From a virus: a stretch of 64,000 nucleotides of DNA. Of the stretch, positions 1 to 64,000 are shown piece after piece. Position 1 is the first letter of the stretch; every line of letters starts with the position of its first letter. The translations under genes were made by a program, and so were the position numbers. The DNA is taken from IMG/VR virus record IMGVR_UViG_3300025674_000019, positions 62,001-126,000 of that record; one strand, given 5' to 3'. Below the pieces are notes generated by a model, which saw only the letters and a list, made by a program, of their open reading frames with translations, was not told the DNA's origin and did not search any database.

Positions 1-528
1 AAAGACCTCATCACCAGCATTATAGGGATGATCGTCGGCAGCATCAGCACTGTGATCTCGATCTTTGTAGGTAGAGATCCGGATGATGTCAAAGACCTAA
101 AAGAGGCTATACAAGAGCTTAACAGTGACCGTAATGCGCTCATAGAGAGGCTGCGAGACGCCCAGCTAGATAAAGAGACTCTGCGCAAGCAGCTTGAGGC
201 ACTACAGACTCAGGTGATTGAGAGGCTCAGTATCTTTGTTGGAGAACACAGGCTAGCCGAAGTGGGCGGAGCAGACATACAGTTAAGCCCAGAGGTAGAG
301 CGCTGGATGCCTAAGCCGCACGAGACGCCCATGCCTAACTCGGTAAGTCCGCTACCACGAAAGCATACTCAGCGCAACCCTACTCCTCCGGTGCCCTCTG
401 GAGGCAGAGTCCCCTCAACGCAGCCTCCAGGGTCTAGCCCGGCGGTCCAGCCTCAAAAAGCTCCTAAGCCAGAGAAGCAAGAGCCCCTTGATGATTGGAT
501 GGATCTCTTTGGTAAGCCAGAGGACTAG
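1..528 (+). CDS. Membrane-anchored coiled-coil protein, 5' end outside window
   Basis: The reading frame is open to the left edge, so the true start probably lies outside the window. The ATG at 28 has no usable Shine-Dalgarno site and falls inside a hydrophobic stretch. The visible part starts with a membrane helix rich in Ile, Val and Ser (residues 1-24 from base 1). A charged coiled coil follows (KEAIQELNSDRNALIERLRD and on), then a Pro-rich low-complexity tail ending in acidic residues. This layout resembles small phage envelope-associated proteins, but I cannot assign a function. Confidence 0.7.
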   Translation, partial: KDLITSIIGMIVGSISTVISIFVGRDPDDVKDLKEAIQELNSDRNALIERLRDAQLDKETLRKQLEALQTQVIERLSIFVGEHRLAEVGGADIQLSPEVERWMPKPHETPMPNSVSPLPRKHTQRNPTPPVPSGGRVPSTQPPGSSPAVQPQKAPKPEKQEPLDDWMDLFGKPED

Positions 529-563
529 CCTATCCTTTGGTCTTTAACCAGGGGAGGCTAATC

Positions 564-659
564 ATGGATGTAATACTTCCAGTATCTGTACTGGCTGCCG
601 CCTACTGCAGCATTATTCTAGAAGCTGTTAAAGAGTACCGTAGGCGGTCTGAAAGCTAA
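564..659 (+). CDS. Small single-span membrane peptide (31 aa)
   Basis: An ATG follows a good Shine-Dalgarno site (AGGGGAGG, 5-8 bases upstream) and lies 36 bases after the preceding gene, so the two are probably co-transcribed. The peptide is mostly one hydrophobic helix (LPVSVLAAAYCSIILEAV) followed by a basic tail (KEYRRRSES). No function can be inferred from so short a protein. Confidence 0.55.
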   Translation: MDVILPVSVLAAAYCSIILEAVKEYRRRSES

Positions 660-668
660 AAAATAGAG

Positions 669-1151
669 TTACTCCTCAGAAGAGTTAACTCTACTCATAA
701 TCTCTAGGTCCTCTGCGCTAAGAGAAGCTCTTAGGATCTTATGTAAGGCCTCCGAGTGGGGGCCTGGAACCTCCGGTTCCTGCGTCCACGCTAGCGGAGC
801 GTCCTGAGCCTTTAATACTGGCTCTAAGTCTGGCTCTAAGCCTGTATCTAATATCTCAGGAAGAAAGTCCTCGGTATCCAGAGGAGTATCTTCCTCAGGT
901 GTACTTTCCGGAATCCTTGCCGCGGATAATACGCCTGGGTTGAACTCACGTAATGCGATGTAGATGAGCGTACGTATAACCAGGCTAGGAGTGACCTTAA
1001 AGTCAGACTCTAACGCCAACGCATCGGCTAGGTTACCCAGTTCTTCGCGCTGAGCGCGGGTTAATCGAAAAGAAGTGACGGTAATATCGCCGTGGGCCGT
1101 AAGTTTAAGCTGTCGGTCCATATCTAACAATAGTTTTCTGGTTATCTTCAA
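669..1151 (-). CDS. Ribbon-helix-helix DNA-binding protein next to iteron array
   Basis: Residues about 22-70 fit the Arc/MetJ/ParG ribbon-helix-helix fold: a short beta strand (ITVTSFRLT), helix A (RAQREELGNLADAL), a turn, and helix B (TPSLVIRTLIYIALREF). The rest is an acidic C-terminal tail. The start is TTG with GGAGG about nine bases upstream. Proteins of this fold bind as dimers to short palindromes and act as repressors or partition/replication regulators. The gene abuts the palindromic repeats at 1267-2094, and its own coding sequence holds a partial copy of the repeat (TACTTTCCGGAA, 902-913). It is therefore the natural candidate to bind them; that link is inference. Confidence 0.65.
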   Translation of the reverse strand: MKITRKLLLDMDRQLKLTAHGDITVTSFRLTRAQREELGNLADALALESDFKVTPSLVIRTLIYIALREFNPGVLSAARIPESTPEEDTPLDTEDFLPEILDTGLEPDLEPVLKAQDAPLAWTQEPEVPGPHSEALHKILRASLSAEDLEIMSRVNSSEE

Positions 1152-1159
1152 GGCTAGGA

Positions 1160-2110
1160 GCCTCCTCTCTCGTTTTGCATTATTGCAGTACTTTAAGTAG
1201 CAATATCAGATTGTATTATGTGTAGTTTAGCATACTTAAGTCTAAAATACAAAAGTTCAGTGTCGATACTTTCCGGAAAATAGATGTTCAGTAGTAAAAT
1301 GCATTACGTAATGCATTTTTGCTACATCTAGGTTACACACACATGTAACTAAACGTCGTAGACTGTATACAATTTCTGCTACATCTATGTATACTTTCCG
1401 TTTTTCCGTTATACTTTCCGGAAAATAGGTCTGAATAATATCATACACTTAACTGTACTTTCCGTTTTTTCCGCCTATTTTCCGAAATGGATTTCCTTTT
1501 TAATATCATATAGTTACAGCGAAAAATGGCCTACTTTCCGTTTTTTTCGGAAAATACCTATATATAGGTACTGAGCCCTACTTTTTTTTTCACTCGCCAA
1601 AGGGGCCCGTGAGGGGTACTAAAAATAGTTTAATTTTTTTACTTCCTGTATAGGTGTTCAGGTGAGTATATATCGTACTACCTACTGTAATAACCCTTAG
1701 CTTTGGACTTAGGCTTAAGTTTGCATGTAAGGGCAGTAGTTGGACTCCAGAGTATACACAAAGAGTCAACAACTAACTTAAAAAACCAGTAATTCCCTCG
1801 CGCGTAACGTATATATAGGTATATAAGTATTTCCCTGAAAAAGAGGAAAATAGGGTAAAATAGGGGCTAACCCCATAGAATCACTGGGAAAATACTTTCC
1901 GGAAAGTATAAACAGAAAACGGAAAGTAGCCGTAAGTCTATGTAATTGTTAAGATCTATTTTCCGGAAAGTATGGACCAAAAACGGAAAGTATACATAGA
2001 TGTATCTTTTGCTCAGCCTACTTTCCGGAAAGTAGAGCTAAAAAAACGGAAAGTATACATTCCAGTAGCAAAAGCAGCCTTCAACTACTTTCCGTAATAC
2101 AAAACCCTCG
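1160..2110. repeat. Palindromic iteron array, candidate replication origin, centromere or operator locus
   Basis: No gene is visible here. Five 16-bp palindromes of the form TAcTTTCCGGAAAgTA start at 1267, 1412, 1893, 1957 and 2020. Half sites TACTTTCCG lie at 1392, 1456, 1532 and 2086; reversed half sites CGGAAAGTA at 1920, 1985 and 2047; and variants near 1476 and 1546. Left-side copies have a T-rich spacer and a half site, while right-side copies carry an A-rich spacer and the mirrored half site. The locus is thus a large inverted arrangement around an AT-rich centre near 1560-1850. This is the architecture of a replication origin, a partition site or a multi-site operator. The adjacent ribbon-helix-helix gene supports a protein-bound locus. 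Confidence 0.7.
1296..1319. repeat. Perfect 24-bp palindrome
   Basis: AAAATGCATTAC followed by its exact reverse complement lies inside the left arm of the iteron array. It is unrelated in sequence to the TTTCCGGAAA iterons, so it may be a second protein-binding site or a cruciform-prone element. Confidence 0.6.
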
Positions 2111-2112
2111 GA

Positions 2113-3183
2113 TCACCTAAATACAACGCTAAGAGTCCGGTTCCGTATGTTGGCCAGCCTGTCACAGTCATATACTGACAGCTCAACCCTGGAGGCTAGC
2201 CCATAGCCTCCAGCCTTCGACCAGATATCAAAGGCGTCCTCCGGATGCGGGTACTCGGTAGCGGTATGCAGTCGGCCTCTTACGACTTCATGCTCGCCCT
2301 CTAGCTTTGGCTCACCGTTGCACAGCAGCTTATCTATTGTCATAGTGAAGACCTCCAGCAGCATGTTCCTCTTATGACGTTCGCTGCCGCCGCCAATCTT
2401 AGAGAAGTCATCTTCAGATATACTGCCGTAGATCAGCTTACTGTAGTAGATAGAGTGAAAGAACTCTGAGCACGTACTTAAGGGTTTCTTCCAAAGTCTA
2501 TCCTCTGAAGGTATATCCTCTACAAACTCCCCGCCCTCTCTGTCGCACATATAGACTTTGATCTTTACGGTGTCAGTCTCTGCGTCCCAGAAAAGATCGG
2601 AGATTGTCTTACGACCCTCTATGTAGCCCACACCCTTATTTACTGTGTAGAGTACGCTTCCATTCGGATATATATGAAAGACGCAGAACCTACTCTCTAG
2701 CTGAGGGAGCGCCTTGAGGCACACAGCTCTGCCGTAGGTATATACCGGAAGTTCATGCATCGGAGTCTCCCGGTAGTAAGGGGACACTGCAGGTACGTAA
2801 TACAGTATGTTTCCGCACGGATCATTAGAGTCCCTCTCATCCAGGTACTCTCCTACGTACTCATCTAGGTCCCACTCGTTACTAGGGTCGAACATAGCGA
2901 TGTACTTAGGGTCGTCCGCAGCAGCCCAACCCGAGTAGATCGGATCTCTTAGCTCAGGCTTCCAGTAGCTTGCTTCCGCAGAGTAGACAGCACTCTTTAC
3001 TGCTTTGATACTACTTCCACCTCTAACGTTATCTCTAGCGATAACTGGCATTCTATTATCTTGAGTAAACGCAAACCCATATAGGCTCGCCATAAAAGGG
3101 CTGAAATCAAATGGTCTTTTCACTGCTAACTCTCCGTATATACTAAAAAAAAAGATCTCTCTAGGTGTAGCGTCCGGTGACAT
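2113..3183 (-). CDS. Hypothetical protein (356 aa) downstream of structured leader
   Basis: This is a long frame with an ATG start. The protein is soluble and rich in Tyr, Asp and Trp, without a membrane segment or a motif I recognise. The C-terminal part contains paired acidic and aromatic stretches (EYPHPEDAFDIWSKAGGYG). It stops three bases beyond the iteron array and begins directly after a hairpin and the 1 kb structured block, so its expression may be controlled by that leader. I do not recognise the family. Confidence 0.75.
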   Translation of the reverse strand: MSPDATPREIFFFSIYGELAVKRPFDFSPFMASLYGFAFTQDNRMPVIARDNVRGGSSIKAVKSAVYSAEASYWKPELRDPIYSGWAAADDPKYIAMFDPSNEWDLDEYVGEYLDERDSNDPCGNILYYVPAVSPYYRETPMHELPVYTYGRAVCLKALPQLESRFCVFHIYPNGSVLYTVNKGVGYIEGRKTISDLFWDAETDTVKIKVYMCDREGGEFVEDIPSEDRLWKKPLSTCSEFFHSIYYSKLIYGSISEDDFSKIGGGSERHKRNMLLEVFTMTIDKLLCNGEPKLEGEHEVVRGRLHTATEYPHPEDAFDIWSKAGGYGLASRVELSVYDCDRLANIRNRTLSVVFR

Positions 3184-4179
3184 TCCCAGTCGTGGCGACT
3201 GGGAGATGTTGCCTAGCAGATAGAAAAGTTACGCCTAAGCGTCAGTTTTCTGTCTGAGCAAATGCGCCTGTTAGTACTTATAGCCGGAGTTACCCCGACC
3301 TAGCATCAGAGATCTTCTAAGTGTACGTGTGTACCTGTAGAGGTATTTTCTACGGGTCTCTTTCACTTTACCTAGCGGCGACGTACCTTCGCCATAACTC
3401 AAGATCCTCTAAGCGTAGCTTTCCCTGAGGACAGAGCTCGATTGCGCGAGCTCAGGCCGTAGGGGACGGGGCAACTACTACTCCAGGGTAGTGCCCCGCT
3501 CTGCTACTATACGAGCTTAAACCAGTGGTTGATGTAACCTCAACCTGATTCTCAGGGTTCTCGAATTTAGTTTAGTGGACTGATTTTATCTCAGCAGTAT
3601 TACAACAGAATCCTCTAGATGTAGCTGTTCGTGCCAGGTGGTCGTCTCTACCGACCAAAACCTGGAACAGACGGACATATGTCAATATGTCCGGGTGCCG
3701 AACGTACTGCCAATAACAGAGTGTCTGAAGTAGCTTCAGACTAACCTCAGGATTCTTACATCGCCCTCTAGTTGCTAGGTTTCTTATCCGGCGGTGGACA
3801 CACGGGTCACCCGCCGGATAAGGCATCGTTCTTTCGTCCTCCGAAAAATGATGGAATCCTAACGCCTCGACTATAGCTATAGCTGAAGTGGCTCCAGCCT
3901 AATATCAGGGCGGGTGCCTCTACTTTCTAGCTTAAATTTATTAATGGCTAATTAATAAATTTAGCAAGTAGTGAGCAGAGACCTGCACATTGTATTAGCC
4001 TCGGTGTGCCTCCGAGTTGTACCTCAGGCAGCCGCCTACATGTCTAAGTAGACTAGCATTATATTGCGAGATCTTAGAACGACCTCCAGCAGGGGTAACC
4101 CCTGCCTGCATCGCGGCATAAAGTGGTACTAGCTTTACCGGGACGTGACCCCGGCGGCTCTATTAGTAAGGAGAGCCTG
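3184..4179 (-). ncRNA. Gene-free 1 kb block of dense perfect hairpins, candidate large structured RNA
   Basis: No convincing protein gene lies here on either strand. At least nine strong inverted repeats follow one another: 3434-3453, 3467-3495, 3528-3545, 3625-3670 (nested CTGTT/CCAGG/GGTCG stems), 3672-3693 (9 bp), 3723-3741 (8 bp), 3783-3822 (12 bp), 3934-3962 (12 bp, AT only) and 4089-4105 (7 bp). A short motif of the form AGATCCTCTAAGxGTAGCT recurs near 3308, 3400 and 3604, with weaker versions near 3748, 3853 and 4070. Both neighbours read leftward, so a minus-strand RNA is assumed; orientation is not proven. Large phage RNAs of the ROOL/GOLLD type are a possible comparison, but I see no specific match. 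Confidence 0.5.
3185..3203 (-). promoter_or_regulatory. Hairpin directly 5' of the 2113-3183 start codon
   Basis: CCCAGTCG, loop TGG and CGACTGGG form an 8-bp perfect hairpin whose foot is one base from the ATG at 3183. The only purine-rich, Shine-Dalgarno-like bases (GGGA) lie in its stem. It could mask ribosome binding or bind a regulator. Its position at the end of a hairpin-rich block could also make it part of that RNA. Confidence 0.45.
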
Positions 4180-4854
4180 CTAGGTCCCTCCCTCTACTAA
4201 CGAGAGAAGGATCTGCTCCGGGTGGACTACTACTCCGGAAGCAGAGAACTCAAGGGTAAGAGACCGGCCGTCCAGCCCATCGTCCCGAAGGTGATGGTAC
4301 ATGTCCTTGTCGATCTTTCTTCCTCGGTAGAAGTACTCTACCTTTAGCCCAGACAGCGGGTCAAGCTCTGATCGACCGGACCCGGCAACCTCCTCAGAAG
4401 CGGTTCCCTCCAGGCGAGAGATGACGCTATTGCAGGCCTCAACAAGCTTAGGAGTCGCTCCCCACACGTAGGCTCCCATGTAGGTGAGGTACCCCTTCTT
4501 GCTGAGCCAAGAGAAGGCGTGAGTGCCGTCATGGCCAGCCGTCTCATTTCTATGCCTGTGAGAGCTATCGCAGAGAAACTCATCATTCAGCATCGGGAAG
4601 ATCTCATCATCCACGTTCTGCCGGATCTGAGGCCCCATGTACCCTCTAGTACGTAGAAAGGTAGTCGCGCCATTGATCATCTGAATAAGGATACTGGCGA
4701 GACCTGTGGCTGCTGCCCAGGACTGTGTGTTTGTGAACTCGTCACAAATGATATGGGCAATGACCTCTTCTTGTAGGATAGTGGAGTGCTCCTCATTACT
4801 CATATCGACTCTGATACCAGAGTTATTAAGAGATATAGGCTGTGCGTTAGGCAT
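4180..4854 (-). CDS. Hypothetical protein (224 aa)
   Basis: The frame is open further upstream, but the ATG at 4854 has GGAGG ten bases before it and gives the protein starting MPNAQPISL. The middle part is helical with hydrophobic patches (SWAAATGLASILIQMINGA). A His-rich segment (CDSSHRHRNETAGHDGTHAF) could bind metal. No family is recognised. It lies just upstream of the structured block at 3184-4179 in the direction of transcription. Confidence 0.65.
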   Translation of the reverse strand: MPNAQPISLNNSGIRVDMSNEEHSTILQEEVIAHIICDEFTNTQSWAAATGLASILIQMINGATTFLRTRGYMGPQIRQNVDDEIFPMLNDEFLCDSSHRHRNETAGHDGTHAFSWLSKKGYLTYMGAYVWGATPKLVEACNSVISRLEGTASEEVAGSGRSELDPLSGLKVEYFYRGRKIDKDMYHHLRDDGLDGRSLTLEFSASGVVVHPEQILLSLVEGGT

Positions 4855-5091
4855 AGCGTTTTTTCCTCCAGCTGGAAGGATATAGGGTATAATCTCCCCT
4901 AGGTATAGTTGGCGGATCCTTCCGCGCGGAGGTTTGCGTAGGAATACGTAGTATTCTCGTAGCAACTCGTAGCTTCGGAGGGAGAGCTGACTGTACTGTG
5001 AAGTCAACGTTCCGGAAAGCTGAGGTAACCTCAGCACTATCTCGGGAGATTGACCTGAGCTAAGGCGCCCAGATCAAATTCTTATAACAAA

Positions 5092-5493
5092 TTAATCCTG
5101 ATTTTTGCGCGCAGGCATCTTTGTCTTTGCGCCTACTTTTCTGTAAGCCTCATCAAGCACATCTACTCCGAGGGCAGACGACTTCCAGTAATGGTCCGGT
5201 GCGGTCAGAGCCCAAGCAATCAGGGTAGTTACTCTCTCTACGTACTCAGAGTCCTCAACCATCATATAGTAAGGGACAAGGATCTTCAGGTCCATGCCAT
5301 CACCGTCCTCTGAGTCCCCATAGGTTACAACTAGGTCCTGCTTTGAGACTTGAGCTATGTTTGGGTCTACGGCACCCAATAGCTTTCTAAGGGTCTCTAA
5401 TATCCTAAGAAAGAAAAGTATAACTCTGAACTTAATTACTTTTATTACGCTTTCTTTTTCTGGCACGCCTAGCCTCCTTGTTCCTCTGCTCAT
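5092..5493 (-). CDS. Hypothetical protein with N-terminal hydrophobic helix
   Basis: This frame overlaps the end of the upstream gene by 62 bases. The first ~14 codons have a weak ribosome site, so the real start may be internal, nearer to VIKVIKFRVILFFLRIL. After this amphipathic, hydrophobic region comes a soluble domain with many acidic residues. I do not recognise the family. Confidence 0.55.
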   Translation of the reverse strand: MSRGTRRLGVPEKESVIKVIKFRVILFFLRILETLRKLLGAVDPNIAQVSKQDLVVTYGDSEDGDGMDLKILVPYYMMVEDSEYVERVTTLIAWALTAPDHYWKSSALGVDVLDEAYRKVGAKTKMPARKNQD

Positions 5494-5794
5494 AGTTCCA
5501 TCTTGCGGACCTTAGCCTGCACTGATCCCCACAGTATTTCCTGCCAGGAGCTTGAGGCAAGTCGCACTTAAAGAAAGAGCACACGGGAACCTCCGTAGGC
5601 TCACATACGGGCTCTGGGAGGGCTTCCTTGGGGGGCTCGGCCACGGGCTCAGGCTCAACGTAAGGGCCTCTGCCTGGGCAACCCAAAAAGAAGCACTCCT
5701 TAAACTTCCTTGGAAATCTAAACTTTTGGAGCTGGTCCCTACAGATCCATTCCTCTCCGTACCAAATGACTTTGCAGGGTGGCTTTGTATTCAT
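5432..5794 (-). CDS. Small zinc-finger protein with basic tail
   Basis: Residues ~72-95 contain CSFFKC followed by KYCGDQC, a four-Cys arrangement of a short zinc ribbon. An Arg/Lys-rich helix follows (RLRSARWNYEQRNKEARR), suggesting nucleic-acid binding. A Pro/Glu-rich linker lies before the finger. The ATG has a moderate upstream site (GTAGGT). It is translated in series with the genes at 5803 and 5092. Confidence 0.65.
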   Translation of the reverse strand: MNTKPPCKVIWYGEEWICRDQLQKFRFPRKFKECFFLGCPGRGPYVEPEPVAEPPKEALPEPVCEPTEVPVCSFFKCDLPQAPGRKYCGDQCRLRSARWNYEQRNKEARRARKRKRNKSN

Positions 5795-5802
5795 ATGTGT
5801 AC

Positions 5803-6282
5803 CTACTCATAGTGGGGCACCTCTGTATCTTGGTGCTGTCCTGGAGTATCTTCTACCAGAATCTCCATTTCACTTCCCCCCAATACTGAATAGATGTCGC
5901 CCCCGTGCTCGTCCTTCCACTTATTCTTTAGGTATTCTCTAAGCTTAGACTCTGCGCCCTCGGAGTACTCGAAGGGTATTGTATCCCTAAGATGACTAGT
6001 GTTGTACCACCAACCACCTTCTTCAGGCCCTCCGTAGTGGCGAGTAATTGTATATACAGATAGGTATTTTACTTTAGCCTCGCCCGAAGTGCTACAGAGC
6101 GGAGGGTCCTCTTGGTCTAGAACCTCTAGCCCCATCCTATCTTTATACTTATACTCTAAGTAGTTAGTGATCTGAGAGGGGTCATCGTACTCGGCCTCGT
6201 AGGGAATAGCTTCTATTGGGGTCTTACTGCCCTGGGTATTACTGTATGCACATAGGTACCTGATGGCCACTGTTAGCTCCAC
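5803..6282 (-). CDS. Hypothetical protein (159 aa)
   Basis: The start is GTG and overlaps the upstream gene by ten bases, as expected for coupled translation. The protein is acidic and Tyr-rich with no membrane segment. The segment YLSVYTITRHYGGPEEGGWWYN suggests a beta-rich fold. No family is recognised. Confidence 0.6.
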   Translation of the reverse strand: MELTVAIRYLCAYSNTQGSKTPIEAIPYEAEYDDPSQITNYLEYKYKDRMGLEVLDQEDPPLCSTSGEAKVKYLSVYTITRHYGGPEEGGWWYNTSHLRDTIPFEYSEGAESKLREYLKNKWKDEHGGDIYSVLGGSEMEILVEDTPGQHQDTEVPHYE

Positions 6283-6530
6283 TCTGCTTTGATCTTGCTG
6301 ATCATAATTCTAGTCTCTTCTAGCGCGGCGTACTCCAGGGCACTTGCCATTGTCCCCGGATCTAGAGATAGCTTAATCTCTATTACACCGCAGGGGTACT
6401 GATCCCCATGCTCTTTATGGTGAGCCATGTACTCTTCGGCTTTTTCCCTTGCGTCGAAGTACTTAATAAACCAGAACTTATTGTTCCTATCTACCCTCAG
6501 CCTGTAGAGCCTTTGAGCTTCAGTTGCCAC
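6273..6530 (-). CDS. Small hypothetical protein (85 aa)
   Basis: GTG at 6530 lies six bases after AGAAGG; a TTG two codons upstream is the alternative start. The sequence (RVDRNNKFWFIKYFDAREKAEEYMAHHKE) looks like a small alpha/beta protein of the kind common in phage early regions. It overlaps both neighbours, consistent with one operon. Confidence 0.55.
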   Translation of the reverse strand: MATEAQRLYRLRVDRNNKFWFIKYFDAREKAEEYMAHHKEHGDQYPCGVIEIKLSLDPGTMASALEYAALEETRIMISKIKAEWS

Positions 6531-6777
6531 CAGCAACCTTCTCTAGGTAGCGCATGAAGCTTATCCAGCCGTATGCCGATATGTCAGGGCTGGCATCTTT
6601 AAGAAGAAGGGAAGTGTAGAACTCTTCCTTAACCTCCTTCTTACCGATGATAGACCGCTGAGACTTATCCCAGAGCTTTTTGAAGTCCCCGTAAGTGTAG
6701 GCGGCGTTCCTGCAGGCAATCAGCAGGCATATCTCGGCGGGAGTGAAACCTTCTAGATCTACAGCCCACTCAGGCAT
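6520..6777 (-). CDS. Small hypothetical protein (85 aa), possible helix-turn-helix
   Basis: ATG at 6777 is preceded by AGGAG at five bases; an ATG five codons upstream lacks a good site. The text GFTPAEICLLIACRNAAYTYGDFKKLWDKSQRS is helical. It shares the layout 'TPAE...LL.CRNA..TYGDF..L...SQ' with the 85-aa protein at 9538-9795 (TPAERALQLICAKAGLSYEEFSKLMEQSQ), so the two are probably distant paralogues. Function is unknown. Confidence 0.6.
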   Translation of the reverse strand: MPEWAVDLEGFTPAEICLLIACRNAAYTYGDFKKLWDKSQRSIIGKKEVKEEFYTSLLLKDASPDISAYGWISFMRYLEKVAGGN

Positions 6778-6778
6778 G

Positions 6779-6967
6779 TCACTCCTCTTCATTTCTAGAA
6801 CTGATCACGCCGTCCATAAACGATACAAAGGCTGCCTTTACTTGAGCATCTGTCCTCAGTAATTCTGCACCAATCTTACGAGTGAGCTCTAGCTCCGCCT
6901 TGATGTAGTGCTCAGGCGGAAGCTTCTCTTGGCTTTCTTTACTACGAGTACTTTCGTCTATAGCCAT
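6779..6967 (-). CDS. Small helical protein (62 aa)
   Basis: The ATG at 6967 is preceded by GGAG at nine bases. The frame remains open upstream, but that part is covered by two better-supported small genes. The protein (DESTRSKESQEKLPPEHYIK...) is charged and helical, with no recognisable motif. Its stop overlaps the next gene's ribosome site. Confidence 0.6.
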   Translation of the reverse strand: MAIDESTRSKESQEKLPPEHYIKAELELTRKIGAELLRTDAQVKAAFVSFMDGVISSRNEEE

Positions 6968-6980
6968 ATTTATTCTCCAG

Positions 6981-7073
6981 CTAATATAAGTAAAGCAGAG
7001 TTGCAGCAGCTCCCAAGAGCACTGCAAAAAGAACACAGCTGCCGTACATAGCGACTTTGTATACTGTTTCCAT
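6981..7073 (-). CDS. Single-span membrane peptide (30 aa)
   Basis: ATG follows AAGGAG by eight bases. The product METVYKVAMYGSC... is almost entirely one hydrophobic helix (CVLFAVLLGAAATLLYLY). It sits directly after another tiny membrane protein, so the two may act together, but no function can be named. Confidence 0.6.
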   Translation of the reverse strand: METVYKVAMYGSCVLFAVLLGAAATLLYLY

Positions 7074-7092
7074 GGGAAGGGCTCCTTATCTG

Positions 7093-7260
7093 TCAAAGGG
7101 CCAAGCAGTACATGAGGGAAATTCTTAGTGTAAGATAGACCACCGCATAAAACAATGTTGTAACCAACATATCCGATAGGCCTGTGTACACACTGATGTA
7201 CGCATACGCGTAGCAGGTAACAAAGAGGGCGATAACGCCTGCGAGCACCATGCCGAACAT
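7093..7260 (-). CDS. Small membrane protein (55 aa), two spans
   Basis: ATG follows a near-perfect AAAGGAGG site. Two hydrophobic helices are seen: MVLAGVIALFVTCYAYAYI and LVTTLFYAVVYLTL. Size and topology would fit a small holin-like or envelope-modifying protein; that is a guess from shape alone. Confidence 0.6.
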   Translation of the reverse strand: MFGMVLAGVIALFVTCYAYAYISVYTGLSDMLVTTLFYAVVYLTLRISLMYCLAL

Positions 7261-7369
7261 GCACTCCTCCTTTAAGCGTAAAGTAGTTGCGGCTGACTGT
7301 TACTCTTCTATGAGCACGCCACCAGCCTGTACGATTTGAGCTGCTTCTTCACACCGTAGGCAACTATAC

Positions 7370-7441
7370 TGGGCCGCCCGGGACTCGAACCCGGAACCAA
7401 TGGATTAAAAGTCCACTGCTCTACCATTGAGCTAGCAGCCC
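7370..7441 (-). tRNA. tRNA-Lys (TTT)
   Basis: The minus strand folds into a cloverleaf: acceptor GGGCTGC/GCGGCCC, D arm AGCTCAATGGTAGAGC, anticodon loop CTTTTAA with anticodon TTT, and T arm CCGGGTTCGAGTCCCGG. No CCA is encoded. Confidence 0.95.
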
Positions 7442-7464
7442 ATGCGCCCCTAGCGGGGCGCTGA

Positions 7465-8889
7465 CTAAAAGTCGTCTGTCAGCAAGACGTAGGAACTATA
7501 CGCTGTTAGGGCCGACAATGCTAGGGTCGTTATACCAAGAATCTTATGGCCAGTAGGATATCTCTCCCCCCAGGTGGACAAGCCTCCATGCACAGAAAGA
7601 TCCCCTGTGTTTAGGCAGAGGTTACCTTCTTGCTTATAGTCACGACCACAATCTCTGTAGTACTCACCCGCCAACCAGTTGCCCGCAGCTACCAAAGAGA
7701 GCAGGCCCCCTAGAACTACAACAGGGTAGTTCCACTCCCCGGGCGCTTCACTGTAGTCCACCAGGCCCCTCGTTACGGCTATTCGGCCCGGCTCTACTTC
7801 GGAGTACCTATCGTATGAGCTAAGAGTGTGGATACCCAAGCCATCCTTAAGCACGTGAGTGTAGCCCCAGCCTGGAAGAGAGTCCTGTAGATATTCTCTT
7901 AGAGAATGCAGCTCAGCTTCTCTACTAGCCACCTCTCGAGTTTTCTCCGCTATGGCGGGAGACTCTACGTCTATACCGTAGGCCTCTATCTCTTCATCAA
8001 GGTACTCTTGATATCCGAATAGCTGTAGGTGCTCTAGGACTGCAGCCTTCAGAGTAGCCCCGGACACGCTATCGAAGCCCTGTACCTCTCGCAGCGCGGC
8101 TAGGTGTGATTCTCTGCCGATAGGCTCAACCCTGGGAGAGTTAAGTATCTCAAGAAATCTACTATACTTCCTAGAGTAGTCCCTCAGGTACAGCTTGTAG
8201 TGCTGTACTTTACGCAGGGCGAGATCAGAGTAGTCTGGGTACTGAATTAAATTGTCCCATAACCTGAGGCGCTCGCTAGCGCTTATACTCGGGTCAGAGT
8301 CAGATTGGGTAGCGTTCTCCAGAGCTCTCATAGCCTCCAGGTCCATAGACCGAGAAGCCCTTAGCTCTGCTACTCTAGTTGCATCAAGTAATAACCCTTC
8401 TCTTCCCTGGCGAGAGAAGCTAACAGGCGCCTCCCCTTCCCTGGTAGTAGCGTTTAGCTTCAGAAAGAAAGCGAGCCTTCTAGACAGCTCACCAGTGTTA
8501 CCTATAGAAGAAGACTCGCTGAAGACACTTGTGCCTTCTAGTGATCTAAAAACCTCTAAAGATAACCTTCCAGCTAAAAGCCTGCCTGCCACTACCCAGT
8601 CTGCCCCGACAGTTCTGCCTATATTTACAGAGCACATGTCGGAGCAGTCTTCTAGCTCAGTGCCTTCAGGCAGCAAAGCCTCTACGTTCTCACTACTGAG
8701 AGTCCTATAGGCGGCAGGGTCCGAGATAGTCCTGCGCACTTGCCCAGTGAGATCTATCGCAGCAGTATCTCCCTGTATATTTAGAACTAGTACACGTGGA
8801 AGGCTAGAGGACCTCTCTACTGGCTTGGGCCCTGCGCCACAGCCAAGCAGAAAAGATAAACTAGTAATGCCTACGAATAAGTATCGCAA
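7465..8889 (-). CDS. Large lipoprotein with two C-terminal membrane helices, host-like
   Basis: The N-terminus (RYLFVGITSLSFLLGCGAG) is a signal peptide ending in a lipobox (LLGC). The start is uncertain; TTG at 8889 gives the shortest signal peptide, and longer TTG starts exist inside the overlapping upstream gene. Residues ~30-150 contain LPRVLVLNIQG, a repeated Cys pair (DCSDMCSVNIGRTVGADWVV) and GRLSLEVF. This resembles the TolB/CsgG-like N-terminal domain of lipoproteins in deltaproteobacteria-type hosts. The C-terminus has two membrane spans (VVVLGGLLSLVAAGNWLAG, ILGITTLALSALTAYSSYVLL). It lies next to a superinfection immunity gene, so a role at the envelope of the infected cell is plausible. 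Confidence 0.7.
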   Translation of the reverse strand: MRYLFVGITSLSFLLGCGAGPKPVERSSSLPRVLVLNIQGDTAAIDLTGQVRRTISDPAAYRTLSSENVEALLPEGTELEDCSDMCSVNIGRTVGADWVVAGRLLAGRLSLEVFRSLEGTSVFSESSSIGNTGELSRRLAFFLKLNATTREGEAPVSFSRQGREGLLLDATRVAELRASRSMDLEAMRALENATQSDSDPSISASERLRLWDNLIQYPDYSDLALRKVQHYKLYLRDYSRKYSRFLEILNSPRVEPIGRESHLAALREVQGFDSVSGATLKAAVLEHLQLFGYQEYLDEEIEAYGIDVESPAIAEKTREVASREAELHSLREYLQDSLPGWGYTHVLKDGLGIHTLSSYDRYSEVEPGRIAVTRGLVDYSEAPGEWNYPVVVLGGLLSLVAAGNWLAGEYYRDCGRDYKQEGNLCLNTGDLSVHGGLSTWGERYPTGHKILGITTLALSALTAYSSYVLLTDDF

Positions 8890-9049
8890 AGCCAAGCAAC
8901 AAGAACCAGCCAATGCCCGTCCACCCTGCAAAGATATTAAGCAGGAAGATACCGGGGGTACGGCGCAGCTTACGGGAGCTAGCGATTATACTCGGTAGGA
9001 AGTAGGCTACAGTTATACCAAAGCCGATTACTAGAGCTTCAACGCTCAT
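8861..9049 (-). CDS. imm: T4 Imm-like superinfection immunity protein
   Basis: This 62-residue protein has two membrane helices and the family signature: YFLPSIIASSRKLRRTPGIF followed by LLNIFAGWTGIGWFLLLGF. The N-x-x-x-GWTGIGW block is the hallmark of the Imm/superinfection-immunity family, whose T4 member blocks DNA entry of later phages at the inner membrane. ATG follows GAGGA. The gene overlaps the upstream small gene by 11 bases and the lipoprotein gene downstream, so the three are co-expressed. Confidence 0.8.
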   Translation of the reverse strand: MSVEALVIGFGITVAYFLPSIIASSRKLRRTPGIFLLNIFAGWTGIGWFLLLGFAILIRRHY

Positions 9050-9200
9050 CGCGCTTATTCCTCAATTGCTTGAGTGCCCACTTCGGAGGGTTCTTCATAA
9101 GATAAACCTTTTGAAGAAACTCCAAAGGATCTTTATATTCTGACTGGTTACTCCAGTTGCTTAGTACTTCAGGGTGCAACCCTTTGTGCGTCTCTTTCAT
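9039..9200 (-). CDS. Small basic protein (53 aa)
   Basis: ATG follows AAAGGAGG by five bases. The sequence (MKETHKGLHPEVLSNWSN...WALKQLRNKRDER) is soluble and basic at its C-terminus. Its last codons overlap the start of the immunity gene, so it heads that translational unit. Function is unknown. Confidence 0.65.
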   Translation of the reverse strand: MKETHKGLHPEVLSNWSNQSEYKDPLEFLQKVYLMKNPPKWALKQLRNKRDER

Positions 9201-9223
9201 AGTTCCTCCTTTGAAGAGACAAG

Positions 9224-9297
9224 CGTACCAGGCAGGGCTCGAACCTGCGACCCTCGGCTTAGGAGGCCGATGCTCTATCCATCTGAGCTACTGGTAC
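9224..9297 (-). tRNA. tRNA-Arg (CCT)
   Basis: The acceptor stem GTACCAG/CTGGTAC is perfect, the anticodon loop is CTCCTAA (anticodon CCT), and the T arm is GCAGGTTCGAGCCCTGC. It reads AGG, a codon that is common in these genes and rare in many bacteria. Confidence 0.95.
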
Positions 9298-9356
9298 CTA
9301 TGTCCGGGTTTACCGGACTGAGGGCACTTAGTCCAGAACTTCTACTAGCTCAAGAC

Positions 9357-9557
9357 TTACTCCTCCGTATACCCATCGAACCAAGGCCCAAACCTCTTAG
9401 TTCTACGCACAGCCTCAGGACTGGTAGCTGTGCGGCTACTTGTCTCTGGGTCCCTGCAGTGAGCCTGAGCTTCTTCCTCAGTGAGCCCTGTCTGCCCGTA
9501 GTCTCTACGAGAAGAGTCCCTGTAGAAGCGAACTATTTTATAAGTCGCCACTACCAT
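9357..9557 (-). CDS. Conserved small phage protein (66 aa)
   Basis: The ATG at 9557 overlaps the end of the upstream gene by 20 bases. The text KIVRFYRDSSRRDYGQTGLT followed by EEAQAHCRDPETSSRTAT is a pattern I recall from many unrelated phages: a Tyr/Arg-rich strand, then a GLTxEEAQAHCxDPETSS block. No function is known to me for this family. Confidence 0.7.
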   Translation of the reverse strand: MVVATYKIVRFYRDSSRRDYGQTGLTEEEAQAHCRDPETSSRTATSPEAVRRTKRFGPWFDGYTEE

Positions 9558-9795
9558 ACCCGCTCTTAGGCCCACGCACATGATCGAGCATAGCTTCCCA
9601 GTCCTCAGCAAATGTCACTAAGTCTGATAGATAGTTCTCTTGAACCATCTTATACGAATTCCTAGGGGACACCCTAGGCTCCTTACCCTGAGACTGCTCC
9701 ATAAGCTTGGAGAACTCTTCGTAGCTAAGTCCAGCTTTAGCGCAGATCAACTGAAGCGCTCTTTCTGCCGGAGTATAGTTTCGACCTCTAGCCAT
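9538..9795 (-). CDS. Small helical protein (85 aa), distant paralogue of 6520-6777
   Basis: The helical segment TPAERALQLICAKAGLSYEE followed by FSKLMEQSQ aligns with the protein at 6520-6777. ATG at 9795 has no Shine-Dalgarno site of its own; the 18-codon frame at 9788-9844 ends across this start, suggesting coupled translation. Function is unknown. Confidence 0.65.
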   Translation of the reverse strand: MARGRNYTPAERALQLICAKAGLSYEEFSKLMEQSQGKEPRVSPRNSYKMVQENYLSDLVTFAEDWEAMLDHVRGPKSGYGSGDL

Positions 9796-9844
9796 AACAC
9801 ACGATACCCGTGCTTTTGTAGCATCTACTGCTTTCGTTGTTCAT
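9788..9844 (-). CDS. Possible 18-aa leader peptide coupled to 9538-9795
   Basis: ATG follows GGAGG by six bases and encodes MNNESSRCYKSTGIVCYG. Its stop codon TAG overlaps the ATG of the next gene by eight bases. The strong site here and the absence of one in front of the next gene argue that ribosomes re-initiate. Confidence 0.4.
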   Translation of the reverse strand: MNNESSRCYKSTGIVCYG

Positions 9845-9869
9845 GCTTTACCTCCATGAACAGAGTGAG

Positions 9870-9943
9870 TACTCGGAGTGGGACTTGAACCCACGACCCC
9901 CGGTATGTAAGACCGGTGCTCTAACCAACTGAGCTACCCGAGT
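9870..9943 (-). tRNA. tRNA-Val (TAC)
   Basis: The cloverleaf has acceptor ACTCGGG/TCCGAGT, D arm AGCTCAGTTGGTTAGAGC, anticodon loop CTTACAT (anticodon TAC), and T arm GTGGGTTCAAGTCCCAC. Confidence 0.95.
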
Positions 9944-10003
9944 ATAGATTCCCCACCTCAATGGAGCTTAGTGCAGTAATATTAATAAACGAGGCGGGGA
10001 AAG

Positions 10004-10076
10004 TGCTGGAAGAGGGACTTGAACCCCCGGCCGGCTGATTACAAATCAGCAGCTCTACCAACTGAGCTATTCCAGC
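10004..10076 (-). tRNA. tRNA-Thr (TGT)
   Basis: Acceptor GCTGGAA/TTCCAGC, anticodon loop TTTGTAA (anticodon TGT) and T arm GGGGGTTCAAGTCCCTC give a complete cloverleaf. It lies 60 bases from tRNA-Val. Confidence 0.95.
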
Positions 10077-10193
10077 TTAGGTCCCGCAGTACTAGGCTAC
10101 CCTGCGGAGCGGTAATGGGCAAAAGGAGGAAAATCCCAAGACCCTTTGGCTTAAACTGCTCACCACAAACAATATGCACCTCCGAATCGCCTA

Positions 10194-10277
10194 CTGCCCC
10201 GGGCCGGACTCGAACCGGCACGCCTCTCGGCGGGAGATTTTAAGTCTCCTGTGTCTACCGGTTCCACCACCAGGGCA
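10194..10277 (-). tRNA. tRNA-Leu (TAA)
   Basis: This 84-nt class II tRNA has a long variable arm, acceptor TGCCCTG/CGGGGCA with one wobble pair, anticodon loop CTTAAAA (anticodon TAA), and T arm GCCGGTTCGAGTCCGGC. Confidence 0.95.
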
Positions 10278-10315
10278 TATCCTTCCTTTCCTAGTATCAA
10301 TGGCGTATATGCGCG

Positions 10316-10507
10316 TCAACACATTTCTGCAAGCCAAGACTCTCCTGAGGGAGTAACTCGCCAAGTGGCATCGCCCATAGTAACAATGGCGTAGGTTTCT
10401 GAAGGCTTCGATACTACTTTGAAGCCCCACTTGTTATCTTTAGAGTCTTTCGTAAGAAACTCGACGCCCTTAAGGACGATATCTACATTCTTTCTTCTAT
10501 TTTTCAT
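10316..10507 (-). CDS. Small hypothetical protein (63 aa)
   Basis: ATG follows AAAGGA by six bases and overlaps the upstream gene's stop. The sequence (MKNRRKNVDIVLKGVEFLTK...WGFKVVSKPSETYAIVT) suggests a small beta barrel. No family is recognised. Confidence 0.65.
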   Translation of the reverse strand: MKNRRKNVDIVLKGVEFLTKDSKDNKWGFKVVSKPSETYAIVTMGDATWRVTPSGESWLAEMC

Positions 10508-11057
10508 CTATATCCTTTGGCCACCAATAAGGAGGCTCCGCGTTAGTCCAAGTGGCAAACTTAGCTTTGTCTGCTACGTAGAACTTCCTATAAGACCCCA
10601 CAGGGTCACTAGGATCTTTAAGATGCTCAAGCTCAGGCCCGAATGCTAGATAAGGGGGCGTAACCTTATCCTGCCTAGGGAACAAGCACCTTCCCTCTAA
10701 CCTAAGCCCTAGAGCAAACCTAAAGGCCAACTTAGCTACGCGGTAACTCTTATGCTGAGTACCGAATCTAAGCCTCTGCTGGCTACTCATGCCTATAGAA
10801 TGCCTGTAAGCCCATTTAAAATTAGGCCAGCTCTCTCCTACCCAGATCGTGCACCCATGCTTATGGTGTGCCGTCTTATAGAGGAACTTAAGCCCCTCTG
10901 GGAGCTGCTCTCTAGGGACGTTTATTAGCCCCATGCGCATCCTTACAGCTGTACACAGCATTTGAGCTGTCTCTAGCTGCATTAAAGTGACGTGTTGATC
11001 GCACAACCACCCTGCTGCTTTGAGAGGATTATGGTCCAGATAAAATACGTTCAACAT
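10497..11057 (-). CDS. Phage protein of the 'FYLDxDP...HV.KM..AQ' family, copy 2
   Basis: The protein shares with its upstream neighbour the blocks NVFYLDHNP, WLCDQHVTLMQLETAQMLCT, FLYKTAHHKHGCTIWVGES, FGTQHKSYRVAK, TPPYLAFGPELEHLKDP, GSYRKFYVADKAKFATWTN and PPYWWPKD. From memory this conserved His/Trp-rich family occurs in many large phages without an assigned function. Copy 2 has lost the HVxKM lysine (HVTLM), so the copies may be diverging. It overlaps copy 1 by seven bases. Confidence 0.75.
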   Translation of the reverse strand: MLNVFYLDHNPLKAAGWLCDQHVTLMQLETAQMLCTAVRMRMGLINVPREQLPEGLKFLYKTAHHKHGCTIWVGESWPNFKWAYRHSIGMSSQQRLRFGTQHKSYRVAKLAFRFALGLRLEGRCLFPRQDKVTPPYLAFGPELEHLKDPSDPVGSYRKFYVADKAKFATWTNAEPPYWWPKDIDEK

Positions 11058-11602
11058 TTTTCTTTAGGCCACCAGGGTGGCGGCTCAGAGTTAGTCCAGG
11101 TGGCAAACTTAGCTTTGTCTGCTATGTAGAACCTCCTGTATGACCCCGCCGGGTCCATCGGGTTCTTTAGGTGCTCTAGTGCTGGACCGAATGCCATATA
11201 GGGAGGAGTAGTAGTCATAGACTCAGGGAGAATAAAGTTATGCTCCTTTCTCTCTTTATGCAGGAACAACCAAGCATCCTTAGCGACCCGAAAGCTTTTA
11301 TGCCTCGTACCAAATCGCTGCTTGTGTTGCGCGTGCATTTGAATAACGTGCATAAACAGCCATTGAAAGTTACTAAAGCACTCTCCCACCCATTTAGTAC
11401 TGCCGTGCTTAGGATGAGCCGTCTTGTAGAGAAACTTAAGCTCGTCGGGAAGCTCTTCTCTTGGAGTATCCTCCAGGCTCATGTGAACTCTAATAGCCGT
11501 ACACATCATCTGTGCAGACTCTAGAATCATCTTAGAGACATGTTGATCACACAGCCAAGTAGCGGCTATAACTGGGTCGTCATCAAGGTAGAATACGTTC
11601 AC
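11051..11602 (-). CDS. Phage protein of the 'FYLDxDP...HV.KM..AQ' family, copy 1
   Basis: The start is GTG and shares its G with the upstream stop codon. The protein has the intact family blocks NVFYLDDDP, WLCDQHVSKMILESAQMMCT, HPKHGSTKWVGECFSNFQWL, FGTRHKSFRVAK, TPPYMAFGPALEHLKNP, SYRRFYIADKAKFATW. The conserved His, Lys, Asp and Trp residues suggest an enzyme, but the activity is unknown to me. It is a tandem duplicate of 10497-11057. Confidence 0.78.
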   Translation of the reverse strand: MNVFYLDDDPVIAATWLCDQHVSKMILESAQMMCTAIRVHMSLEDTPREELPDELKFLYKTAHPKHGSTKWVGECFSNFQWLFMHVIQMHAQHKQRFGTRHKSFRVAKDAWLFLHKERKEHNFILPESMTTTPPYMAFGPALEHLKNPMDPAGSYRRFYIADKAKFATWTNSEPPPWWPKEKC

Positions 11603-11967
11603 TAGAACTTCTTGAGAACTCGGTGCACTTCGTAGTAGCTAAGGGCTCCGCGCTCTTCTATATCTGTGATTTCGTCTCCCAGACGTATAAACTGGTAAGA
11701 CGTGTCCAGGCCTTGAGAGTCTAGCCATCTAAGGTAGTAGACTACTCTGTCTATCTTAGGATTGTCACAGAACTCGTACCACCTGGTATTCACAGAGGAG
11801 AACTCAACCAACTCTTCTTCCTCTTGCATGGTACAAAAGACGAACTTAAGCGTGTCAAGGATAGAGTCTTTACCCTCTCCTGTAACCCAAAGCTCATACT
11901 CTTCAGTCTTTCTAGAAAGCTCTTCGCTAGTAGAGAAGACCAGGGTAACATCGCTTCTATAGCTCAT
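11602..11967 (-). CDS. Hypothetical acidic protein (121 aa)
   Basis: ATG lies only four bases after the tRNA-Leu sequence and has no clear Shine-Dalgarno site. Translation may depend on processing of a tRNA-mRNA transcript. The protein is acidic (EEEELVEFSS) with a Tyr/Trp-rich middle (RVVYYLRWLD). No family is recognised. Confidence 0.6.
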   Translation of the reverse strand: MSYRSDVTLVFSTSEELSRKTEEYELWVTGEGKDSILDTLKFVFCTMQEEEELVEFSSVNTRWYEFCDNPKIDRVVYYLRWLDSQGLDTSYQFIRLGDEITDIEERGALSYYEVHRVLKKF

Positions 11968-11971
11968 CTAA

Positions 11972-12055
11972 ATGCCCAGGGAGGGAATCGAACCCTCACG
12001 CCCGAAGGCACAGGAACCTAAATCCTGCGCGTCTACCAATTCCGCCACCTGGGCA
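11972..12055 (-). tRNA. tRNA-Leu (TAG)
   Basis: This class II tRNA has a perfect acceptor TGCCCAG/CTGGGCA, anticodon stem CAGGA/TCCTG with loop TTTAGGT (anticodon TAG), long variable arm TGCCTTCGGGCG, and T arm GAGGGTTCGATTCCCTC. It reads CTA, which is very frequent in this phage. Confidence 0.93.
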
Positions 12056-12210
12056 GGCCCAAGCACATTGGCAGCTTTGACTCTAAAGGTCAATAGGCTC
12101 GTATAGAGCTTCTTATAATAGAGTTCAGCATAGCACATGCTCATCTCCTAAAAGACATTAGCAAAAGCTTATGACAGCAAACTAATAGCTTTTGCTATTG
12201 ATTAGTCATA

Positions 12211-12241
12211 GCTAAAAGAAAAGTTCCTTAGGCTTTTCTTT
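12211..12241 (-). terminator. Dispersed terminator hairpin, copy 1
   Basis: On the minus strand, AGAAAAG-CC, loop TAA and GG-AA-CTTTTCTTTT form a short hairpin followed by U-rich RNA just downstream of the 12251 gene. The same sequence recurs at 16954-16985 and 17656-17686. A second inverted repeat, GCAAAAGC/GCTTTTGC, spans 12162-12197. Confidence 0.5.
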
Positions 12242-12250
12242 AAACTAGAT

Positions 12251-12460
12251 TTATTCCTTACTGTACCACCCTACCCAGACAAAGCCGAACAGGGGTGATA
12301 TGAACATTGGGATTGCGATCACATCAGGGATCCATGGAGAACCCTTAATCGCAATACAGCTCGCTGCCAAGCAGCCCAGGAGTACCTGGATTTCCCGGTT
12401 GAAGAGCTGCTTGAGTATCTCTCCCCAGCTCATCTCGGGCTCGTGCTCGGGCTCGCTCAA
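12251..12460 (-). CDS. Small membrane protein (69 aa)
   Basis: TTG at 12460 overlaps the TGA of the upstream gene by four bases. Two hydrophobic segments (IQVLLGCLAASCIAIKG and DVIAIPMFISPLFGFVWVGW) follow an acidic N-terminus. It is probably co-translated with the nucleotidyltransferase-like gene. Function is unknown. Confidence 0.6.
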   Translation of the reverse strand: MSEPEHEPEMSWGEILKQLFNREIQVLLGCLAASCIAIKGSPWIPDVIAIPMFISPLFGFVWVGWYSKE

Positions 12461-13575
12461 CTCTCGCCACCTTCCTTAGCTGCGAGCTTAGCGTGGATCC
12501 GGGCGTGGATCCGGGCGATCTTGAGGACACTCTCGGTATCCTCCATCGCCTCGAATGGATCCCCAGGTAGATCCAAGGTGAAGGCCCACGCCTTCTCCGA
12601 GCACCTGCTCCCTCGGCCCTTGTAGAAGCGAGCCTTCTCAGCAAGCTCAGGAAACTCCTTCTCAAGGATGAGCATCGTCTCGCGGTGACGAATGCTCTGC
12701 CGAGCGGCTGGGTCCGCGCTCACGTAGAGGTTGACCTCTCGGTCGTACCCTGGGATAGAGAAGAGCCTGCGTGCACACCCATCTTTATTTTCCCAGGACC
12801 CCTTAGGGAGGTACTTAACCTCACCCTCAGAGATCTCCCTTGGCAGGAGAATGTCAACATCCGATAGGCCATTAGCGTCAGCTAGGCCACCAGATACGTG
12901 GACACACCCGAAGGGTAGTTCTCCGACAACATCGTCAAAGATGTCGTCCTGGGTCTGAAAGCTCGCACCCCACTTCAGGAGCCTCTTGCGATACTCACGG
13001 ATCCAGCCGTAGCTGGCTCCGCGCCTCTCCAAGTGGCCGGGAGCCAAAAGCACCATCCAGGAGCGGACATTATGAAGGCGGTCCCGCCTCCAGTCTACTT
13101 CCCGGTGGATCCTCCGGTACTCCTCGAAGGCTTCAAGCACCTTCCCAGAGGTACCCATAGCTCTCAGGACATTGAGAGCTGTGTCCACCTCCTGGACCTC
13201 CATCGAACGCCACCAGAAGTCAGCGTTGAAGCAGGGCCCAACCGCCTCACCGAGGCTGCGGATCGCCTGACGAAGATCCACCTGAAACCCAGCAAGCTTG
13301 GTCTCCAGAGAGTACTCTTCGTCTTGGCAATTGATGAGCGCTCGGACCATCTCGTCACAGAGGCTCTCACTCTCGTCGCCGCCTTCAGAGAGCAGCTGAT
13401 CTACGAGCACCTCAACCCAGGAGCGCTCTTCGACCTCGCAGGCACCTTCGCCTGCTTTGAGGACAGTACCGTCCTCTAAGTCTTGCTGGTAGATCTTGTC
13501 GAGATCCCAGCCCTGACCTGCAACGCCAATACGGGCGTTCTTTTTAGTATCTGAGGTTCCCCCAGTTGCAGACAT
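12457..13575 (-). CDS. Putative nucleotidyltransferase-fold protein, GC-rich
   Basis: Residues ~240-255 (HVSGGLADANGLSDVDILLP) resemble the G-[GS]-x9-D-x-D active site of the polymerase-beta-like nucleotidyltransferase superfamily. The C-terminal part (NLYVSADPAARQSIRHRETM...EFPELAEKARFYK) recalls the GrpB/minimal-nucleotidyltransferase tail. The N-terminal half is helical and acidic with no known motif. ATG follows AGGAGGT. Codon third positions are much richer in G/C than in neighbouring genes, suggesting a different origin. Substrate cannot be inferred; assignment is moderate. Confidence 0.5.
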   Translation of the reverse strand: MSATGGTSDTKKNARIGVAGQGWDLDKIYQQDLEDGTVLKAGEGACEVEERSWVEVLVDQLLSEGGDESESLCDEMVRALINCQDEEYSLETKLAGFQVDLRQAIRSLGEAVGPCFNADFWWRSMEVQEVDTALNVLRAMGTSGKVLEAFEEYRRIHREVDWRRDRLHNVRSWMVLLAPGHLERRGASYGWIREYRKRLLKWGASFQTQDDIFDDVVGELPFGCVHVSGGLADANGLSDVDILLPREISEGEVKYLPKGSWENKDGCARRLFSIPGYDREVNLYVSADPAARQSIRHRETMLILEKEFPELAEKARFYKGRGSRCSEKAWAFTLDLPGDPFEAMEDTESVLKIARIHARIHAKLAAKEGGES

Positions 13576-13654
13576 AATGACCTCCTAAAGCCATGTCCAA
13601 TTTCTTATACCAGATCCAACCCTAAGATTTGTGTGTACGGTAATGGAGGGTAGC

Positions 13655-14515
13655 ATGCTTACTTTTAGTGAGTTGGAAGTTTCGCCTAGTGAGATCGACG
13701 ACCTTTACGACAGGGGATTTGCTAAGAATACCAAACACTTAGAATCAGGCTTCTATGCTTTCAAGTCTGGCAATCAGTCAGCTCTTGTTCATTGCAGAGG
13801 AGACTACATCGACCTCATAGAGTCAAAGGGGCTCACCTTCCAAGGAGTAAAGCCAAGGGACTCTAAGCAAACTTGCATGATGTTCTCTATGGCTAACTAC
13901 CCGCTCACTGTAGCTATGGGCGCAGCTGGAACAGGTAAGACAACGCTAGCGTGCGCCTTTGCCCTTCACTCCCACTTTAAGAAAGACAATAACATAGTAC
14001 TACTGAAGCCTACTTCTTTTACTACAAAGATGAGCAACGCCATAGCACCTATACCCGGAGACCATCGTGAGAAGATGGCTGGGTACATAGATTCATACTT
14101 ATTTGCTATGAACAATATACTAGGTGAAAACTTTGAGCATTACCTCTTTCAGCTGGAAGAAGAGAAGAAGCTAGTCTACCAACCCCTTGAACTTGTTAGG
14201 GGAATGAACTTTGATAAGAGTACTATCATCATCGATGAAGCCCAGAATACTACACCCCATGAGTTACTTACTGTTATATCCCGTGTAGCAGAATCAAGTA
14301 AGATCATAGTGATGGGTGACCTACAGCAAATAGACATAGGTCTAGAGCCAGAAGAGACAGGGCTAGGCTGCCTTCTAGACTCAGACCTATTTTGGGACAG
14401 CCCTCACTGCGGAGCCATAGAGCTAGACTCTCAGTACCGAGGCCCACTGGCAGAACTAGCGGGAGAAATACTAAAGGATCTCTACGCGCAAAAAGAACCC
14501 ATCAAAATGGCATAA
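13655..14515 (+). CDS. phoH: PhoH-like ATPase
   Basis: ATG at 13655 follows GGAGGG by four bases. Walker A is GAAGTGKT (about residues 89-96), Walker B is STIIIDEAQNTTPHEL (about 191-206), and sensor-like KIIVMGDLQQID follows. These define the PhoH/SF1-like ATPase family often carried by phages. Proposed roles include RNA metabolism and phosphate-stress response; neither is shown here. The last codons (KMA, stop) overlap a 20-base sequence repeated downstream at 17022-17041. The gene starts the only long plus-strand block of the window. Confidence 0.9.
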   Translation: MLTFSELEVSPSEIDDLYDRGFAKNTKHLESGFYAFKSGNQSALVHCRGDYIDLIESKGLTFQGVKPRDSKQTCMMFSMANYPLTVAMGAAGTGKTTLACAFALHSHFKKDNNIVLLKPTSFTTKMSNAIAPIPGDHREKMAGYIDSYLFAMNNILGENFEHYLFQLEEEKKLVYQPLELVRGMNFDKSTIIIDEAQNTTPHELLTVISRVAESSKIIVMGDLQQIDIGLEPEETGLGCLLDSDLFWDSPHCGAIELDSQYRGPLAELAGEILKDLYAQKEPIKMA

Positions 14516-14523
14516 GTATATGA
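14504..14523 (+). repeat. phoH-end copy of the downstream 62-nt repeat (3' part only)
   Basis: AAAATGGCATAAGTATATGA spans the phoH stop codon and is identical over 20 bases to 17022-17041. It differs by one base from 15973-15992. The preceding phoH bases (TACGCGCAAAAAGAACC) also resemble the repeat more loosely. Confidence 0.75.
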
Positions 14524-15160
14524 GTGAAGCATTTATGTAGTGTAGCGGCCTACCGGTTGCGCATGGACTTCACTTTTGCTGTGCTGCGAAGCATAGCGCG
14601 ACGGCCACACCTGCAGCAGATTCGTCTGTGGCGTTCAGCAGGGAAAAGCTCAGAGGTCTGCCGAAGACTATCTACCTGGGCTGGGGCTTGGTATCCCTAT
14701 TTAACAAAATTACCAGGCGGTGCGCTGAGGAGTGCACTGGAGCTTGACGTAGTCACGTAAAGCTATAGCCTGGCAGCTTCGGCTGTCAGCAGTTCGAGAG
14801 GACTGAGCGGGGGAGAGGGTCTCGCTGCAAAACAAAAGACACTCTACGATCAGCTTAAGTGACATTTGCTGAGCGTTTTCCAGTGTAGTGGTGCGGCACT
14901 CACAATGGATAAGTAATGGGAAAACTTCGGGCTCGTCCCGGAGTTCCGTGCAATAGGCGAAAGCCTACCCACGTCGGGGACAATAACAAGCAAAACCGGC
15001 GGCTAGAAGAGAAAGGTGCGCACCTTATATAGGGCAATCCGAATATCTTAGCAGAGCCTCGGCAGGCCATTGGTAACTGTCGGGTAGATGCCTCTCGGTG
15101 GAGGCTGCTCTAAAGGAAGGTTGAAGCGCTAAGAACTGGCTCACTTTGGTGGGTCTTTCT
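14516..15160 (+). ncRNA. Large structured noncoding RNA (~640 nt)
   Basis: There is no credible ORF here. Many hairpins are closed by stable tetraloops: CTGGCAGC-TTCG-GCTGTCAG (14770-14789), CAGTTC-GAGA-GGACTG (14790-14805), TAGGC-GAAA-GCCTA (14954-14967), GTGCT-GCGA-AGCAT (14581-14594) and CAGA-TTCG-TCTG (near 14620). Others are CTTCGGG/CCCGGAG (14925-14943), GCCTC/GAGGC (near 15090) and a long closing pair AGTGAAG (14523-14529) with CTTCACT (14568-14574). GGCTCAC-TTTG-GTGGGTC followed by TTTCT (15138-15160) looks like an intrinsic terminator. Large ornate phage RNAs (ROOL, GOLLD) near tRNA genes are the closest known class by size and setting. A group I intron was considered, because GACTA near 14667 could pair with TAGTC at 14750. 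Confidence 0.6.
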
Positions 15161-15181
15161 CTGACGCGTGGAGGCCTTTTC

Positions 15182-15243
15182 TTTAGCTCTTACACCTGAT
15201 GATAGACGTAAATTGGTACCTCCAAATTGGCATAAGCATCTGA
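15182..15243 (+). repeat. 62-nt repeat, copy B
   Basis: This runs from TTTAGCT to the final TGA and is the most diverged of the three full copies. It translates as LALTPDDRRKLVPPNWHKHL. Differences from copies C and D fall partly at third codon positions. Confidence 0.7.
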
Positions 15244-15302
15244 ACCAAAAAAAGGGCTTACACAGCCCACTTCTACGCAGGCCTAAGGCCGAGGAGAGAG
15301 AT

Positions 15303-15887
15303 ATGTCTGACTATCTTTTTAGTGGGTACTTTAATAATCAGAATCTACTAAGCGGGTCCGCTACGGGACTCTTCGACAACCGACACCTCCAGGACCTCCT
15401 GGAGGAGGGCCTAGAGCCCACGGAGGTTGACTGGGGAGGGGACTCCCGTCGCTGCTGGGCCTGGTGCCCAGAGGAGGTAGCCACTAGAAATCCAGGCTTC
15501 GGAAGACCAGTAAGATGGCGCAGGGGCCGCGGAGCCCCAGAAGCAATCACTTTCGGAGGGGCGGTGTTTACCTCCCGCGAGTGGAAGAAAAGCACAGTCG
15601 CGAGGAGGAGAGCCGGTGCGCGCTCAAGAAAGTGGGAGGAGCCTCAGCAGAGGCCCTCGTTCACTTTTCTGCTGCGCAGGCGCGCAGAGGAAAAGAGCTG
15701 TAGTGTAGCCAAGCTACTACTCCAGCAACTGCGCATAGAAAGGCTGACCCACCTGCCGCGGTGGGACGGGGGGCTAGAGCCTCTCCGGAAGGCTATTATG
15801 GCCGCCGAGTGGCAAGGGCTGCCATACGGCCACAGCTTCCAGAGTTTCTGGGAGTGGTGGGCAGTCCACATCCACCCCAGGCTCTAG
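15303..15887 (+). CDS. Hypothetical basic protein (194 aa), GC-rich
   Basis: ATG at 15303 follows GAGGAG at about seven bases. The frame stays open upstream through repeat copy B, so a longer N-terminus starting MEAFSLALTPDD is possible. The protein begins with a polar segment (MSDYLFSGYFNNQNLLSG), then an acidic stretch, then a basic region (VRWRRGRGAPEA, RRRAGARSRKWEEP) and a Trp-rich end (SFQSFWEWWAVHIHP). Base composition is strongly G/C compared with late genes. No family is recognised. Confidence 0.55.
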   Translation: MSDYLFSGYFNNQNLLSGSATGLFDNRHLQDLLEEGLEPTEVDWGGDSRRCWAWCPEEVATRNPGFGRPVRWRRGRGAPEAITFGGAVFTSREWKKSTVARRRAGARSRKWEEPQQRPSFTFLLRRRAEEKSCSVAKLLLQQLRIERLTHLPRWDGGLEPLRKAIMAAEWQGLPYGHSFQSFWEWWAVHIHPRL

Positions 15888-15930
15888 GCCCGGGGCGGGG
15901 CCTGAACCCGCTCTCGGAGCCCTGCCCTTT

Positions 15931-15992
15931 TTTAGCTCTTACATCCGATGATAGACGCAAAACAGGGGTAGCAAATTGGCATAAGTATATGA
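15931..15992 (+). repeat. 62-nt repeat, copy C
   Basis: This has the same length and layout as copy B. It encodes LALTSDDRRKTGVANWHKYM in frame, and its last 20 bases match copy A with one change. Confidence 0.75.
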
Positions 15993-16027
15993 AGCGATTG
16001 TTTAACAGCACACAAAGGAGTTTCAAA

Positions 16028-16561
16028 GTGCTGAATTTCTTCAAGAACCTCTTTCGCCCTGCCCTCCCTCCCGTCACCTCCGGGAACATTCTCTACGGGG
16101 ATTTCCCCGGGTACAAGACCTGGTTCTGTTCTAACGAGATTCCGGTCGAGATCGGGGAGCGCGTTCACGCGATCACCAACCACCGCTGCGACGAGCTCTC
16201 GCTGGAGAGCGAGGCGCTGGCGGCGAGGGACGCAGGGCAGCCCCTGGTTCCAGTAACCCTCAAGACCCCTCGCGGGGACCTACGAGGATTCTGCTGGCAC
16301 CACTCAGGCTGTAACGGCCGCGACAGCATCGCGGCCCTACTGACCTTCGGGTCAGTCGAGGACCTTCTCGTTCAGATCGCGGAGCGAAAGCTCCTCAATC
16401 ATTTCGAGTGGGAGGGCAAGCTGTATTCAATCACTTCAAGCGATTGGACCCAAGAGCACGTCGTGCGGGCCGCGAGGCCTCTCACCGACCGAGAGCGGCG
16501 GAAGCCCACTGAGGCGGAAGCGGAGCTGGTGTGGGACGTGAGCTACACGAGGAGCATGTAA
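16028..16561 (+). CDS. Hypothetical protein (177 aa), GC-rich
   Basis: GTG at 16028 is preceded by AAAGGAG at seven bases. The frame is open further upstream through repeat copy C, but that part lacks a better start. The protein starts with a short hydrophobic helix (LNFFKNLFRPALPP). It has Cys/His residues (NHRCDE, GFCWHHSGCNGRDS) that might bind metal, and otherwise no recognisable motif. Its G/C-rich codons resemble the gene at 15303. Confidence 0.6.
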   Translation: MLNFFKNLFRPALPPVTSGNILYGDFPGYKTWFCSNEIPVEIGERVHAITNHRCDELSLESEALAARDAGQPLVPVTLKTPRGDLRGFCWHHSGCNGRDSIAALLTFGSVEDLLVQIAERKLLNHFEWEGKLYSITSSDWTQEHVVRAARPLTDRERRKPTEAEAELVWDVSYTRSM

Positions 16562-16563
16562 TA

Positions 16564-16683
16564 ATGTTAGGGACGTGGATCTTTTTGGGGTGGAGCTTCG
16601 CCGTCTACTGGCGTCTCTACGAAATGTTCAACCAGCTCCGTAAGGGGGAGCGCGAGTGGAAGGAGAGAGAAAATGAGATTTAA
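16564..16683 (+). CDS. Small membrane protein (39 aa)
   Basis: ATG lies two bases after the preceding stop codon. One hydrophobic helix (LGTWIFLGWSFAVYWRLY) is followed by a charged coil. It heads a run of three tiny membrane proteins with overlapping ends. Confidence 0.55.
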   Translation: MLGTWIFLGWSFAVYWRLYEMFNQLRKGEREWKERENEI

Positions 16684-16855
16684 AGAGTGGCTCCGTAAAA
16701 CGGGATTAAAGGCAGGCATCGTTTGCCTGCTGTGCGTAATCTTATGCCGACTCCTAGGGAGCACAGCGATGGGGAGCCTGCTATCTGGCGGGTGGCTATT
16801 CGGAAGCATCTATTTTATCGATGATTACTTCTATAGAATTAAGGAGAATGGGTAA
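16673..16855 (+). CDS. Small membrane protein (60 aa)
   Basis: ATG follows AAGGAGAGAGAA inside the end of the previous gene. The protein has two hydrophobic segments (AGIVCLLCVILCRLLG and GWLFGSIYFIDDYFY). Its stop overlaps the next ATG (TAATG). Confidence 0.65.
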   Translation: MRFKEWLRKTGLKAGIVCLLCVILCRLLGSTAMGSLLSGGWLFGSIYFIDDYFYRIKENG

Positions 16856-16935
16856 TGATTGCGTATGTACTGATTAAGATTATTGTCGGCGTTAGCCTCC
16901 TCGTCGGAGGACTCATTATTGCCGACAAGCTCTAA
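16855..16935 (+). CDS. Single-span membrane peptide (26 aa)
   Basis: ATG overlaps the previous stop and follows AAGGAG at eight bases. The product MIAYVLIKIIVGVSLLVGGL... is one transmembrane helix. Function is unknown. Confidence 0.55.
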   Translation: MIAYVLIKIIVGVSLLVGGLIIADKL

Positions 16936-16953
16936 AAACCCACAACCACCCAA

Positions 16954-16985
16954 CAAAGAAAAGCCTAAGGAACTTTTCTTTTAGC
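16954..16985 (+). terminator. Dispersed terminator hairpin, copy 2
   Basis: AAAGAAAAGCC, loop TAA and GGAACTTTTCTTTT form the same short hairpin as at 12211-12241. It ends the run of tiny membrane genes and runs directly into repeat copy D. Confidence 0.5.
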
Positions 16986-17041
16986 TATGACGCCTGACGA
17001 TAGACGCAAAACAGGGGTAGCAAAATGGCATAAGTATATGA
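16980..17041 (+). repeat. 62-nt repeat, copy D
   Basis: This full-length copy gives MTPDDRRKTGVAKWHKYM in frame from an ATG at 16987. Its last 20 bases are identical to the end of phoH (14504-14523). Confidence 0.78.
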
Positions 17042-17094
17042 TCCGGGGAATTTCTCCCCGAAAAGACCCGGGGATAACCCCGGAGAAAGGGTAA
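16987..17094 (+). CDS. 35-aa peptide carrying the TPDDRRK repeat
   Basis: The frame runs MTPDDRRKTGVAKWHKYM then IRGISPRKDPGITPEKG, with its stop overlapping the next ATG (TAATG). The second half is encoded by two strong hairpins (17044-17060 and 17068-17083), so an RNA role as an upstream leader is equally possible. No clear Shine-Dalgarno site precedes the ATG. Confidence 0.35.
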   Translation: MTPDDRRKTGVAKWHKYMIRGISPRKDPGITPEKG

Positions 17095-17528
17095 TGCGTA
17101 TGAACGCTGCCCAACTCGCTGAGATTTTCTTTTATTGTTCCTGTGGCGCATTTGTCGCCACCATGGCGCTCACCCACACGATCTCATTCTTCTCCCGCAG
17201 ATCGCTACGGCTGAAGTCACTCCACCGACAGGTGGCAGAATACAAGGGTCTAGCAAATGACTATGAAGCACGAGTCAGGGAGCTCACTAAAGAGCTACAA
17301 GGCACCGCTAGAGAGCTGTACCATGTGAAGCGTGAATACTCCGAGAGCGTGCGCTCCCACGAGGCAAGGTTCGTCCTTCTGGGGGAGGTAGAAGAGAAGA
17401 ATGCCAATCTCAACGGGACTGTAAAGACTCTGTCCGAGCGTCTCAAGGTGCTCTCCTCTCAATACCAAAAGCTACTTAAAAATCATATGGCAAACGGGGG
17501 AACCCGAATAATGGGAGAGGCAAAATGA
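17094..17528 (+). CDS. Membrane-anchored coiled-coil protein (144 aa)
   Basis: An N-terminal membrane helix (EIFFYCSCGAFVATMALTHT) is followed by a long coiled coil (residues ~35-135: EYKGLANDYEARVRELTKEL and on). The topology is that of an inner-membrane spanin-like or envelope-tethered protein. A lipoprotein partner is not adjacent, so the spanin idea is weak. ATG overlaps the previous stop. Confidence 0.65.
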   Translation: MRMNAAQLAEIFFYCSCGAFVATMALTHTISFFSRRSLRLKSLHRQVAEYKGLANDYEARVRELTKELQGTARELYHVKREYSESVRSHEARFVLLGEVEEKNANLNGTVKTLSERLKVLSSQYQKLLKNHMANGGTRIMGEAK

Positions 17529-17617
17529 TTATTACCATAGCATGGGTTTTCTCTAAGTTGATAGCGGGATGCCTGATCTTAATCCTAATGTTGGCAGTCC
17601 ATGACCGCCTAACCTAA
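17525..17617 (+). CDS. Single-span membrane peptide (30 aa)
   Basis: ATGA overlap with the preceding gene. The peptide is a single hydrophobic helix (WVFSKLIAGCLILILMLAV) with a short polar tail. It is the last gene of the plus-strand block. Confidence 0.55.
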   Translation: MIITIAWVFSKLIAGCLILILMLAVHDRLT

Positions 17618-17623
17618 CCCCCC

Positions 17624-17686
17624 AACCCCCAAAGCCCTGACAAGGCTGCGGGGTTAAAGAGAAGCCTAAGGAACTTTTCTTTAGCT
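17624..17686 (+). terminator. Tandem terminator hairpins between convergent blocks
   Basis: AACCCC...AGCC, loop CTGACAA and GGCT...GGGGTT (17624-17655) are followed by a third copy of the AGAAGCCTAAGGAACTTTTCT hairpin. The arrangement closes the plus-strand block and faces the minus-strand gene at 17698, so it may work in both directions. Confidence 0.6.
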
Positions 17687-17697
17687 ATCAAAGCTAC

Positions 17698-17922
17698 TTA
17701 GACTTTCTCTAAGCACCCCATGCACATATACCCAAAGGCTGTCTCTACGCCTTCATCTAAGCCAGTCGCAGCTTCTTTAAGTCCACCTGCAACGGCTTCT
17801 TCTTCAGTAGTCTCTACCAGAGTCTCAGGCGCAGCGGTGTCGTCCCCGCATACTTCGCACTCATAAATCTCACAAGAGAATACTAGACCTGTAGCTTCTT
17901 CTTTAAAGAAGTGCGAGTTCAT
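17698..17922 (-). CDS. Small zinc-binding acidic protein (74 aa)
   Basis: Two Cys pairs (CEVCGDD near residue 22 and CMGCLEK at the C-terminus) suggest one zinc site enclosing an acidic insert. ATG overlaps the upstream stop (ATGA). No family is recognised. Confidence 0.6.
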   Translation of the reverse strand: MNSHFFKEEATGLVFSCEIYECEVCGDDTAAPETLVETTEEEAVAGGLKEAATGLDEGVETAFGYMCMGCLEKV

Positions 17923-18158
17923 AGCTCAACGACGGTATTGGGATTAGGGAAGTTCTTATTGCAGTGAGGGCACTCAAGCTTATGCTCTTCCGGTACCTCT
18001 TCCAGGGCCTCCATACTCCAGCTAGACACTCCGCCCTTTTCCATAGGAGTCTCGATGAAGGCTCTCTCCGCAGCCTTCTCGTCTTCTGTAATATAGATGC
18101 GCTCAACCGACATGCCTAAACCTGTGGTGCCAGTTGCCTTTACGCACTTAGTAGTCAT
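17919..18158 (-). CDS. Small protein with C-terminal zinc knuckle (79 aa)
   Basis: CPHCNKNFPNP near the end is a half zinc finger, and an extra Cys lies at residue 5. ATG follows GAGGTAACG. Co-translated with the acidic zinc-binding protein downstream. Confidence 0.62.
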   Translation of the reverse strand: MTTKCVKATGTTGLGMSVERIYITEDEKAAERAFIETPMEKGGVSSWSMEALEEVPEEHKLECPHCNKNFPNPNTVVEL

Positions 18159-18166
18159 CGTTACCT

Positions 18167-18514
18167 CTAGTCGTTAAAGGGCTCTCTAAAAGCCACTGTC
18201 CAGTTACGGAACCCTACGCTTTCTTTTAGCTTAGAGTTCAGCTCCTCTAGCTTCAAGTACAAGTGCTTCTTGCGTATGTACTCACCAGAGAAGTATATAC
18301 CTCTTTTGTTTATATACAGGATAGCCCTGCTAGATGGCAAGGGAAACCAGTTACTTCCAAAGCCCTTGTTTCGAGCATTGAAGTAGTTCTTAAGCATGTC
18401 AAGGATCAAGTGGTTATCCCTGTCAGGCTCCAAGACTTCTAAGCATTCCAGCAGCCCAGCCTTAAACTCGCTATCTTTAACTATCTTAAGTATATTGTGA
18501 TGCCAGCACCGCAT
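18167..18514 (-). CDS. Hypothetical protein (115 aa)
   Basis: ATG follows a perfect TAAGGAGGT site. The protein is soluble with a helical N-terminus (LLECLEVLEPDRDNHLILD) and a basic beta-rich C-terminus. It is transcribed divergently from 18589. No family is recognised. Confidence 0.68.
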   Translation of the reverse strand: MRCWHHNILKIVKDSEFKAGLLECLEVLEPDRDNHLILDMLKNYFNARNKGFGSNWFPLPSSRAILYINKRGIYFSGEYIRKKHLYLKLEELNSKLKESVGFRNWTVAFREPFND

Positions 18515-18535
18515 TGTACCTCCTTAGATTTTTTG

Positions 18536-18559
18536 CAGTGTAGCAAATGCACTTATAAT
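18536..18559 (+). promoter_or_regulatory. Sigma70-like promoter for the 18589 operon
   Basis: TATAAT at 18554-18559 has a T-rich -35-like region (TTTTTTGCAG) about 16 bases upstream. It lies in the short divergent gap between the genes at 18514 and 18589. Confidence 0.45.
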
Positions 18560-18588
18560 TTAGTACCCTCCTAGAAAGGCCAAGCCAA

Positions 18589-18951
18589 ATGAATATTAGT
18601 ATAAGGTTGGAGACTGTGTTTAAGTCTCTAGCAGGCGCAGTACTGCCGCTAGCTCTTTGGCTTATAAATCTCAACCTAGAGGTGTCGGAACTTACAAGCA
18701 CCGTATCTAGGCTAGAAAAAACACAGGTGCCAGCAGTAACGCAGGTAACCAAGCAAGTAGCCACGCTAGAGTCTGACGTGTCTAGACTTAAAGAGAAAGT
18801 ATCCGGGTTAAAGGTAGACTACGAAAAAGTGAGCGCCCGGGCTGCAGAGAATACTACAACAATCACTGAAATGCGTGTAAGCCTCAAGTATATTGAAGAG
18901 GGCATAAGGATCATCAAATCAAGGGTCCTTGGACCCTCTTCTTCTGACTAG
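18589..18951 (+). CDS. Membrane-anchored coiled-coil protein (120 aa)
   Basis: An N-terminal membrane helix (LAGAVLPLALWLINLNL) leads into a heptad coiled coil (VSELTSTVSRLEKTQ, VATLESDVSRLKEKVSGL). ATG follows AAAGG at ten bases. Its topology resembles inner-membrane phage tethers; function is unknown. Confidence 0.65.
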   Translation: MNISIRLETVFKSLAGAVLPLALWLINLNLEVSELTSTVSRLEKTQVPAVTQVTKQVATLESDVSRLKEKVSGLKVDYEKVSARAAENTTTITEMRVSLKYIEEGIRIIKSRVLGPSSSD

Positions 18952-18962
18952 ACGAGGACCGC

Positions 18963-19265
18963 ATGGAAAAGAGAACCTACGACTCAGCAATCATAGTTAT
19001 CTTGGCCTTTGTGCTTACTACTCTAGTAGCTAGCTTTGGGGCCAGTAACCCTCACGCAGAAAGCTCTCTTTACAGAGTGTACCCGCCAATCGTCCAAGAC
19101 TACGGGTCCCCCTCGATAGAGCCAAAGCCTGCTACTCCCTCTAACGAAGAGCTTATAGACGCGCTTAAAGAGCGCAATCTAGAGATGGCTAGAGCGAGGG
19201 AAGCAGCTCTTCTGCTGGAAGCAGAAGTACGAGAGATGGTGGAGACCATGGAGATGGCCCCCTAG
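18963..19265 (+). CDS. Membrane-anchored protein (100 aa)
   Basis: One N-terminal membrane helix (AIIVILAFVLTTLVASFG) is followed by a Pro-rich linker and an acidic coiled coil (EERLIDALKERNLEMARA-like region). ATG follows GAGGA. It ends two bases from the convergent late gene at 19267, with no room for a terminator. An inner-membrane spanin-type topology is possible. Confidence 0.62.
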   Translation: MEKRTYDSAIIVILAFVLTTLVASFGASNPHAESSLYRVYPPIVQDYGSPSIEPKPATPSNEELIDALKERNLEMARAREAALLLEAEVREMVETMEMAP

Positions 19266-19266
19266 A

Positions 19267-20649
19267 TCACCTGTACTGAGGCGGCCCGTAAGCAGGCATC
19301 TGCTGATACGCGCCTTGAGCGCCTCCACCTAAGTATCCCATTTGCTGAGCGGCACCTACGGCTTGGTTGACGTAAGGCATAGCCTGATTTACGTAGTTAC
19401 CCGCTTGAGCGATGTAATTACTGTAGCTGTCCTGAGGCTCTTCTGAGCTGCCTAGGAACTTGTTTAATAAGTACCCGCCACCGAGAAGACCTAGACCTGC
19501 AATACCACCCTTTAGGTACCTACCAGACCTAAGGGCCCTGGCCTCCGCCTGAGTAGCTCTGGTTTCTGCCGCTGTTAGCTTACCCGCAGCGGCAGCTTCT
19601 CTCTCTGCTGCCTTTCTTTCCGCCAGCGCCATGCGCCTCTTGTAGGCGGCCTCCTGCTTAGCTAGTGCCTCCTGTTGTTGGGCCGTATACTGATCTTTAA
19701 GCCTGGCTCTAGTCTCAGCAGTAGCATCCCGTACCGCTGTATTCTGCCTCTGCGTTCTTCTAGAAGGACCTCTTGATTGTTGCCTGGCCGGAGCTTGCTG
19801 CTGCGGCTGCACTGGCTGCTGCACTGGAGCAGCTGGCTGCGCTGGAGCTGCTGGTCTTGTACTTGTAGCCGTAGGCGCGTTATTTTGGCGGCCCATAAAG
19901 TCTTTATAAATCCTATTACCAGAGCGCGACCCGACCATCCGCGCCCTTTCTCTTCCGCTCATGTTATTTATATTAGTATACTCTGCAGGACCTAACCCAA
20001 AGAAGCCCCTGCGGGCTACTCTTCCTGTGCCGCTATCCGCCATACTGTACTGATTAAAGCTCATAGCCGCAGTCTTAGCGCCTTCTAGAGTATCAAAGGT
20101 GCCGTAGGTATACGCGCCGGTTTTATCATAGGTAGTATACCTACCCTGATCCTCTACGACTACGCATCCGTTATCTAGGGTAAGCCTACCTAAAGTATGC
20201 CCCGAGACCTTCTCCATGATGGCAAGGTCATTGAGGGACATAGAAGCCTTTTTCTTTTGGCTGCTAGGTGGAGCCTCGCTGGCATACTTATTCTGAAGAT
20301 ATTCAGGGCTTTGTGAGTAATAGTCTTGCCACATCTCGTCACCATAATCCATCATCTGTTGAGGTAAGTAGACTTCGTCCCCTCGTCCTTGACCTAGAGT
20401 TTCCCGCACGTCGGCCTGAGCGCTGGATATTCCACCAGCTCCTCCCAGTATAGCCGCCGTCCTGTTGCCTCCTCGCAGTAGGGCTGAAGATCCTCCGCCT
20501 ATAAGAGCACCAGTAATAGCTGCTCTACCTATGTCACGAGAGTCAAGGCCGCTAGAAAGAATTTCAGATGCGGCCCCAGAGGCTGCGCCTACGCCTGAAC
20601 CTATGGCTCCGCTAAGCAGAGCCCTTCTTAAGTCTGACTGTTTACGCAT
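19267..20649 (-). CDS. Probable head-packaged membrane-active protein (460 aa)
   Basis: Two Gly/Ala-rich amphipathic stretches (LLSGAIGSGVGAASGAASEI and AAITGALIGGGSSALL) start the protein. A region with KKKASMSLNDLAIMEKVSGH follows, which carries the lysine-alanine joint motif of this phage. Then come a Gln/Pro-rich linker, a long charged coiled coil (residues ~290-380) and another Gly-rich hydrophobic helix (GGIAGLGLLGGGYLLNKFLG). Layout and position beside the cargo genes suggest an ejected or membrane-inserting virion protein. ATG follows GAGG. Confidence 0.6.
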   Translation of the reverse strand: MRKQSDLRRALLSGAIGSGVGAASGAASEILSSGLDSRDIGRAAITGALIGGGSSALLRGGNRTAAILGGAGGISSAQADVRETLGQGRGDEVYLPQQMMDYGDEMWQDYYSQSPEYLQNKYASEAPPSSQKKKASMSLNDLAIMEKVSGHTLGRLTLDNGCVVVEDQGRYTTYDKTGAYTYGTFDTLEGAKTAAMSFNQYSMADSGTGRVARRGFFGLGPAEYTNINNMSGRERARMVGSRSGNRIYKDFMGRQNNAPTATSTRPAAPAQPAAPVQQPVQPQQQAPARQQSRGPSRRTQRQNTAVRDATAETRARLKDQYTAQQQEALAKQEAAYKRRMALAERKAAEREAAAAGKLTAAETRATQAEARALRSGRYLKGGIAGLGLLGGGYLLNKFLGSSEEPQDSYSNYIAQAGNYVNQAMPYVNQAVGAAQQMGYLGGGAQGAYQQMPAYGPPQYR

Positions 20650-20655
20650 ATTTCC

Positions 20656-21477
20656 TCACAGCTGCCTAATGCTAGACTGCATCATCTTGGTAAAGTTTAG
20701 GTTTGTTTTACCAGTAAGCTCAATGGCTCTGATGCCTGACTCTAGAGATACTACCTCATCACTGGGAGTATCTGTGCCGCATAGCGCATATTGGTAAGTA
20801 CCTTGGTTAGTTAGCTTAAATACATTACCAAAAATGTTCTTGTGATACTTAGTAATATTCCCGGCCTTTATAGCGTGCTCTCCTCCATCCCATATGTTTG
20901 AGCAAGAGATACCGCCTACAGCAAGGCAGCCCTTAACATCGTTCCAGAAGTATTGATTATTCTGGATATCTGCGGGGCCCTCCATATAGATATCTACATA
21001 GATTATATCGTATTTTTCTCCTGCCTTGTTCGCCTTCTGCAGGAACTTATTAGCGTCTTCCCCGACTAAACGAGTGTTAGCGTCAGGCATGAACTCAAAG
21101 TGCTCCTGGGCTACCTGGAACATGAGCGGGCGAAGGTCTACTATAGTCTTCTGCACTTCTGGAAAGTTATCTATCCAGAACTTAGGAAGGCTGCCTCCGC
21201 CCATTCCCAAGAATAATACTTTCTTAGGACTAGGGTGAAGCGCCGACATAAAGCACATCTTTTGGATGTACTCTAGCTCAGGTATATTAGGGCTAGATAA
21301 ATTAAGCCGGGATTGTACCCCGGTAGCGTTCTTCTTAGTGAACTGTATATCTTTGAAGATCCCGTCCCTAAGAAGCACAAAGACTTTGCCGTGAGAGTCT
21401 TCGTACTCATCTAGGTACTCTTCTTCTGCGTAGTACGCTACCTTAGTCTGGTAGTTAGGTTCTGCTCTAACTAGTTT
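20656..21477 (-). CDS. Spermidine-synthase-like methyltransferase domain, reached by -1 frameshift
   Basis: The Rossmann motifs KKVLFLGMGGGSLPKFW, TIVDLRPLMFQVAQEHF, TRLVGEDANKFLQ and YDIIYVDIY match the spermidine synthase / class I methyltransferase fold. The frame is open from 21483 (KKKLVRAEPNYQTKVAYYAE...) but has no ATG, GTG or TTG before GTG at 21378. That GTG is in the middle of the expected N-terminal beta domain (YEDSHGKVFVLLRDGIF). The preceding gene ends exactly on a run of nine A, and a -1 slip there enters this frame. I therefore annotate it as the 3' part of a fusion. Internal initiation at 21378 is the alternative. Confidence 0.65.
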   Translation of the reverse strand, partial: KLVRAEPNYQTKVAYYAEEEYLDEYEDSHGKVFVLLRDGIFKDIQFTKKNATGVQSRLNLSSPNIPELEYIQKMCFMSALHPSPKKVLFLGMGGGSLPKFWIDNFPEVQKTIVDLRPLMFQVAQEHFEFMPDANTRLVGEDANKFLQKANKAGEKYDIIYVDIYMEGPADIQNNQYFWNDVKGCLAVGGISCSNIWDGGEHAIKAGNITKYHKNIFGNVFKLTNQGTYQYALCGTDTPSDEVVSLESGIRAIELTGKTNLNFTKMMQSSIRQL

Positions 21478-21484
21478 TTTTTTA
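21471..21484 (-). promoter_or_regulatory. Candidate -1 ribosomal frameshift site (A9 run)
   Basis: On the minus strand, nine A (21475-21483) precede C and the TAG stop of the upstream frame, giving an A-AAA-AAC type slippery site. Immediately after it, TAGTTAG and CTAACTA can pair around an 8-base loop, and CTACC/GGTAG follows. The stem is closer to the slip site than usual, so its role as stimulator is unsure. Confidence 0.55.
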
Positions 21485-22433
21485 AGTTGGATTTCTTAGT
21501 AAAGTTATTTACTAGAGCAGCGGCTAGTGCGGCTACCCCCGCTGGAAGAGCCACGTTCTTGCCGATTGAAGACATCAAGTCCTGCGCGGGATCTCCAGTA
21601 GGGGCGGGGAACACAATATTGTTAGACACTGCTGCCCCGCTAGAAGCACCTGGGGACATAGAGACTGGAAGTTGGTTAACCGAGTGAGCTGCTTGCTGCC
21701 TAGCCTGCTCCTGCTGAGCAAGTAAAGTGTCAAGCTTAGTTCCTAGCCTGTCTACTTTGGCCATCGCAGACTCGGCGTTAAACCCGCTCTGCCTTCTAAT
21801 CTGAGCGCGCTGCATGTGCCTGGGAATAGAAGGCTTATCCCTCATAGTAGCTACAGCAAGATCATTAATTTGATCCTGAAGGTACTGCAAGTTTAAGCCA
21901 CCGTCCATTTGAGCTGTTTTCTTCCTAGCGCTGCCGTCAGCTTTCTGGTTCTTAGGCCAAAGCTCTCGGCGCGACCAGTAGTTAGCACTGAACTTATCGT
22001 CCTTGCCTTTGATCCCCGCACTACGAGCAAGGTAGCTCTTCTTCGCCTTTGCAGAGTAGTTATGCTTATATCCGCGAGCACCAAAGTTAACTACTTTGAC
22101 CTTGTCGCCCTTTTTAGCCAGCACTCGCTTTTTGTACTTGCTACCCTTAGGTGCTGCCTTTGGCTTGTTGTACCCGGGAAAGATCTCGTCCCTGTATTTT
22201 AGCTTACCAGAGGGAAGCCGCTCTACTCCTTCTGGGGCTGCGGTTTTCTCTACTATTGAGCTTTCAGGAATACCTCTTTGCTCTGCTAAAACGCTCTTCC
22301 ACTTACTTCCATACCTCTTTTTAAGGCTAAGTATATTCTTGTTATTTGGGTCATAACTCATGCCGCGGAGGGAAGCCTCCGCGGTCTTCTCAAGCAGATT
22401 CTGTAGTAGCCTAACACTAGGGTCGGTGCTCAT
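21471..22433 (-). CDS. Cargo-like basic protein ending in a slippery A9 run (320 aa)
   Basis: The N-terminus carries the joint motif three times (LLEKTAEAS, IVEKTAAPEG, RKKTAQMDG). The middle (VKVVNFGARGYKHNY, SANYWSRRELWPKN) resembles a short basic domain that I recall from cyanophage proteins with a RYWS-x-W ending. The C-terminus has a membrane-like helix (VALPAGVAALAAALVNNF). The last codons are AAC TTA AAA AAA AAC TAG; a -1 slip on this run gives a fusion with the spermidine-synthase-like domain. ATG at 22433 lacks a strong ribosome site. Confidence 0.7.
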   Translation of the reverse strand: MSTDPSVRLLQNLLEKTAEASLRGMSYDPNNKNILSLKKRYGSKWKSVLAEQRGIPESSIVEKTAAPEGVERLPSGKLKYRDEIFPGYNKPKAAPKGSKYKKRVLAKKGDKVKVVNFGARGYKHNYSAKAKKSYLARSAGIKGKDDKFSANYWSRRELWPKNQKADGSARKKTAQMDGGLNLQYLQDQINDLAVATMRDKPSIPRHMQRAQIRRQSGFNAESAMAKVDRLGTKLDTLLAQQEQARQQAAHSVNQLPVSMSPGASSGAAVSNNIVFPAPTGDPAQDLMSSIGKNVALPAGVAALAAALVNNFTKKSNLKKN

Positions 22434-22460
22434 AAGTACTCCTGTCTCTTTACTAATACT

Positions 22461-22472
22461 AATTATATAGAC
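22461..22472 (-). promoter_or_regulatory. Candidate late promoter (TATATAATT)
   Basis: The minus strand reads GTCTATATAATTAG about 30 bases upstream of the 22433 start. Similar TATA-containing elements lie at 29527, 34153, 40886 and 41698. Confidence 0.3.
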
Positions 22473-25400
22473 TCAGTCGCCCAACTTGCTGCGCTTTTTA
22501 CCTTTGTGCAAGCCGTGATCTGCGTGCTGCTCGCCTTCACGAGTAGCTTTGTTCTTCTTACGAATCGCCGCCTTTAGCTTATTGCGACCCTTCTTAGAAG
22601 ACTTTAGCGCGTCTATAGACTTAGCTGGTAGGTAGACCCCTTTGCTCTTGGCTTCTTTAGTGGTTAGATCTTGCTTGCTGCGCATAGCTCTAGCTACCTG
22701 TAGTAGCTTAGCTGCGTTTTCGTTAGCTCTAGACACTATACCAGGATCCATCTCTCCTGTTTCTACGTTAAATTCATCCCCAGCAACCTGGACCCCGCCC
22801 CCTATACCGATGCCTTTAATCTCAGTATCCAGCTGGTTAGCCAGACCACCAAGTGCTAAAGCAGACCTGGGTGTGCCCGCACCAGATAGGAGAGCGTAAG
22901 GCTTGTACTGCTGGTTCTCTTTATCTAGTGTCCTGTGAAGGAACTGCATTACTCTACCACTGGGACCATAGTTAAATACGGGGGTAGACAGAACCATAGC
23001 GTCTGCGTCGGTTAATCTTTTCTTATAATCATCGTACCAGTCTGTATCCCAGTCGTAGGTATCAGGCATGTCCCCCATATCACGCATGTCCATCCAGTCA
23101 ACTTCGGCACCTTGGCTCTCCAGATAGTCCCTGTAAGTTTCTGCAAGTGCGCGAGACCTAGACAGCTCCTCAGGGTCGTTACCTGTGGAGCCGCTTAGGA
23201 TAGCCACCCTAAGCCTGTTTTTTGCTGCCTCTGAGGCTAAAGATTTTGCAGCAGCAAGCTTTTTCAAATCAGATGCATATGTCATAGAACCCTCCTTTTT
23301 ACGCTCACCGCTCCACTGCCAGTCTTGCTTAGTCCATTTCTTAAGCTTGTTATTCTTAGCAGTGGGCTTTTTGCCTTTGTACCTTCCGCCTGAGTCTTTA
23401 TAGTACTTTACAGCTAGCTGAGCTGCACGAGCAGACCACTTGCCGCCCATCTTAGCCTTTGCCCGTGCCTTAGCTGCAGCCCACTTCTTAGGGTCTCGCT
23501 TAGTAGCGGTGCCTTTGGGCTTTTTGGCTTTGGAGGTCTTCTCGGAGCCGCCCATAGCGTATAACCCAGCAGCCCCTAATCCTGCGACGGGGATACCTAG
23601 CATTAAGGCTCTTCTTAGTTCCGGGTTGTTAGCAGCTGCAGCCGCGACTTCCTCTGCTGCAGAAGCCATTGTAGGCTGGCTAGCAACAGCTTCTCTTAGG
23701 GACTCTGTAGCCTGAGTACTTGGAGGAGGAGATACCTTAGAAAGAGCTGTGTCCACAGGCTGCATTCGCTGCTGTCTTTGCACTACCCTCTCAAGGGGGG
23801 TAGGCGTAACTACTGGAGTAGGGGCAACTACTGGGGTAGGAGCGACTGGAGCCCTGGAAACTGGAGTAGGAGCAACTACTGGGGTAGGCGTAACTACTGG
23901 AGTAGGGGAGACTGGAGCCCTGGAAACTGGAGTAGGAGCAACTACTGGGGTAGGCGTAACTACTGGAGTAGGGGCAACTACTGGAGTAGGCTTAGGCCTA
24001 ACCACCGGAGCACTAAAGTCTAGCGCTAGTTGCTCACTTCTAGGGGCGACAGCCGCGGACTCCGCAGACGCAGAGACCCTCCGCACAGGGCCAGCTGCAG
24101 GCTCAAATAAGAATCTTTGCCCCCTCTCAGTTGTCTGAGTAGGCAGTACCACAGGAGCTGGGGCGGGGGCGGCAAGCTGTGCTTGGACCTGAGCTTTAGC
24201 TCTTTCTTGAGCTCTAGCCTTATCTCTCCGTAGCCTGCGTATACGGTTGTCTTCCTTTACTCTGCGCATAGCCTCAGCTCTGGCACCCTCCGCAGCCTGG
24301 TACTCTCTCCTTAGTTGACCTAAGCTATCAGGAGATAAAGGCTTGAGGTTATGTTCCCACATATGGTTTATACCTAGTGGATCTTTGCTACTAAAGGTGA
24401 GCTCATTCCACCTCTGGTATAGAGGGTCCTGCTTTTGGACGTACATCTCTATTTCTCTCTGAAGAGGATGCGCTGCCCCTATTTGAGAGCTATGAATTCT
24501 TTCAGAACCTACGCGGCCCATATTCAGCTCATTCTCTAGAATCTTAAGCCCTCCACCACCACTTCTACCCTTATTAAGAGAGTTGACTACGCTAGAGGTT
24601 ATCTGCTCTGCTGATGCCTGAGGGTTAGCTGCCTTTGCGCCCTCAACGAGGCGCTGAACAGTCTCTAGCGCATTACCTTTGAGCTTAGCTTGCTTAGTTA
24701 CACTGGCGTTCTTCTGCATAGAAGACGCTATAGCACTAGATAGTTTATAGTTATTTTTCATAGCAGTACCGTCTCCTCCCGCAAACACGGAGGCCGCTAC
24801 CCCGCCCCCAGCCATACCTGTACCAACGAGGGCATTCATCCAGTTAGCCCCAGTAGAACCTAGATCTTTGTACCGACTGTTTATGTACTTACGGCCTCCA
24901 GCCCCAAGAGCCAAGCCGCCGATAGCTCCTGCGAGTGCTCCCTGAGCACCCTTGTTTTCTCCAGAGGCTGCGTACCCGGCGAGGGCCCCCGTAGCAGCGT
25001 CGAAAGCTCTGAACTTCATAGAAGCAGACTTGCGCATAACAGACTCCATCGGTGCTTGGCTATACAGCCTTTTAGGGGCTCCTCCAGTGCTTTTAGGGCC
25101 AAACCTCATAGTAGCCCCAAGTAGAGCACCTCGTGCCTTTTGCTTAGCTCCTTGAACTCGCTTCTCTATAGAGGCAGCTAGCCGGCCGCTAATAGTATTC
25201 TCCCGGTTCCATTGCCTACGCTGCTCCGGAGTCATACTCCTAAGCCTGTTTCTCTCGGCTATAGCTAGACTAGACCTAGTCCTAAGTTCTCTACCTAGAC
25301 CAGCCTCTACTGCGCCAACAGACGGAATTAAGGTCTGAGCTTTTTGGGCTACTTGATCAGTAAGGGTGGTCCCCCTCCGTATAGCCCCATCTTGGAGGGC

Positions 25401-28400
25401 ATTCAGCACCTCTCGATGGCCTGCAGCTACTCCTTTATTCGCATAAGCGTCAATAGCCCTCTGGGTATCTTTAGCTACGTAGGACAAGTCATCTACCTTA
25501 TCTATAGCTTGCCTGGCCCTATTTGCTATATCTTTATGTACTGTTTGCCAGCCCCTAGGATCTAGTGTTCTGCCTAAGCGACTTCCTATATTTTCTAGGT
25601 TAAGAAGCAATCCCGGTAGCTCCGCCACTGCAAGGGTACCCTGAGGGCTAAGAGGCGCAGCCAAAGGGTTATACATAGCCATTACGTTAGCGGCAGTCTC
25701 AGATAAAGACGCATGCTGACTAAAAGGGTTTACGGCCCTAGACACCTCTCTTTGTATATTTTTAACTTTTCTAGGAGCCTGAGCAGTCTCCCAGAGTATC
25801 CTACCCAAGGCTTGCCTACGGGTAAGGTTATCCGTCTTCTGAACAAATGGCGTTATATCCTTAACGTGCCCGGCGCCTATCAGGCTGAGGTAAGCCTGCT
25901 CTAGAGTCTCTAAGTTTTTTTGCTTTATGTAGTTTCCTAGTACTCCCGCCGTTTTTGATCTGAGGCCTTTTTCTACTATAGCTTTTTTTAGGCGAGACCC
26001 CGCGTCCTCCCTAGCCATAACAAACTCCACTATCTGCTTGGAGTACAGGTTGTCGCTGGGGAAGTGTAGGCCAGCCTGAAGCCTGCTGTGCTGTATAGTG
26101 TGCCCTAGCTTCTCCCATAACTCCGAGTACTCAGGGTACTTCTCAGTGTAGAAGGCTTGTAGTCCGTAACCCATCATCGCATGGCCTGAAGGGTAGCTAG
26201 GTGTATCTGAGCTAGGAGGAGGCATTACATTTAGATTTACGCCATGGTACTCAGCGAGAGACCAAGGCCTAGGCCGCAGGAAGATGTACTTAAGGTCAAA
26301 GGCTATCTTGTTAAAGTCTTCGTAGATACCTTCCGCTTGGTCTTTGAGCGGATCGATACCTAGTTCTTCGCAGACTATGTAGAATAGCTGCTCTGGCTCT
26401 CGATCACACATCATCATAGTAGGTTCATCTATGATGGGGTTGTCCATGTGATACTTAACTTCTAGCAACTCTTCTCTAGTAGCCTCAGAGTCGTTAGGCG
26501 GATAGTCGGGCTTAGGTAGATACTCGGTAGGTATAGTAAGAACTTTGCGCTTCTGCTTGATGTAGGGCTGGAAGTCCGGGGCTACTTCTGTGGTGTACTT
26601 TAGGTTGGCTATAGCACTAGCTAGCCCTGCGGTTTTTAGGGCACCACTAAACATTTCGGGCGTGTAACCAGATGAACTGTATGCTCCCTCGCGCATACCG
26701 GCATGGTACTTTTTTAGCCCTTCTTCCAGCGTTTTATTTTCTACTAGCTTGATTAGAGGCACATCCCCGTAAGAAACAGGGCCCCTAGTAATTACCATAT
26801 CCGGGTTAGCCTTTAGTCCCTGTTTGAGCCACCCCTGCGACGCAACAGCAGATCTAGAAGCCATCAATTTCTCGGCTTGCTTGCGTGGTATGCCAGTTAC
26901 AGAGATAGGGTATACACTAATAGCTGCAAAATCATTTAATGAGTGCGGTGTGCTCGCGGTAGGGGCTCGCCCAAGGCCTCCCCATCTAATCTGTTGTGGG
27001 CCAGGTGCAAAGGCAGGGTTTTGCACCCCCCTAGCAGTTATAGATCTCGCGCCCATTCCCATTGATGACTCTTGGAGTATTGCGTTTAGCTCCTCCAGGC
27101 CCAGCTTATATTCTTTACCTAGAGCTTCTGCCGAGGCAGAGGCGGGGTTGATCCCTCTGTTCTTTAGGTATCCCTCCAATTTCTCAGGAGATATAGTAAA
27201 CATAGCATGAAAATCCACCAGGTCATCAGCACTCTGGGTAGGTGCAGTAGCTGGTGCGGGGGCATGAGCGGGAGCCGGCTTTGGTGGCGGTGGAGGAGGA
27301 CCGGCAGGCTTTTTCTTTATAGCGCTAGCTAAGCCTTTTAGCTTACCCCTGCCTAGGTACGCTCCGGCAGCAGTTAAACCAGCTCCAGCTAACCAAGGTG
27401 CCCAAGAAGACTCTTGCGGTTGGGCAGGGCTGTAAGCCTTAGGCTGGCTAGTATTATTGCCCCTGTAAGCCTTGTAAGCCCTGTAACCTCCGTAACCAAG
27501 TGCTCCGGCAGCGGCAGCTCCTGCTGCGTAAGCACCTAGGCCTGGGCCTTGGTTAGTAGTTTGGGCGCTAGCTGTTTTCTCAATTATAGCACTAGCTAGC
27601 CCTGCGGTTTTTAGGTGAGCAGGTAGTCCTGCAAGGAAACTATCTATCCTACCTGCCACTCCTTTCTGACCTTGCTGCATTAAGTAGGGAATAACATTGT
27701 CCTGTAATCCTAGGCTATCTTGCCACTCAGTATGCCCTCTTTTACGCAGAGTTTCCCTGAGCACCCTCTTATGGTACAGGCCCGTTTTACCCGGGTTTAC
27801 GGCTGCCATAGCAGAATTTGCAATATGAGGAATTGCGCCTTGCCTGCCATACAGAGCCGCGTACGCATCCTGCACTGGAAAGCTAGCGTCTCGGTTTCTA
27901 AGGGCGCCTAAGCCATAATATGCTTCAAACTCTTTTTGCTTGGCATCTAAGACTTTTCCTAGCGCCTCTTGGTCCTGAGAAAACCTTTTTGCAGAAGCAT
28001 CCGCTTTAGCTTGGTCAAACTTAAATGGGTCCTTACCCCTTACGTAAGAGCTAGCTTGTTCTTCAGTGTAGCCCATGCGCTTAGTAAGATGCTGGTGCAG
28101 CTTCTGAGAATCCGACATGGCAGCAGTGCCAGCAGTGCCAGCAGTGCCAGCAGGCTTCTTCTTTATAGCGCTAGCTAAGCCTTTTAGCTTACCTCTACCT
28201 AAGTAAGCTCCGGCAGCAGTTAGGCCAGCCCCAGCTAACCAAGGTGCCCAAGAAGACTCTTGCGGTTGGGCAGGGCTGTAAGCCTTAGGCTGGCTAGTAT
28301 TATTGCCTCTGTAAGCCTTGTAAGCCCTGTAACCTCCGTAACCAAGTGCTCCGGCAGCGGCAGCTCCTGCTGCGTAAGCACCTAGACCTGGTCCTTGGTT

Positions 28401-29507
28401 AGTAGTTTGGGCGCTAGCTGTTTTCTCGTACTTCTCCACATCAACTCCCCAGTTCCTCAGAGCAGCAGCTCTACGCTTAGTAGGGTTCTTTAAGTACTGA
28501 GCTAAGTGCCTAGCCTTAAAGCTCTTCCAGCGCTTGATCTGCCTCTCATCATCGTCTGTACGGCGTCCCCTTGAGTACCTCTCGTACCACTGCAACCAGC
28601 CCTTAGGGTCTTGCTTATTGATCCAGTGCTCAGGCCACTCCTTCATGGAAGCTTCACTCGGAGCGTCACCGTACACTTGGTCGTAGACTCCTAGCTCCTT
28701 TAGTTGCTCTGGAGATAAGTCTGGGGTGAAGTCGGATTCACTAGCACTCTTCTCCAGTATGGCCCTATGTAGCTTAAGCCTACCAGCAGCTTCTTCTGCA
28801 AGCAGTGCCTCATATACATCTAGCTCTTCAGAGCCAAGAACCTCAGGAGCTTCTTTAGAGATAAACTCGCTACGCATTAGCTGAGGCCCCCACTCAAAAT
28901 TAGAGGGATCAAGCTCGTATAAGTGACCCTTGCGTCCTTTGTAGACCTTCTCAAAAGCCCCTGGGTACTGCTCCGTCATATGAAGAGTAGGATCACCATT
29001 ATAGGTACTTTGCTCAAAATCGGAGTCTCTCCAAGGTGCCATAAATGAGATAGCTTGTGCTCTACTAGGGGTACCAAACACTACAGGCTCATCTTCTGCT
29101 AAGTAGTGAGGCCTAGCTTCAAACTTATCTATCTTATTCTGACTTCCGTGGTAGATACGAGAAGGGGCTTCAGGGGCATCAAATTGTTTTTGATACTCTA
29201 TTTTTTCCTGCACGGCTTTTCTAAGTGCGTTCGCCTCTTCTTCAGACATATCTGAGTAGGTAGCAGAGGTCTTCTCGGCTATAGCCTCAGCCAGCTTATC
29301 CTTCTTGCTTCTATTAGTATCCCTACTGACTACTCGCCAGTTGCTAGGGTCGTTACTACCACCTCGGCTCAAAGGCACTTTGTGGTCTACTTCTTGGCCA
29401 GGCTTAGTGTCAGAGTTTCTATTAGCCTTGTTACGCATGGCTCTGCGCTTCTTTTGCTCTGGCTTAGAATGATACTCTTTGTATTCTTTCTTGTAGTCTC
29501 TAGCCAT
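22473..29507 (-). CDS. Giant multi-enzyme polyprotein, candidate virion-delivered effector set (2344 aa)
   Basis: ATG follows GGAGG. Modules in order: HNH nuclease (1-70; DH at 41-42, N56, N65); Arr-like ADP-ribosyltransferase fold (~115-245; YHGS, VVFGT, GHLYELDPSNFEWG); 94-residue Gly-rich membrane cassette (361-454); unknown domain (460-630); second cassette (643-736); unknown domain (750-950); PAP2 phosphatase (~970-1165; K1073-x6-RP, PSGH 1106-1109, SR-x5-H-x3-D 1141-1152, all residues present); helical region; Gly-rich membrane region (~1500-1580); PTPVV linker (~1835-1905); membrane helix (~1967-1986); DUF5872-like (~2002-2067); flavodoxin-fold FMN reductase (~2098-2280). Joints carry EKTS-A, EKSAS, EKTASA, LKTAGLASAI, SKTAG, RKSAS, QKNAS and SEKTS. 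I infer maturation cleavage and injection; no cleavage is shown by sequence alone. Confidence 0.85.
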   Translation of the reverse strand: MARDYKKEYKEYHSKPEQKKRRAMRNKANRNSDTKPGQEVDHKVPLSRGGSNDPSNWRVVSRDTNRSKKDKLAEAIAEKTSATYSDMSEEEANALRKAVQEKIEYQKQFDAPEAPSRIYHGSQNKIDKFEARPHYLAEDEPVVFGTPSRAQAISFMAPWRDSDFEQSTYNGDPTLHMTEQYPGAFEKVYKGRKGHLYELDPSNFEWGPQLMRSEFISKEAPEVLGSEELDVYEALLAEEAAGRLKLHRAILEKSASESDFTPDLSPEQLKELGVYDQVYGDAPSEASMKEWPEHWINKQDPKGWLQWYERYSRGRRTDDDERQIKRWKSFKARHLAQYLKNPTKRRAAALRNWGVDVEKYEKTASAQTTNQGPGLGAYAAGAAAAGALGYGGYRAYKAYRGNNTSQPKAYSPAQPQESSWAPWLAGAGLTAAGAYLGRGKLKGLASAIKKKPAGTAGTAGTAAMSDSQKLHQHLTKRMGYTEEQASSYVRGKDPFKFDQAKADASAKRFSQDQEALGKVLDAKQKEFEAYYGLGALRNRDASFPVQDAYAALYGRQGAIPHIANSAMAAVNPGKTGLYHKRVLRETLRKRGHTEWQDSLGLQDNVIPYLMQQGQKGVAGRIDSFLAGLPAHLKTAGLASAIIEKTASAQTTNQGPGLGAYAAGAAAAGALGYGGYRAYKAYRGNNTSQPKAYSPAQPQESSWAPWLAGAGLTAAGAYLGRGKLKGLASAIKKKPAGPPPPPPKPAPAHAPAPATAPTQSADDLVDFHAMFTISPEKLEGYLKNRGINPASASAEALGKEYKLGLEELNAILQESSMGMGARSITARGVQNPAFAPGPQQIRWGGLGRAPTASTPHSLNDFAAISVYPISVTGIPRKQAEKLMASRSAVASQGWLKQGLKANPDMVITRGPVSYGDVPLIKLVENKTLEEGLKKYHAGMREGAYSSSGYTPEMFSGALKTAGLASAIANLKYTTEVAPDFQPYIKQKRKVLTIPTEYLPKPDYPPNDSEATREELLEVKYHMDNPIIDEPTMMMCDREPEQLFYIVCEELGIDPLKDQAEGIYEDFNKIAFDLKYIFLRPRPWSLAEYHGVNLNVMPPPSSDTPSYPSGHAMMGYGLQAFYTEKYPEYSELWEKLGHTIQHSRLQAGLHFPSDNLYSKQIVEFVMAREDAGSRLKKAIVEKGLRSKTAGVLGNYIKQKNLETLEQAYLSLIGAGHVKDITPFVQKTDNLTRRQALGRILWETAQAPRKVKNIQREVSRAVNPFSQHASLSETAANVMAMYNPLAAPLSPQGTLAVAELPGLLLNLENIGSRLGRTLDPRGWQTVHKDIANRARQAIDKVDDLSYVAKDTQRAIDAYANKGVAAGHREVLNALQDGAIRRGTTLTDQVAQKAQTLIPSVGAVEAGLGRELRTRSSLAIAERNRLRSMTPEQRRQWNRENTISGRLAASIEKRVQGAKQKARGALLGATMRFGPKSTGGAPKRLYSQAPMESVMRKSASMKFRAFDAATGALAGYAASGENKGAQGALAGAIGGLALGAGGRKYINSRYKDLGSTGANWMNALVGTGMAGGGVAASVFAGGDGTAMKNNYKLSSAIASSMQKNASVTKQAKLKGNALETVQRLVEGAKAANPQASAEQITSSVVNSLNKGRSGGGGLKILENELNMGRVGSERIHSSQIGAAHPLQREIEMYVQKQDPLYQRWNELTFSSKDPLGINHMWEHNLKPLSPDSLGQLRREYQAAEGARAEAMRRVKEDNRIRRLRRDKARAQERAKAQVQAQLAAPAPAPVVLPTQTTERGQRFLFEPAAGPVRRVSASAESAAVAPRSEQLALDFSAPVVRPKPTPVVAPTPVVTPTPVVAPTPVSRAPVSPTPVVTPTPVVAPTPVSRAPVAPTPVVAPTPVVTPTPLERVVQRQQRMQPVDTALSKVSPPPSTQATESLREAVASQPTMASAAEEVAAAAANNPELRRALMLGIPVAGLGAAGLYAMGGSEKTSKAKKPKGTATKRDPKKWAAAKARAKAKMGGKWSARAAQLAVKYYKDSGGRYKGKKPTAKNNKLKKWTKQDWQWSGERKKEGSMTYASDLKKLAAAKSLASEAAKNRLRVAILSGSTGNDPEELSRSRALAETYRDYLESQGAEVDWMDMRDMGDMPDTYDWDTDWYDDYKKRLTDADAMVLSTPVFNYGPSGRVMQFLHRTLDKENQQYKPYALLSGAGTPRSALALGGLANQLDTEIKGIGIGGGVQVAGDEFNVETGEMDPGIVSRANENAAKLLQVARAMRSKQDLTTKEAKSKGVYLPAKSIDALKSSKKGRNKLKAAIRKKNKATREGEQHADHGLHKGKKRSKLGD
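23285..23297 (-). promoter_or_regulatory. Strong internal ribosome site inside the polyprotein
   Basis: AAGGAGG lies five bases before an in-frame ATG (codon 2075), just ahead of the FMN-reductase module. It could yield a separate 270-residue protein (22473-23285), or it may be a relic of a formerly independent gene fused to the module upstream. Confidence 0.5.
27300..27581 (-). repeat. 94-codon cassette, copy 2
   Basis: This encodes EKTASAQTTNQGPGLG to LKGLASAIKKKPAG and is nearly identical to 28146-28427, with the visible changes silent. It contains two Gly/Ala-rich hydrophobic stretches. Confidence 0.9.
28146..28427 (-). repeat. 94-codon cassette, copy 1
   Basis: First copy of the duplicated membrane cassette. 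Both copies start with the joint motif EKTASA and end in LASAIKKKPAG, so the duplicated unit runs from joint to joint. Confidence 0.9.
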
Positions 29508-29526
29508 GGTTCCTCCGGGTTAAGCA

Positions 29527-29540
29527 CTATAAGTATACGC
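29527..29540 (-). promoter_or_regulatory. Candidate late promoter (GCGTATACTTATAG)
   Basis: On the minus strand this lies about 20-33 bases upstream of the polyprotein start at 29507 and resembles the TATAC elements at 34153 and 41698. Confidence 0.35.
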
Positions 29541-29563
29541 CTAATAGTACACCAAAAAACTCG

Positions 29564-29580
29564 TTCTTATGTCATAAGAA
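29564..29580. promoter_or_regulatory. 17-bp palindrome, candidate operator
   Basis: TTCTTATG, T, CATAAGAA is a perfect inverted repeat in the divergent gap, 26 bases upstream of the plus-strand gene at 29607. Its size fits a dimeric repressor site controlling one or both directions. Confidence 0.5.
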
Positions 29581-29606
29581 TCTAGACATGCCCTTTAGGA
29601 GGTAAC

Positions 29607-30098
29607 ATGCGCCAGTCTGATGCAGACTACCTTACTATGCTCAGCGCTATTGCTGACTACGTCAGAAGTAATCCTCAAGACTATTACAATACCCAGAAGA
29701 TCGCAGGGTATATCCGTAGCGTGATGGGTGAGGAGAAACTTCCAAAGGAAAGAAGCGGAAGGATCTTCTCCGAGCTCTACGCTCGTAAAATATTCACTAG
29801 GAACAAGTATATGACTAGCGGAAAGCTGAAGAGCTACTTGGTCTATGTAGACCTCCGCAGTATCGAAAGGACTCTTGCACTTGCAGAAGAGAGCCCCGTA
29901 AAAGAGGCCAAGAAGGCTGTAAGGTCAGAGATTAGAGTATCTTACACTCTAGGGGGAGAGCCCGTTTCGGCTGAGTTCTATAAAAAGTTCTCAAGTCGAT
30001 TTACAGAAGAAGAGAAAGGTGCTAGCTACACCTTTAGAGGATCTAGCATCCCCGGAGGCCTCAACGCCCTTATTGAGTCTGTTCTTGAAGCCGACTAG
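29607..30098 (+). CDS. Possible winged-helix protein (163 aa)
   Basis: ATG follows TAGGAGGT. The N-terminal 70 residues (YYNTQKIAGYIRSVMGEEK, RSGRIFSELYARKIFTRNK) look like helix-turn-helix plus wing. The rest is soluble and basic. It is one of very few plus-strand genes in the late region, precedes a tRNA, and has a palindrome in front of it, so an autoregulated DNA-binding protein is plausible but unproven. Confidence 0.65.
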   Translation: MRQSDADYLTMLSAIADYVRSNPQDYYNTQKIAGYIRSVMGEEKLPKERSGRIFSELYARKIFTRNKYMTSGKLKSYLVYVDLRSIERTLALAEESPVKEAKKAVRSEIRVSYTLGGEPVSAEFYKKFSSRFTEEEKGASYTFRGSSIPGGLNALIESVLEAD

Positions 30099-30115
30099 AT
30101 AAGGAGGCCTTCCTT

Positions 30116-30188
30116 GGGCTTGTAGCTCAGTGGTCAGAGCGACCGTCTCATAAACGGTTGGTCGTGGGTTCAATCCCCACCGAGCCCA
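30116..30188 (+). tRNA. tRNA-Met (CAT), elongator type
   Basis: Acceptor GGGCTTG/CGAGCCC, D arm AGCTCAGTGGTCAGAGC, anticodon stem ACCGT/ACGGT with loop CTCATAA (anticodon CAT), T arm GTGGGTTCAATCCCCAC. It is the only plus-strand tRNA and follows the 29607 gene by 18 bases. A modified tRNA-Ile reading ATA cannot be excluded by anticodon alone. Confidence 0.93.
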
Positions 30189-30353
30189 TTATTTTTTTAG
30201 ATCAGAGTACTTATCGTATTTTCCGTAGTCTTTGTCTTTTACCCAAGAGGGCAGAGGGAACTCTTCATCCTTTTTTTTAGCTTCCTTCTCAAAGCTTCCC
30301 TTGATGTCTTTATCGTAGTCAACGTACTTATCATCTGTTCCGTATTTAACCAC
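30189..30353 (-). CDS. Small charged protein (54 aa)
   Basis: GTG at 30353 follows GGAG at eight bases and overlaps the previous stop by eight bases; an ATG further upstream would give a 66-aa version. The peptide is Lys/Asp/Tyr-rich (KYGTDDKYVDYDKDIKGSFE) and is last in the baseplate operon. Confidence 0.6.
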   Translation of the reverse strand: MVKYGTDDKYVDYDKDIKGSFEKEAKKKDEEFPLPSWVKDKDYGKYDKYSDLKK

Positions 30354-32445
30354 AGGTATTCTCCGGAGATTGTAGGTGCTCAGATGCATCTAGTCCCTCT
30401 AGAGCATCTGAAAACATTGAGAAGGAGCTTCCAGAAGAGATAGCTCCCGTAGAGATATTAGCAGTATTACTTAAAGAGGAATCCACCGACAACTGATCCG
30501 AGGGGTTAGACCCGCTTTCAGAGCTAAACAAAAGACTAAACGCAGAGAATAGTCTCTCTATAATCTCAGCTGTTTCTGAGGTAGCAACAAGCACAGCTCC
30601 GCAGACAGACTCACCGTTAGCAAACCAAGCGTAGTCAGAGGTATCAGCTTCGTTAGCAACCGCAGCTTCGTAGCCTGCTTTCTGCGTGTTTAAGTAGTCC
30701 TCTACGGCTTTCTTGATACCAGCAGCACCGCCGTTAGACGTGAAAGTGACTACACTCGCACCCAGTTCTAAGTTAAGAAGTTTCTCTATGAGGTAGTTAA
30801 CATTAAGCAGTACCTGCAGTACACCTCTAAGCTTATCAATGAGCCGTATGTAGAGATTAATAATCTGCTGAATAGCATTACTGGCTGTACTTAAGAAGGA
30901 TCTCAAGTACTCTACTAACTTGTTGAAGTACACTTTTAGATCATCAAAGACCGGAAAAGTCCAGTCCTTGCCGTACTTTAGCCAGTTGGGCGGAACACCC
31001 TCTGAGATTAAGGGTCTAGCAGATAGGTTAGGGTTCACCGGTATTCTTATAGATACTGGAGATGAGTACCTAACGATCTCTTCATCAGGGTTGTTTAAGA
31101 CGTAAGCCCCGTCTTCTAGGAAGTATCTATTGTACTTAACCCTGAGCTTTAAACTGTATGTCGACCCTTGAAGCAAGAATTGGCCAGAGGAGTCAGAGCT
31201 TATAGTCTCCTGACTAGAGTTTATTGCCAGCTCTAGCGCAGAGGCGTTACCAAAAGTAGGAAAACCTCCGGAGGCTACTGGGTCTAGGCCTTCAAAGTTA
31301 TTATCTCTGTACTTATCAAATGGCTGGAAAAGCTGGGCTTTCTGCGTAGGATCGGCAACTGTAGAAGGGTCCTGAACTACGTAGAGATCGTAAGTCTCTC
31401 CTGCATACTTAACCAAAGACGGGTACAGATCAGTACCTTCTAAGGCTCCGGAAGGATTATTGAGATCCACAAAGAGATCAGCGCTTGCCAAGGCGTCGTC
31501 ATACCCTACGACTTTCACTCTAGAGATAGCAGGCTTGGCCGGGGATAGCTGAGGGTCGTCATCAAAGAACTTGCTGTACCCCGAGATTAGGAGCTTTTGT
31601 ATCTGCTCCCAGGTAGTTAGTACTTCCTGGGCCGAGGGGAACCCAGCCTTTACGAGGAGCCCTGCAGACCAACCCAAAGTCTCTGTAGGCCTGTTAAAGT
31701 CCTTTTCGTCACTGAAGCTCTTGCTAAAGGTATCCAAGAAGGTAGCAGAGCCTTGCATGTTTCGGCCGGACTGGCTGAAGCCCACGAGCTGATCACGCAG
31801 ATTTTCCCTAGTAAGGAAGCCGGGCAGACTACCATCGGACCCATCTGCGGCTACAAAAGCTTTATCCACTACCTTAGCAAAGCCGTTAACTATGCTGGTG
31901 TCTATATCACTAGGCCCTACTGTGCTTCCATTCGGGCTTGGGATAATTGGAGGTATAGCAAGGACTCTAACCTTAGCGTCTACCTTAAATATATTAAGTA
32001 TACTAGTAATCCTGTTAAGGACTTCTTCGAGCAGGATCTTTAGCGCATCTTCTAGGCTTATAACTAGGGCCCTGAGGGCTTCCAGGATAGTCTTGGCAGT
32101 CTCTAGAGCAGAGACAATCTTCTCTAAGGTAGCACCGATACCTGAGACGGTATCTTTTACTGCCTCGGGGATACCGACTTTTAGAGTAAGTGGGCCTTGG
32201 TAGCTGATGCTTAAGTCTTCCAGGCTCTGCGAGCCTAAAACCTGCTCTAACGTATTGTTTATGCTAGATAACTTACTTATTGGGCTGGTAGCTCCGATAG
32301 TAGATACTAGGTTCTGTGTCTTACTTGTTATGCTTACTCCAAGCTGAGGCTCAAGGGAGTCAGTAAACCCAGTAAGAGTCCTATTAAGTCCGGCCACAGC
32401 CTGAGTCGGAGTGGTCCCAGTGTCGTACTTAGTTGATCTTGCCAC
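30346..32445 (-). CDS. Baseplate-associated structural protein (699 aa)
   Basis: GTG follows GGAG. The protein alternates long amphipathic helices (residues ~100-150, ~495-570) with beta-rich stretches (AFVAADGSDG, TYSLKLRVKYNRYFL). The N- and C-termini are Ser/Thr-rich. Position after the spike gene suggests a baseplate or tail-tip role. No specific family is recognised. Confidence 0.6.
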   Translation of the reverse strand: MARSTKYDTGTTPTQAVAGLNRTLTGFTDSLEPQLGVSITSKTQNLVSTIGATSPISKLSSINNTLEQVLGSQSLEDLSISYQGPLTLKVGIPEAVKDTVSGIGATLEKIVSALETAKTILEALRALVISLEDALKILLEEVLNRITSILNIFKVDAKVRVLAIPPIIPSPNGSTVGPSDIDTSIVNGFAKVVDKAFVAADGSDGSLPGFLTRENLRDQLVGFSQSGRNMQGSATFLDTFSKSFSDEKDFNRPTETLGWSAGLLVKAGFPSAQEVLTTWEQIQKLLISGYSKFFDDDPQLSPAKPAISRVKVVGYDDALASADLFVDLNNPSGALEGTDLYPSLVKYAGETYDLYVVQDPSTVADPTQKAQLFQPFDKYRDNNFEGLDPVASGGFPTFGNASALELAINSSQETISSDSSGQFLLQGSTYSLKLRVKYNRYFLEDGAYVLNNPDEEIVRYSSPVSIRIPVNPNLSARPLISEGVPPNWLKYGKDWTFPVFDDLKVYFNKLVEYLRSFLSTASNAIQQIINLYIRLIDKLRGVLQVLLNVNYLIEKLLNLELGASVVTFTSNGGAAGIKKAVEDYLNTQKAGYEAAVANEADTSDYAWFANGESVCGAVLVATSETAEIIERLFSAFSLLFSSESGSNPSDQLSVDSSLSNTANISTGAISSGSSFSMFSDALEGLDASEHLQSPENTCG

Positions 32446-32581
32446 GAGACCGCTCCAGTTCGTCTACTATCTTTTTTAGCTCTTTAGCCTGCTCTCGCAT
32501 AAAACCCTCCACTATTTTTGGAAGGGCATCTTTGATAAATTCTAAGTCTTCCCTAAGTTTCTGCTCCCTAGTCCTAGACAT
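32429..32581 (-). CDS. Small coiled-coil protein (50 aa)
   Basis: ATG overlaps the spike gene's TGA (TGATG) and follows GGAGG at eight bases. The sequence (MSRTREQKLREDLEFIKDAL...) is one charged helix. It overlaps the next gene's GTG start by 17 bases, placing it in the baseplate operon. Confidence 0.65.
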   Translation of the reverse strand: MSRTREQKLREDLEFIKDALPKIVEGFMREQAKELKKIVDELERSRGKIN

Positions 32582-34122
32582 CACAGGCCTCCTAGAATAG
32601 TAGTCTGGCTCTCTATAGATGGGATAAGCCCAGACATAGTCCCGACAAAGTATCCGCCAGGGGCTGTAGGCTTAGGAGGATCCCCAGGAGCAGCATGAGT
32701 GTGAGAGTCCAAAGCCAGAAGTAGGGCCTGCAAAAAAGCGGCCATCGTCCCGTACTTGCACGCACCGGATAGCACTGGATTCTGTACTGCAGGGACATGA
32801 GGGGTGAATGACCAAGGGTCCGGGGTCCCGGGTATAAGGCTAGGCGGCACTGCTGGAAAGTTACCTACTAGAACTTTAGGGGAGTTAACAACCGTAGAGT
32901 ACGCTCCACCTGTAAGAGTAGGGAAAACTGGGTTACTTATTACTGTAGCCCCGTTTAAGGAGGGGTTTATACCAAGAGCTGGAGTAGTCTCTAAGCGTAT
33001 ATCTCCGCCTACAGTGTTCACTAGGAACTTACCGCCAGCACTAAGGTGAGTGCCAACTCTAACCACATGTGAACCAGCAGAGGTTATGTCTTCTCTGCTA
33101 GCAACGTTAGCAGGGGAGGCAGCTACTACAGGGTTCTGGAAAACAGTAGGTCCAGTAACTGTAGTATTTTTGTAACCGCCCACGCTAGTCGAGTCAGTGC
33201 CAGATACATTTACTTCTCGCTCCCCAAGTATATTAGTAGAGCTAGAATTATATGCAGTTGTGGAGATAGAACTAGCCTCTATGGCTACTTCCCCAGGAGC
33301 CTCTATCCTTTGGTTCTCTGAAGAAGACTGAGGCCCGAGGTTACGTATAGCGCCGTCAGGAGTCTGTAGGCTTACGCTTGTACCTCTAAGGAGTATATCC
33401 CCGTCCGGGTCTATGGTTATGCCGTGGCCATTAGCTGAAACTACTTCTAAGTTATTACCCAACCTCAGCTTTATAGGCTTATCCCTGGCTCCTTCTGACT
33501 GAGTAATAGGGCTAGAGTGCTCTAACCTAGTGGACCCGCTAAACTCCAGCGCAAACTCACCGTTATCATCAGGGGTAATAGTCAGACTACCCATAGCTGT
33601 AGAGAGCCTGAAGCTAGAGCAGTCTAGAGCCACTTCTCCAGTGAGCTTATTAGTTGTTACCTTAGCAGTCTCTGAGTCTAGAACATTGATGCCGCCCTTA
33701 AGGATCTTAAGAGAGTTTCCGCCTTCGGCTCTGTATATGTAATCCCCAGGAAGCGCTTCTGCTGGAGTAAGGGCTCTGTGAGAGTCAGAGCCTCTTCTCA
33801 CATAGTTAAGATCAGCGAGATGCCTAGATAGTTCGGTGTTGTCTACTTCTACTTCGCTGGATCCTAGAGCTAAAAGATCCCCAGGCACCTGCCGAGTGTA
33901 GCTTCCAGGGACACACCCCAGAATTATATACTCGTCAAACTCACCTTTTAGTAGGGCGACCTGGGAGCCAGGCCTATACATGGAGATCTGAGAGCTAGCT
34001 CCATCTGGGCCTGTGTACTGAGATAGCGCCTTAGCCGGCACTATGTTTCCATCCGCCAGCTCTATCTGAAAGCTGTGCGTATTAGGAGAGCACTCGCTGA
34101 CCTCTCCAGTGTATACAAACAT
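32581..34122 (-). CDS. Baseplate central spike protein (gp5/gpV-like)
   Basis: The N-terminal ~80 residues (FVYTGEVSECSPNTHSFQIE, GSQVALLKGEFDEYIILGC) fit an OB-fold, followed by a long beta-rich repeat region. The extreme C-terminus has LDSHTHAAPGDPPKPTAPGG, like the His-rich ends of Mu gp45 / P2 gpV spikes that bind metal at the needle tip. It lies beside sheath, tube and amidase. No lysozyme domain is fused; the separate amidase may serve that need. Confidence 0.72.
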   Translation of the reverse strand: MFVYTGEVSECSPNTHSFQIELADGNIVPAKALSQYTGPDGASSQISMYRPGSQVALLKGEFDEYIILGCVPGSYTRQVPGDLLALGSSEVEVDNTELSRHLADLNYVRRGSDSHRALTPAEALPGDYIYRAEGGNSLKILKGGINVLDSETAKVTTNKLTGEVALDCSSFRLSTAMGSLTITPDDNGEFALEFSGSTRLEHSSPITQSEGARDKPIKLRLGNNLEVVSANGHGITIDPDGDILLRGTSVSLQTPDGAIRNLGPQSSSENQRIEAPGEVAIEASSISTTAYNSSSTNILGEREVNVSGTDSTSVGGYKNTTVTGPTVFQNPVVAASPANVASREDITSAGSHVVRVGTHLSAGGKFLVNTVGGDIRLETTPALGINPSLNGATVISNPVFPTLTGGAYSTVVNSPKVLVGNFPAVPPSLIPGTPDPWSFTPHVPAVQNPVLSGACKYGTMAAFLQALLLALDSHTHAAPGDPPKPTAPGGYFVGTMSGLIPSIESQTTILGGL

Positions 34123-34152
34123 GTAGTCACCTCGAACCTATTTGAGATACCG

Positions 34153-34164
34153 CTAAAGTATATA
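34153..34164 (-). promoter_or_regulatory. Candidate late promoter (TATATACTTTAG)
   Basis: The element lies in the 65-bp gap upstream of the spike gene, about 31-42 bases before its ATG on the minus strand. Confidence 0.4.
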
Positions 34165-34187
34165 GGCCGAGGCGCTACAATGTCTAT

Positions 34188-34877
34188 CTAATCTAGAGTA
34201 AGCTTGTCCGGATCGAAGAAGCTACTCACTGCCTTGCGAAGCTCGCCCATAGGGCAGGCTGGGCCAGGGTCAGACTTAGTGCTTTTAATATCTGAGTGAC
34301 CGACTATACACTCAGGCGTCTCTACCAGCTCAGGCACGTGAGTGCTGATGTGGTATATGAGCCTTTGCATAGCTGTGATGCTCTCAGGAGAGTATGGCTC
34401 CCAGTAAGTCTCTTTACCCTTTTCGTCTACATGCACGAAAGGTTCTGGACCCTGGTAAAGACTAAACTTCTTACCCTTCTTGTAAGCAGAGTACCCGTAG
34501 GTATCTACCCAACCTTCAGGGATCTTGTAGAGCATACCTACATTGTCGAAGTCGAGCCCAATGGACCTAAAGTTAATACCCTTTAGCTCCGAGCCATCCT
34601 GACGCACAAGCCTACTTCCGCCAGCGTGCCAAGTACGCTCATCTAGGCCAGCGGCCTGAATGACTGTGCCGTCCCGCAGGACAGTAAAGTGAGTACTGGA
34701 CTCTCGGCCGAGGCCTTTCATCCAGCTAGTTATCCGCCTACGGTTACTCCCCCCGTGCTTAACACTATAAGGGGAAGCAGTATAGTGTATAACTAGAAGC
34801 TCCACAGGCTTTACGCGCCTGTCGGAGGCTTTATACCTATACGGGGTCGAGACCCTCGTAACTTCAAGGTCCTTCAT
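34188..34877 (-). CDS. N-acetylmuramoyl-L-alanine amidase (Amidase_2 fold)
   Basis: The protein cuts the amide bond between muramic acid and the peptide of peptidoglycan. Motifs are LLVIHYTAS (metal-binding H31), STHFTVLRDGTVIQ, RTWHAGGS and IVGHSDIKSTKSDPGPACPM (H194, D203, C208). ATG overlaps the tube gene's stop (TAATG). Its place between tube and spike suggests a virion-associated enzyme used at entry, or an endolysin; context favours the tail. Confidence 0.85.
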   Translation of the reverse strand: MKDLEVTRVSTPYRYKASDRRVKPVELLVIHYTASPYSVKHGGSNRRRITSWMKGLGRESSTHFTVLRDGTVIQAAGLDERTWHAGGSRLVRQDGSELKGINFRSIGLDFDNVGMLYKIPEGWVDTYGYSAYKKGKKFSLYQGPEPFVHVDEKGKETYWEPYSPESITAMQRLIYHISTHVPELVETPECIVGHSDIKSTKSDPGPACPMGELRKAVSSFFDPDKLTLD

Positions 34878-35602
34878 TAGGACTGAATCCCATCGTTAGG
34901 TACGCCAAATACTGCCTGAGTAAGGTCAGTACTAGAGAGGCTACCTTGAACCTGGGATGCACCTGTGGGGAACCCGCCTTGAGTCTCAGTACGGTTAGCC
35001 CTTACAGAGAAGAGCCTATCTGCTAGACCAGCAACGTTTTCCATCATGACGTTCTGCCCGGCGGCAAGACCCATGTTGTAGCTGTTGATCATGCAGTTCT
35101 CTAGGTATACCGCACCAAGGCTATTATTAGCCTTGTCCCTGAACATAACCTGAAGCCCGAAGGGGATCAGGAAGAGCTCAGAGTCAAGGTTAATAGCGAA
35201 GTCGGAGGTGCCCTCAGAGACAGGCCTCTCTCCAAACTTAGCTAGGTCAACCCCAGCTGTCTCGGCGTTCTTATAGAGGGCCTTTAACAGGTTAGGGCCT
35301 TTAGCGAAGAGACGGCCAATATTGAACTGAACCATGCTCTTACCCGTGGTGAAGTACGCACGGCCCGACCCAATGGTTTGCATAGGCGCAACCTGGCGGC
35401 TCTGGCTGAAAGTAAATTGCTGCAGGAGGCCTACTGGATACAGGTTAGAGTCGTTCTGGCTCTGCGAGTACCGTGGGGGCCCAACCATGACGAGAGCGTC
35501 GTCCGGGTTTGCACTGGTATAGGGAATGTTATCAGTAAGACGCTCTACGCAGTTCTCCTGAACATTCCAGTTTCCTATTGCGGTAGTAGTTCCTAGAGAC
35601 AT
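34877..35602 (-). CDS. Tail tube protein
   Basis: This 241-residue beta-rich protein directly follows the sheath gene, the standard position of the tube subunit in myoviruses. Segments such as GSGRAYFTTGKSMVQFNIGR and FLIPFGLQVMFRDKANNSLG fit the tube fold. No joint motif K-T-A-S is present. The name rests on size, fold pattern and position. Confidence 0.65.
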   Translation of the reverse strand: MSLGTTTAIGNWNVQENCVERLTDNIPYTSANPDDALVMVGPPRYSQSQNDSNLYPVGLLQQFTFSQSRQVAPMQTIGSGRAYFTTGKSMVQFNIGRLFAKGPNLLKALYKNAETAGVDLAKFGERPVSEGTSDFAINLDSELFLIPFGLQVMFRDKANNSLGAVYLENCMINSYNMGLAAGQNVMMENVAGLADRLFSVRANRTETQGGFPTGASQVQGSLSSTDLTQAVFGVPNDGIQS

Positions 35603-35612
35603 TTAGAACTCC

Positions 35613-38015
35613 TTACTGGGACTCAAGGGTGATCTGGATCTTATTAAGAACCTTTGGTAGCGATACATTTAAAAGTATAACCACCGTACCCGCATCACTG
35701 GGAGACTCTTCGACAGAAATAATGTCAGCGTCTCGCAGGGGCGCACCGATGCGATCAACGACCCTAGCCCTTAGGCTGAGGATAGCTGAGTCGAGGGAGC
35801 TTGCGATAGAGGCGAGGGCCTGCGGAATAACATTCCAGGTTCCGACGTAGGGAGTAAGGGTATTCTTAAAGACCTTGCTCACATAGTCAAAGTTATTAAC
35901 AACGCTAAGCTCCGAGAACTCTTGGGTCCCAGCGAAGTCACGGTAAGCGCATGTTACCTGGTGCACGCAGAATGGGAGTCCACCGGTTGTCTCCTGAACG
36001 AAAACAAAGTATCCGTTGTCCGAGAGAGAATCGATCTGATCATCATTAAAGTAGCCGAGGTTAGACGCAGCTAAGTTATCAATGCCAGAGATAGCAATGT
36101 TATTCTTCGGACGATGAGGCTCGAATGCGGCAAGCATCCCGCCTAGCGCGGCACCCAGGTAGTAGCCCGGCTGTCCAGACTCTCCAAGAACAGTACATGA
36201 CCCAGGGTAGACCATTACTAGGCGCTTCTGCGAGCTGAAGGTAGAGATCCTGTCGTTAAGGACAGCGACCTGCTCAGCCTTGTTAGAGCTAATATCAGCG
36301 TAGCCGATGAACTTGATAGCTCCAACTGCAGCAATGTTGCCCTCAGTGAGTGTAAGCTGAAGGGTAGAGTTACTGCTTACGGATGTAACCGTGGCTTTAA
36401 GTAGAACATCAGCGTCCGAATCGAAGTAGAACTCTACAAGATCGCCGTCGCTCACGCTTGCTAGGAAGCTGGCATCTGCGTCAAGCAACTCAGCGGTAGT
36501 AGTTTGGCCCTGCTGCTCAAAGGAAGAGATCCTCCCCGAGAGGTATTCAGAGTCAGACCCTGCCCAGTACTTGCGGAGGGGTGCACCCTCGCTTGCACCG
36601 ATTACGATCCGGAAGTTATACTTCTGCTCAGAGCTAACAACAGCGTCTGTTACGAGGCTATTAATCACGCTAAGATCTGTAGTTAGAGGAATAATAGCGT
36701 AAGCGTCAGGGTCAGCGTTGATATACGAGCGAGCGTCGAGGTACCCCTGAGAAGAATCTTCCGCTAAGCGAAGAACCTTAACAGTGCTTGAGCCCGAGTT
36801 TTGCAGCGCAATGCTCGCTGCGAGACTTAGAGGGTTGTAAACCGAGGGCTCTCCAAGTACGTCTTGGAAGTCATTGCTGCTGACCGTAAGCGCCAGTGCA
36901 CTGCTTTGCGTATTAAGAGTCCTTGTACGCAGGTACAGGTCTCCCCGAGTGATGGTAGACTCAGATAGGTTGGCCGCCCCAGGAATGTTAGTATCCTCTA
37001 GGAGGATGATTCCCTGCATGTTAAGGTCACCGCCGTCGATTGCCCACTCAGAGCTAGCGATCTCCAGGCCTGCAAGAGGAATGTCGTACTCAGCGGATAC
37101 TAGCCGCTCGATACGAACCGAAAGACCACGAACTGCGTCATCGGCAGCATCTCCGCCACCTAGGCAAAGCTGCCTAGGAATGTCAGCCAGCTGTAGAGTG
37201 GACCCCTGCGCAGACGCCTCAACCACCGTAGTGATCTGGTCTTCTGGGATAGCTAGAGTTCCCTGTACATAGCTGTGGTTCCCTTCGGCATCAGTAAGCC
37301 TAAGAGTGACCTCGGTGCCCGCAGGATAGGATAAGGTTGCGGGGTCAGCACCATCAGTCTTACTAAAGAATGAGTCTTTAGTTTTGTCCGAGAGCAGGAG
37401 CTCAGAAGCACTGCCTAGTCCGTGCTGCGCCTCAGAGTAAAAGAGATCTACCTGAGACCCGTCAAACGCGGCTGCCTCTACGTGATTTGGCAAGATAGAG
37501 ACACTAGCAGGAGACCGGTATGCCTCTCCGATTTCTACCCCCGCGCTAGCCACGAAGCGCGATGCCTGCTTAAAGCTAATAACCACTTTGTCATTAGGCA
37601 GAACTGAGTACCCACCGACGGAGTTTAGGTTCTCAGGGAACGATAGCTGGGTGCGAAGAGCGCCCACGTTAGCGTCGCTGTTAGCAGCAGGAGCAACTAC
37701 GCTTGTCCCGCCGCCTACCTGAAAGTATGCGTTTGTTAGATATACTTTAGCAGCATACTCTGAGCCTGCGGCAGTATCTACGCTACCCCTGTCGCTGATA
37801 TCTATATCAAAATTATAGGGATTTCCTGTATTAAAGTCCATTACACTGGTTCCAGTGTACGGGTTATACTCAGCGAGAGCGCTCCCTGGGTTATCCCGGT
37901 CAAAAGCAGTAAGGTCGTACTGCGGACCAACAAGAAGGACGCTCTGCTCGGGATCGTTTACCGTAGTCGTAATATTGGCTACGGTCTGTAAGACTTCAAC
38001 TATTGGTCTAGGCAT
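35613..38015 (-). CDS. Contractile tail sheath protein (800 aa)
   Basis: The N-terminus (VEVLQTVANITTTVNDPEQS, VLLVGPQYDL) and the conserved C-terminal block (YLGAALGGMLAAF, NLGYFNDDQIDSLSDNGYFV, SELSVVNNFDYVSKVFKNTL, TPYVGTWNVI) are typical of phage sheath subunits. It is longer than T4 gp18, with inserted surface domains. ATG follows AAGGAG. Its presence defines the particle as a myovirus. Confidence 0.9.
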   Translation of the reverse strand: MPRPIVEVLQTVANITTTVNDPEQSVLLVGPQYDLTAFDRDNPGSALAEYNPYTGTSVMDFNTGNPYNFDIDISDRGSVDTAAGSEYAAKVYLTNAYFQVGGGTSVVAPAANSDANVGALRTQLSFPENLNSVGGYSVLPNDKVVISFKQASRFVASAGVEIGEAYRSPASVSILPNHVEAAAFDGSQVDLFYSEAQHGLGSASELLLSDKTKDSFFSKTDGADPATLSYPAGTEVTLRLTDAEGNHSYVQGTLAIPEDQITTVVEASAQGSTLQLADIPRQLCLGGGDAADDAVRGLSVRIERLVSAEYDIPLAGLEIASSEWAIDGGDLNMQGIILLEDTNIPGAANLSESTITRGDLYLRTRTLNTQSSALALTVSSNDFQDVLGEPSVYNPLSLAASIALQNSGSSTVKVLRLAEDSSQGYLDARSYINADPDAYAIIPLTTDLSVINSLVTDAVVSSEQKYNFRIVIGASEGAPLRKYWAGSDSEYLSGRISSFEQQGQTTTAELLDADASFLASVSDGDLVEFYFDSDADVLLKATVTSVSSNSTLQLTLTEGNIAAVGAIKFIGYADISSNKAEQVAVLNDRISTFSSQKRLVMVYPGSCTVLGESGQPGYYLGAALGGMLAAFEPHRPKNNIAISGIDNLAASNLGYFNDDQIDSLSDNGYFVFVQETTGGLPFCVHQVTCAYRDFAGTQEFSELSVVNNFDYVSKVFKNTLTPYVGTWNVIPQALASIASSLDSAILSLRARVVDRIGAPLRDADIISVEESPSDAGTVVILLNVSLPKVLNKIQITLESQ

Positions 38016-38051
38016 AACCAGCTCCTTAGTAACTTCCCACTAAGTATGGGT

Positions 38052-38705
38052 TTAGCTTTGGGTATCAGCAATATTCATGCTGATGAGGGCCGAATCACCA
38101 AAAGTATAGGTTCTTGCCTGTTCTTTATCAGTCTGAAAGGTAACGTATCGCGCAACCTTCTTTTGATCCGGTATATTAGCCCACGCTATATCGTAGGTAA
38201 ATTCTGTCTGAACCCTGGTTAAAAAGCACCTATCGTCTTTCTCCCAGGGCTGGGTTGGCATAAGAGTAACGGGCGTAACAGCCTTAAAGTCGAATTGCCG
38301 CATGAGTATATTAGCGCTCATCACCATGTGCTGAGCGACTGTGTCTCCTAGTAAGGCGCTTTCCCCCTTAGACTGAGAGACGCAATCCATGGTCATACCG
38401 CCGGTAGCATGCGTGTAGAACAGCTCTCCGCCTGTAGTAAGGTGGGAAGCAGCCCTATCTCCTATGACTACCTTAGGAAATACGATGGCCCCTCGGTCTA
38501 CAAAGACTCCCGGCCTAGAGTCCTTGGCCTGTAAATACGGGTTAGAAGCAGCTTCTATAACTATGCGAGATTTCTTATCATCTGCGTTCCACTGCCAGGG
38601 GAACTTAGGATTATCAGGCTGAACGAACCTGCTTCTTACCATCTCTAAGAACATGCCGATTACGTCTAGAGATGACTTATTGTAAACATACCCGTGCTTC
38701 TGCAT
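38052..38705 (-). CDS. Tail terminator/neck-like protein (217 aa)
   Basis: It lies directly upstream of the sheath. The protein is a mixed alpha/beta domain (SSLDVIGMFLEMVRSRFVQ, SRIVIEAASNPYLQAKDSRP, PGVFVDRGAIVFP) followed by beta strands that end in YTFGDSALISMNI. Order of genes suggests a tail-completion or terminator role; the family is not certain. Confidence 0.55.
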   Translation of the reverse strand: MQKHGYVYNKSSLDVIGMFLEMVRSRFVQPDNPKFPWQWNADDKKSRIVIEAASNPYLQAKDSRPGVFVDRGAIVFPKVVIGDRAASHLTTGGELFYTHATGGMTMDCVSQSKGESALLGDTVAQHMVMSANILMRQFDFKAVTPVTLMPTQPWEKDDRCFLTRVQTEFTYDIAWANIPDQKKVARYVTFQTDKEQARTYTFGDSALISMNIADTQS

Positions 38706-39484
38706 CAGTTAAACTCCAGAGGTATATTATACTCTACGGCGCTTCTAGAAAGCTCTGACACCTGGAGATCCTGATGCACTAGAACACGAGAGCTCTCCGT
38801 AACCATTCTACGAAGAACTTTAAACCTGCGATTAGTCCGCAACTCTACGATTACGTCTTCGTTATCCACCTCAGGATAGTCTACTATTGTTAGCCCAGTC
38901 ACGGCACTCTCAGATATGCCAGAGGTACCTAGAGTGGGCTGAATAACTACAGGGTCTAGCTTGCCGTATACCTTGATGGGCTCATGGTAGCCGCCCTCGT
39001 AAGTGGTCCCGAAGCAAGTATTGCAGTTGGAGAATACAGACTCGCCAGTAGCGAGGTTGTAGCACTCGGGACACCTTGGCCCGAACCGCTTCTTCTTAAT
39101 CACAAGCAGAGGAACTCCATTGAGCTTCTCCAGCTGAACTCTTAGATCACGCCTAGCTTTTCTCGCTATCTTAGCGCGGTGCCCTTCAAGGGCGTACTCC
39201 ACTGTTTTAGGCTCGCTAATAACCTTCTCAGAAGGGTTGATAGAGCTAGTAGCTCTTACCGCATACCAGTACCGAGTAGTAAACCCGTGAAGAGCCGCTT
39301 CTGTGTCGTGGTAGGTAAATATCCTAGAGGTTAGCCCGGAGGCTATCTCTTGAAAAGTACCATCAGGAGTGGTGGCCCTGAGTATATCTACGGAACCTAG
39401 GTGCCCTTCGCGATCATCCACAGTCCACTGAATATGCATGTACTGAGGGTAGACAGGAAGAACCTGAGTAATAACCGGGGTCAT
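38705..39484 (-). CDS. Neck protein with FN3-like domain and zinc ribbon (259 aa)
   Basis: Residues ~1-95 resemble a fibronectin type III domain (QYMHIQWTVDDREGHLGSVD, TRYWYAVRATSSINPSE). A zinc ribbon follows (CPECYNLATGESVFSNCNTC). The C-terminal half is beta-rich. It overlaps both neighbouring neck genes by a few bases. Family unknown; head-tail joining is inferred from position. Confidence 0.55.
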   Translation of the reverse strand: MTPVITQVLPVYPQYMHIQWTVDDREGHLGSVDILRATTPDGTFQEIASGLTSRIFTYHDTEAALHGFTTRYWYAVRATSSINPSEKVISEPKTVEYALEGHRAKIARKARRDLRVQLEKLNGVPLLVIKKKRFGPRCPECYNLATGESVFSNCNTCFGTTYEGGYHEPIKVYGKLDPVVIQPTLGTSGISESAVTGLTIVDYPEVDNEDVIVELRTNRRFKVLRRMVTESSRVLVHQDLQVSELSRSAVEYNIPLEFN

Positions 39485-39942
39485 GGCCTAAAGAACCTCC
39501 TGCCAAGGGGTGATCTTGAGCCACGTATGGGTAGGTTACTTGTAACTTTTATATTATTCACATGCTGCGTGAACTCTTGCTGCATCATCTGAGAGAGCTG
39601 TATGTAATTACCGCTCTTCTCATCCATGCCAACACCCTGGATATTACCGTCTTGAAACTGGGCCTGGTTGCGCAGCTGGCGCATAGCTTCAGACTTAAAT
39701 AGGTGAGACACCGCGCCAAGCTTAAGCACGTAGTCGTTTGGAAAGTTACTAGAAGTATAATTAGTAGGCCGCCCAATCACATTAGCGTGCTTTACTGCCT
39801 GGTCTATAGCCACGTTAAGTTCTTCATCTGAGAACTCAACATCGTCGTGGAGGGGGTTCATATCAAAGTAGTCTCGCATGAAGAACCTTAGGTCTCCTGC
39901 TAGAGAGCTAGTGGCGTTTACTGGTGTAGCGACTACAGCCAT
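39481..39942 (-). CDS. Head-tail connector-like protein (153 aa)
   Basis: The helical text LRFFMRDYFDMNPLHDDVEF, SDEELNVAIDQAVKHANVIG and the order of genes resemble phage head completion/connector proteins. Tail genes lie downstream and an Ig-like protein upstream. Confidence 0.5.
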   Translation of the reverse strand: MAVVATPVNATSSLAGDLRFFMRDYFDMNPLHDDVEFSDEELNVAIDQAVKHANVIGRPTNYTSSNFPNDYVLKLGAVSHLFKSEAMRQLRNQAQFQDGNIQGVGMDEKSGNYIQLSQMMQQEFTQHVNNIKVTSNLPIRGSRSPLGRRFFRP

Positions 39943-40871
39943 TAGACTACTACCTCCTGTACATCAGGGCCATAATGGCCTTCTTTCTGGAAAGTAACCT
40001 TATAAGTACGACCAGCTGGAACGCGTATAGGGTCTGTCCAACGGCCATCAGGCCTAGTAAGAGTACTGCCGAAAGGGCTATCGAAGTTTCCCTGATCGTA
40101 GTCAGCAGCTAGGTACACAACTACTTTAGCCCCACTAACACCCTGGTTAGCTGATGTAATATAACGAAGGTTATCCTCACCTCCGGTACTCTCAGATATC
40201 GCTACCGTATCAAAGATAACGCCTACTTGCTCTCGGTTATCTTGGATCTGTATTACGGCGGGAAGCCCTGCCTGCAGCTCTACATTATTCGAGAGCTGAT
40301 AGGTAAAGACCTCATAGTTCCCGTTATCAAAGAGGTTAGCATCAAGAGTAAGAGAGTACTCCCCAGGGGTATTCTCTCTGTAAGCTATTCTGTACGGTTC
40401 TCGTACGGCTACTGCGGCTCCACTAAGGTCTAGGTAGCTAAAAGAGCTATCGGCCTCCTTAAAGAACAGGCCAGTAGATAGCTGCTTGAGGTAGATAAAT
40501 AGAGTAAGACCAGGGAGAGTCTCTATCCTAAGATCTACGTCAGAGCTTTGAACTGCACCTTCTATAACTTTAAAGGTCTCTACCTTAACGTTATCATACT
40601 CTACTTCGTTAGATAGCTCCCTAGACTGGTAGCTATAATCTCCGCTCTGTAGAGTATCTGTGGTTAGCTGCCAAGAGTAGCTACCGGGAGCTCGCTCCTC
40701 ATAAGGAATCCTATACGGCTCACGAGCAGCGCCCTGTAAGTCACTGAGGAAAACGCCCTCATCAAAAGAGCCAGTACTATAGTTATAGAGAGCCCTATCA
40801 GCGTCTCTAACTAAGTAGGAAATAAAAACCCTTCCAGCTGGGTATGCAAGGGTAGATACAAACTCTGCCAT
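39942..40871 (-). CDS. Ig-like/carboxypeptidase-regulatory repeat protein (309 aa)
   Basis: Two tandem repeats are visible: AAREPYRIPYEERAPGSYSW (residues ~47-66) and VAVREPYRIAYRENTPGEYS (~152-171), each within a domain of ~100 residues rich in beta strands. The third domain (SGAKVVVYLAADYD...AGRTYKVTFQKEGHYG) is like a carboxypeptidase-regulatory fold. Such domains decorate phage heads, necks or tails and bind surfaces. ATG follows GGAGGG. Confidence 0.65.
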   Translation of the reverse strand: MAEFVSTLAYPAGRVFISYLVRDADRALYNYSTGSFDEGVFLSDLQGAAREPYRIPYEERAPGSYSWQLTTDTLQSGDYSYQSRELSNEVEYDNVKVETFKVIEGAVQSSDVDLRIETLPGLTLFIYLKQLSTGLFFKEADSSFSYLDLSGAAVAVREPYRIAYRENTPGEYSLTLDANLFDNGNYEVFTYQLSNNVELQAGLPAVIQIQDNREQVGVIFDTVAISESTGGEDNLRYITSANQGVSGAKVVVYLAADYDQGNFDSPFGSTLTRPDGRWTDPIRVPAGRTYKVTFQKEGHYGPDVQEVVV

Positions 40872-40885
40872 GGCGCCCTCCCATT

Positions 40886-40898
40886 GAAATTATATGAA
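40886..40898 (-). promoter_or_regulatory. Candidate late promoter (TTCATATAATTTC)
   Basis: This lies 15-27 bases before the start at 40871 on the minus strand, in the divergent gap shared with the transglycosylase gene. Confidence 0.3.
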
Positions 40899-40950
40899 TA
40901 TCCTGACATAAGCATAAGCCTCTACCGGTTTACCAAGGAAAGGAGGAACT

Positions 40951-41469
40951 ATGTTTCCCTTGGTGATTACGAACTTGCTACTGGGCGCAATTAACTGCGC
41001 GCTCACAATAGATGAGCTACATGAAAACAACCGAACTCCGAGAGGCTATAAGTCTCGGCTACAGATTTGCTCTCGCATATACACAGAGAGCAGTGAGCAA
41101 GGGCTTAGGCCCGAGCTCGCAATGGCTGTAGGCTGGCTAGAAAGCCGCTACAGCAATGCTAAGGGCCGCTGGCTCACTACTAGAGGCGGGCGTAAGGTGC
41201 GCGCCGAGGGCCCTATGCAGATCCTTAAGATCTACCACTGCAAGCGAAACCCCCGGTGTGATACCCTCTCAACCGGTGTTCGCCTTCTTGCAAGGCTCGT
41301 GCACGAGCACGGTGAGCTGCATGGGTTGGCTATGTACGGGGGCGGCTCTATTAACAGAAAGAGCCTAAGGTACGCCAGAATTGCTATCAGGACCAGCCGG
41401 GAGATTAAAGAGCTGCTCCTGGAGAACAATGTTAGTCTTCCAGACTTTCTAGATCTAAGTCTAGACTAG
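40951..41469 (+). CDS. Lytic transglycosylase (SLT family)
   Basis: The fold signature is ELAMAVGWLESRYSNAKG (catalytic E64) followed by EGPMQILKIYHC and, later, GLAMYGGGS. The enzyme cleaves the glycan chain of peptidoglycan. The hydrophobic N-terminus (MFPLVITNLLLGAINCAL) may be a signal/release sequence. ATG follows AAAGGAGG. The gene opposes the surrounding late genes and its end overlaps the lipoprotein gene at 41432-41668 by 38 bases, so it has its own promoter. Confidence 0.82.
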   Translation: MFPLVITNLLLGAINCALTIDELHENNRTPRGYKSRLQICSRIYTESSEQGLRPELAMAVGWLESRYSNAKGRWLTTRGGRKVRAEGPMQILKIYHCKRNPRCDTLSTGVRLLARLVHEHGELHGLAMYGGGSINRKSLRYARIAIRTSREIKELLLENNVSLPDFLDLSLD

Positions 41470-41668
41470 CGTCTAACCCAAGGTCAGACTGATCTGCACC
41501 GCTATCCAGACTAAAATCAAAGACCTGGACGGGGGTACCAGCTTCTGTCTCAGTATAGTACATATCTACTGACAGGGGCTTTGCATCCCCGGTGCCTCGG
41601 TGGACAACCTCTGCAGACTCGCAAGAGATTGTAAACAAAGGTAGAATGAGGTAAAAAAAGAGCTTCAT
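41432..41668 (-). CDS. Lipoprotein (78 aa), possible outer-membrane spanin
   Basis: The signal peptide MKLFFYLILPLFTISC ends in a lipobox, so the mature protein starts at Cys16. The tail is acidic (DLGLDASLDLDLESLED), and that part is encoded antisense to the end of the transglycosylase gene. ATG follows AGGAGG. Position near coiled-coil membrane proteins and a transglycosylase suggests a lysis role, but spanin identity is inferred. Confidence 0.65.
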   Translation of the reverse strand: MKLFFYLILPLFTISCESAEVVHRGTGDAKPLSVDMYYTETEAGTPVQVFDFSLDSGADQSDLGLDASLDLDLESLED

Positions 41669-41697
41669 ATTATCCTCCTGTTCGGTAACTCGGCCAG

Positions 41698-41708
41698 AAG
41701 TATAGAGC
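41698..41708 (-). promoter_or_regulatory. Candidate late promoter (CTCTATACTTC)
   Basis: This lies about 30-40 bases upstream of the lipoprotein ATG. On the minus strand a T-poor, A-rich run precedes it. Confidence 0.35.
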
Positions 41709-41729
41709 TCTTTTTTTTAGATTCAACAG

Positions 41730-42086
41730 CTAGAGCCTGTACCGAAGCCAGTTATACCTTTTCCTATTTTTTAGGTAGGAAGGGTCGTTCTGATGCTCGT
41801 AGGCTTCCTGCTCGAACTTAATCCTCTTGTAGGCTTCTCTGCTGTAGCCGTAGGTGTAGCAAGCGCATAGAAAGTACCAGAGGTAAAGCACTAAGAAGCC
41901 TATAAACCCAGTTTCTAAATACTGTTGGTAGTGTATAGTCTCGTGCCTTCTAGTTCTTTCTGAGATCTTGCCTCGGCTGATAACTACAGGCCCAAGAGTG
42001 ATCGCGCTTATGTTTATAGGCGCGAACTTAGAGAGGATCACTGGAATCCTAGAGTTCTCTATAAACTTAGGCTCCCAGTGCCTCAT
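41730..42086 (-). CDS. Membrane-bound HExxH metallopeptidase-like protein (118 aa)
   Basis: Residues 48-52 (HETIH) form a zincin motif. It is followed by QQYLETGFIGFLVLYLWYFL, a membrane helix, and by a conserved downstream segment AYKRIKFEQEAYEHQ that could provide the third ligand. ATG follows GAGGGA and overlaps the upstream stop. The gene lies in the lysis cluster. Proteolytic activity is inferred from the motif only. Confidence 0.6.
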   Translation of the reverse strand: MRHWEPKFIENSRIPVILSKFAPINISAITLGPVVISRGKISERTRRHETIHYQQYLETGFIGFLVLYLWYFLCACYTYGYSREAYKRIKFEQEAYEHQNDPSYLKNRKRYNWLRYRL

Positions 42087-42385
42087 CACATTCCCTCATC
42101 CATGCTGCCGAGCATGTAGCCAAGAACGCTCTGGAAGTCTTTAGACGAGTTGTAGATCTTAGCTTCTGCCCAGCTAGGCACAGGCTCGCACCCGCAGATA
42201 AGGCGCTCAAGGATCTGAGTAGTACGTCGAATGCTCCTTAGACTAGTAAGAACCATTTCTACGTCGTGATCGCCTTTTGGCTGAGACATCATCATAGGCA
42301 TAGAGCTCATAGAACTCTTTAGATCTGCGACTAGCCCCGGGTCTACGGCACCCTTCATACCAGGCTTTTTTACTACTGCAATCAT
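42086..42385 (-). CDS. Hypothetical protein (99 aa)
   Basis: The protein is Met/Ser-rich near the N-terminus (SSMSSMPMMMSQ) and then helical (EMVLTSLRSIRRTTQILERL). It overlaps the next gene by one base. No family is recognised. Confidence 0.6.
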   Translation of the reverse strand: MIAVVKKPGMKGAVDPGLVADLKSSMSSMPMMMSQPKGDHDVEMVLTSLRSIRRTTQILERLICGCEPVPSWAEAKIYNSSKDFQSVLGYMLGSMDEGM

Positions 42386-42393
42386 TCTAGTAC

Positions 42394-42825
42394 CTACTTT
42401 GTTATGGCAAGATAGCCCACAGCCGAAACCAGGACTCCTGCAGTAATATAAGACATAAGTCGAAAGGTCTTACCTCTGTGGACCTCAGCCTTAAGCTGAG
42501 TATCTAGGTAATCCCTTTCTAGCTGTAGCTCATCAATTCTGACTACATAGTCAGCTACTCGCCTCTCCTGGCGTTGCTGAGTTTCTAAAAGAAATCCATC
42601 AGCTGCCTCTTGGATAGCTGTGAGCCTTTTATCACAGGAGGCATTCGCTGTACTAAGCTCAGCCCTAATGTGAGCGAGATCTCCCTTGCGAAGAAGGAAG
42701 CCCCGGTGGGGTGCAGCTTGCTGTGCTTTCAGCAAGGGGACATTCAGAGTAAGAGTCGGGCTGAGTGGAATCTCTCTGTAGTCAAGACCAGAAGACGCCA
42801 GTGTAAGTAGAAGAGAGCAGAACAT
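42394..42825 (-). CDS. Coiled-coil protein with signal-like N-terminus and C-terminal membrane helix
   Basis: A hydrophobic N-terminus (MFCSLLLTLASSG) is followed by a periplasmic-type helical coiled coil (RAELSTANASCDKRLTAIQE, RVADYVVRIDELQLERDYLD) and a C-terminal membrane helix (YITAGVLVSAVGYLAI). It sits in the lysis cluster; a spanin or holin-regulator function is possible. Confidence 0.6.
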   Translation of the reverse strand: MFCSLLLTLASSGLDYREIPLSPTLTLNVPLLKAQQAAPHRGFLLRKGDLAHIRAELSTANASCDKRLTAIQEAADGFLLETQQRQERRVADYVVRIDELQLERDYLDTQLKAEVHRGKTFRLMSYITAGVLVSAVGYLAITK

Positions 42826-42826
42826 A

Positions 42827-43135
42827 CTAGCGGCCTCCGCAAATAGAGCAATGCAGCTCTTCGCAGGCTACCTTGAACTCTTCAAGCTTATGAGTGCAGA
42901 TCTCTTGCTCCGTCTCTTTACAAGACTGAACCGCCGCTAGGATCTTACCCTGAACGCTACTCTCTAAGTCCGCAATCTGTTGCTCCAGTACCTTTACGTG
43001 CTGGATCTCAGGCGCACACTCTACAGAGTGGGGAGTCGTGCCTACGCTGGCCCTCCCTCCTAGAAATGAAAGCAACGCTGCCAGCGCTGGAATCAGATAC
43101 TGCTGGTTGCTCAGAAGAAGGGCCTTGTAGTCCAT
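42827..43135 (-). CDS. Inner-membrane coiled-coil protein, i-spanin-like
   Basis: One N-terminal membrane helix (YLIPALAALLSFLGG) is followed by a coiled coil (KVLEQQIADLESSVQGKILA) and a Cys-rich end (ACEELHCSICGGR). Size and topology match inner-membrane spanins; the lipoprotein at 41432 may be its partner. Confidence 0.58.
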   Translation of the reverse strand: MDYKALLLSNQQYLIPALAALLSFLGGRASVGTTPHSVECAPEIQHVKVLEQQIADLESSVQGKILAAVQSCKETEQEICTHKLEEFKVACEELHCSICGGR

Positions 43136-43136
43136 T

Positions 43137-43394
43137 TTACTCTCCGTCTTTGTTGTTATCCCTATCTAGCAGCTGGCCGCTGACCTGAACGTACTTATCC
43201 AGGCTGGCCTGCCCAAGGATATAACCTACCTGTAAGAACCCACTAATAATGATAATAGTCATAAGCAGGGTCAACACATAGAAGTCAATCTCTCCAGCAT
43301 TACGCCAGAGGACTGCTCCAATGGTAAACTTCCACCCAAGCTCTCCGAGCAGGTAGGCCACGAACTTCTTAGACTTGAGTGGTAGTTTATCCAT
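43137..43394 (-). CDS. Two-span membrane protein, holin candidate (85 aa)
   Basis: ATG overlaps the fibre gene's stop (TAATG). Hydrophobic segments KFVAYLLGELGWKFTIGAVL and FYVLTLLMTIIIISGFLQVG are followed by a charged tail (RDNNKDGE). The size, charged tail and setting between fibre and lysis genes fit a holin. Confidence 0.5.
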   Translation of the reverse strand: MDKLPLKSKKFVAYLLGELGWKFTIGAVLWRNAGEIDFYVLTLLMTIIIISGFLQVGYILGQASLDKYVQVSGQLLDRDNNKDGE

Positions 43395-45304
43395 TATACG
43401 GCGTACCAATCAGTTCCATTAAAAATTACTCTCAGGCTAGAGCGAGACCCTAGATTATTACCAGAGATATTCGACCCCCCGCTGTAAATAGCCCCGCCAT
43501 TTGCGGTCACGGTAATAGAGTTAGTCTCGTTGGTATTTACCACTACTATCTCTCGACCAGCAGTCTGAAACGCTGAGTTAGGGAGGGTAACGTTACCTGT
43601 ACAGAAAACTACGTGATCTGTAGAAGCAACCGAGGTATTGCTACTTTCTTTGTAGACCAAAGCTCCGTCGAAGTCGATACCTTGGTCACCGCCTATAATC
43701 TTTCCAGCTACATTTATGTCACCAGAAACCTGAACCACTTCGCTCCCGCCAGTGGGGTTTAAAGTTAAGTTGCCGGTGCTAGTAATGCTAGTGCTGTTGA
43801 TCGTTAGATCGTCAACTACTAGAGATGTAAAGCCTGTAGCGGCACCTCCAGTAATAGACGCAGTACCATCTGTTACCGTAGTAGCAGTAAGAGTCCCAGT
43901 AACATCAGCTCCTGAGCTTGTAACACTCAGTATCTCAGTATTATTTACGAACGTGTTAACCTCATTAGCGGTTCCAAAAGTAATATACTCTTGGTCTCCT
44001 GCGGTACCGAGCTTTGTAAAGCCCGAATTTATAATAGAGGTAAGCCCAGTGGCTTCTGGGGTTGTAGAAAGAACTCCGTTAGTTGCGGTAAGACCAGTAC
44101 CAGCCGTAGCTGAGACAACGTCAGCAATAGCCTCTAGCTTAGTAGAGCTATCGGTAGCGTCAACAATAGCAATGCTGTCTGCAGAAACGTCTACAGCTGC
44201 ACCTGCAAGACCATTTAGGTCGAGAGCCAGGGCTGACCCTCCGCCGCCAGTGAGACCATCGCCTGCTGCTGCAGTTGAGATCCTAACAGCGTCAGAGTCA
44301 ATCTCCAGCCCTGCCCCAGTAGTAACCGCCAGAACACCGGCATTAGCAGCTAAGCCATCTCCAGCCGTAGCCGAGATAACGTCAGCAACAGCCTCTAGCT
44401 TAGTGGAGCTATCGGTAGCGTCAACAATAGCAATGCTGTCTGCAGAAACATCTACAGCTGCACCTGCAAGACCATTTAGGTCGAGAGCCAGAACACCGGC
44501 ATTAGCAGCTAAGCCATCTCCAGCCGTAGCTGAGATAACGTCCGCTAGGGCGTCTTTCTTCATTACTCCGTCAGAGTCTTCGAAGTAGATTGAATCTTCT
44601 CCGACGGTCAGTGCGGTGTCTGCAGTAGCAGAAGCTGTGATTGGCCCTGCGATTGTTACGCCGCCAGTACCATCAGGGTCCAGAGTAATGTTACCATTCT
44701 CCCCTGCAGCCAGGGTAATAGACCCGCTATTAGTGCCAGAGTTTGTCTGTAGAACAAGATTCTGAGCTCCACTGCTAGTTACAGTACCTGCAGCATCTCC
44801 CTCTCCGACTACTACAAGGTCAGAGGACAGGATTAGGCTCCCAGTACCGTCGGGAGTAAGAGTAAGGTCATTATCTGTACCAGAAGCACTGACTAGGGCG
44901 TCGGCCTCCAAGTTAGTCACCACAAAGGTGGTATCCTCTAGGCCAGCTAGAGGTATGTCTGAACCCGGAGTTGGTTCATTAGTAAGCCCAGTAGCAAGCT
45001 TCCACTTTCCGTCTGAAGCATCTCGATACAGTACACTGTACTTAGGGGTCTCGCCTTCCTGATACTGAGCAAAGATACCTATGTCCAGCAAATCATCGGA
45101 GTTACCGTTAGCCAGCTTAATAAGAGGCTCATCCACCGTGAGATTATCTACATTAATCTCTGAAGCGTTCCCTATAATATTGAGGTTACCAGTGATGGTG
45201 ACATTCCCGAGAGCATTCATGTCCCCGGCGTAAACAGTCCCCCAGCGAAGGGCTGCAGTCCCTAGGTCATGACTACCTGTTGTTTTTGGAGCTACTGCTG
45301 CCAT
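43394..45304 (-). CDS. Tail fibre protein with repeated modules (636 aa)
   Basis: The start MAAVAPKTTGSHDLGTAALR shares the '(S)HDLG...RW/RFxTxY' opening with the fibre gene upstream. It is rich in Gly, Ala, Thr and Asn with short repeats: VISATAGDGLAANAGVLA and GLAGAAVDVSADSIAIVDAT occur two to three times. The C-terminus ends SLRVIFNGTDWYAV. These features are typical of phage fibre or baseplate-attached adhesins that bind host receptors. Confidence 0.75.
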   Translation of the reverse strand: MAAVAPKTTGSHDLGTAALRWGTVYAGDMNALGNVTITGNLNIIGNASEINVDNLTVDEPLIKLANGNSDDLLDIGIFAQYQEGETPKYSVLYRDASDGKWKLATGLTNEPTPGSDIPLAGLEDTTFVVTNLEADALVSASGTDNDLTLTPDGTGSLILSSDLVVVGEGDAAGTVTSSGAQNLVLQTNSGTNSGSITLAAGENGNITLDPDGTGGVTIAGPITASATADTALTVGEDSIYFEDSDGVMKKDALADVISATAGDGLAANAGVLALDLNGLAGAAVDVSADSIAIVDATDSSTKLEAVADVISATAGDGLAANAGVLAVTTGAGLEIDSDAVRISTAAAGDGLTGGGGSALALDLNGLAGAAVDVSADSIAIVDATDSSTKLEAIADVVSATAGTGLTATNGVLSTTPEATGLTSIINSGFTKLGTAGDQEYITFGTANEVNTFVNNTEILSVTSSGADVTGTLTATTVTDGTASITGGAATGFTSLVVDDLTINSTSITSTGNLTLNPTGGSEVVQVSGDINVAGKIIGGDQGIDFDGALVYKESSNTSVASTDHVVFCTGNVTLPNSAFQTAGREIVVVNTNETNSITVTANGGAIYSGGSNISGNNLGSRSSLRVIFNGTDWYAV

Positions 45305-45306
45305 TT

Positions 45307-48186
45307 TTATACTCCTTTAAAGAGGGCGTTGCCGTCAGAGTCTGTCTCCCAGTATGTATCTGGAAGAGCAAATGTTGTTCCTGCGTCGAAGATCCAGACG
45401 GCACCCGAGGACTCCCCGTCACCGCTCTCACTAATTGTATGAGCGTAGTCCTGGCCGCCAATACTATGAGCTGCCACAGCTAAGAAGCTCTTCGCCGCCT
45501 CCAGCATATCAAAGGACCATGCTCCGTAGTGCCTATTTACTATTGTGGAGGGGTAGACCACACTAGAGTTGCCCGACCTTTGCCAAATACTACCATCCAT
45601 TCCTTTTAGGTGCTCAGGCTGTATAGCATCATCTGCAACCTTAGCCTCTGTGATGGCGTCATCTGCAACCTTGGCAGTGGTTACCTGGGCATCAGCCAGA
45701 TGCTCCGTGTCGATAGCTCCGGCAGCGATATGCTCACTATCTACAGCGTCATCAGCTATCTTAGACCCGGTAATAGCGTCATCTGCTATATAGTCGGAAG
45801 CCAGGGCGGTGCCTTGCCAAGTACCAGTAGCTATGGTGCCAAGAGTGGTAATGCTAGCGCTTCCAGCCCAAGTACTGAGAGCAGTGTTCTCTACGTTATC
45901 GAGGCTTAGGTCTGATTTAACCTCGTCGAAGCTTTGGCTCTCTAGGCCGTTAGCTGTGAACCTAGCGTACTCGCCCGCAGCCACATCCGCAGAGTCTACC
46001 TCTACAGTGTTATTGTCAGCTATCCCGAAGGTCAGGATGTCTTGCTTAGCGGAAAGCTCACTAGAGATCTTGTTAGAAGACCATAGCTCATCCTCAGCTG
46101 TACGATCATCAAATATATAAGTATCGGCGTCAGCGCCGTCGGCACCCGCAGGTCCTTGCTCACCTTGAATACCTTGAGGCCCCTGGGCGCCATCAGCACC
46201 GTCAGCACCAGCGGGACCCTGAATACCCTGAGGCCCTTGGGCACCATCAGCACCATCAGCACCTCGAAGATCAGGTGTGCTGAAGTCAGTGCCATCATCA
46301 AAGGTGAAGGTAACTACGCCAGCGTTGAAGGTAGTAGCGGTAATCCCGTTACCATCAGCACCATCAGCCCCGGCTGGGCCTTGAATACCCTGAGGCCCTT
46401 GGGCGCCATCAGCACCATCAGCCCCTGCGGGACCCTGAATACCCTGAGGCCCTTGGGCACCATCAGCACCATCAGCACCTCGAAGATCAGGTGTGCTGAA
46501 GTCAGTGAAGTCAGTGCCATCATCAAAGGTGAAGGTAACTACGCCAGCGTTAAAGGTAGTAGCGGTAATCCCGTTACCATCAGCACCATCAGCCCCAGCT
46601 GCTCCTGCTGGTCCTGCTGGCCCTTGAGCACCGTCAGCACCATCAGCCCCGGCTGGGCCTTGAATACCCTGAGCACCGTCAGCCCCCCGAAGATCAGGTG
46701 TACTGAAGTCAGTGCCATCATCAAAGGTGAAGGTAACTACGCCAGCGTTGAAGGTAGTAGCGGTAATCCCGTTACCATCAGCCCCAACAGCACCATCAGC
46801 ACCGGCTGCTCCTGCTGGCCCTTGTGGGCCTATGGGGCCTTGTATACCTTGATCACCTTGGGCTCCCTGAACCCCTTGTATGCCTTGCTCTCCTTGAGGG
46901 CCCTGCGCGCCTTGAGGGCCCTGTGCGCCTTGAGGCCCTTGGATAGATCCGCCGCTAACAAAGTTAGTACCATCATGGATGTGTAGGCTGTCGTCTGCCT
47001 GTACTATGTACGCATCTCCAGCAGAGGCGTTTACAGGCAGGTCATTAGTAGTTGCTACTGAGCCCTTAAATGTAATGCCTGAGCCTGCAGCTCCTTGGGG
47101 CCCCGCAGGACCCTGCTCTCCCTGGATACCTTGAATACCCTGAAGACCTTGTGGGCCTTGAGCCCCCTCAGCACCTGCTGGACCTTGGTCTCCTTGAGGG
47201 CCTTGAGGGCCTACTGCACCTTGCGGACCCGCGTCTCCTTGGAGGCCTTGAATACCTTGCGGGCCTGCGTCTCCTTGAGGGCCTTGTGGGCCGACTGCCC
47301 CGTCGGCACCGTCAGCTCCCGCTGGGCCTTGAGCACCCTGTAAGCCCTGCTCTCCTTGAGGCCCTTGAGGCCCGACTGCACCGTCAGCTCCCGCTGGGCC
47401 TTGAGCACCCTGTAAGCCCTGCTCTCCTTGAGGCCCTTGAGGCCCGACTGCACCGTCAGCTCCCGCTGGTCCTTGGATACCTTGTGGCCCCTGGTCTCCT
47501 TGAGGGCCTTGAGGCCCGACTGCACCATCAGCGCCTCTAAGGTCTGGAGTACTGAAGCTAGAGCCGTCAGTAAAGCTAAACTTAACTACACCGTCAGTAA
47601 TAGTGGCAGCCGTGATTCCAGTACCAAGTACTGTTTTCTGCTGATTATTATCTGTTACAGCTAGAGTGCCAGTATCAGTGTCAAAACTAACGGTAGCGTC
47701 ACCTAGAAATAATGAGTTCTCACTAAGGTATAAGTGCCTAAACTTATTCTCAGCGCTACCTAGGTCCTGTGCCTTGTTACCTGCAGGTATAATATGAGTG
47801 TGAGGAGTAATAGTGTTAGCTGTTACACTGAGTGTAGTAGTGCTATCTACAGTTACACGAACTTCCCCAGCCCCACCTGCACCGTCTAGGACCTCTACAG
47901 TAGAGTCACCTTCAGTGATCTTATCAGTGAAGCCACCGCCCCCACCGCCATTAGCCTGTACGTAATTTACTACGGCTTGCTGAGTAGGAGCTACAGTAGC
48001 AGAGGGGTTGGCCCCGTCTATCGCGTCGTTAGAAGGAGCCGCTAGGGCAGCACCTGCAACAGTTAGGGTACTAGCTAGTACTACAGGCCCATCCGCGTTG
48101 ATGCCTCCGACATATAGCGTATTGAACCTGCGGTTACTAGAACCTAAGTCATGACTTTTATTTTGTTCTGTTCTAATCGCAGTCAT
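45307..48186 (-). CDS. Collagen-like tail fibre (959 aa)
   Basis: The head domain (residues 1-220) contains SHDLGSSNRRFNTLYVGGIN and a second copy, AQDLGSAENKFRHLYLSENS. A long Gly-X-Y collagen-like region follows (GPQGPQGDQGPQG, GADGAVGPQGPQGEQ). It is interrupted by repeated ~30-residue strands (GITATTFNAGVVTFTFDDGT). The C-terminus has coiled, Ile/Ala-rich repeats (DDAITGSKIADDAV) and a globular tip. Host-range adhesin is the likely role. Confidence 0.8.
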   Translation of the reverse strand: MTAIRTEQNKSHDLGSSNRRFNTLYVGGINADGPVVLASTLTVAGAALAAPSNDAIDGANPSATVAPTQQAVVNYVQANGGGGGGFTDKITEGDSTVEVLDGAGGAGEVRVTVDSTTTLSVTANTITPHTHIIPAGNKAQDLGSAENKFRHLYLSENSLFLGDATVSFDTDTGTLAVTDNNQQKTVLGTGITAATITDGVVKFSFTDGSSFSTPDLRGADGAVGPQGPQGDQGPQGIQGPAGADGAVGPQGPQGEQGLQGAQGPAGADGAVGPQGPQGEQGLQGAQGPAGADGADGAVGPQGPQGDAGPQGIQGLQGDAGPQGAVGPQGPQGDQGPAGAEGAQGPQGLQGIQGIQGEQGPAGPQGAAGSGITFKGSVATTNDLPVNASAGDAYIVQADDSLHIHDGTNFVSGGSIQGPQGAQGPQGAQGPQGEQGIQGVQGAQGDQGIQGPIGPQGPAGAAGADGAVGADGNGITATTFNAGVVTFTFDDGTDFSTPDLRGADGAQGIQGPAGADGADGAQGPAGPAGAAGADGADGNGITATTFNAGVVTFTFDDGTDFTDFSTPDLRGADGADGAQGPQGIQGPAGADGADGAQGPQGIQGPAGADGADGNGITATTFNAGVVTFTFDDGTDFSTPDLRGADGADGAQGPQGIQGPAGADGADGAQGPQGIQGEQGPAGADGADADTYIFDDRTAEDELWSSNKISSELSAKQDILTFGIADNNTVEVDSADVAAGEYARFTANGLESQSFDEVKSDLSLDNVENTALSTWAGSASITTLGTIATGTWQGTALASDYIADDAITGSKIADDAVDSEHIAAGAIDTEHLADAQVTTAKVADDAITEAKVADDAIQPEHLKGMDGSIWQRSGNSSVVYPSTIVNRHYGAWSFDMLEAAKSFLAVAAHSIGGQDYAHTISESGDGESSGAVWIFDAGTTFALPDTYWETDSDGNALFKGV

Positions 48187-48488
48187 TATGCAGCTCCAAA
48201 CACTATGTCCGCGCCATCCCGAGTAAAGACACTCTCAGGGTAGCCTGTATCCTCTTCTGGGAAAATTATATCCCCAGTAAGAACATCCAACAAGGAGCCA
48301 CCTGTGTGCCCCGTAAGTATGAATGTGGTAGCTATGATGTCATCCCCCGAAGCCTTAAATAGGCTTGCGGGGGGAAGGTCTATGTTCTCTATGGCGGAGC
48401 GGAGCTTAGCATCTTCCGCAGCTCTTATAAGAGCTTCTTGCGCTAAGCTTATTTGATTAATAACTGGTGTTACATTAGTTACCGCCAT
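48186..48488 (-). CDS. Small fibre-associated protein (100 aa)
   Basis: ATG at 48488 is encoded 12 bases after the upstream gene's stop, and its stop overlaps the next start by one base. Helical N-terminus (SLAQEALIRAAEDAKLRSAI), beta-rich end (FILTGHTGGSLLDVLTGDII). Probably a fibre accessory or attachment protein; family unknown. Confidence 0.58.
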   Translation of the reverse strand: MAVTNVTPVINQISLAQEALIRAAEDAKLRSAIENIDLPPASLFKASGDDIIATTFILTGHTGGSLLDVLTGDIIFPEEDTGYPESVFTRDGADIVFGAA

Positions 48489-48499
48489 AGAAGGTCTCC

Positions 48500-48931
<432 letters not shown>

Positions 48932-48964
48932 TTAAAGATCTCCTTAAGTTTGTGATCTAAAGAA

Positions 48965-48997
48965 AAAGCCCTGAGGTCCGAGGACACACAGGGCTTT
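48965..48997 (-). terminator. Intrinsic terminator after the major capsid gene
   Basis: AAAGCCCTG pairs with CAGGGCTTT around a 15-base loop, and on the minus strand the stem is followed by TTCTTT. It separates the capsid gene from the fibre operon. Confidence 0.7.
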
Positions 48998-49053
48998 ATT
49001 CTAAGCATGTATTATAGATGTGTCTAGTAAGTCTATAGTTACCTCACCCTATC

Positions 49054-50034
49054 TTAGACGATTGGGTTGAAGTTATGAAGTTTAATAATGCTGTTAGCGT
49101 TACCGATACCGATACCGGGCGCGCTGTAGGACCAGAACTCGATCATGTCAGCTTCTTGCTTAATGAAGAGAGTTGCATCCTGAAGAAGGAAGAAGTTCCC
49201 GAGGTAGTTCTGCGGAGCAAAGAGATAGATCTCGTTGTCCTCTACGATGTCGTTCTTGATGGTGGTGATAACAGGAACCCCAAAGAGCTTATCCTCACCG
49301 TCCATGCCGTTGTCGTAGTGGCGGCTCACAACGTCATTACCAACGTCAGTGTGGTCGAACTTAAGAGCTTCCATGAAGGTGCTCTTAGTCATAAGAAGCT
49401 TGCCGATAGGAAGCCTCTTGCTCGTCATGCTCTGGAAGAGCTGCGCGATGAGCGACTTAGAGAGCGGCTTCTCATTGCAGTTTAAGCGGTTATTCTCTCG
49501 AATCTGCTGCTGCGTAAAGAAAGTATCCGCAGCATTATTACCTAGAGTAGCGATACCACCAACCTGGCCCATAGCCGCGCCAACGGTCTCCATGAACTTC
49601 TTATCTTCCTCGTTCGCCATGTCCTTGACCGAGTTATCGGTGAGGATCTTGCGAATGTCGTTCTGATAAGTGAGGAGCTCGAACTTGCTCTTCGTGAAGT
49701 GCTCAGTCTCGATCTTACCGAAGCTAACACTATAGCGTGGGCCACGGAAGAACGTACGCTGACCGGAACCCTTGAAGGTCACGAAGGTAGCGACCGAATC
49801 GGGCTCCTTCTCGATGATCTTCTTGGGCTGGTCAGTGTGCTCATCGCGGTCGATCTCATCTGCACCAATCTCGACTGGCTCTAGGATCTCACGCGCAAAG
49901 CTCTCCTCGCGAAGCTTGCTGCGGATAAAGCGGCTGCCCTCGTCCTGGGCCTCCTTGACTCGGCCCTCATCCAGCTTACGAACGAAGCTCTGATTGATGA
50001 ACTGGGCACTAATTCCTGAAGTCTCAACATTCAT
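49054..50034 (-). CDS. Major capsid protein, HK97-type fold
   Basis: The protein has an N-terminal arm (FVRKLDEGRVKEAQDEGSRF), a beta-rich segment (VTFKGSGQRTFFRGPRYSVS), a helical spine (TDNSVKDMANEEDKKFMETV) and a C-terminal axial domain (KLFGVPVITTIKNDIVEDNE). The order resembles HK97-fold capsid proteins. A decoration protein and prohead protease gene lie upstream and a strong terminator lies downstream. I see little of the K-T-A-S motif here. Confidence 0.75.
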   Translation of the reverse strand: MNVETSGISAQFINQSFVRKLDEGRVKEAQDEGSRFIRSKLREESFAREILEPVEIGADEIDRDEHTDQPKKIIEKEPDSVATFVTFKGSGQRTFFRGPRYSVSFGKIETEHFTKSKFELLTYQNDIRKILTDNSVKDMANEEDKKFMETVGAAMGQVGGIATLGNNAADTFFTQQQIRENNRLNCNEKPLSKSLIAQLFQSMTSKRLPIGKLLMTKSTFMEALKFDHTDVGNDVVSRHYDNGMDGEDKLFGVPVITTIKNDIVEDNEIYLFAPQNYLGNFFLLQDATLFIKQEADMIEFWSYSAPGIGIGNANSIIKLHNFNPIV

Positions 50035-50054
50035 CGTGTTACTCCGTGTCGATA

Positions 50055-50588
50055 TTAGTGGAAGAGAACGTCTAGCGTCTCGTTATCAGAATCATAACCA
50101 AGTACGACACCGACAGGCGCGTTAGTCTGCCCTTGAGCCGGGTTATACGCAACAACGATGCCGTCAGTAATAGTGACTAGTGCGCCACCAGCCATACCCG
50201 CCTCGTTGAACTGGTCTACACCATTCGGGATGCTAGCTGACCCGAAAGCATTCTGGGACATGCTGGCCTCTTTATGGAAGCGAGCCACAAAGCCGCCCCC
50301 AACAAGAACAGTGATGGTCTTGCTCATAGCAGCGGAGGTCTCTTCTAGGCCTTCGATGATAAGACCGAATCCCCCGAGGCCCTGATGCTGTCCGTTAGCA
50401 TCAATAACCGCGTCTACGTCTTCCATAGTGCTACCAGCGATAGCCCTACCGTTGTCGTTGATAAGCTTAACGAAGGTGCCCGCGCGGAACTTGTGGTTGT
50501 CCGCAGCCTCCATGCCTACATCGATAGCTACAGCCGATCCGTTAGGCCAGCCGCGCAGAATATCGAACTTGGAATTTAAAACAGCCAT
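50055..50588 (-). CDS. Head decoration-like protein (177 aa)
   Basis: Gly/Val-rich beta protein (RGWPNGSAVAIDVGM, FGLIIEGLEETSAAMSKTIT, VLVGGGFVARFHKEASMSQN) with an open barrel-like pattern. It sits between the capsid gene and the core genes, the usual place of decoration proteins. Confidence 0.6.
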   Translation of the reverse strand: MAVLNSKFDILRGWPNGSAVAIDVGMEAADNHKFRAGTFVKLINDNGRAIAGSTMEDVDAVIDANGQHQGLGGFGLIIEGLEETSAAMSKTITVLVGGGFVARFHKEASMSQNAFGSASIPNGVDQFNEAGMAGGALVTITDGIVVAYNPAQGQTNAPVGVVLGYDSDNETLDVLFH

Positions 50589-50603
50589 TTTCTACTCCTT
50601 CTA

Positions 50604-50921
50604 TTAGGAAAGGATCCAAGATGCAAATGCGTCATCAGCGCGGCCTTGGCCTCTGCCAGCGCTTGCAAGTTTAGTAGCCCCTCCTAATTGGGGAGCATCA
50701 GTACCAGCAACCTTAGTAATAAGGTCGAGAGTGTCGTCATCAAGTTGGCTAAGCTTCTCTACAGCGTCATCACCTAAATGGGAGAACTGCTGAGCGAGGG
50801 GCTCAACCCTTTTCTGCCTTTCAGCTTGCTTAATAGTATTAAGCTCATCCTGAAGAGTAGACTTCTCTTCAGCAACAGCCTCAAGGACATCAGCTACCTT
50901 TAGTAGGAAATCTGAGTTCAT
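50604..50921 (-). CDS. Head core protein with K-x-A motifs (105 aa)
   Basis: Helical, charged protein with recurrent LLKVADVLEA, VEKLSQLDDD, ITKVAGTDAP and TKLASAGRGQ. The repeated Lys-hydrophobic-Ala motif groups it with the other core proteins to the right. Confidence 0.65.
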   Translation of the reverse strand: MNSDFLLKVADVLEAVAEEKSTLQDELNTIKQAERQKRVEPLAQQFSHLGDDAVEKLSQLDDDTLDLITKVAGTDAPQLGGATKLASAGRGQGRADDAFASWILS

Positions 50922-51058
50922 TGTAGTTTTCTCCTAAGAAGTTCCAAACCGGTAGCTGCAATCGTAATAGAGGCAAGCTTTTTCTGCTTGTTAGCCTCGA
51001 CTTGGTGAGCATACTCCCTAATTAACTTAGCGAGTTTTTCTAGCTTAGCCGCGTCCAT
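50918..51058 (-). CDS. Small core protein (46 aa)
   Basis: ATG overlaps the preceding gene by 14 bases and its TGA overlaps the next ATG (ATGA). The peptide contains LEKLAKLIRE and QKKLASITIA, two copies of the motif in 46 residues. It may be a fragment-like scaffold piece. Confidence 0.65.
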   Translation of the reverse strand: MDAAKLEKLAKLIREYAHQVEANKQKKLASITIAATGLELLRRKLQ

Positions 51059-51275
51059 TGAGACCTCCTACGAAAGTGTATAGATCCTGGTATGTAGGTT
51101 CAATATTTACAGAACGTACTACGCCAGCAAGCTTTACTAACCCCTTTACTTCGTCGTTAGAGAGGTTTAAAGAAGCAAGCTTTTCACTAGCTTCTTCTTT
51201 TACAGGAGCTTGTAGGCTAGCACGAGCTTCTTTAACCAAGGAGTCCATAGCCGCTGATAGCTTTACCTTTGCCAT
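51045..51275 (-). CDS. Small core protein (76 aa)
   Basis: Contains VKEARASLQA, SEKLASLNLS and LVKLAGVVRS, with a C-terminal Tyr-rich end. One-base overlap with the upstream gene. Likely part of the head core or an internal protein. Confidence 0.65.
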   Translation of the reverse strand: MAKVKLSAAMDSLVKEARASLQAPVKEEASEKLASLNLSNDEVKGLVKLAGVVRSVNIEPTYQDLYTFVGGLNGRG

Positions 51276-51640
51276 TAGTAACTCCTCCTAGAAGGCTTAG
51301 CTGCAGACATAATCATATTTAGATCGTCTGGTGTAAAATCAAACTGCCCATACCCGGGAGTGCTAGGGCTGCCCAAGGATTCGGGAAGTTTAGAACCAGC
51401 GTAACCCGCTGCCACACCTAAGGCCGCCGCCACAGCGGGGGAGACATAAGCGGGCTCAGGGTCATCAGCAGTAGCCCTACCTAGAGCAACCCCACCTAAG
51501 CCTAACCCTAGCGCGCTTCCTCCTATGGCTAAGTTTTTTAAGGAACTAGCAATTTTTTGCTGTACCTCTAAAACCTCTTCTACGCCATAAGAAGATGCAA
51601 GCTTTTCTATAGCTGCCTTAACCTCAGGTGATCTAGGCAT
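51275..51640 (-). CDS. Glycine-rich membrane-like core protein (121 aa)
   Basis: The N-terminus holds IEKLASSYGV and QQKIASSLKN; two Gly/Ala-rich hydrophobic stretches follow (AIGGSALGLGLGGVALG and AAALGVAAGYAGSKL). It resembles the membrane cassettes of the polyprotein and could help DNA or cargo cross the host envelope. Confidence 0.62.
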   Translation of the reverse strand: MPRSPEVKAAIEKLASSYGVEEVLEVQQKIASSLKNLAIGGSALGLGLGGVALGRATADDPEPAYVSPAVAAALGVAAGYAGSKLPESLGSPSTPGYGQFDFTPDDLNMIMSAAKPSRRSY

Positions 51641-51642
51641 GA

Positions 51643-52263
51643 TTATCCCGCTAGCTTTGCTAGGATGTTGTTGCCAACTTTGAAGCCTAGGCCTTCATAG
51701 TGGCTAGCAAGCTTAACGAGGTCAGACGCAATTTTCTCTGCGTCCTGCTGCCCCTTGATGTAAGAAGCAACCTTAACGGCGTCTTCTTGGCCCTTGTTAA
51801 AAGCAGCTACTTTATGCATCTCTGCAACCTTATCAAAAGATGCAGTTTTAACTTGGGGCTGGGCCCCCTGTAAGGACCGCATGGTATTCCTGTACCCAAG
51901 CTCCATGGCCTGCTTGATGAGCTCAGGAGAAGCCTGCTCCCCGTGAGAAGCAGTCTTAACACGAGGGCTAGCAGCCTCATAAGCGTTCATCCGGTGGATA
52001 AAGCCGTCAGCTACAGCAGCTCCGTAGATATGCGCCTCTTTGACGAGGGCCTCTTGCTCTGCGTTAGCAAGGTCGCTAGCGATCTTCATTAGATCGCCTG
52101 CGGGCTGAGACTGATTGTCAGAAGCTACTTTCTCTGTAGTAGAGCCAAGTGCTCTGTCGATAGCGCTGCTTAGGGAAGAGCTTCCCTGGCTAGTGCTGGC
52201 ATCAGCCGAAGCGGTCTTCTCGGTATCGCCAGAAAGTGAATTTAGAATCTCTGAAAGTTCCAT
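51643..52263 (-). CDS. Core protein with about twelve K-x-A-S motifs (206 aa)
   Basis: In order: EKTASAD, EKVASDN, MKIASDL, VKEAHIY, VKTASHG, VKTASFD, DKVAEMH, HKVAAFN, VKVASYI, EKIASDL, VKLASHY and AKLAG. No other gene in the window has such density. If the motif is a protease site, this protein would be cut into small peptides, as T4 core proteins are. It lies next to the prohead protease gene. Confidence 0.75.
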   Translation of the reverse strand: MELSEILNSLSGDTEKTASADASTSQGSSSLSSAIDRALGSTTEKVASDNQSQPAGDLMKIASDLANAEQEALVKEAHIYGAAVADGFIHRMNAYEAASPRVKTASHGEQASPELIKQAMELGYRNTMRSLQGAQPQVKTASFDKVAEMHKVAAFNKGQEDAVKVASYIKGQQDAEKIASDLVKLASHYEGLGFKVGNNILAKLAG

Positions 52264-52272
52264 TGTAGCTCC

Positions 52273-53757
52273 TTAGGAATGTATGAGCGCTTGACCTAGG
52301 TGAGTAAAGTACTTATCAGGGTCCGTCTTAAATAAGTTTATGTTCCCTAGCTCTTGCACGCTAGAACTCTTTATGAACCCAGAATGATTATTTAAGACAT
52401 CTGCAGCCCTAGACTGTAGGTATGCCAGCTTATTGCTAGAGTTTAAAGCTTTTCCTACATAAACTAAGGATGCTAAGCAAGTAATGCCGGCAACCTTATA
52501 CATCTCTGAAGACAAACCCTCGGCAGAAGCGTGCTTAAGGCTATACCCATGCGATGCTAGAACCACCCTGACTTCAGGGGCATTCGAGCTCTCTACAGCC
52601 ACATCCGGTAGCCCCGACATGTCAGAAACTGCCTCTGCAATCTCTGGGTGCTTAGACAAGACTCTAAGCATGTCTGACTGCAAAGATACGAGCTTACCTG
52701 CTAATCCAGAAGGAGCCTTAGACCCTGTAAGCTTCATAAACATAAGGTCTAGGAACTCGGGGGTCATTAGGAGGATACCATTATCTCCAAGCATGCTAAG
52801 AGACTCTGACAGGTTCAGGGAACCTAAATCTCTTATAGCGGAGTCCGGGAGCCTCTTGTAGCTAGATACAATCTTAGGAGCTAAGGTCTTAAGCCACTTT
52901 ACTGCTAGGTGCTTTTCCCCTTCTCCCATATCTTCAGTAGGTATGTGGTCTAAGCCTACTGCTACACCCTCTATAGTCTTATCTATATCGGCGGCTTTAT
53001 TAAGGTACTTAGCTATAACAGTCAGACCTGCAGCCTTCTCAGCAAGGTAAGCACTAGATTCTCCCCGCTCGCGAGCTCCGCCATCAAAAGCGACTTTCTT
53101 CAGCATGTACCCCGTCTTATCCGCAGGTCGGTAGACTACAGATATATCAAAGAAGTTAGGGGCAGGGTTATCTGCGCATACCACCCTGCCGTCAGGGTAA
53201 ATATCGTTCATTTGGTACTTAAGGTGCGTACAGTACTGCGCCCTAGTTGGGGCCTTATTGCCGCAGATGCTGCAAACATCGTATTTAATACGACAGCCCA
53301 TGCTTACAGCTACGTCTTTTTGCTCCCTTACCTTCTGAACTATGTCGGGACACAGAGCATCATCTAGTTGCATGATGATCTCTACTCTATGCATATCGTG
53401 GTTGTAAAAGCTCTTTATAACCTTACCGATAGCTTTTGCGGGGTCTTTGTTGACGTGTGACTTAAACACATGGGCGTTAGACTCAAAAGTATGGTGATGC
53501 TTTATAAGCTCAGACTCTCTGAACGCATCGCCATTTCGGTTAGGGCCGTAGTATTCACTAGCGCCCATTGCTAGGACTAGTATACTAGTCTTGCCCGGTT
53601 CTTTCTTTACATGCTTAGAGTACTCAAGGGCCTCTGAAGCTACCTTCTCCATGGAGAGGGTGTCGTAGTCTAATAGCCTAACAGTAGGCTCGATGCCTCC
53701 CGATTTAGATACTAAATAAGGGTCTGTTTCTACTATTTTCTCTAAGTAACCGGGCAT
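52273..53757 (-). CDS. Prohead maturation protease, fused to long C-terminal region (494 aa)
   Basis: The N-terminal half follows the prohead-protease layout: GASEYYGPNRNGDAF, AHVFKSHVNKDPAKAIGKV (probable catalytic His, H101) and KDVAVSMGCRI (probable catalytic Ser, S152). A zinc-like insert (CSICGNKAPTRAQYC) is unusual. The C-terminal half is helical and has several K-x-A motifs (EKAAGL, NKAADI, YKVAGI, NKLAYL), perhaps a covalent core segment. It is the best candidate to cut the recurrent motif. Confidence 0.7.
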   Translation of the reverse strand: MPGYLEKIVETDPYLVSKSGGIEPTVRLLDYDTLSMEKVASEALEYSKHVKKEPGKTSILVLAMGASEYYGPNRNGDAFRESELIKHHHTFESNAHVFKSHVNKDPAKAIGKVIKSFYNHDMHRVEIIMQLDDALCPDIVQKVREQKDVAVSMGCRIKYDVCSICGNKAPTRAQYCTHLKYQMNDIYPDGRVVCADNPAPNFFDISVVYRPADKTGYMLKKVAFDGGARERGESSAYLAEKAAGLTVIAKYLNKAADIDKTIEGVAVGLDHIPTEDMGEGEKHLAVKWLKTLAPKIVSSYKRLPDSAIRDLGSLNLSESLSMLGDNGILLMTPEFLDLMFMKLTGSKAPSGLAGKLVSLQSDMLRVLSKHPEIAEAVSDMSGLPDVAVESSNAPEVRVVLASHGYSLKHASAEGLSSEMYKVAGITCLASLVYVGKALNSSNKLAYLQSRAADVLNNHSGFIKSSSVQELGNINLFKTDPDKYFTHLGQALIHS

Positions 53758-53763
53758 AAAGCT

Positions 53764-54447
53764 TTACTCCCTATCAAGAAGGCAATCTACAAGAAGAAGC
53801 GCTGCCTCTTTCTGCAAAGGAGTTCCTTCTGACCTTTCGTATACGTCTAGGCAAGCCATGAGCGAAGCCATTTTAGGCATAGAAAAAGTAGTTCTGGGGG
53901 CGGATTGGCCGGATGTGCTACCGCCCTTACCCCCTAAGTAAGAGCCTAGACCACTGGCAGCCGCTAGCGCAGCTATAGCTGGGAGAGCATAGTCTTTAAG
54001 GGTCCCGCTAGCCGTCTCTTTAGCCTTTCGAACGGAATCGTCTACTAGCTTGTCAGCTGCATAGTACCCCGCGGTAGCTAGGCCAGCCCCTGTTCCTAGA
54101 CCATACCCTACGGATTTAGCTACACCTGTTACCTCAGGATTACTTTTTAAATAGTTAGAGACATTTCCAAGGTACTTCCTAAAAGCCTTCTTCTCTCGCC
54201 CGTACCCTGTATACTTCTCCATCTCCGAGTGCTTAACTTCTCTAGTAGAGGGGGATTCCGAAGCGTACTTCTTTTTTTTAGCTGCAAGAGCTATTTTTTC
54301 TACAAACTGCAGAGCTAGGGCATCCGCAGAGGAAGCCACTTTACTGCTAAGGAAGGGATTAGTCTCCCCTAAGCTATCCGCTAGCCCGTAGGCGGAAGCG
54401 CACTTGGTAAGGAGGCTAGAAGCCTCTGACAAAGAAGACCCTAGCAT
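53764..54447 (-). CDS. Core/internal protein with membrane-like segment (227 aa)
   Basis: Motif copies LTKCASAY, SKVASSAD, EKIALAAK, PKMASLMA and QKEAALLL are spread along the chain. The middle (SVGYGLGTGAGLATAGYYAA, YALPAIAALAAASGLGSYLG) is Gly/Ala-rich and hydrophobic. Its place between the protease and scaffold genes suggests an internal head protein. Confidence 0.62.
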   Translation of the reverse strand: MLGSSLSEASSLLTKCASAYGLADSLGETNPFLSSKVASSADALALQFVEKIALAAKKKKYASESPSTREVKHSEMEKYTGYGREKKAFRKYLGNVSNYLKSNPEVTGVAKSVGYGLGTGAGLATAGYYAADKLVDDSVRKAKETASGTLKDYALPAIAALAAASGLGSYLGGKGGSTSGQSAPRTTFSMPKMASLMACLDVYERSEGTPLQKEAALLLVDCLLDRE

Positions 54448-54668
54448 TAGAGCCTCCCAAGTTCTTGAATAGATGCGGAGATTAGCCCTGCTTCTTTCCT
54501 GCGAAGGTAGGACTTAGAAGCTATAAACCCTACAGCTCTGTGCAGCTCAAGATCTTCCCCTAGATCAGTGGATACTTTTGTTGCCCCACTGCTCACCTGT
54601 GGAAAAAGCTCAGCTACTTTAGCCATACCTTCGTCAGACTGTAAGTAGTTCTCAATGAGACTGGACAT
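54447..54668 (-). CDS. Small core protein (73 aa)
   Basis: ATG and the upstream stop are adjacent, and its stop overlaps the next ATG. Contains MAKVAELFPQ and a helical C-terminus (SKSYLRRKEAGLISASIQEL). Function unknown. Confidence 0.58.
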   Translation of the reverse strand: MSSLIENYLQSDEGMAKVAELFPQVSSGATKVSTDLGEDLELHRAVGFIASKSYLRRKEAGLISASIQELGRL

Positions 54669-54669
54669 A

Positions 54670-56097
54670 TTAACCTCCGTAGGGGTTGAGCTTAGAGTTG
54701 TTCAAAGAGGTAAGCGCCTTCTCTGCTTTCGCCATAGCTTGAATACTGGTAGCATCCAGGGTGGGGATGCCTCCATCGCTGTTATAGAGCATCTGCCTAG
54801 TGTGAGAAGTCAAGAAAGGCACGTTAGTAGATAGCTCGGGAGCTATCTTACCTATAGTATTTACAGCCATAAGAAGATTATTCTTGCCGGATGCGAGCAA
54901 GTCAGGGTTTGACTTGAGCATCTGCGCCGTAGCTACTCCGCGCTGCTGCTTTAGAGAGTTCAGACGATCCTCCTTCTCTCTTGCAGCCATTGAGTCTTCT
55001 ATAGAGTCACCAATGAAGTCCATAATTCCGTCAACGGTTTTCTTACGAACCTCTTTAGCAGTCTCGTCTACCGCCTGAATACGGTCTCCAAGAGGAATAA
55101 ACTTTCTTCCAAGCTGGTAGCTTAGGCCCCTAGCTGTATCTCCCATTAAGGAGTTTGCACCAAGTGCAAGTCCTAGGCTAGGAAGACCGATAGCTGCAGT
55201 CTTTACAGAGCCAGTCTTTAGGTACTCTAGTACGGAGGAAGCCTCTACGTACTGAGAGAGTTTCTCTAGGTACTCCTGGACTTCTGCCATCCCCTCAGAG
55301 TTCTTATTAGAAACATACCTATCTGAGGCAGTTTTAATCGTCTCGGAGCTTACATTAGAAGATAAACTAGGCATCCCAAGCTTAGATCTTACTGCTTGAA
55401 GAGCTACAATAGCAGGCTTTCCGAAGTTAGCTAGAGCCTCTTTCTCAAAGAGAGGATGCCGCTCCCTTGAGTACATTCCCTTAAAGGTAGAGGCCAGCTT
55501 TTGAGCTAAGTCATCGCATCGGTAGTTGGCAGCAGCCATTTTATCCAGTAAGAGCTCTTCAGTTTTCTGCCGGTCAAAAGGCGAAAGAGTCTCTGCGGTA
55601 CTAAGAGTTGCTGAGGCTACTTTCTCCTCTGAGCTTCCATTTAGATCGCTAGAGCTTAGGATATCCCCAAGGTCTAGCTTATCCAGCTTGGTAGGGGTTA
55701 TGTCCTCGTAGAATCGGCTATCTTCAGAGTCAAGACCAGGGTCTCTTTTAATAGATTTAGTAACCTGGGTACCTTCAGGGCCACTACTAACAGTTACTGT
55801 TAGGCTCTTTGAAGAGCTAAAAGCGGGCTTGGGGTCCTCTCCTAGGTTTTTCTTGATGATCTCTTCTGGATCAGCAACTTCGAAGTCTACGAACCTATCG
55901 TCACCAGATGTTCCTTTGAACTTCTGAAGGAACATATCGGTGTTGGCCATCTCAGTCAGGCGGCGTATCTGCTCTGGATTCATAGGATTACCTTTAAGTA
56001 CTCCTAGAACAGAGTCAACTAGCCTGTCACCTGTCTGCATAGACAGCATGACACTATGGTTAGCCAACTTTTCTAAATCATGCCTAGAGTACTTCAT
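54670..56097 (-). CDS. Scaffold/core-like protein (475 aa)
   Basis: Long helical protein with motif copies at DLEKLANHSV, EEKVASATLS, DKMAAANYRC, AQKLASTFKG, TIKTASDRYV, LEKLSQYVEA and SVKTAAIGLP. The C-terminal third (residues ~330-475) is a charged helix with Asn-rich segments. Overlaps the gene at 56094 by four bases. Probably part of the prohead core. Confidence 0.6.
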   Translation of the reverse strand: MKYSRHDLEKLANHSVMLSMQTGDRLVDSVLGVLKGNPMNPEQIRRLTEMANTDMFLQKFKGTSGDDRFVDFEVADPEEIIKKNLGEDPKPAFSSSKSLTVTVSSGPEGTQVTKSIKRDPGLDSEDSRFYEDITPTKLDKLDLGDILSSSDLNGSSEEKVASATLSTAETLSPFDRQKTEELLLDKMAAANYRCDDLAQKLASTFKGMYSRERHPLFEKEALANFGKPAIVALQAVRSKLGMPSLSSNVSSETIKTASDRYVSNKNSEGMAEVQEYLEKLSQYVEASSVLEYLKTGSVKTAAIGLPSLGLALGANSLMGDTARGLSYQLGRKFIPLGDRIQAVDETAKEVRKKTVDGIMDFIGDSIEDSMAAREKEDRLNSLKQQRGVATAQMLKSNPDLLASGKNNLLMAVNTIGKIAPELSTNVPFLTSHTRQMLYNSDGGIPTLDATSIQAMAKAEKALTSLNNSKLNPYGG

Positions 56098-56849
56098 CCT
56101 TTAACCTCGCCATCTAGTTCGTCAGCAGTTAGAGTCTCGTCGCTACCCTCAAGCTTAATTTTAAGCTCTGCAAGGGCGTTTTCCATGCCAGAAGAGTTTT
56201 CTATACTTCTAACCATTTCTACACTCTTTAACACTGCGGGAGCCCATGCTCGCGCTTCCTTAGCCTCTTGGCTAGACAGAGGGCTTAGCCGGTGCTCTCT
56301 ACTTCTCCACATAGAATCTTGCAAAACTCCTTGTACGGCGTCTGTAGGGCTACCGGGCCCCCTATCCACTCCTATCTTCCACGCTATGTAGTCAGCTCCT
56401 AGGTAGTGCCCCCAAGAGAGCATTTGCTTCTCAAACTTGTCGGACTCTGTATCCTGGGGGAGGGACCTAATATACGCTATCTTAAGCAGAGTATTTCTAA
56501 AGACTTCTGTGTCGAAGAATAGCTCCTTATATGCGTATATAGCTTCCGTGCTCTCACCCGCTATGTCTGATATAGTAGAGATAGGGGCATTGCTGAATAG
56601 GAGGCCTCTAAGTATAGCTCTACTAGCGGGAACCCTATCCATAAGTAGGGCGACCCTGTACTCCGAGTGCTTGGAGTCTTCAGGCTCCCTAAATACCTCT
56701 ACTAGCGCTTCCTGCCCTAGGCTATACGCCTTAGGCAGGGCTTTTCTCTTGGAGTAGTTCTCAGCCGATAGAAAGTCTACTACCTCCAAGTACCTCCAAG
56801 AAGGAGACCTTACTTCAAAAGAAGGTATTGTCTTACGCTGAGAACCCAT
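56094..56849 (-). CDS. Possible DNA-binding helical protein (251 aa)
   Basis: ATG at 56849 follows GGGG at nine bases; the frame continues upstream into the previous gene. The text RGLLFSNAPISTISDIAGES followed by TEAIYAYKELFFDTEVFRN is a helix-turn-helix-like unit that I recall from other large phages near terminase/portal genes. The rest is helical. Function uncertain. Confidence 0.55.
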   Translation of the reverse strand: MGSQRKTIPSFEVRSPSWRYLEVVDFLSAENYSKRKALPKAYSLGQEALVEVFREPEDSKHSEYRVALLMDRVPASRAILRGLLFSNAPISTISDIAGESTEAIYAYKELFFDTEVFRNTLLKIAYIRSLPQDTESDKFEKQMLSWGHYLGADYIAWKIGVDRGPGSPTDAVQGVLQDSMWRSREHRLSPLSSQEAKEARAWAPAVLKSVEMVRSIENSSGMENALAELKIKLEGSDETLTADELDGEVKG

Positions 56850-58896
56850 ATAAGTCTGCCCCTTCCTCAGGGACATTCTTCGTCTGGTGTAGCCGAAGGA
56901 TAATGTCCCCCAGGCCATGGAATACTTTCTTGAGAGAGTTCTCAAGCTTTGCGTACTCTTCCGGCCCTATCTGCTCAGATAAAGTATAGTCATTCATCTG
57001 CACAGTAAGCAGGATCCTCCCTAAGGAGTCAAGAGCCTCGCTGAGCTTAGGGATGTACTCAGAGGTTAGTTCTTTGAGCCCAGCTTGCTCTAGAAGAACT
57101 GAAGCTACTGTAGCATCTAGGACTTTTTGGTCATTAACCCGAGCGGCCTCCTCCATCATAACTTGCTGCTCCATTGGTATTCCCGGAGGAGTCATAGGAG
57201 GAGCCCCAGGAGGAGCCATAGGAGGAGCCATAGGAGGAGCCATAGGAGGAGCCATAGGAGCCATGCCGGGCGGCATTGGAGCCTCCATCCCTGCCTGGAA
57301 GTCTGGAGCAGGAGCACTGGGCTCTCCGCTGAAGATAGATCCCAGCTTTAAAAGATTGGTTCTAGGCACTAAATACGCGGTTGTGGTTGCGCTAGAAGTA
57401 AGGCCCCGTAAGAACTCCTGGGAGGACTTGACGCTAGCACCCATAGAGGCAAGCTTCTCCACAGCTTGGAACTCTTCTCCCACATTACGGCCATCAATAA
57501 CATACTCTCCGGCAGATCCCCTACGGGCCCGCACAGAGGCTGAAGCGTTCTTATTTAGACCTTCAGTAACGAGCTTACGGATAGCGTCTGGGTCAGACAT
57601 AAAGTCTGATTCACTAAGCTGGTTCCTTAGGTACAAGGGCTTGTAAGTGCTAGGAATGAATACAGTAGACTCTCCCTTAGGCCTATATGGCTTGAAAGAG
57701 GCTCCGTCTTTTGTAACCACTGCAGTTAAGCCGTGGTCCGCTAGCCTAGCAGTAATCCGCCCGGAGCTGCTGCTGCTAAGATTGTCCAGTTTTTCGGGAA
57801 GGGTACATCCTTGTACTTGACCATCAAGAACTTTAATAAAGGTAGCGGTGCCCGCCCTGTATACAGGATCAGCCTTCATTCTCTTAAATAGGGCTGAGGA
57901 CTCAGAAATGCCTTCAGCGGTGTCTAGCGCACTAACTTTGTCAGTAAGAAGGTAGTCCCCGTTCTCTAGTATACATAGGAACTTCCGGGTGGCCCTCTCT
58001 CCGCTTAGGTCTGCAGGCGCCCTAACTACGTAAGCCTTAAGAGTTTTACCGTCAGACTTTAGCAGTTTGTACACACCAGATGTTGTAGGCTCACTAGCCT
58101 TTATTGGCGTCTCCTGCGCAGTCACTACCTCAGCAGCATTCTTACGGAAGTCTGCTGCTACGTAGCCAGACTTAAGCGCCTCTTGGTAAGCAAGCTTATA
58201 CCTATCCCCGAAAACCGATTTAAACTCTTCAGGAGAAGAGAAGCTGCTAAGAATTGAGTAGCTAGCGGATGCCGTCTTTTCGGATTCTTTAGCCTCGGAG
58301 AGGGAGTCGATAAAATCCCTGCCGTGGTATTTGACCCCGGACCTGAGAACTTCTTCGCTAGTCTTGAGGATCCCCTTAAAGTGAGACTTAACCTCATTAG
58401 GAAGCTTGGACATAAGTAAGGGCAAGTCATAGCTAGCAAACTTACCGGAGGTAGTAGGAGGGGAAGTTATACTGCCAACGTCAGGAGTTCCTAGGTCTTG
58501 CAGGCTAACTTCTTTCTGCGATTTTCCTAGGTCGCTACTAGAAGGAGAGCTAACAGTCTTCAAGTACTTCTGCGTCAGCGGGTAGAAAGAGCCGCCTGTG
58601 GGGTCAAAGAAAACCTCTGGGGACTTAATCTTACCGCCGGCAAGCATAATAGGAATATGAATCTCCACTTCACCTATTAGGCAAATAAATATCCCTGAAG
58701 CTGTATTTTTCTCAAGGGAGCTCTCTAGAGTCTTAAAGTGAACTATAGAGTTAGCTAACTCCGGGCTCTTAGCCCCCAAAGTAGCGTGGGCTTTCTCACT
58801 AAAAAGCTGCTCAAACTGCTGCTTCTCTGGAGAGCTGTCTCCTTGGTTTACCATAAGGCTTCCAGTACGGGGAGAGATAGCTGCTAGTTTAATCAT
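56833..58896 (-). CDS. Large head-associated protein with MAPP repeat (687 aa)
   Basis: ATG at 58896 follows AAGGTAG and overlaps the previous gene's stop by eight bases. Motif copies IKLAAISP, LEKNTASGIF, SEKTASASYS, RKNAAEVV, NKNASASVR and EKLASMGAS occur along the chain. Near residue ~575 a Met-Ala-Pro-Pro tandem repeat forms a flexible linker. The C-terminal ~120 residues are helical (KELTSEYIPKLSEALDSLGR). Not recognised as a portal; an internal or core role is more likely. Confidence 0.55.
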   Translation of the reverse strand: MIKLAAISPRTGSLMVNQGDSSPEKQQFEQLFSEKAHATLGAKSPELANSIVHFKTLESSLEKNTASGIFICLIGEVEIHIPIMLAGGKIKSPEVFFDPTGGSFYPLTQKYLKTVSSPSSSDLGKSQKEVSLQDLGTPDVGSITSPPTTSGKFASYDLPLLMSKLPNEVKSHFKGILKTSEEVLRSGVKYHGRDFIDSLSEAKESEKTASASYSILSSFSSPEEFKSVFGDRYKLAYQEALKSGYVAADFRKNAAEVVTAQETPIKASEPTTSGVYKLLKSDGKTLKAYVVRAPADLSGERATRKFLCILENGDYLLTDKVSALDTAEGISESSALFKRMKADPVYRAGTATFIKVLDGQVQGCTLPEKLDNLSSSSSGRITARLADHGLTAVVTKDGASFKPYRPKGESTVFIPSTYKPLYLRNQLSESDFMSDPDAIRKLVTEGLNKNASASVRARRGSAGEYVIDGRNVGEEFQAVEKLASMGASVKSSQEFLRGLTSSATTTAYLVPRTNLLKLGSIFSGEPSAPAPDFQAGMEAPMPPGMAPMAPPMAPPMAPPMAPPGAPPMTPPGIPMEQQVMMEEAARVNDQKVLDATVASVLLEQAGLKELTSEYIPKLSEALDSLGRILLTVQMNDYTLSEQIGPEEYAKLENSLKKVFHGLGDIILRLHQTKNVPEEGADLYGFSA

Positions 58897-59536
58897 TGGA
58901 ACTACCTTTTTGTAAATGTGAGAATAAGCTAAATGTGCCCGCGCCACTAAGATCATGCAGTGAGTGGCTAGCTAGTCCTGGAGCAAGGTTCTTTAGAGTC
59001 CTCAGCTTTGACGTGCTATTAGCCAAAGCATTGCTAGTAGCAGCAACTTCTTCTACTAAGTTAGGCAGCGCTGCCAGGGCAGACGCTGCGGCTAGACCCC
59101 TTAATAGGCTTCTTTTGTTTGAGTCTTCTACTGCAGGAGAGTATGTGAGAGCCGCTGCGCCTGGGAGTGCGGCTGTACCTAGCAGCCTAGTGAGGGCTTT
59201 GGAGCCTTTAAGGATACTCTTATAGGTGTCTCCAGCGTCGTGGAGCCTTTGGGCGTGCCCCACCTCGTGAGCAAACACATCAGGATCTGAAGTACCCAGA
59301 GCTAAGCGCTTTTTATCTATATCGTAAAAGCTGCCACCGGAAGACTTGCCTACCTGCATATCTGCTAAAGAAGGCTCGTCTTCTATGAACTTCTTAGAGT
59401 AAGAATATATTCTTACCATGTCTTCTGGAGAAGCATTTAGGGCCTTAGCCGCCCTTGTGAGTCCAGAAGCAGTAGTAAGGGCCCCTATAGTTAGCGGGGC
59501 TGCCTTACCTGCAGGCTTTTGAGATAATCCCCGCAT
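58889..59536 (-). CDS. HExxH zincin-like protein with membrane segments (215 aa)
   Basis: Residues 90-99 (HEVGHAQRLH) form HExxHxxxxH, a zinc-metalloprotease signature. Before it, YDIDKKRLALGTSDPDVFA looks like the strand preceding the active-site helix. Afterwards come hydrophobic Ala-rich stretches (LLGTAALPGAAALTYS, LRGLAAASALAALPNLVEEV). It is unlike the prohead protease, so a second proteolytic function in the head, or after injection, is possible. Confidence 0.62.
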   Translation of the reverse strand: MRGLSQKPAGKAAPLTIGALTTASGLTRAAKALNASPEDMVRIYSYSKKFIEDEPSLADMQVGKSSGGSFYDIDKKRLALGTSDPDVFAHEVGHAQRLHDAGDTYKSILKGSKALTRLLGTAALPGAAALTYSPAVEDSNKRSLLRGLAAASALAALPNLVEEVAATSNALANSTSKLRTLKNLAPGLASHSLHDLSGAGTFSLFSHLQKGSSND

Positions 59537-59559
59537 AATGTAGGCCCTTACTTTCTATT

Positions 59560-60273
59560 TTACATAGGAGGAGGCATAGCCCCCGGTGGAGGGCCCATTG
59601 GAGGCCCCATCGGAGGGCCCATTGGAGGGCCCATCGGAGGAGGACCCATTGGAGGGCCCATCATAGCTGGGTCCATAGGAGGGGGGCCCATTGGAGGTGC
59701 GCCCGCCCCTCCTTCTAGGAACTTCTGCTGAAGCTCAGTGAGTACCCCTAGGATCTTAGCTAGGCTAGAGATATCCTGGGAAGTGATCTGAGAGCCAACG
59801 AGCTGCACTTCCTCGGGAGTTGCAGCGTCCGCAATCTGAGCAGCCTGAGCCATCTTCTCAAAAGGCATCTGAACTAGCCTTCCCGAGTCGATAAAAGCTT
59901 GGTGCATGCCCATGATGTAGGCTTGCTTAACAGAACTTTGCTTCTCTAGAGCTTCTATAGCTTCTTCTGCTCGATCTATCTCATCTTGGTAGCTTCTGTA
60001 CCCCCCATAACCACCACCCGCAAGGATTCCCAGTAGTGCCGGGGTCTTAGAAAACCTGCCTAGCGCAGCCGCGCCTAACGCAGCCCCGCCTATCCCCCCA
60101 ACGGCACCATACCCTAATGGCTTAAGTACCCCTCTAAGAGTGCCTTCAGGTAGAGTCGTAACTTCATCGATCTCTTCCTCAGACATTCCTGCAGCTCTGA
60201 GTTTAGACTCTGCGTCCATAGCACCCATAGTGCCATAGTTTAGCCCTCCTCGGGCTTGCTTAATGAAGGACAT
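59560..60273 (-). CDS. Head-associated protein with GPPM repeat (237 aa)
   Basis: ATG at 60273 lies two bases after the upstream stop. A Gly/Ala-rich hydrophobic region (YGAVGGIGGAALGAAALGRF) is followed by a helical part with SVKQAYIMGMHQAFIDSG and EKMAQAAQIA. The C-terminal ~40 residues are tandem GPPMGPP repeats. The combination of membrane-like and repeat regions resembles 51275-51640 and 19267-20649. Confidence 0.58.
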   Translation of the reverse strand: MSFIKQARGGLNYGTMGAMDAESKLRAAGMSEEEIDEVTTLPEGTLRGVLKPLGYGAVGGIGGAALGAAALGRFSKTPALLGILAGGGYGGYRSYQDEIDRAEEAIEALEKQSSVKQAYIMGMHQAFIDSGRLVQMPFEKMAQAAQIADAATPEEVQLVGSQITSQDISSLAKILGVLTELQQKFLEGGAGAPPMGPPPMDPAMMGPPMGPPPMGPPMGPPMGPPMGPPPGAMPPPM

Positions 60274-60274
60274 A

Positions 60275-61417
60275 TTATGCCCCAATCCCTAGGCGGCGAA
60301 GAATGAGAGCTGCTTTCTTCTCCTCGTCCTCTGCTGCCTCCACCTTAGAGTGAGGGGCGTTCTTCTGAAGAGAGTTAACCTCTTGCTTTAGCTCTTTGAG
60401 CTGCTCATTCTGCTTCTTCTCGTGGACCTCAGTCTGAAGGAAGCTGTCAGACTTCCCCTCAGCAGCCTCTTTGATTCGGCCAATGTAAGCTGCTCGCTCT
60501 GGGCCGTTCATCCCGACCATAGTGCGGAGAGCTGCTAGCTTATCGCTAGGTGCAAGATAATCAGGAAGGAAGTGGCCTACCTCTGATGCAGTCTTTTGGA
60601 CTAGGTAAGCAAGAACTTCCATGTCCGCACCCGAAGAGCTCTCTGCAACGGCGCTAAGAGGCATAACAGCAGTCATGCCTGCATCCCCGGTGCCGTCAAC
60701 TTTCTTGACTGGGTTCTCTCGGACAGCGCCCATGTTTTCTTTCTCTTTATCTCCGGGATTAGCTGGCGCCGGGTTAGCGTCGTTCTCAGCAAGCTTACGA
60801 AGAAGATCGATAGCGCTCTGAACCTGGCTTACTTTCTCTCCTTTAGCTTTCTCAGCTTTTTGCCCGTGGTGCATAGACACCTCTGTGGTGTCAGCAGCTA
60901 CAGCATCTAGCTTTTTGCTAGGGAGAGCAGCAGTGGCTGCGTAGCCTTCGCTCTGCCTAGGCCCAGCCTCAGTCTCTAGGTCTCCTGGGTTGCTAGGAGG
61001 AACATTTGCTACAGCAGAAGCACGCTTCAGCCACTCAACAGCCATAATAGCCTGAGCAACCTTCTCATCGTCGGAGCCTTCGTTGTTCTTAACAACAACC
61101 TGGGCTAGAGCGTCAGAAAGCTCTTCTGCTGCCTCGCCTGCCTCTTCGCTCTTAGATGCGTACTCCTGAAGCTCCTCAATAGCCTCCATCGTAGAGTCGC
61201 TAGCGCGGTCATCCTCTACAATGTCAGTCATGATCTCAGAGACTTCATCCTCGGACATCTCCTCCACATCCTTGTCATCCGCCTTAAGCGCGTGCTTACG
61301 GAAGGCCAAGTTCGCTGCGATCTTCATCTGAAGCTCGGAGCTGTAGGGAGGCATGGCGCCACTGGATACCAGGCTTCGCTGTAGCCCGTGAATAAATGCA
61401 GTTTTTAGTAAGCTCAT
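60275..61417 (-). CDS. Scaffolding-like acidic protein (380 aa)
   Basis: The N-terminus has MSLLKTAFIHGLQRSL, the same motif class. The middle is very acidic and helical (EEMSEDEVSEIMTDIVEDDR, AEELSDALAQVVVKNNEGSD), then Ala/Lys-rich with VQKTASEVGH and DKLAALRT, and the C-terminus is a charged coiled coil (KKQNEQLKELKQEVNSL). This profile is that of a head scaffold. Confidence 0.6.
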   Translation of the reverse strand: MSLLKTAFIHGLQRSLVSSGAMPPYSSELQMKIAANLAFRKHALKADDKDVEEMSEDEVSEIMTDIVEDDRASDSTMEAIEELQEYASKSEEAGEAAEELSDALAQVVVKNNEGSDDEKVAQAIMAVEWLKRASAVANVPPSNPGDLETEAGPRQSEGYAATAALPSKKLDAVAADTTEVSMHHGQKAEKAKGEKVSQVQSAIDLLRKLAENDANPAPANPGDKEKENMGAVRENPVKKVDGTGDAGMTAVMPLSAVAESSSGADMEVLAYLVQKTASEVGHFLPDYLAPSDKLAALRTMVGMNGPERAAYIGRIKEAAEGKSDSFLQTEVHEKKQNEQLKELKQEVNSLQKNAPHSKVEAAEDEEKKAALILRRLGIGA

Positions 61418-61497
61418 ATTAAGTTCTCCGAGCTATGAAGGGAGGGTAAAGACTACTTACAATGTTGTGTAGTAGCACATTACTCTTCAAGATTAAA

Positions 61498-62766
61498 CTA
61501 TCTTCGTGTGTACCGCTGGTACGGCCTTACGTACCTGCCATACTCATCGACGTACCTTCTCTGATTAGGGTACTGCTCATAGTAGTCGTAAGTGGAAGGA
61601 AGAGGCGGGCCCACAGGGGTCTCAGCCTTGGTTCCAACTAAATTACCTAAAGACTCACCCGCAGAAGCTAGGTAGTGCGAGGGATTTATAGCTTCTGTTC
61701 CAGGAACTATGCCCCAGGAAAGCATTCCCATAGGCCAAGTAGCAAGAGTACCAATTCCTTCGCCAACAGCGTGACCTACGTTACCTAGGTAGGTTCTACC
61801 TGAGCCTGCTTCAGGGCCATAGGCCAGTGCGGACCCTACTGCCGCTATAGGCATACCGCCTATGAGGCCTACCTTACCGACTTGCTGTAAGCTCCTTCCA
61901 GCTAGGCCTAAGCCTTCACGGGCGGCATCAAGTTTTCGCCCATCTTGTAATGCCGACCGTAGTCCTTGGTATCTCATACTCACACGAGGGTCCACCGCTA
62001 AGGCTCCCCGTACAATGCCCCCCTTACCAAATACTCCTCCTTGTAGAGCTCTGGCCCCGAGGACAGGGGCGTGGCCCATGTACAAGCCCGCCCCAAGGCG
62101 ACCGTAAAGAAGTCTCTCAGGTATTGATTGAAACTGCCCTTTTTGAGTCAGTACATCTGCTGCTCTTCTAGCGTAGTAGCCACTCTGCTGCCCTAACCTT
62201 TGGCCTAATGTGGTATTACCTCTAATAACTTCTTTTACTCTAGACTTGCCTATTTCTTTAGCAGACTTTGCAGCAGCTTCTGCTCTCTTAAGATCTGCTG
62301 CTAAAGCAGTAGTATCTTGGCCCGCCGCCTGAGCAGCTCTCAGTTCTGTTCTTAGCCGGCTAACATTAGCTTGCGCCTGCTCCAAAGCTTGAGTGCTAGC
62401 TTGCTCAGCTCTTTGAACTTGGCCAGCCACATCCTGCCCGTAACTTTTAATCCTAGACTGCTCTAAAGACCTGGCTTTTGCTTCTGCAGCTGCAGCCCCT
62501 CTTCTTTCAGATTCTAGAGCCTGTCTTGATTTTATGAATCCCTGCTCGCCCTCTCTTAGGCCAGCCGCCCTATTATACGCGCCTCTTTCTATTCCCGAGC
62601 CCCTATGGATGTTCTTTTCCATCCACTTCTCAAGCCTGGGACTAGCTTTTATAACGTCGTCACTGAGGCCTACAAAAGGAGCTTTTGCGTAGCTAAGAGC
62701 AGTTCTAATCGCAGAGGCGTCTTTCTCCATTCCTAAGGGAAGGGGAACTAAGTCCATGCTGTCCAT
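61498..62766 (-). CDS. Large Ala/Gly-rich structural protein (422 aa)
   Basis: A motif copy near the N-terminus (LGMEKDASAIRTA) is followed by a long alanine-rich coiled coil (residues ~80-190), a helical part and a Gly-rich, membrane-like segment (VGLIGGMPIAAVGSALAYGP). The C-terminus is Tyr/Arg-rich. It overlaps the RNAP beta' stop by one base, so both belong to one operon. Function unknown. Confidence 0.55.
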   Translation of the reverse strand: MDSMDLVPLPLGMEKDASAIRTALSYAKAPFVGLSDDVIKASPRLEKWMEKNIHRGSGIERGAYNRAAGLREGEQGFIKSRQALESERRGAAAAEAKARSLEQSRIKSYGQDVAGQVQRAEQASTQALEQAQANVSRLRTELRAAQAAGQDTTALAADLKRAEAAAKSAKEIGKSRVKEVIRGNTTLGQRLGQQSGYYARRAADVLTQKGQFQSIPERLLYGRLGAGLYMGHAPVLGARALQGGVFGKGGIVRGALAVDPRVSMRYQGLRSALQDGRKLDAAREGLGLAGRSLQQVGKVGLIGGMPIAAVGSALAYGPEAGSGRTYLGNVGHAVGEGIGTLATWPMGMLSWGIVPGTEAINPSHYLASAGESLGNLVGTKAETPVGPPLPSTYDYYEQYPNQRRYVDEYGRYVRPYQRYTRR

Positions 62767-64000
62767 CAGTACCTTCCTCCTGGGCCCCTGCCTATCTCGC
62801 CTGTAAGTATAGATGGAAGAGGATCAAATCCAGAGATCTGCGCAACTTCACCTTCTGTAGCAGCCTGAACCATGACTTTCTTTTGATGTCTAAAAGCAAG
62901 TCTCTGCATCCAGTTAGGGTTCAGGAGAGGAGTTCTTGTAGCTGCGGCCACTTCCGGTACAAACTTAGGCTTAGTCGCAGAAGTCTCTACTGAGTCCAGC
63001 TTTGCTTCTCTAAAATCACGCAGCATGTCTTTGTTTACCTGAGTTCCTGCTACGTGCTGAAGAGTGTTCCTGGTTAAAACCCTACCGTGAGCATCTTTAA
63101 GCTTAGTCTTTCGGCCCGACTCATTGAACGCCTTAACGGCTGTGTTGTAGGAAACGACTTCTCCGGGAAGAATATCCCCTATACGCTCGGTAGGCTTTAC
63201 GTAATTAAACTGAGCTTTTACGAGGTTCTCGAAGTGCTTAGGGTCAGCCTTGATCCCTGCTTCAGCGTATACTTCCTTCAAGGAGTTGGCCACGTAAGCC
63301 CTACCCGCCCCTAGGCCCTTATGCTTAAATATATCTGTAGGATTAGGGATACCGGAGCTCAGGACGTCGCCCGCCTCTAAGACCTGCCCTTTTTTAACTT
63401 TAAGGTCTCTCTTCGGTGGCACATAATGAGACATGCCGTTTATTTTAAGGTCAAAGCCGCCTTGAGGAGCCTTACTAATCTCTTCTACTTTACCAGAGGT
63501 CTCTGACACTGGTGCCTTGTAAGCAAAGCTCTTTGGCATCTCCACGAACTGCTTAAACGCAGCTAGGCCTCTAGGCTTATTAACATCGCCCTTCACAAGG
63601 CTCACCCCATGCTTAGAGCTAAGTGTCATCTGAGTAAGAGGCTCGGTAAGTGCCTGGCTGCTACGGATTCCAATGTTAGACCCAATATCGTAATCCTTGC
63701 CAAGTACATCTCTTCCTGTGCACTTCTGGCAGACTCCGCCATCTTTCTCGCAAGTCATAGAGGAGCGTACTTTAACCTTGCCCTTAAGAGTACGCCGTAC
63801 CTTAGAGTCTACATACTTATTAGACCCAGCAAGGTATCTTCCTTCGAGGTTTTCCTTGCCGGCATCTAGCATAATACCGTTGGTTGTGCCGCAGTCTGTG
63901 TCCGAGACAACCAAGGGGCTCATGACATTGGCCATGACCTTTTGCATCTCACCGGGAGCGTAGGTACCAATAGCTGCCTGCTGCCCAAGGTCTCGTGCCT
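62766..64000 (-). CDS. RNA polymerase beta' subunit, C-terminal part, 5' end outside window
   Basis: The frame is open to the right edge (ARDLGQQAAIGTYAPGEM...). Conserved beta' blocks: LVVS-DTDCGTTNGIML; SSMTCEKDGGVCQKCTGRDV, which with the DCGT Cys gives all four ligands of the second zinc site; NIGIRSSQALTEPLTQMTLS, matching the universal QSIGEPGTQLT trigger-loop region; YVANSLKEVYAEAGIKADPK; and a C-terminal block ending in GEIGRGPGG. The subunit is far closer to cellular beta' than phiKZ-type subunits in these blocks. It shares an operon with head genes, so it may be packaged or used for late transcription; neither is shown. Confidence 0.85.
   Translation of the reverse strand, partial: ARDLGQQAAIGTYAPGEMQKVMANVMSPLVVSDTDCGTTNGIMLDAGKENLEGRYLAGSNKYVDSKVRRTLKGKVKVRSSMTCEKDGGVCQKCTGRDVLGKDYDIGSNIGIRSSQALTEPLTQMTLSSKHGVSLVKGDVNKPRGLAAFKQFVEMPKSFAYKAPVSETSGKVEEISKAPQGGFDLKINGMSHYVPPKRDLKVKKGQVLEAGDVLSSGIPNPTDIFKHKGLGAGRAYVANSLKEVYAEAGIKADPKHFENLVKAQFNYVKPTERIGDILPGEVVSYNTAVKAFNESGRKTKLKDAHGRVLTRNTLQHVAGTQVNKDMLRDFREAKLDSVETSATKPKFVPEVAAATRTPLLNPNWMQRLAFRHQKKVMVQAATEGEVAQISGFDPLPSILTGEIGRGPGGRY

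What the first reader, a model, noticed from the sequence alone, without database searches (positions are those of the whole stretch)
50604..62766. Recurrent K-[TVIL]-A-[SAG] tetrapeptide across head/core and cargo proteins, not seen in tail proteins
Almost every product between 50604 and 62766, and the cargo genes at 19267-29507, carries several copies of EKTAS, EKVAS, VKLAS, LKTAG and similar strings; the 206-residue protein at 51643-52263 has about twelve. Sheath, tube, spike, amidase and fibres appear to lack it. Known prohead proteases recognise short motifs (T4: [LI]-x-E; phiKZ: [SAG]-x-E). I infer a distinct maturation-cleavage or packaging signal.
Basis: partly seen in the sequence, partly recalled or inferred. 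Interest (0 to 1): 0.88.

Follow-up and report, generated by a model that had tools for sequence, protein, structure and literature searches.

The report
Lys-x-Ala capsid-protease cut-site motif
A virus of bacteria, together with dozens of relatives found in environmental DNA, has sprinkled a short Lys-x-Ala-(Ser) tag through the proteins that build the inside of its head, and the pattern strongly suggests that this is where the virus's own capsid protease cuts them as the head matures, using a recognition sequence different from those of the proteases studied so far.

Summary
K-[TVILM]-A-[SAGE] occurs 31 times in the 12 head/core proteins at 50604-62766 (shuffles 3.3; 0 of 2,000 reach it) and 0 times in 21 proteins at 30346-50588. 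The window lies in a 133-kb phage record. The gene at 52273-53757 is its head maturation protease. In 80 metagenomic relatives, plus Salmonella phage Arash and Vibrio phage D69, the same motif is enriched in the same head-protein families and not in tail families. The refined consensus is [LMFI]-[E/x]-K-[VTIL]-A-[SAE]. Only the K-x-A spacing is enriched (1,820 vs 701 expected). K-x-A borders the protease catalytic domain on the N side in 61 of 62 homologues and on the C side in 58 of 62. It occurs once in the major capsid protein arm (47 of 48) and 13-29 residues from the scaffold-like protein's C-terminus in all 21. Best explanation: it is the prohead-protease cleavage signal, cut most likely after Ala. 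Known T4, phiKZ and SPN3US proteases cut after Glu; Glu-type motifs are at or near expectation here. This is a new specificity variant of a known process. Cleavage itself has not been shown; virion mass spectrometry would settle it.

The parts
52273..53757 (-). Head maturation (prohead) protease, 494 aa; catalytic domain about residues 41-223; putative triad H101, S152, D204, all invariant; C-terminal extension of 271 aa rich in K-x-A
   Evidence: phrog_18299 head maturation protease E=2.6e-12; invariant columns in 49 homologues; AlphaFold2 pLDDT about 95 for most of 42-220 and below 65 just outside; Foldseek's only phage-protease match shown is T4 gp21 5jbl, prob 0.91, TMt 0.54, but E 0.2
53638..53646 (-). 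Predicted N-side autocleavage site, protease residues 38-40 KVA|S
   Evidence: K-x-A at this border in 61 of 62 homologues; block pLDDT rises from 47 to 83 here; coordinates
53089..53097 (-). Predicted C-side autocleavage site, protease residues 221-223 KVA|F
   Evidence: K-x-A at this border in 58 of 62 homologues; sequence diverges right after A223; last strand of the domain is 217-223
51643..52263 (-). Core/scaffold-like protein, 206 aa, 13 K-x-A (11 strict)
   Evidence: family of 27 proteins: 159 strict motifs vs 7.1 expected
50604..50921 (-). Putative scaffold just upstream of the capsid genes, 105 aa; K-x-A at residues 70-72 and 84-86, then conserved C-terminal tail xDxxFxxWIxS
   Evidence: 21 family members: 51 strict motifs vs 2.9 expected; last K-x-A 13-29 residues from the C-terminus in all
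49054..50034 (-). Major capsid protein (HK97 fold), 326 aa; single N-arm K-x-A (KEA, residues 27-29; DNA 49948-49956) as predicted cleavage site
   Evidence: NCBIfam NF042927 HK97-fold MCP E=8e-8, below its curated cut-off; Foldseek to HK97 capsid E=1.5e-9; K-x-A in arm of 47 of 48, body depleted 25 vs 64 expected
54670..56097 (-). Head/core protein 475 aa, 5 strict motifs
   Evidence: family 169 vs 17.0 expected
56833..58956 (-). Head/core protein 707 aa, 3 strict motifs; the true start may be M21, which would put KLA|A at residues 3-5
   Evidence: family 70 vs 15.3 expected; start is inference
60275..61417 (-). Head/core protein 380 aa, 4 strict motifs, first K-x-A at residues 5-7
   Evidence: family 47 vs 6.3 expected; position list
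53764..54447 (-). Head/core protein 227 aa, 7 K-x-A; no homologues in the fetched loci
51275..51640 (-). Small head protein 121 aa, EKLAS and QKIAS near the N-terminus
   Evidence: family 7 vs 1.8 expected
22473..29507 (-). 2,344-aa modular cargo protein (HNH 6-107, PAP2 1071-1156, FMN reductase 2100-2217) with K-x-A-[SG] at residues 253, 362, 633, 644, 958, 1185, 1493, 1599, all outside those domains
   Evidence: Pfam, motif positions and sequence; 7 strict motifs vs 2.0 expected
21471..22433 (-). Cargo protein 320 aa, K-T-A at residues 16-18 (EKTAE) and 63-65 (EKTAA)
   Evidence: phrog_220 minor head protein and DNA pilot, residues 100-176, E=1.9e-20

Best explanation
The recurrent motif is the recognition and cleavage signal of this phage's own prohead protease (52273-53757). 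The protease is built into the prohead core with the scaffold-like proteins. Once active it cuts itself free at K-x-A sites on both sides of its catalytic domain (after A40 and A223). It then chops the core proteins (51643-52263 at up to 13 sites, 50604-50921, 54670-56097, 56833-58956, 60275-61417, 53764-54447) into small peptides or trimmed products. It releases the scaffold-like protein's C-terminal tail, probably trims the major capsid protein after A29, and processes packaged cargo such as 22473-29507. Tail proteins are not in the prohead and carry no signal. The scissile bond is most likely after Ala: P5 [LMFI], P4 E, P3 K, P2 V/T/I/L, P1 A, P1' S/A/E. Shown here: enrichment, spacing, distribution among families, conservation and position at domain borders. 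Inferred: that cleavage happens, that this enzyme does it, and the exact bond.
For: (1) Enrichment in head genes with none in tail genes. (2) Replication: EK.A, K.AS or K.AE is among the top unbiased gapped patterns in most of 80 viral loci and in Arash and D69. (3) All-or-none by family: x17.6, x22.5, x8.7, x9.9, x4.6 and x7.5 in six families; about 1 or less in the 56094, 58889, 61498 and RNAP families and in the best-sampled tail families. (4) Only K-(1)-A spacing is enriched (2.60; other gaps 0.85-1.11), and P(S after A) is 0.216 in K-x-A against 0.055 elsewhere. (5) K and A inside the motif are conserved in 41% and 45% of aligned pairs, against 27% for other K or A and 20.5% for flanks. 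(6) K-x-A at the N border (61/62) and C border (58/62) of the catalytic domain, under-represented inside it (34 vs 58), with AlphaFold confidence changing at the same residues. (7) Capsid arm 47/48, body depleted. (8) Scaffold-like C-terminus. (9) Positive controls: the same test shows [LI]-x-E in T4 core proteins (31 vs 13) but not tail (27 vs 26), and A-x-E-[SAG] in SPN3US gp53/54 (12 vs 3.2). (10) Recognised substrates in T4 and SPN3US have the same layout: scaffolds cut into many fragments, protease autocleavage, P3-x-P1 motif with P1' Ser preference in SPN3US (PMC9026906, PMC10052503, PMC5694885). (11) Phage G's protease, about 32% identical, keeps LEKVA|SKSG at the same border, whereas three other distant relatives (I3, E3, Yoloswag) show weak or no K.A enrichment.
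Against: No proteomic or biochemical data. The capsid-protein site lies in a confidently predicted helix (26-44) and its P2 is usually E, which is not the preferred residue elsewhere. The protease fold match to T4 gp21 is not significant by E-value, and Pfam recognises no peptidase family in the window's protein. The N-terminal placement of the first K-x-A in many substrates would also suit a targeting signal.
Confidence: 0.87

Rival explanations
1. The motif is a docking or capsid-targeting short linear motif that brings core and cargo proteins into the prohead, without being cut.
For: First K-x-A often lies within residues 5-25, like T4's N-terminal capsid-targeting sequences (PMC9026906); motif present in cargo genes far from the head block.
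Against: Up to 13-15 copies per core protein and copies at both borders of the protease domain and near the scaffold-like C-terminus are hard to explain by docking; K-x-A is depleted in the capsid-protein body and the protease core, as expected if it were cut. T4's targeting sequences are themselves cleaved.
Confidence: 0.09
2. Cleavage is at the motif but at another bond (for example after K, or between x and A), or by another protease.
For: The exact bond cannot be read from sequence. No second protease was looked for systematically.
Against: The sequence stays conserved through A223 and then diverges; P1' Ser/Ala/Glu preference and the P3-x-P1 layout match the Ala bond; R does not replace K (R.A[SAG] 0.82 of expected), so trypsin-like cutting is unlikely; the protease gene sits inside the substrate cluster.
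Confidence: 0.1
3. Structural or compositional artefact: Lys/Ala-rich coiled coils or DNA repeats create the motif.
For: Head proteins are richer in K and A than tail proteins.
Against: Composition-matched shuffles exclude it; no enrichment at helical spacings i+3, i+4 or i+7; synonymous codons vary and there are no tandem repeats at the motifs of the head block.
Confidence: 0.01

Closest known systems
T4 gp21 prohead protease (cleaves [LI]-x-E) and its core substrates gp22, gp67, gp68
   Same: Protease gene within the head cluster; scaffold carries many copies of a short P3-x-P1 motif; Ser-His-Asp type catalytic residues; weak fold match to gp21
   Different: P1 is inferred Ala and P3 Lys; [LI]-x-E is not enriched in this window's head proteins (35 vs 38); protease has a long K-x-A-rich C-terminal extension and a Cys/His cluster (C162, C165, C176, H178)
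phiKZ gp175 and SPN3US gp245 giant-phage proteases ([SA]-x-E; A-x-E with P1' Ser)
   Same: P3-x-P1 layout, P1' Ser preference (SPN3US), autocleavage of a C-terminal extension, multiple sites per propeptide (PMC10052503, PMC5694885, PMC9026906)
   Different: Cut after Glu; [SAG]-x-E-[SAG] is not enriched here (0.88-1.02)
Herpesvirus assemblin (S21) with release and maturation sites in protease-scaffold precursors
   Same: [quoted passage not shown] Ala|Ser bond (from memory)
   Different: Herpes-type (V/L/I)-x-A-S without Lys before it is not enriched (0.81); invariant Asp (D204) rather than a third catalytic His; separate scaffold gene
Salmonella phage Arash, Vibrio phages D69/D148/D181, Bacillus phage G (isolates)
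   Same: Homologous protease (46-49% identity over about 240 aa; G 32% over 164 aa) with K-x-A at the C-side domain border in Arash, D69 and G
   Different: Annotated only as structural, hypothetical or gp-numbered proteins; no cleavage motif is recorded in the annotation shown

Membership tests
T4 gp21-type prohead protease system (herpesvirus-protease superfamily) | Dedicated protease gene in head cluster next to scaffold and capsid genes | tested here: met
   gene order 52273-53757, 51643, 50604, 49054
T4 gp21-type prohead protease system (herpesvirus-protease superfamily) | Conserved catalytic Ser/His/Asp | tested here: met
   H101, S152, D204 invariant in 49 homologues; hhalign to T4 gp21 places S152 on gp21 residue 140, with a weak score. 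Catalytic roles are inferred.
T4 gp21-type prohead protease system (herpesvirus-protease superfamily) | Fold of gp21 | tested here: inconclusive
   5jbl_B prob 0.91, TMt 0.54, E 0.2
T4 gp21-type prohead protease system (herpesvirus-protease superfamily) | Cleavage after Glu ([LI]-x-E or [SAG]-x-E) | tested here: not met
   Glu motifs at or near expectation (0.88-1.41 over the patterns tried) while K-x-A-[SAG] is 4.4-4.7 times expectation
T4 gp21-type prohead protease system (herpesvirus-protease superfamily) | Scaffold/core proteins rich in the motif, tail proteins not | tested here: met
   T4 control
T4 gp21-type prohead protease system (herpesvirus-protease superfamily) | Demonstrated cleavage in proheads | not testable with these tools
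   needs virion proteomics
Peptidase families S77/S78/S80 by Pfam profile | Profile match above cut-off | tested here: not met
   no Pfam match for the window protein; one of 49 homologues matches S78 at E=0.022
Herpesvirus assemblin (S21) | Ser-His-His triad | tested here: not met
   third invariant candidate is Asp (D204) in the FFDIS motif
Herpesvirus assemblin (S21) | (V/L/I)-x-A|S sites | tested here: not met
   0.81 of expectation when a preceding K is excluded

The most novel reading that the evidence does not exclude
A large, mostly uncultured clade of tailed phages uses an Ala-directed prohead protease (K-x-A|S) instead of the Glu-directed type. The layout (self-release next to the protease domain, one cut 13-29 residues from the scaffold-like C-terminus) parallels herpesvirus scaffold maturation, and the phage packages a string-of-enzymes polyprotein (HNH, PAP2, FMN reductase) that the capsid protease separates inside the head before ejection.
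Probability: 0.4. Interest if true: 0.75.

Novelty: new variant of a known kind. Interest (0 to 1): 0.62.

Why it matters
If confirmed it gives a cleavage signal, readable from sequence alone, for a group of viruses whose head proteins are almost all 'hypothetical'. One can then list which proteins enter the prohead, where each is trimmed, and which cargo is delivered to the host. It adds to the known specificities of this protease superfamily (Glu in T4 and giant phages) a Lys-x-Ala type, which makes the evolution of substrate specificity testable by comparison. The position-weight model, trained on other phages only, already flags candidates outside the head block, such as the 548-aa product at genome positions 20601-22247 (8 sites, 0.28 expected).

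Tried and rejected
Single-sequence scan of viral contigs with the protease found no relatives; the three-sequence alignment did. Coiled-coil or helix periodicity rejected. DNA repeats rejected. Herpes-type (V/L/I)xA|S specificity rejected. Arg replacing Lys rejected within the clade, although Rhodococcus phage E3 shows a mild R.AS excess (9 vs 2.1) not followed up. Mycobacterium phage I3 and Erwinia phage Yoloswag lack a strong K.A signal. Sequence search against PDB chains with the protease profile gave only chance coiled-coil type hits. Papers: no report of a Lys-x-Ala prohead motif found; the library lacks most subscription journals, so this is not proof of absence. No paper on phage Arash.
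Full report
What was checked. The window is bases 62001-126000 of a 133,289-base virus record. K-[TVILM]-A-[SAGE] was counted in each of 64 predicted proteins against composition-preserving shuffles and by gene group: head 31 vs 3.25 expected; cargo 10 vs 2.5; tail, capsid and decoration 0 vs 1.8; left part 4 vs 1.4.

What the surroundings are. 52273-53757 matches the PHROGs head maturation protease. 49054-50034 is an HK97-fold major capsid protein. Right of the head block lie RNA polymerase beta'/beta genes. 45307-48186 matches PHROGs tail and tail-fibre families. 22473-29507 is a 2,344-residue modular protein with HNH, PAP2 and FMN-reductase matches.

Relatives. The protease has homologues in Salmonella phage Arash and three Vibrio phages (46-49% identity over about 240 residues), and more distant ones in phage G, actinobacteriophages and Erwinia phages. 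An alignment search found 244 loci in IMG/VR, of which 80 were kept. An unbiased scan of gapped patterns in these loci put EK.A, K.AS, K.AE or K.A among the top patterns in most of them.

Which proteins. Families were built for each window protein from 19267 onward. Six families are strongly enriched (50604, 51643, protease, 54670, 56833, 60275; 4.6- to 22.5-fold). The 56094, 58889, 61498 and RNAP beta' families, although next door, are not. The best-sampled tail families (35613, 38052, 38705) are below expectation; other tail families have too few homologues or counts to say. The capsid protein is low for the strict motif but has one conserved K-x-A (below).

The refined motif. Over 227 proteins of the six families, K and A at spacing i,i+2 occur 1,820 times against 701 expected, and no other spacing from 0 to 7 intervening residues is enriched beyond 1.11-fold. 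Neighbouring preferences are P5 L/M/F (about threefold) and I (1.7), P4 E (3.0), P2 T/V (2.6), P1' S (3.1), E (2.0) and A (1.6), with P, I, L and K avoided at P1'. In the non-substrate families S is not among the preferred P1' residues. K and A of the motif are conserved more often than other K and A or the flanks. Codons vary and there are no tandem repeats at the head-block sites.

Position. In the protease, K-x-A sits at the N-terminal border (61 of 62) and C-terminal border (58 of 62) of the catalytic domain. Sequence similarity drops right after A223. AlphaFold2 confidence is about 95 for most of residues 42-220 and falls to about 60 or lower on both sides. Inside the domain K-x-A is under-represented (34 vs 58). 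In the capsid protein it occurs in the N-terminal arm (residues 27-29 here) in 47 of 48 homologues (the exception has a mis-called start), and is depleted in the body (25 vs 64). In the 50604 family, most of whose members end in a tail like D/E-x-x-F-x-x-W-I-x-S, the last K-x-A is 13-29 residues from the end in all 21 members. In the 2,344-residue cargo protein the K-x-A-[SG] copies fall outside the recognised domains; because those domains cover only 13% of the chain, this is compatible with, not proof of, cutting between modules.

Controls. The same statistics recover the known T4 signal ([LI]-x-E 31 vs 13 in gp67/68/21/22; 27 vs 26 in tail proteins) and the SPN3US signal (A-x-E-[SAG] 12 vs 3.2 in gp53/54), while neither shows K-x-A-[SAG] enrichment. 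In the present clade [LI]-x-E and [SAG]-x-E are at or near expectation (0.88-1.24; A-x-E alone reaches 1.41 in the window's head proteins).

Interpretation. Prohead proteases of T4, phiKZ and SPN3US recognise a P3-x-P1 tripeptide ending in Glu, chop scaffolds into many fragments, and trim themselves and capsid and internal proteins (PMC9026906, PMC10052503, PMC5694885). The present motif has the same architecture with K-x-A and a Ser preference after it. The simplest reading is a K-x-A|S-specific prohead protease. The invariant H101, S152 and D204 fit the superfamily, with only a weak fold match to T4 gp21. The resemblance to herpesvirus scaffold processing (cut after the protease domain, cut near the scaffold C-terminus; PMC4498786) is in layout. 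The herpes residue preference itself is not seen, and the third catalytic residue is Asp, so this is 'works like', not 'is a member'.

Limits. No protein-level data were available. The bond after Ala, the identity of the protease and the capsid-protein cut are inferences. The absence of earlier reports rests on open-access papers only.

Noticed in passing
22473-29507 (-), protein residues 361-451 and 643-733: Two near-identical modules of about 90 residues (EKTASAQTTNQGPGLGAYAAG...IKKKPAG), each starting at a K-T-A-S site and carrying a glycine-rich, probably membrane-spanning stretch, inside a protein that also has HNH, PAP2 and FMN-reductase domains: a possible packaged polyprotein.
   Followed up: partly
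52273-53757 (-), residues 162-178: Near-invariant CxxC...CxH cluster (C162, C165, C176, H178) inside the protease catalytic domain, looking like a small metal-binding insert; similar C/H residues are visible in the phage G and Rhodococcus phage E3 proteases.
   Followed up: no
genome record positions 20601-22247 (-) (L006:601-2247), outside the window: A 548-aa product of unknown family with 8 scored K-x-A sites (0.28 expected), far from the head block: a predicted further head or cargo protein.
   Followed up: partly
60275-61417, 59560-60285, and genome 126542-127315: A longer variant K-x-A-[FYH]-x-x-G (LLKTAFIHGLQRSL, VKQAYIMGMHQAF, EKIAYDLGCAIAL), twice near an N-terminus, possibly a targeting helix combined with the cut site.
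   Followed up: no
L091 (Rhodococcus phage E3): Mild excess of R-x-A-S (9 vs 2.1) in head genes of a phage with a distant relative of the protease: specificity may have shifted from K to R there.
   Followed up: no
L067-L073 and L079 compared with L010, L017 and L020: Some relatives prefer Glu after the Ala (K.AE) and others Ser (K.AS), which could be used to map P1' specificity on the protease tree.
   Followed up: no
20656-21378 (-): A small methyltransferase-like (spermidine-synthase-like by eye) protein within the cargo block, without any strict motif.
   Followed up: no
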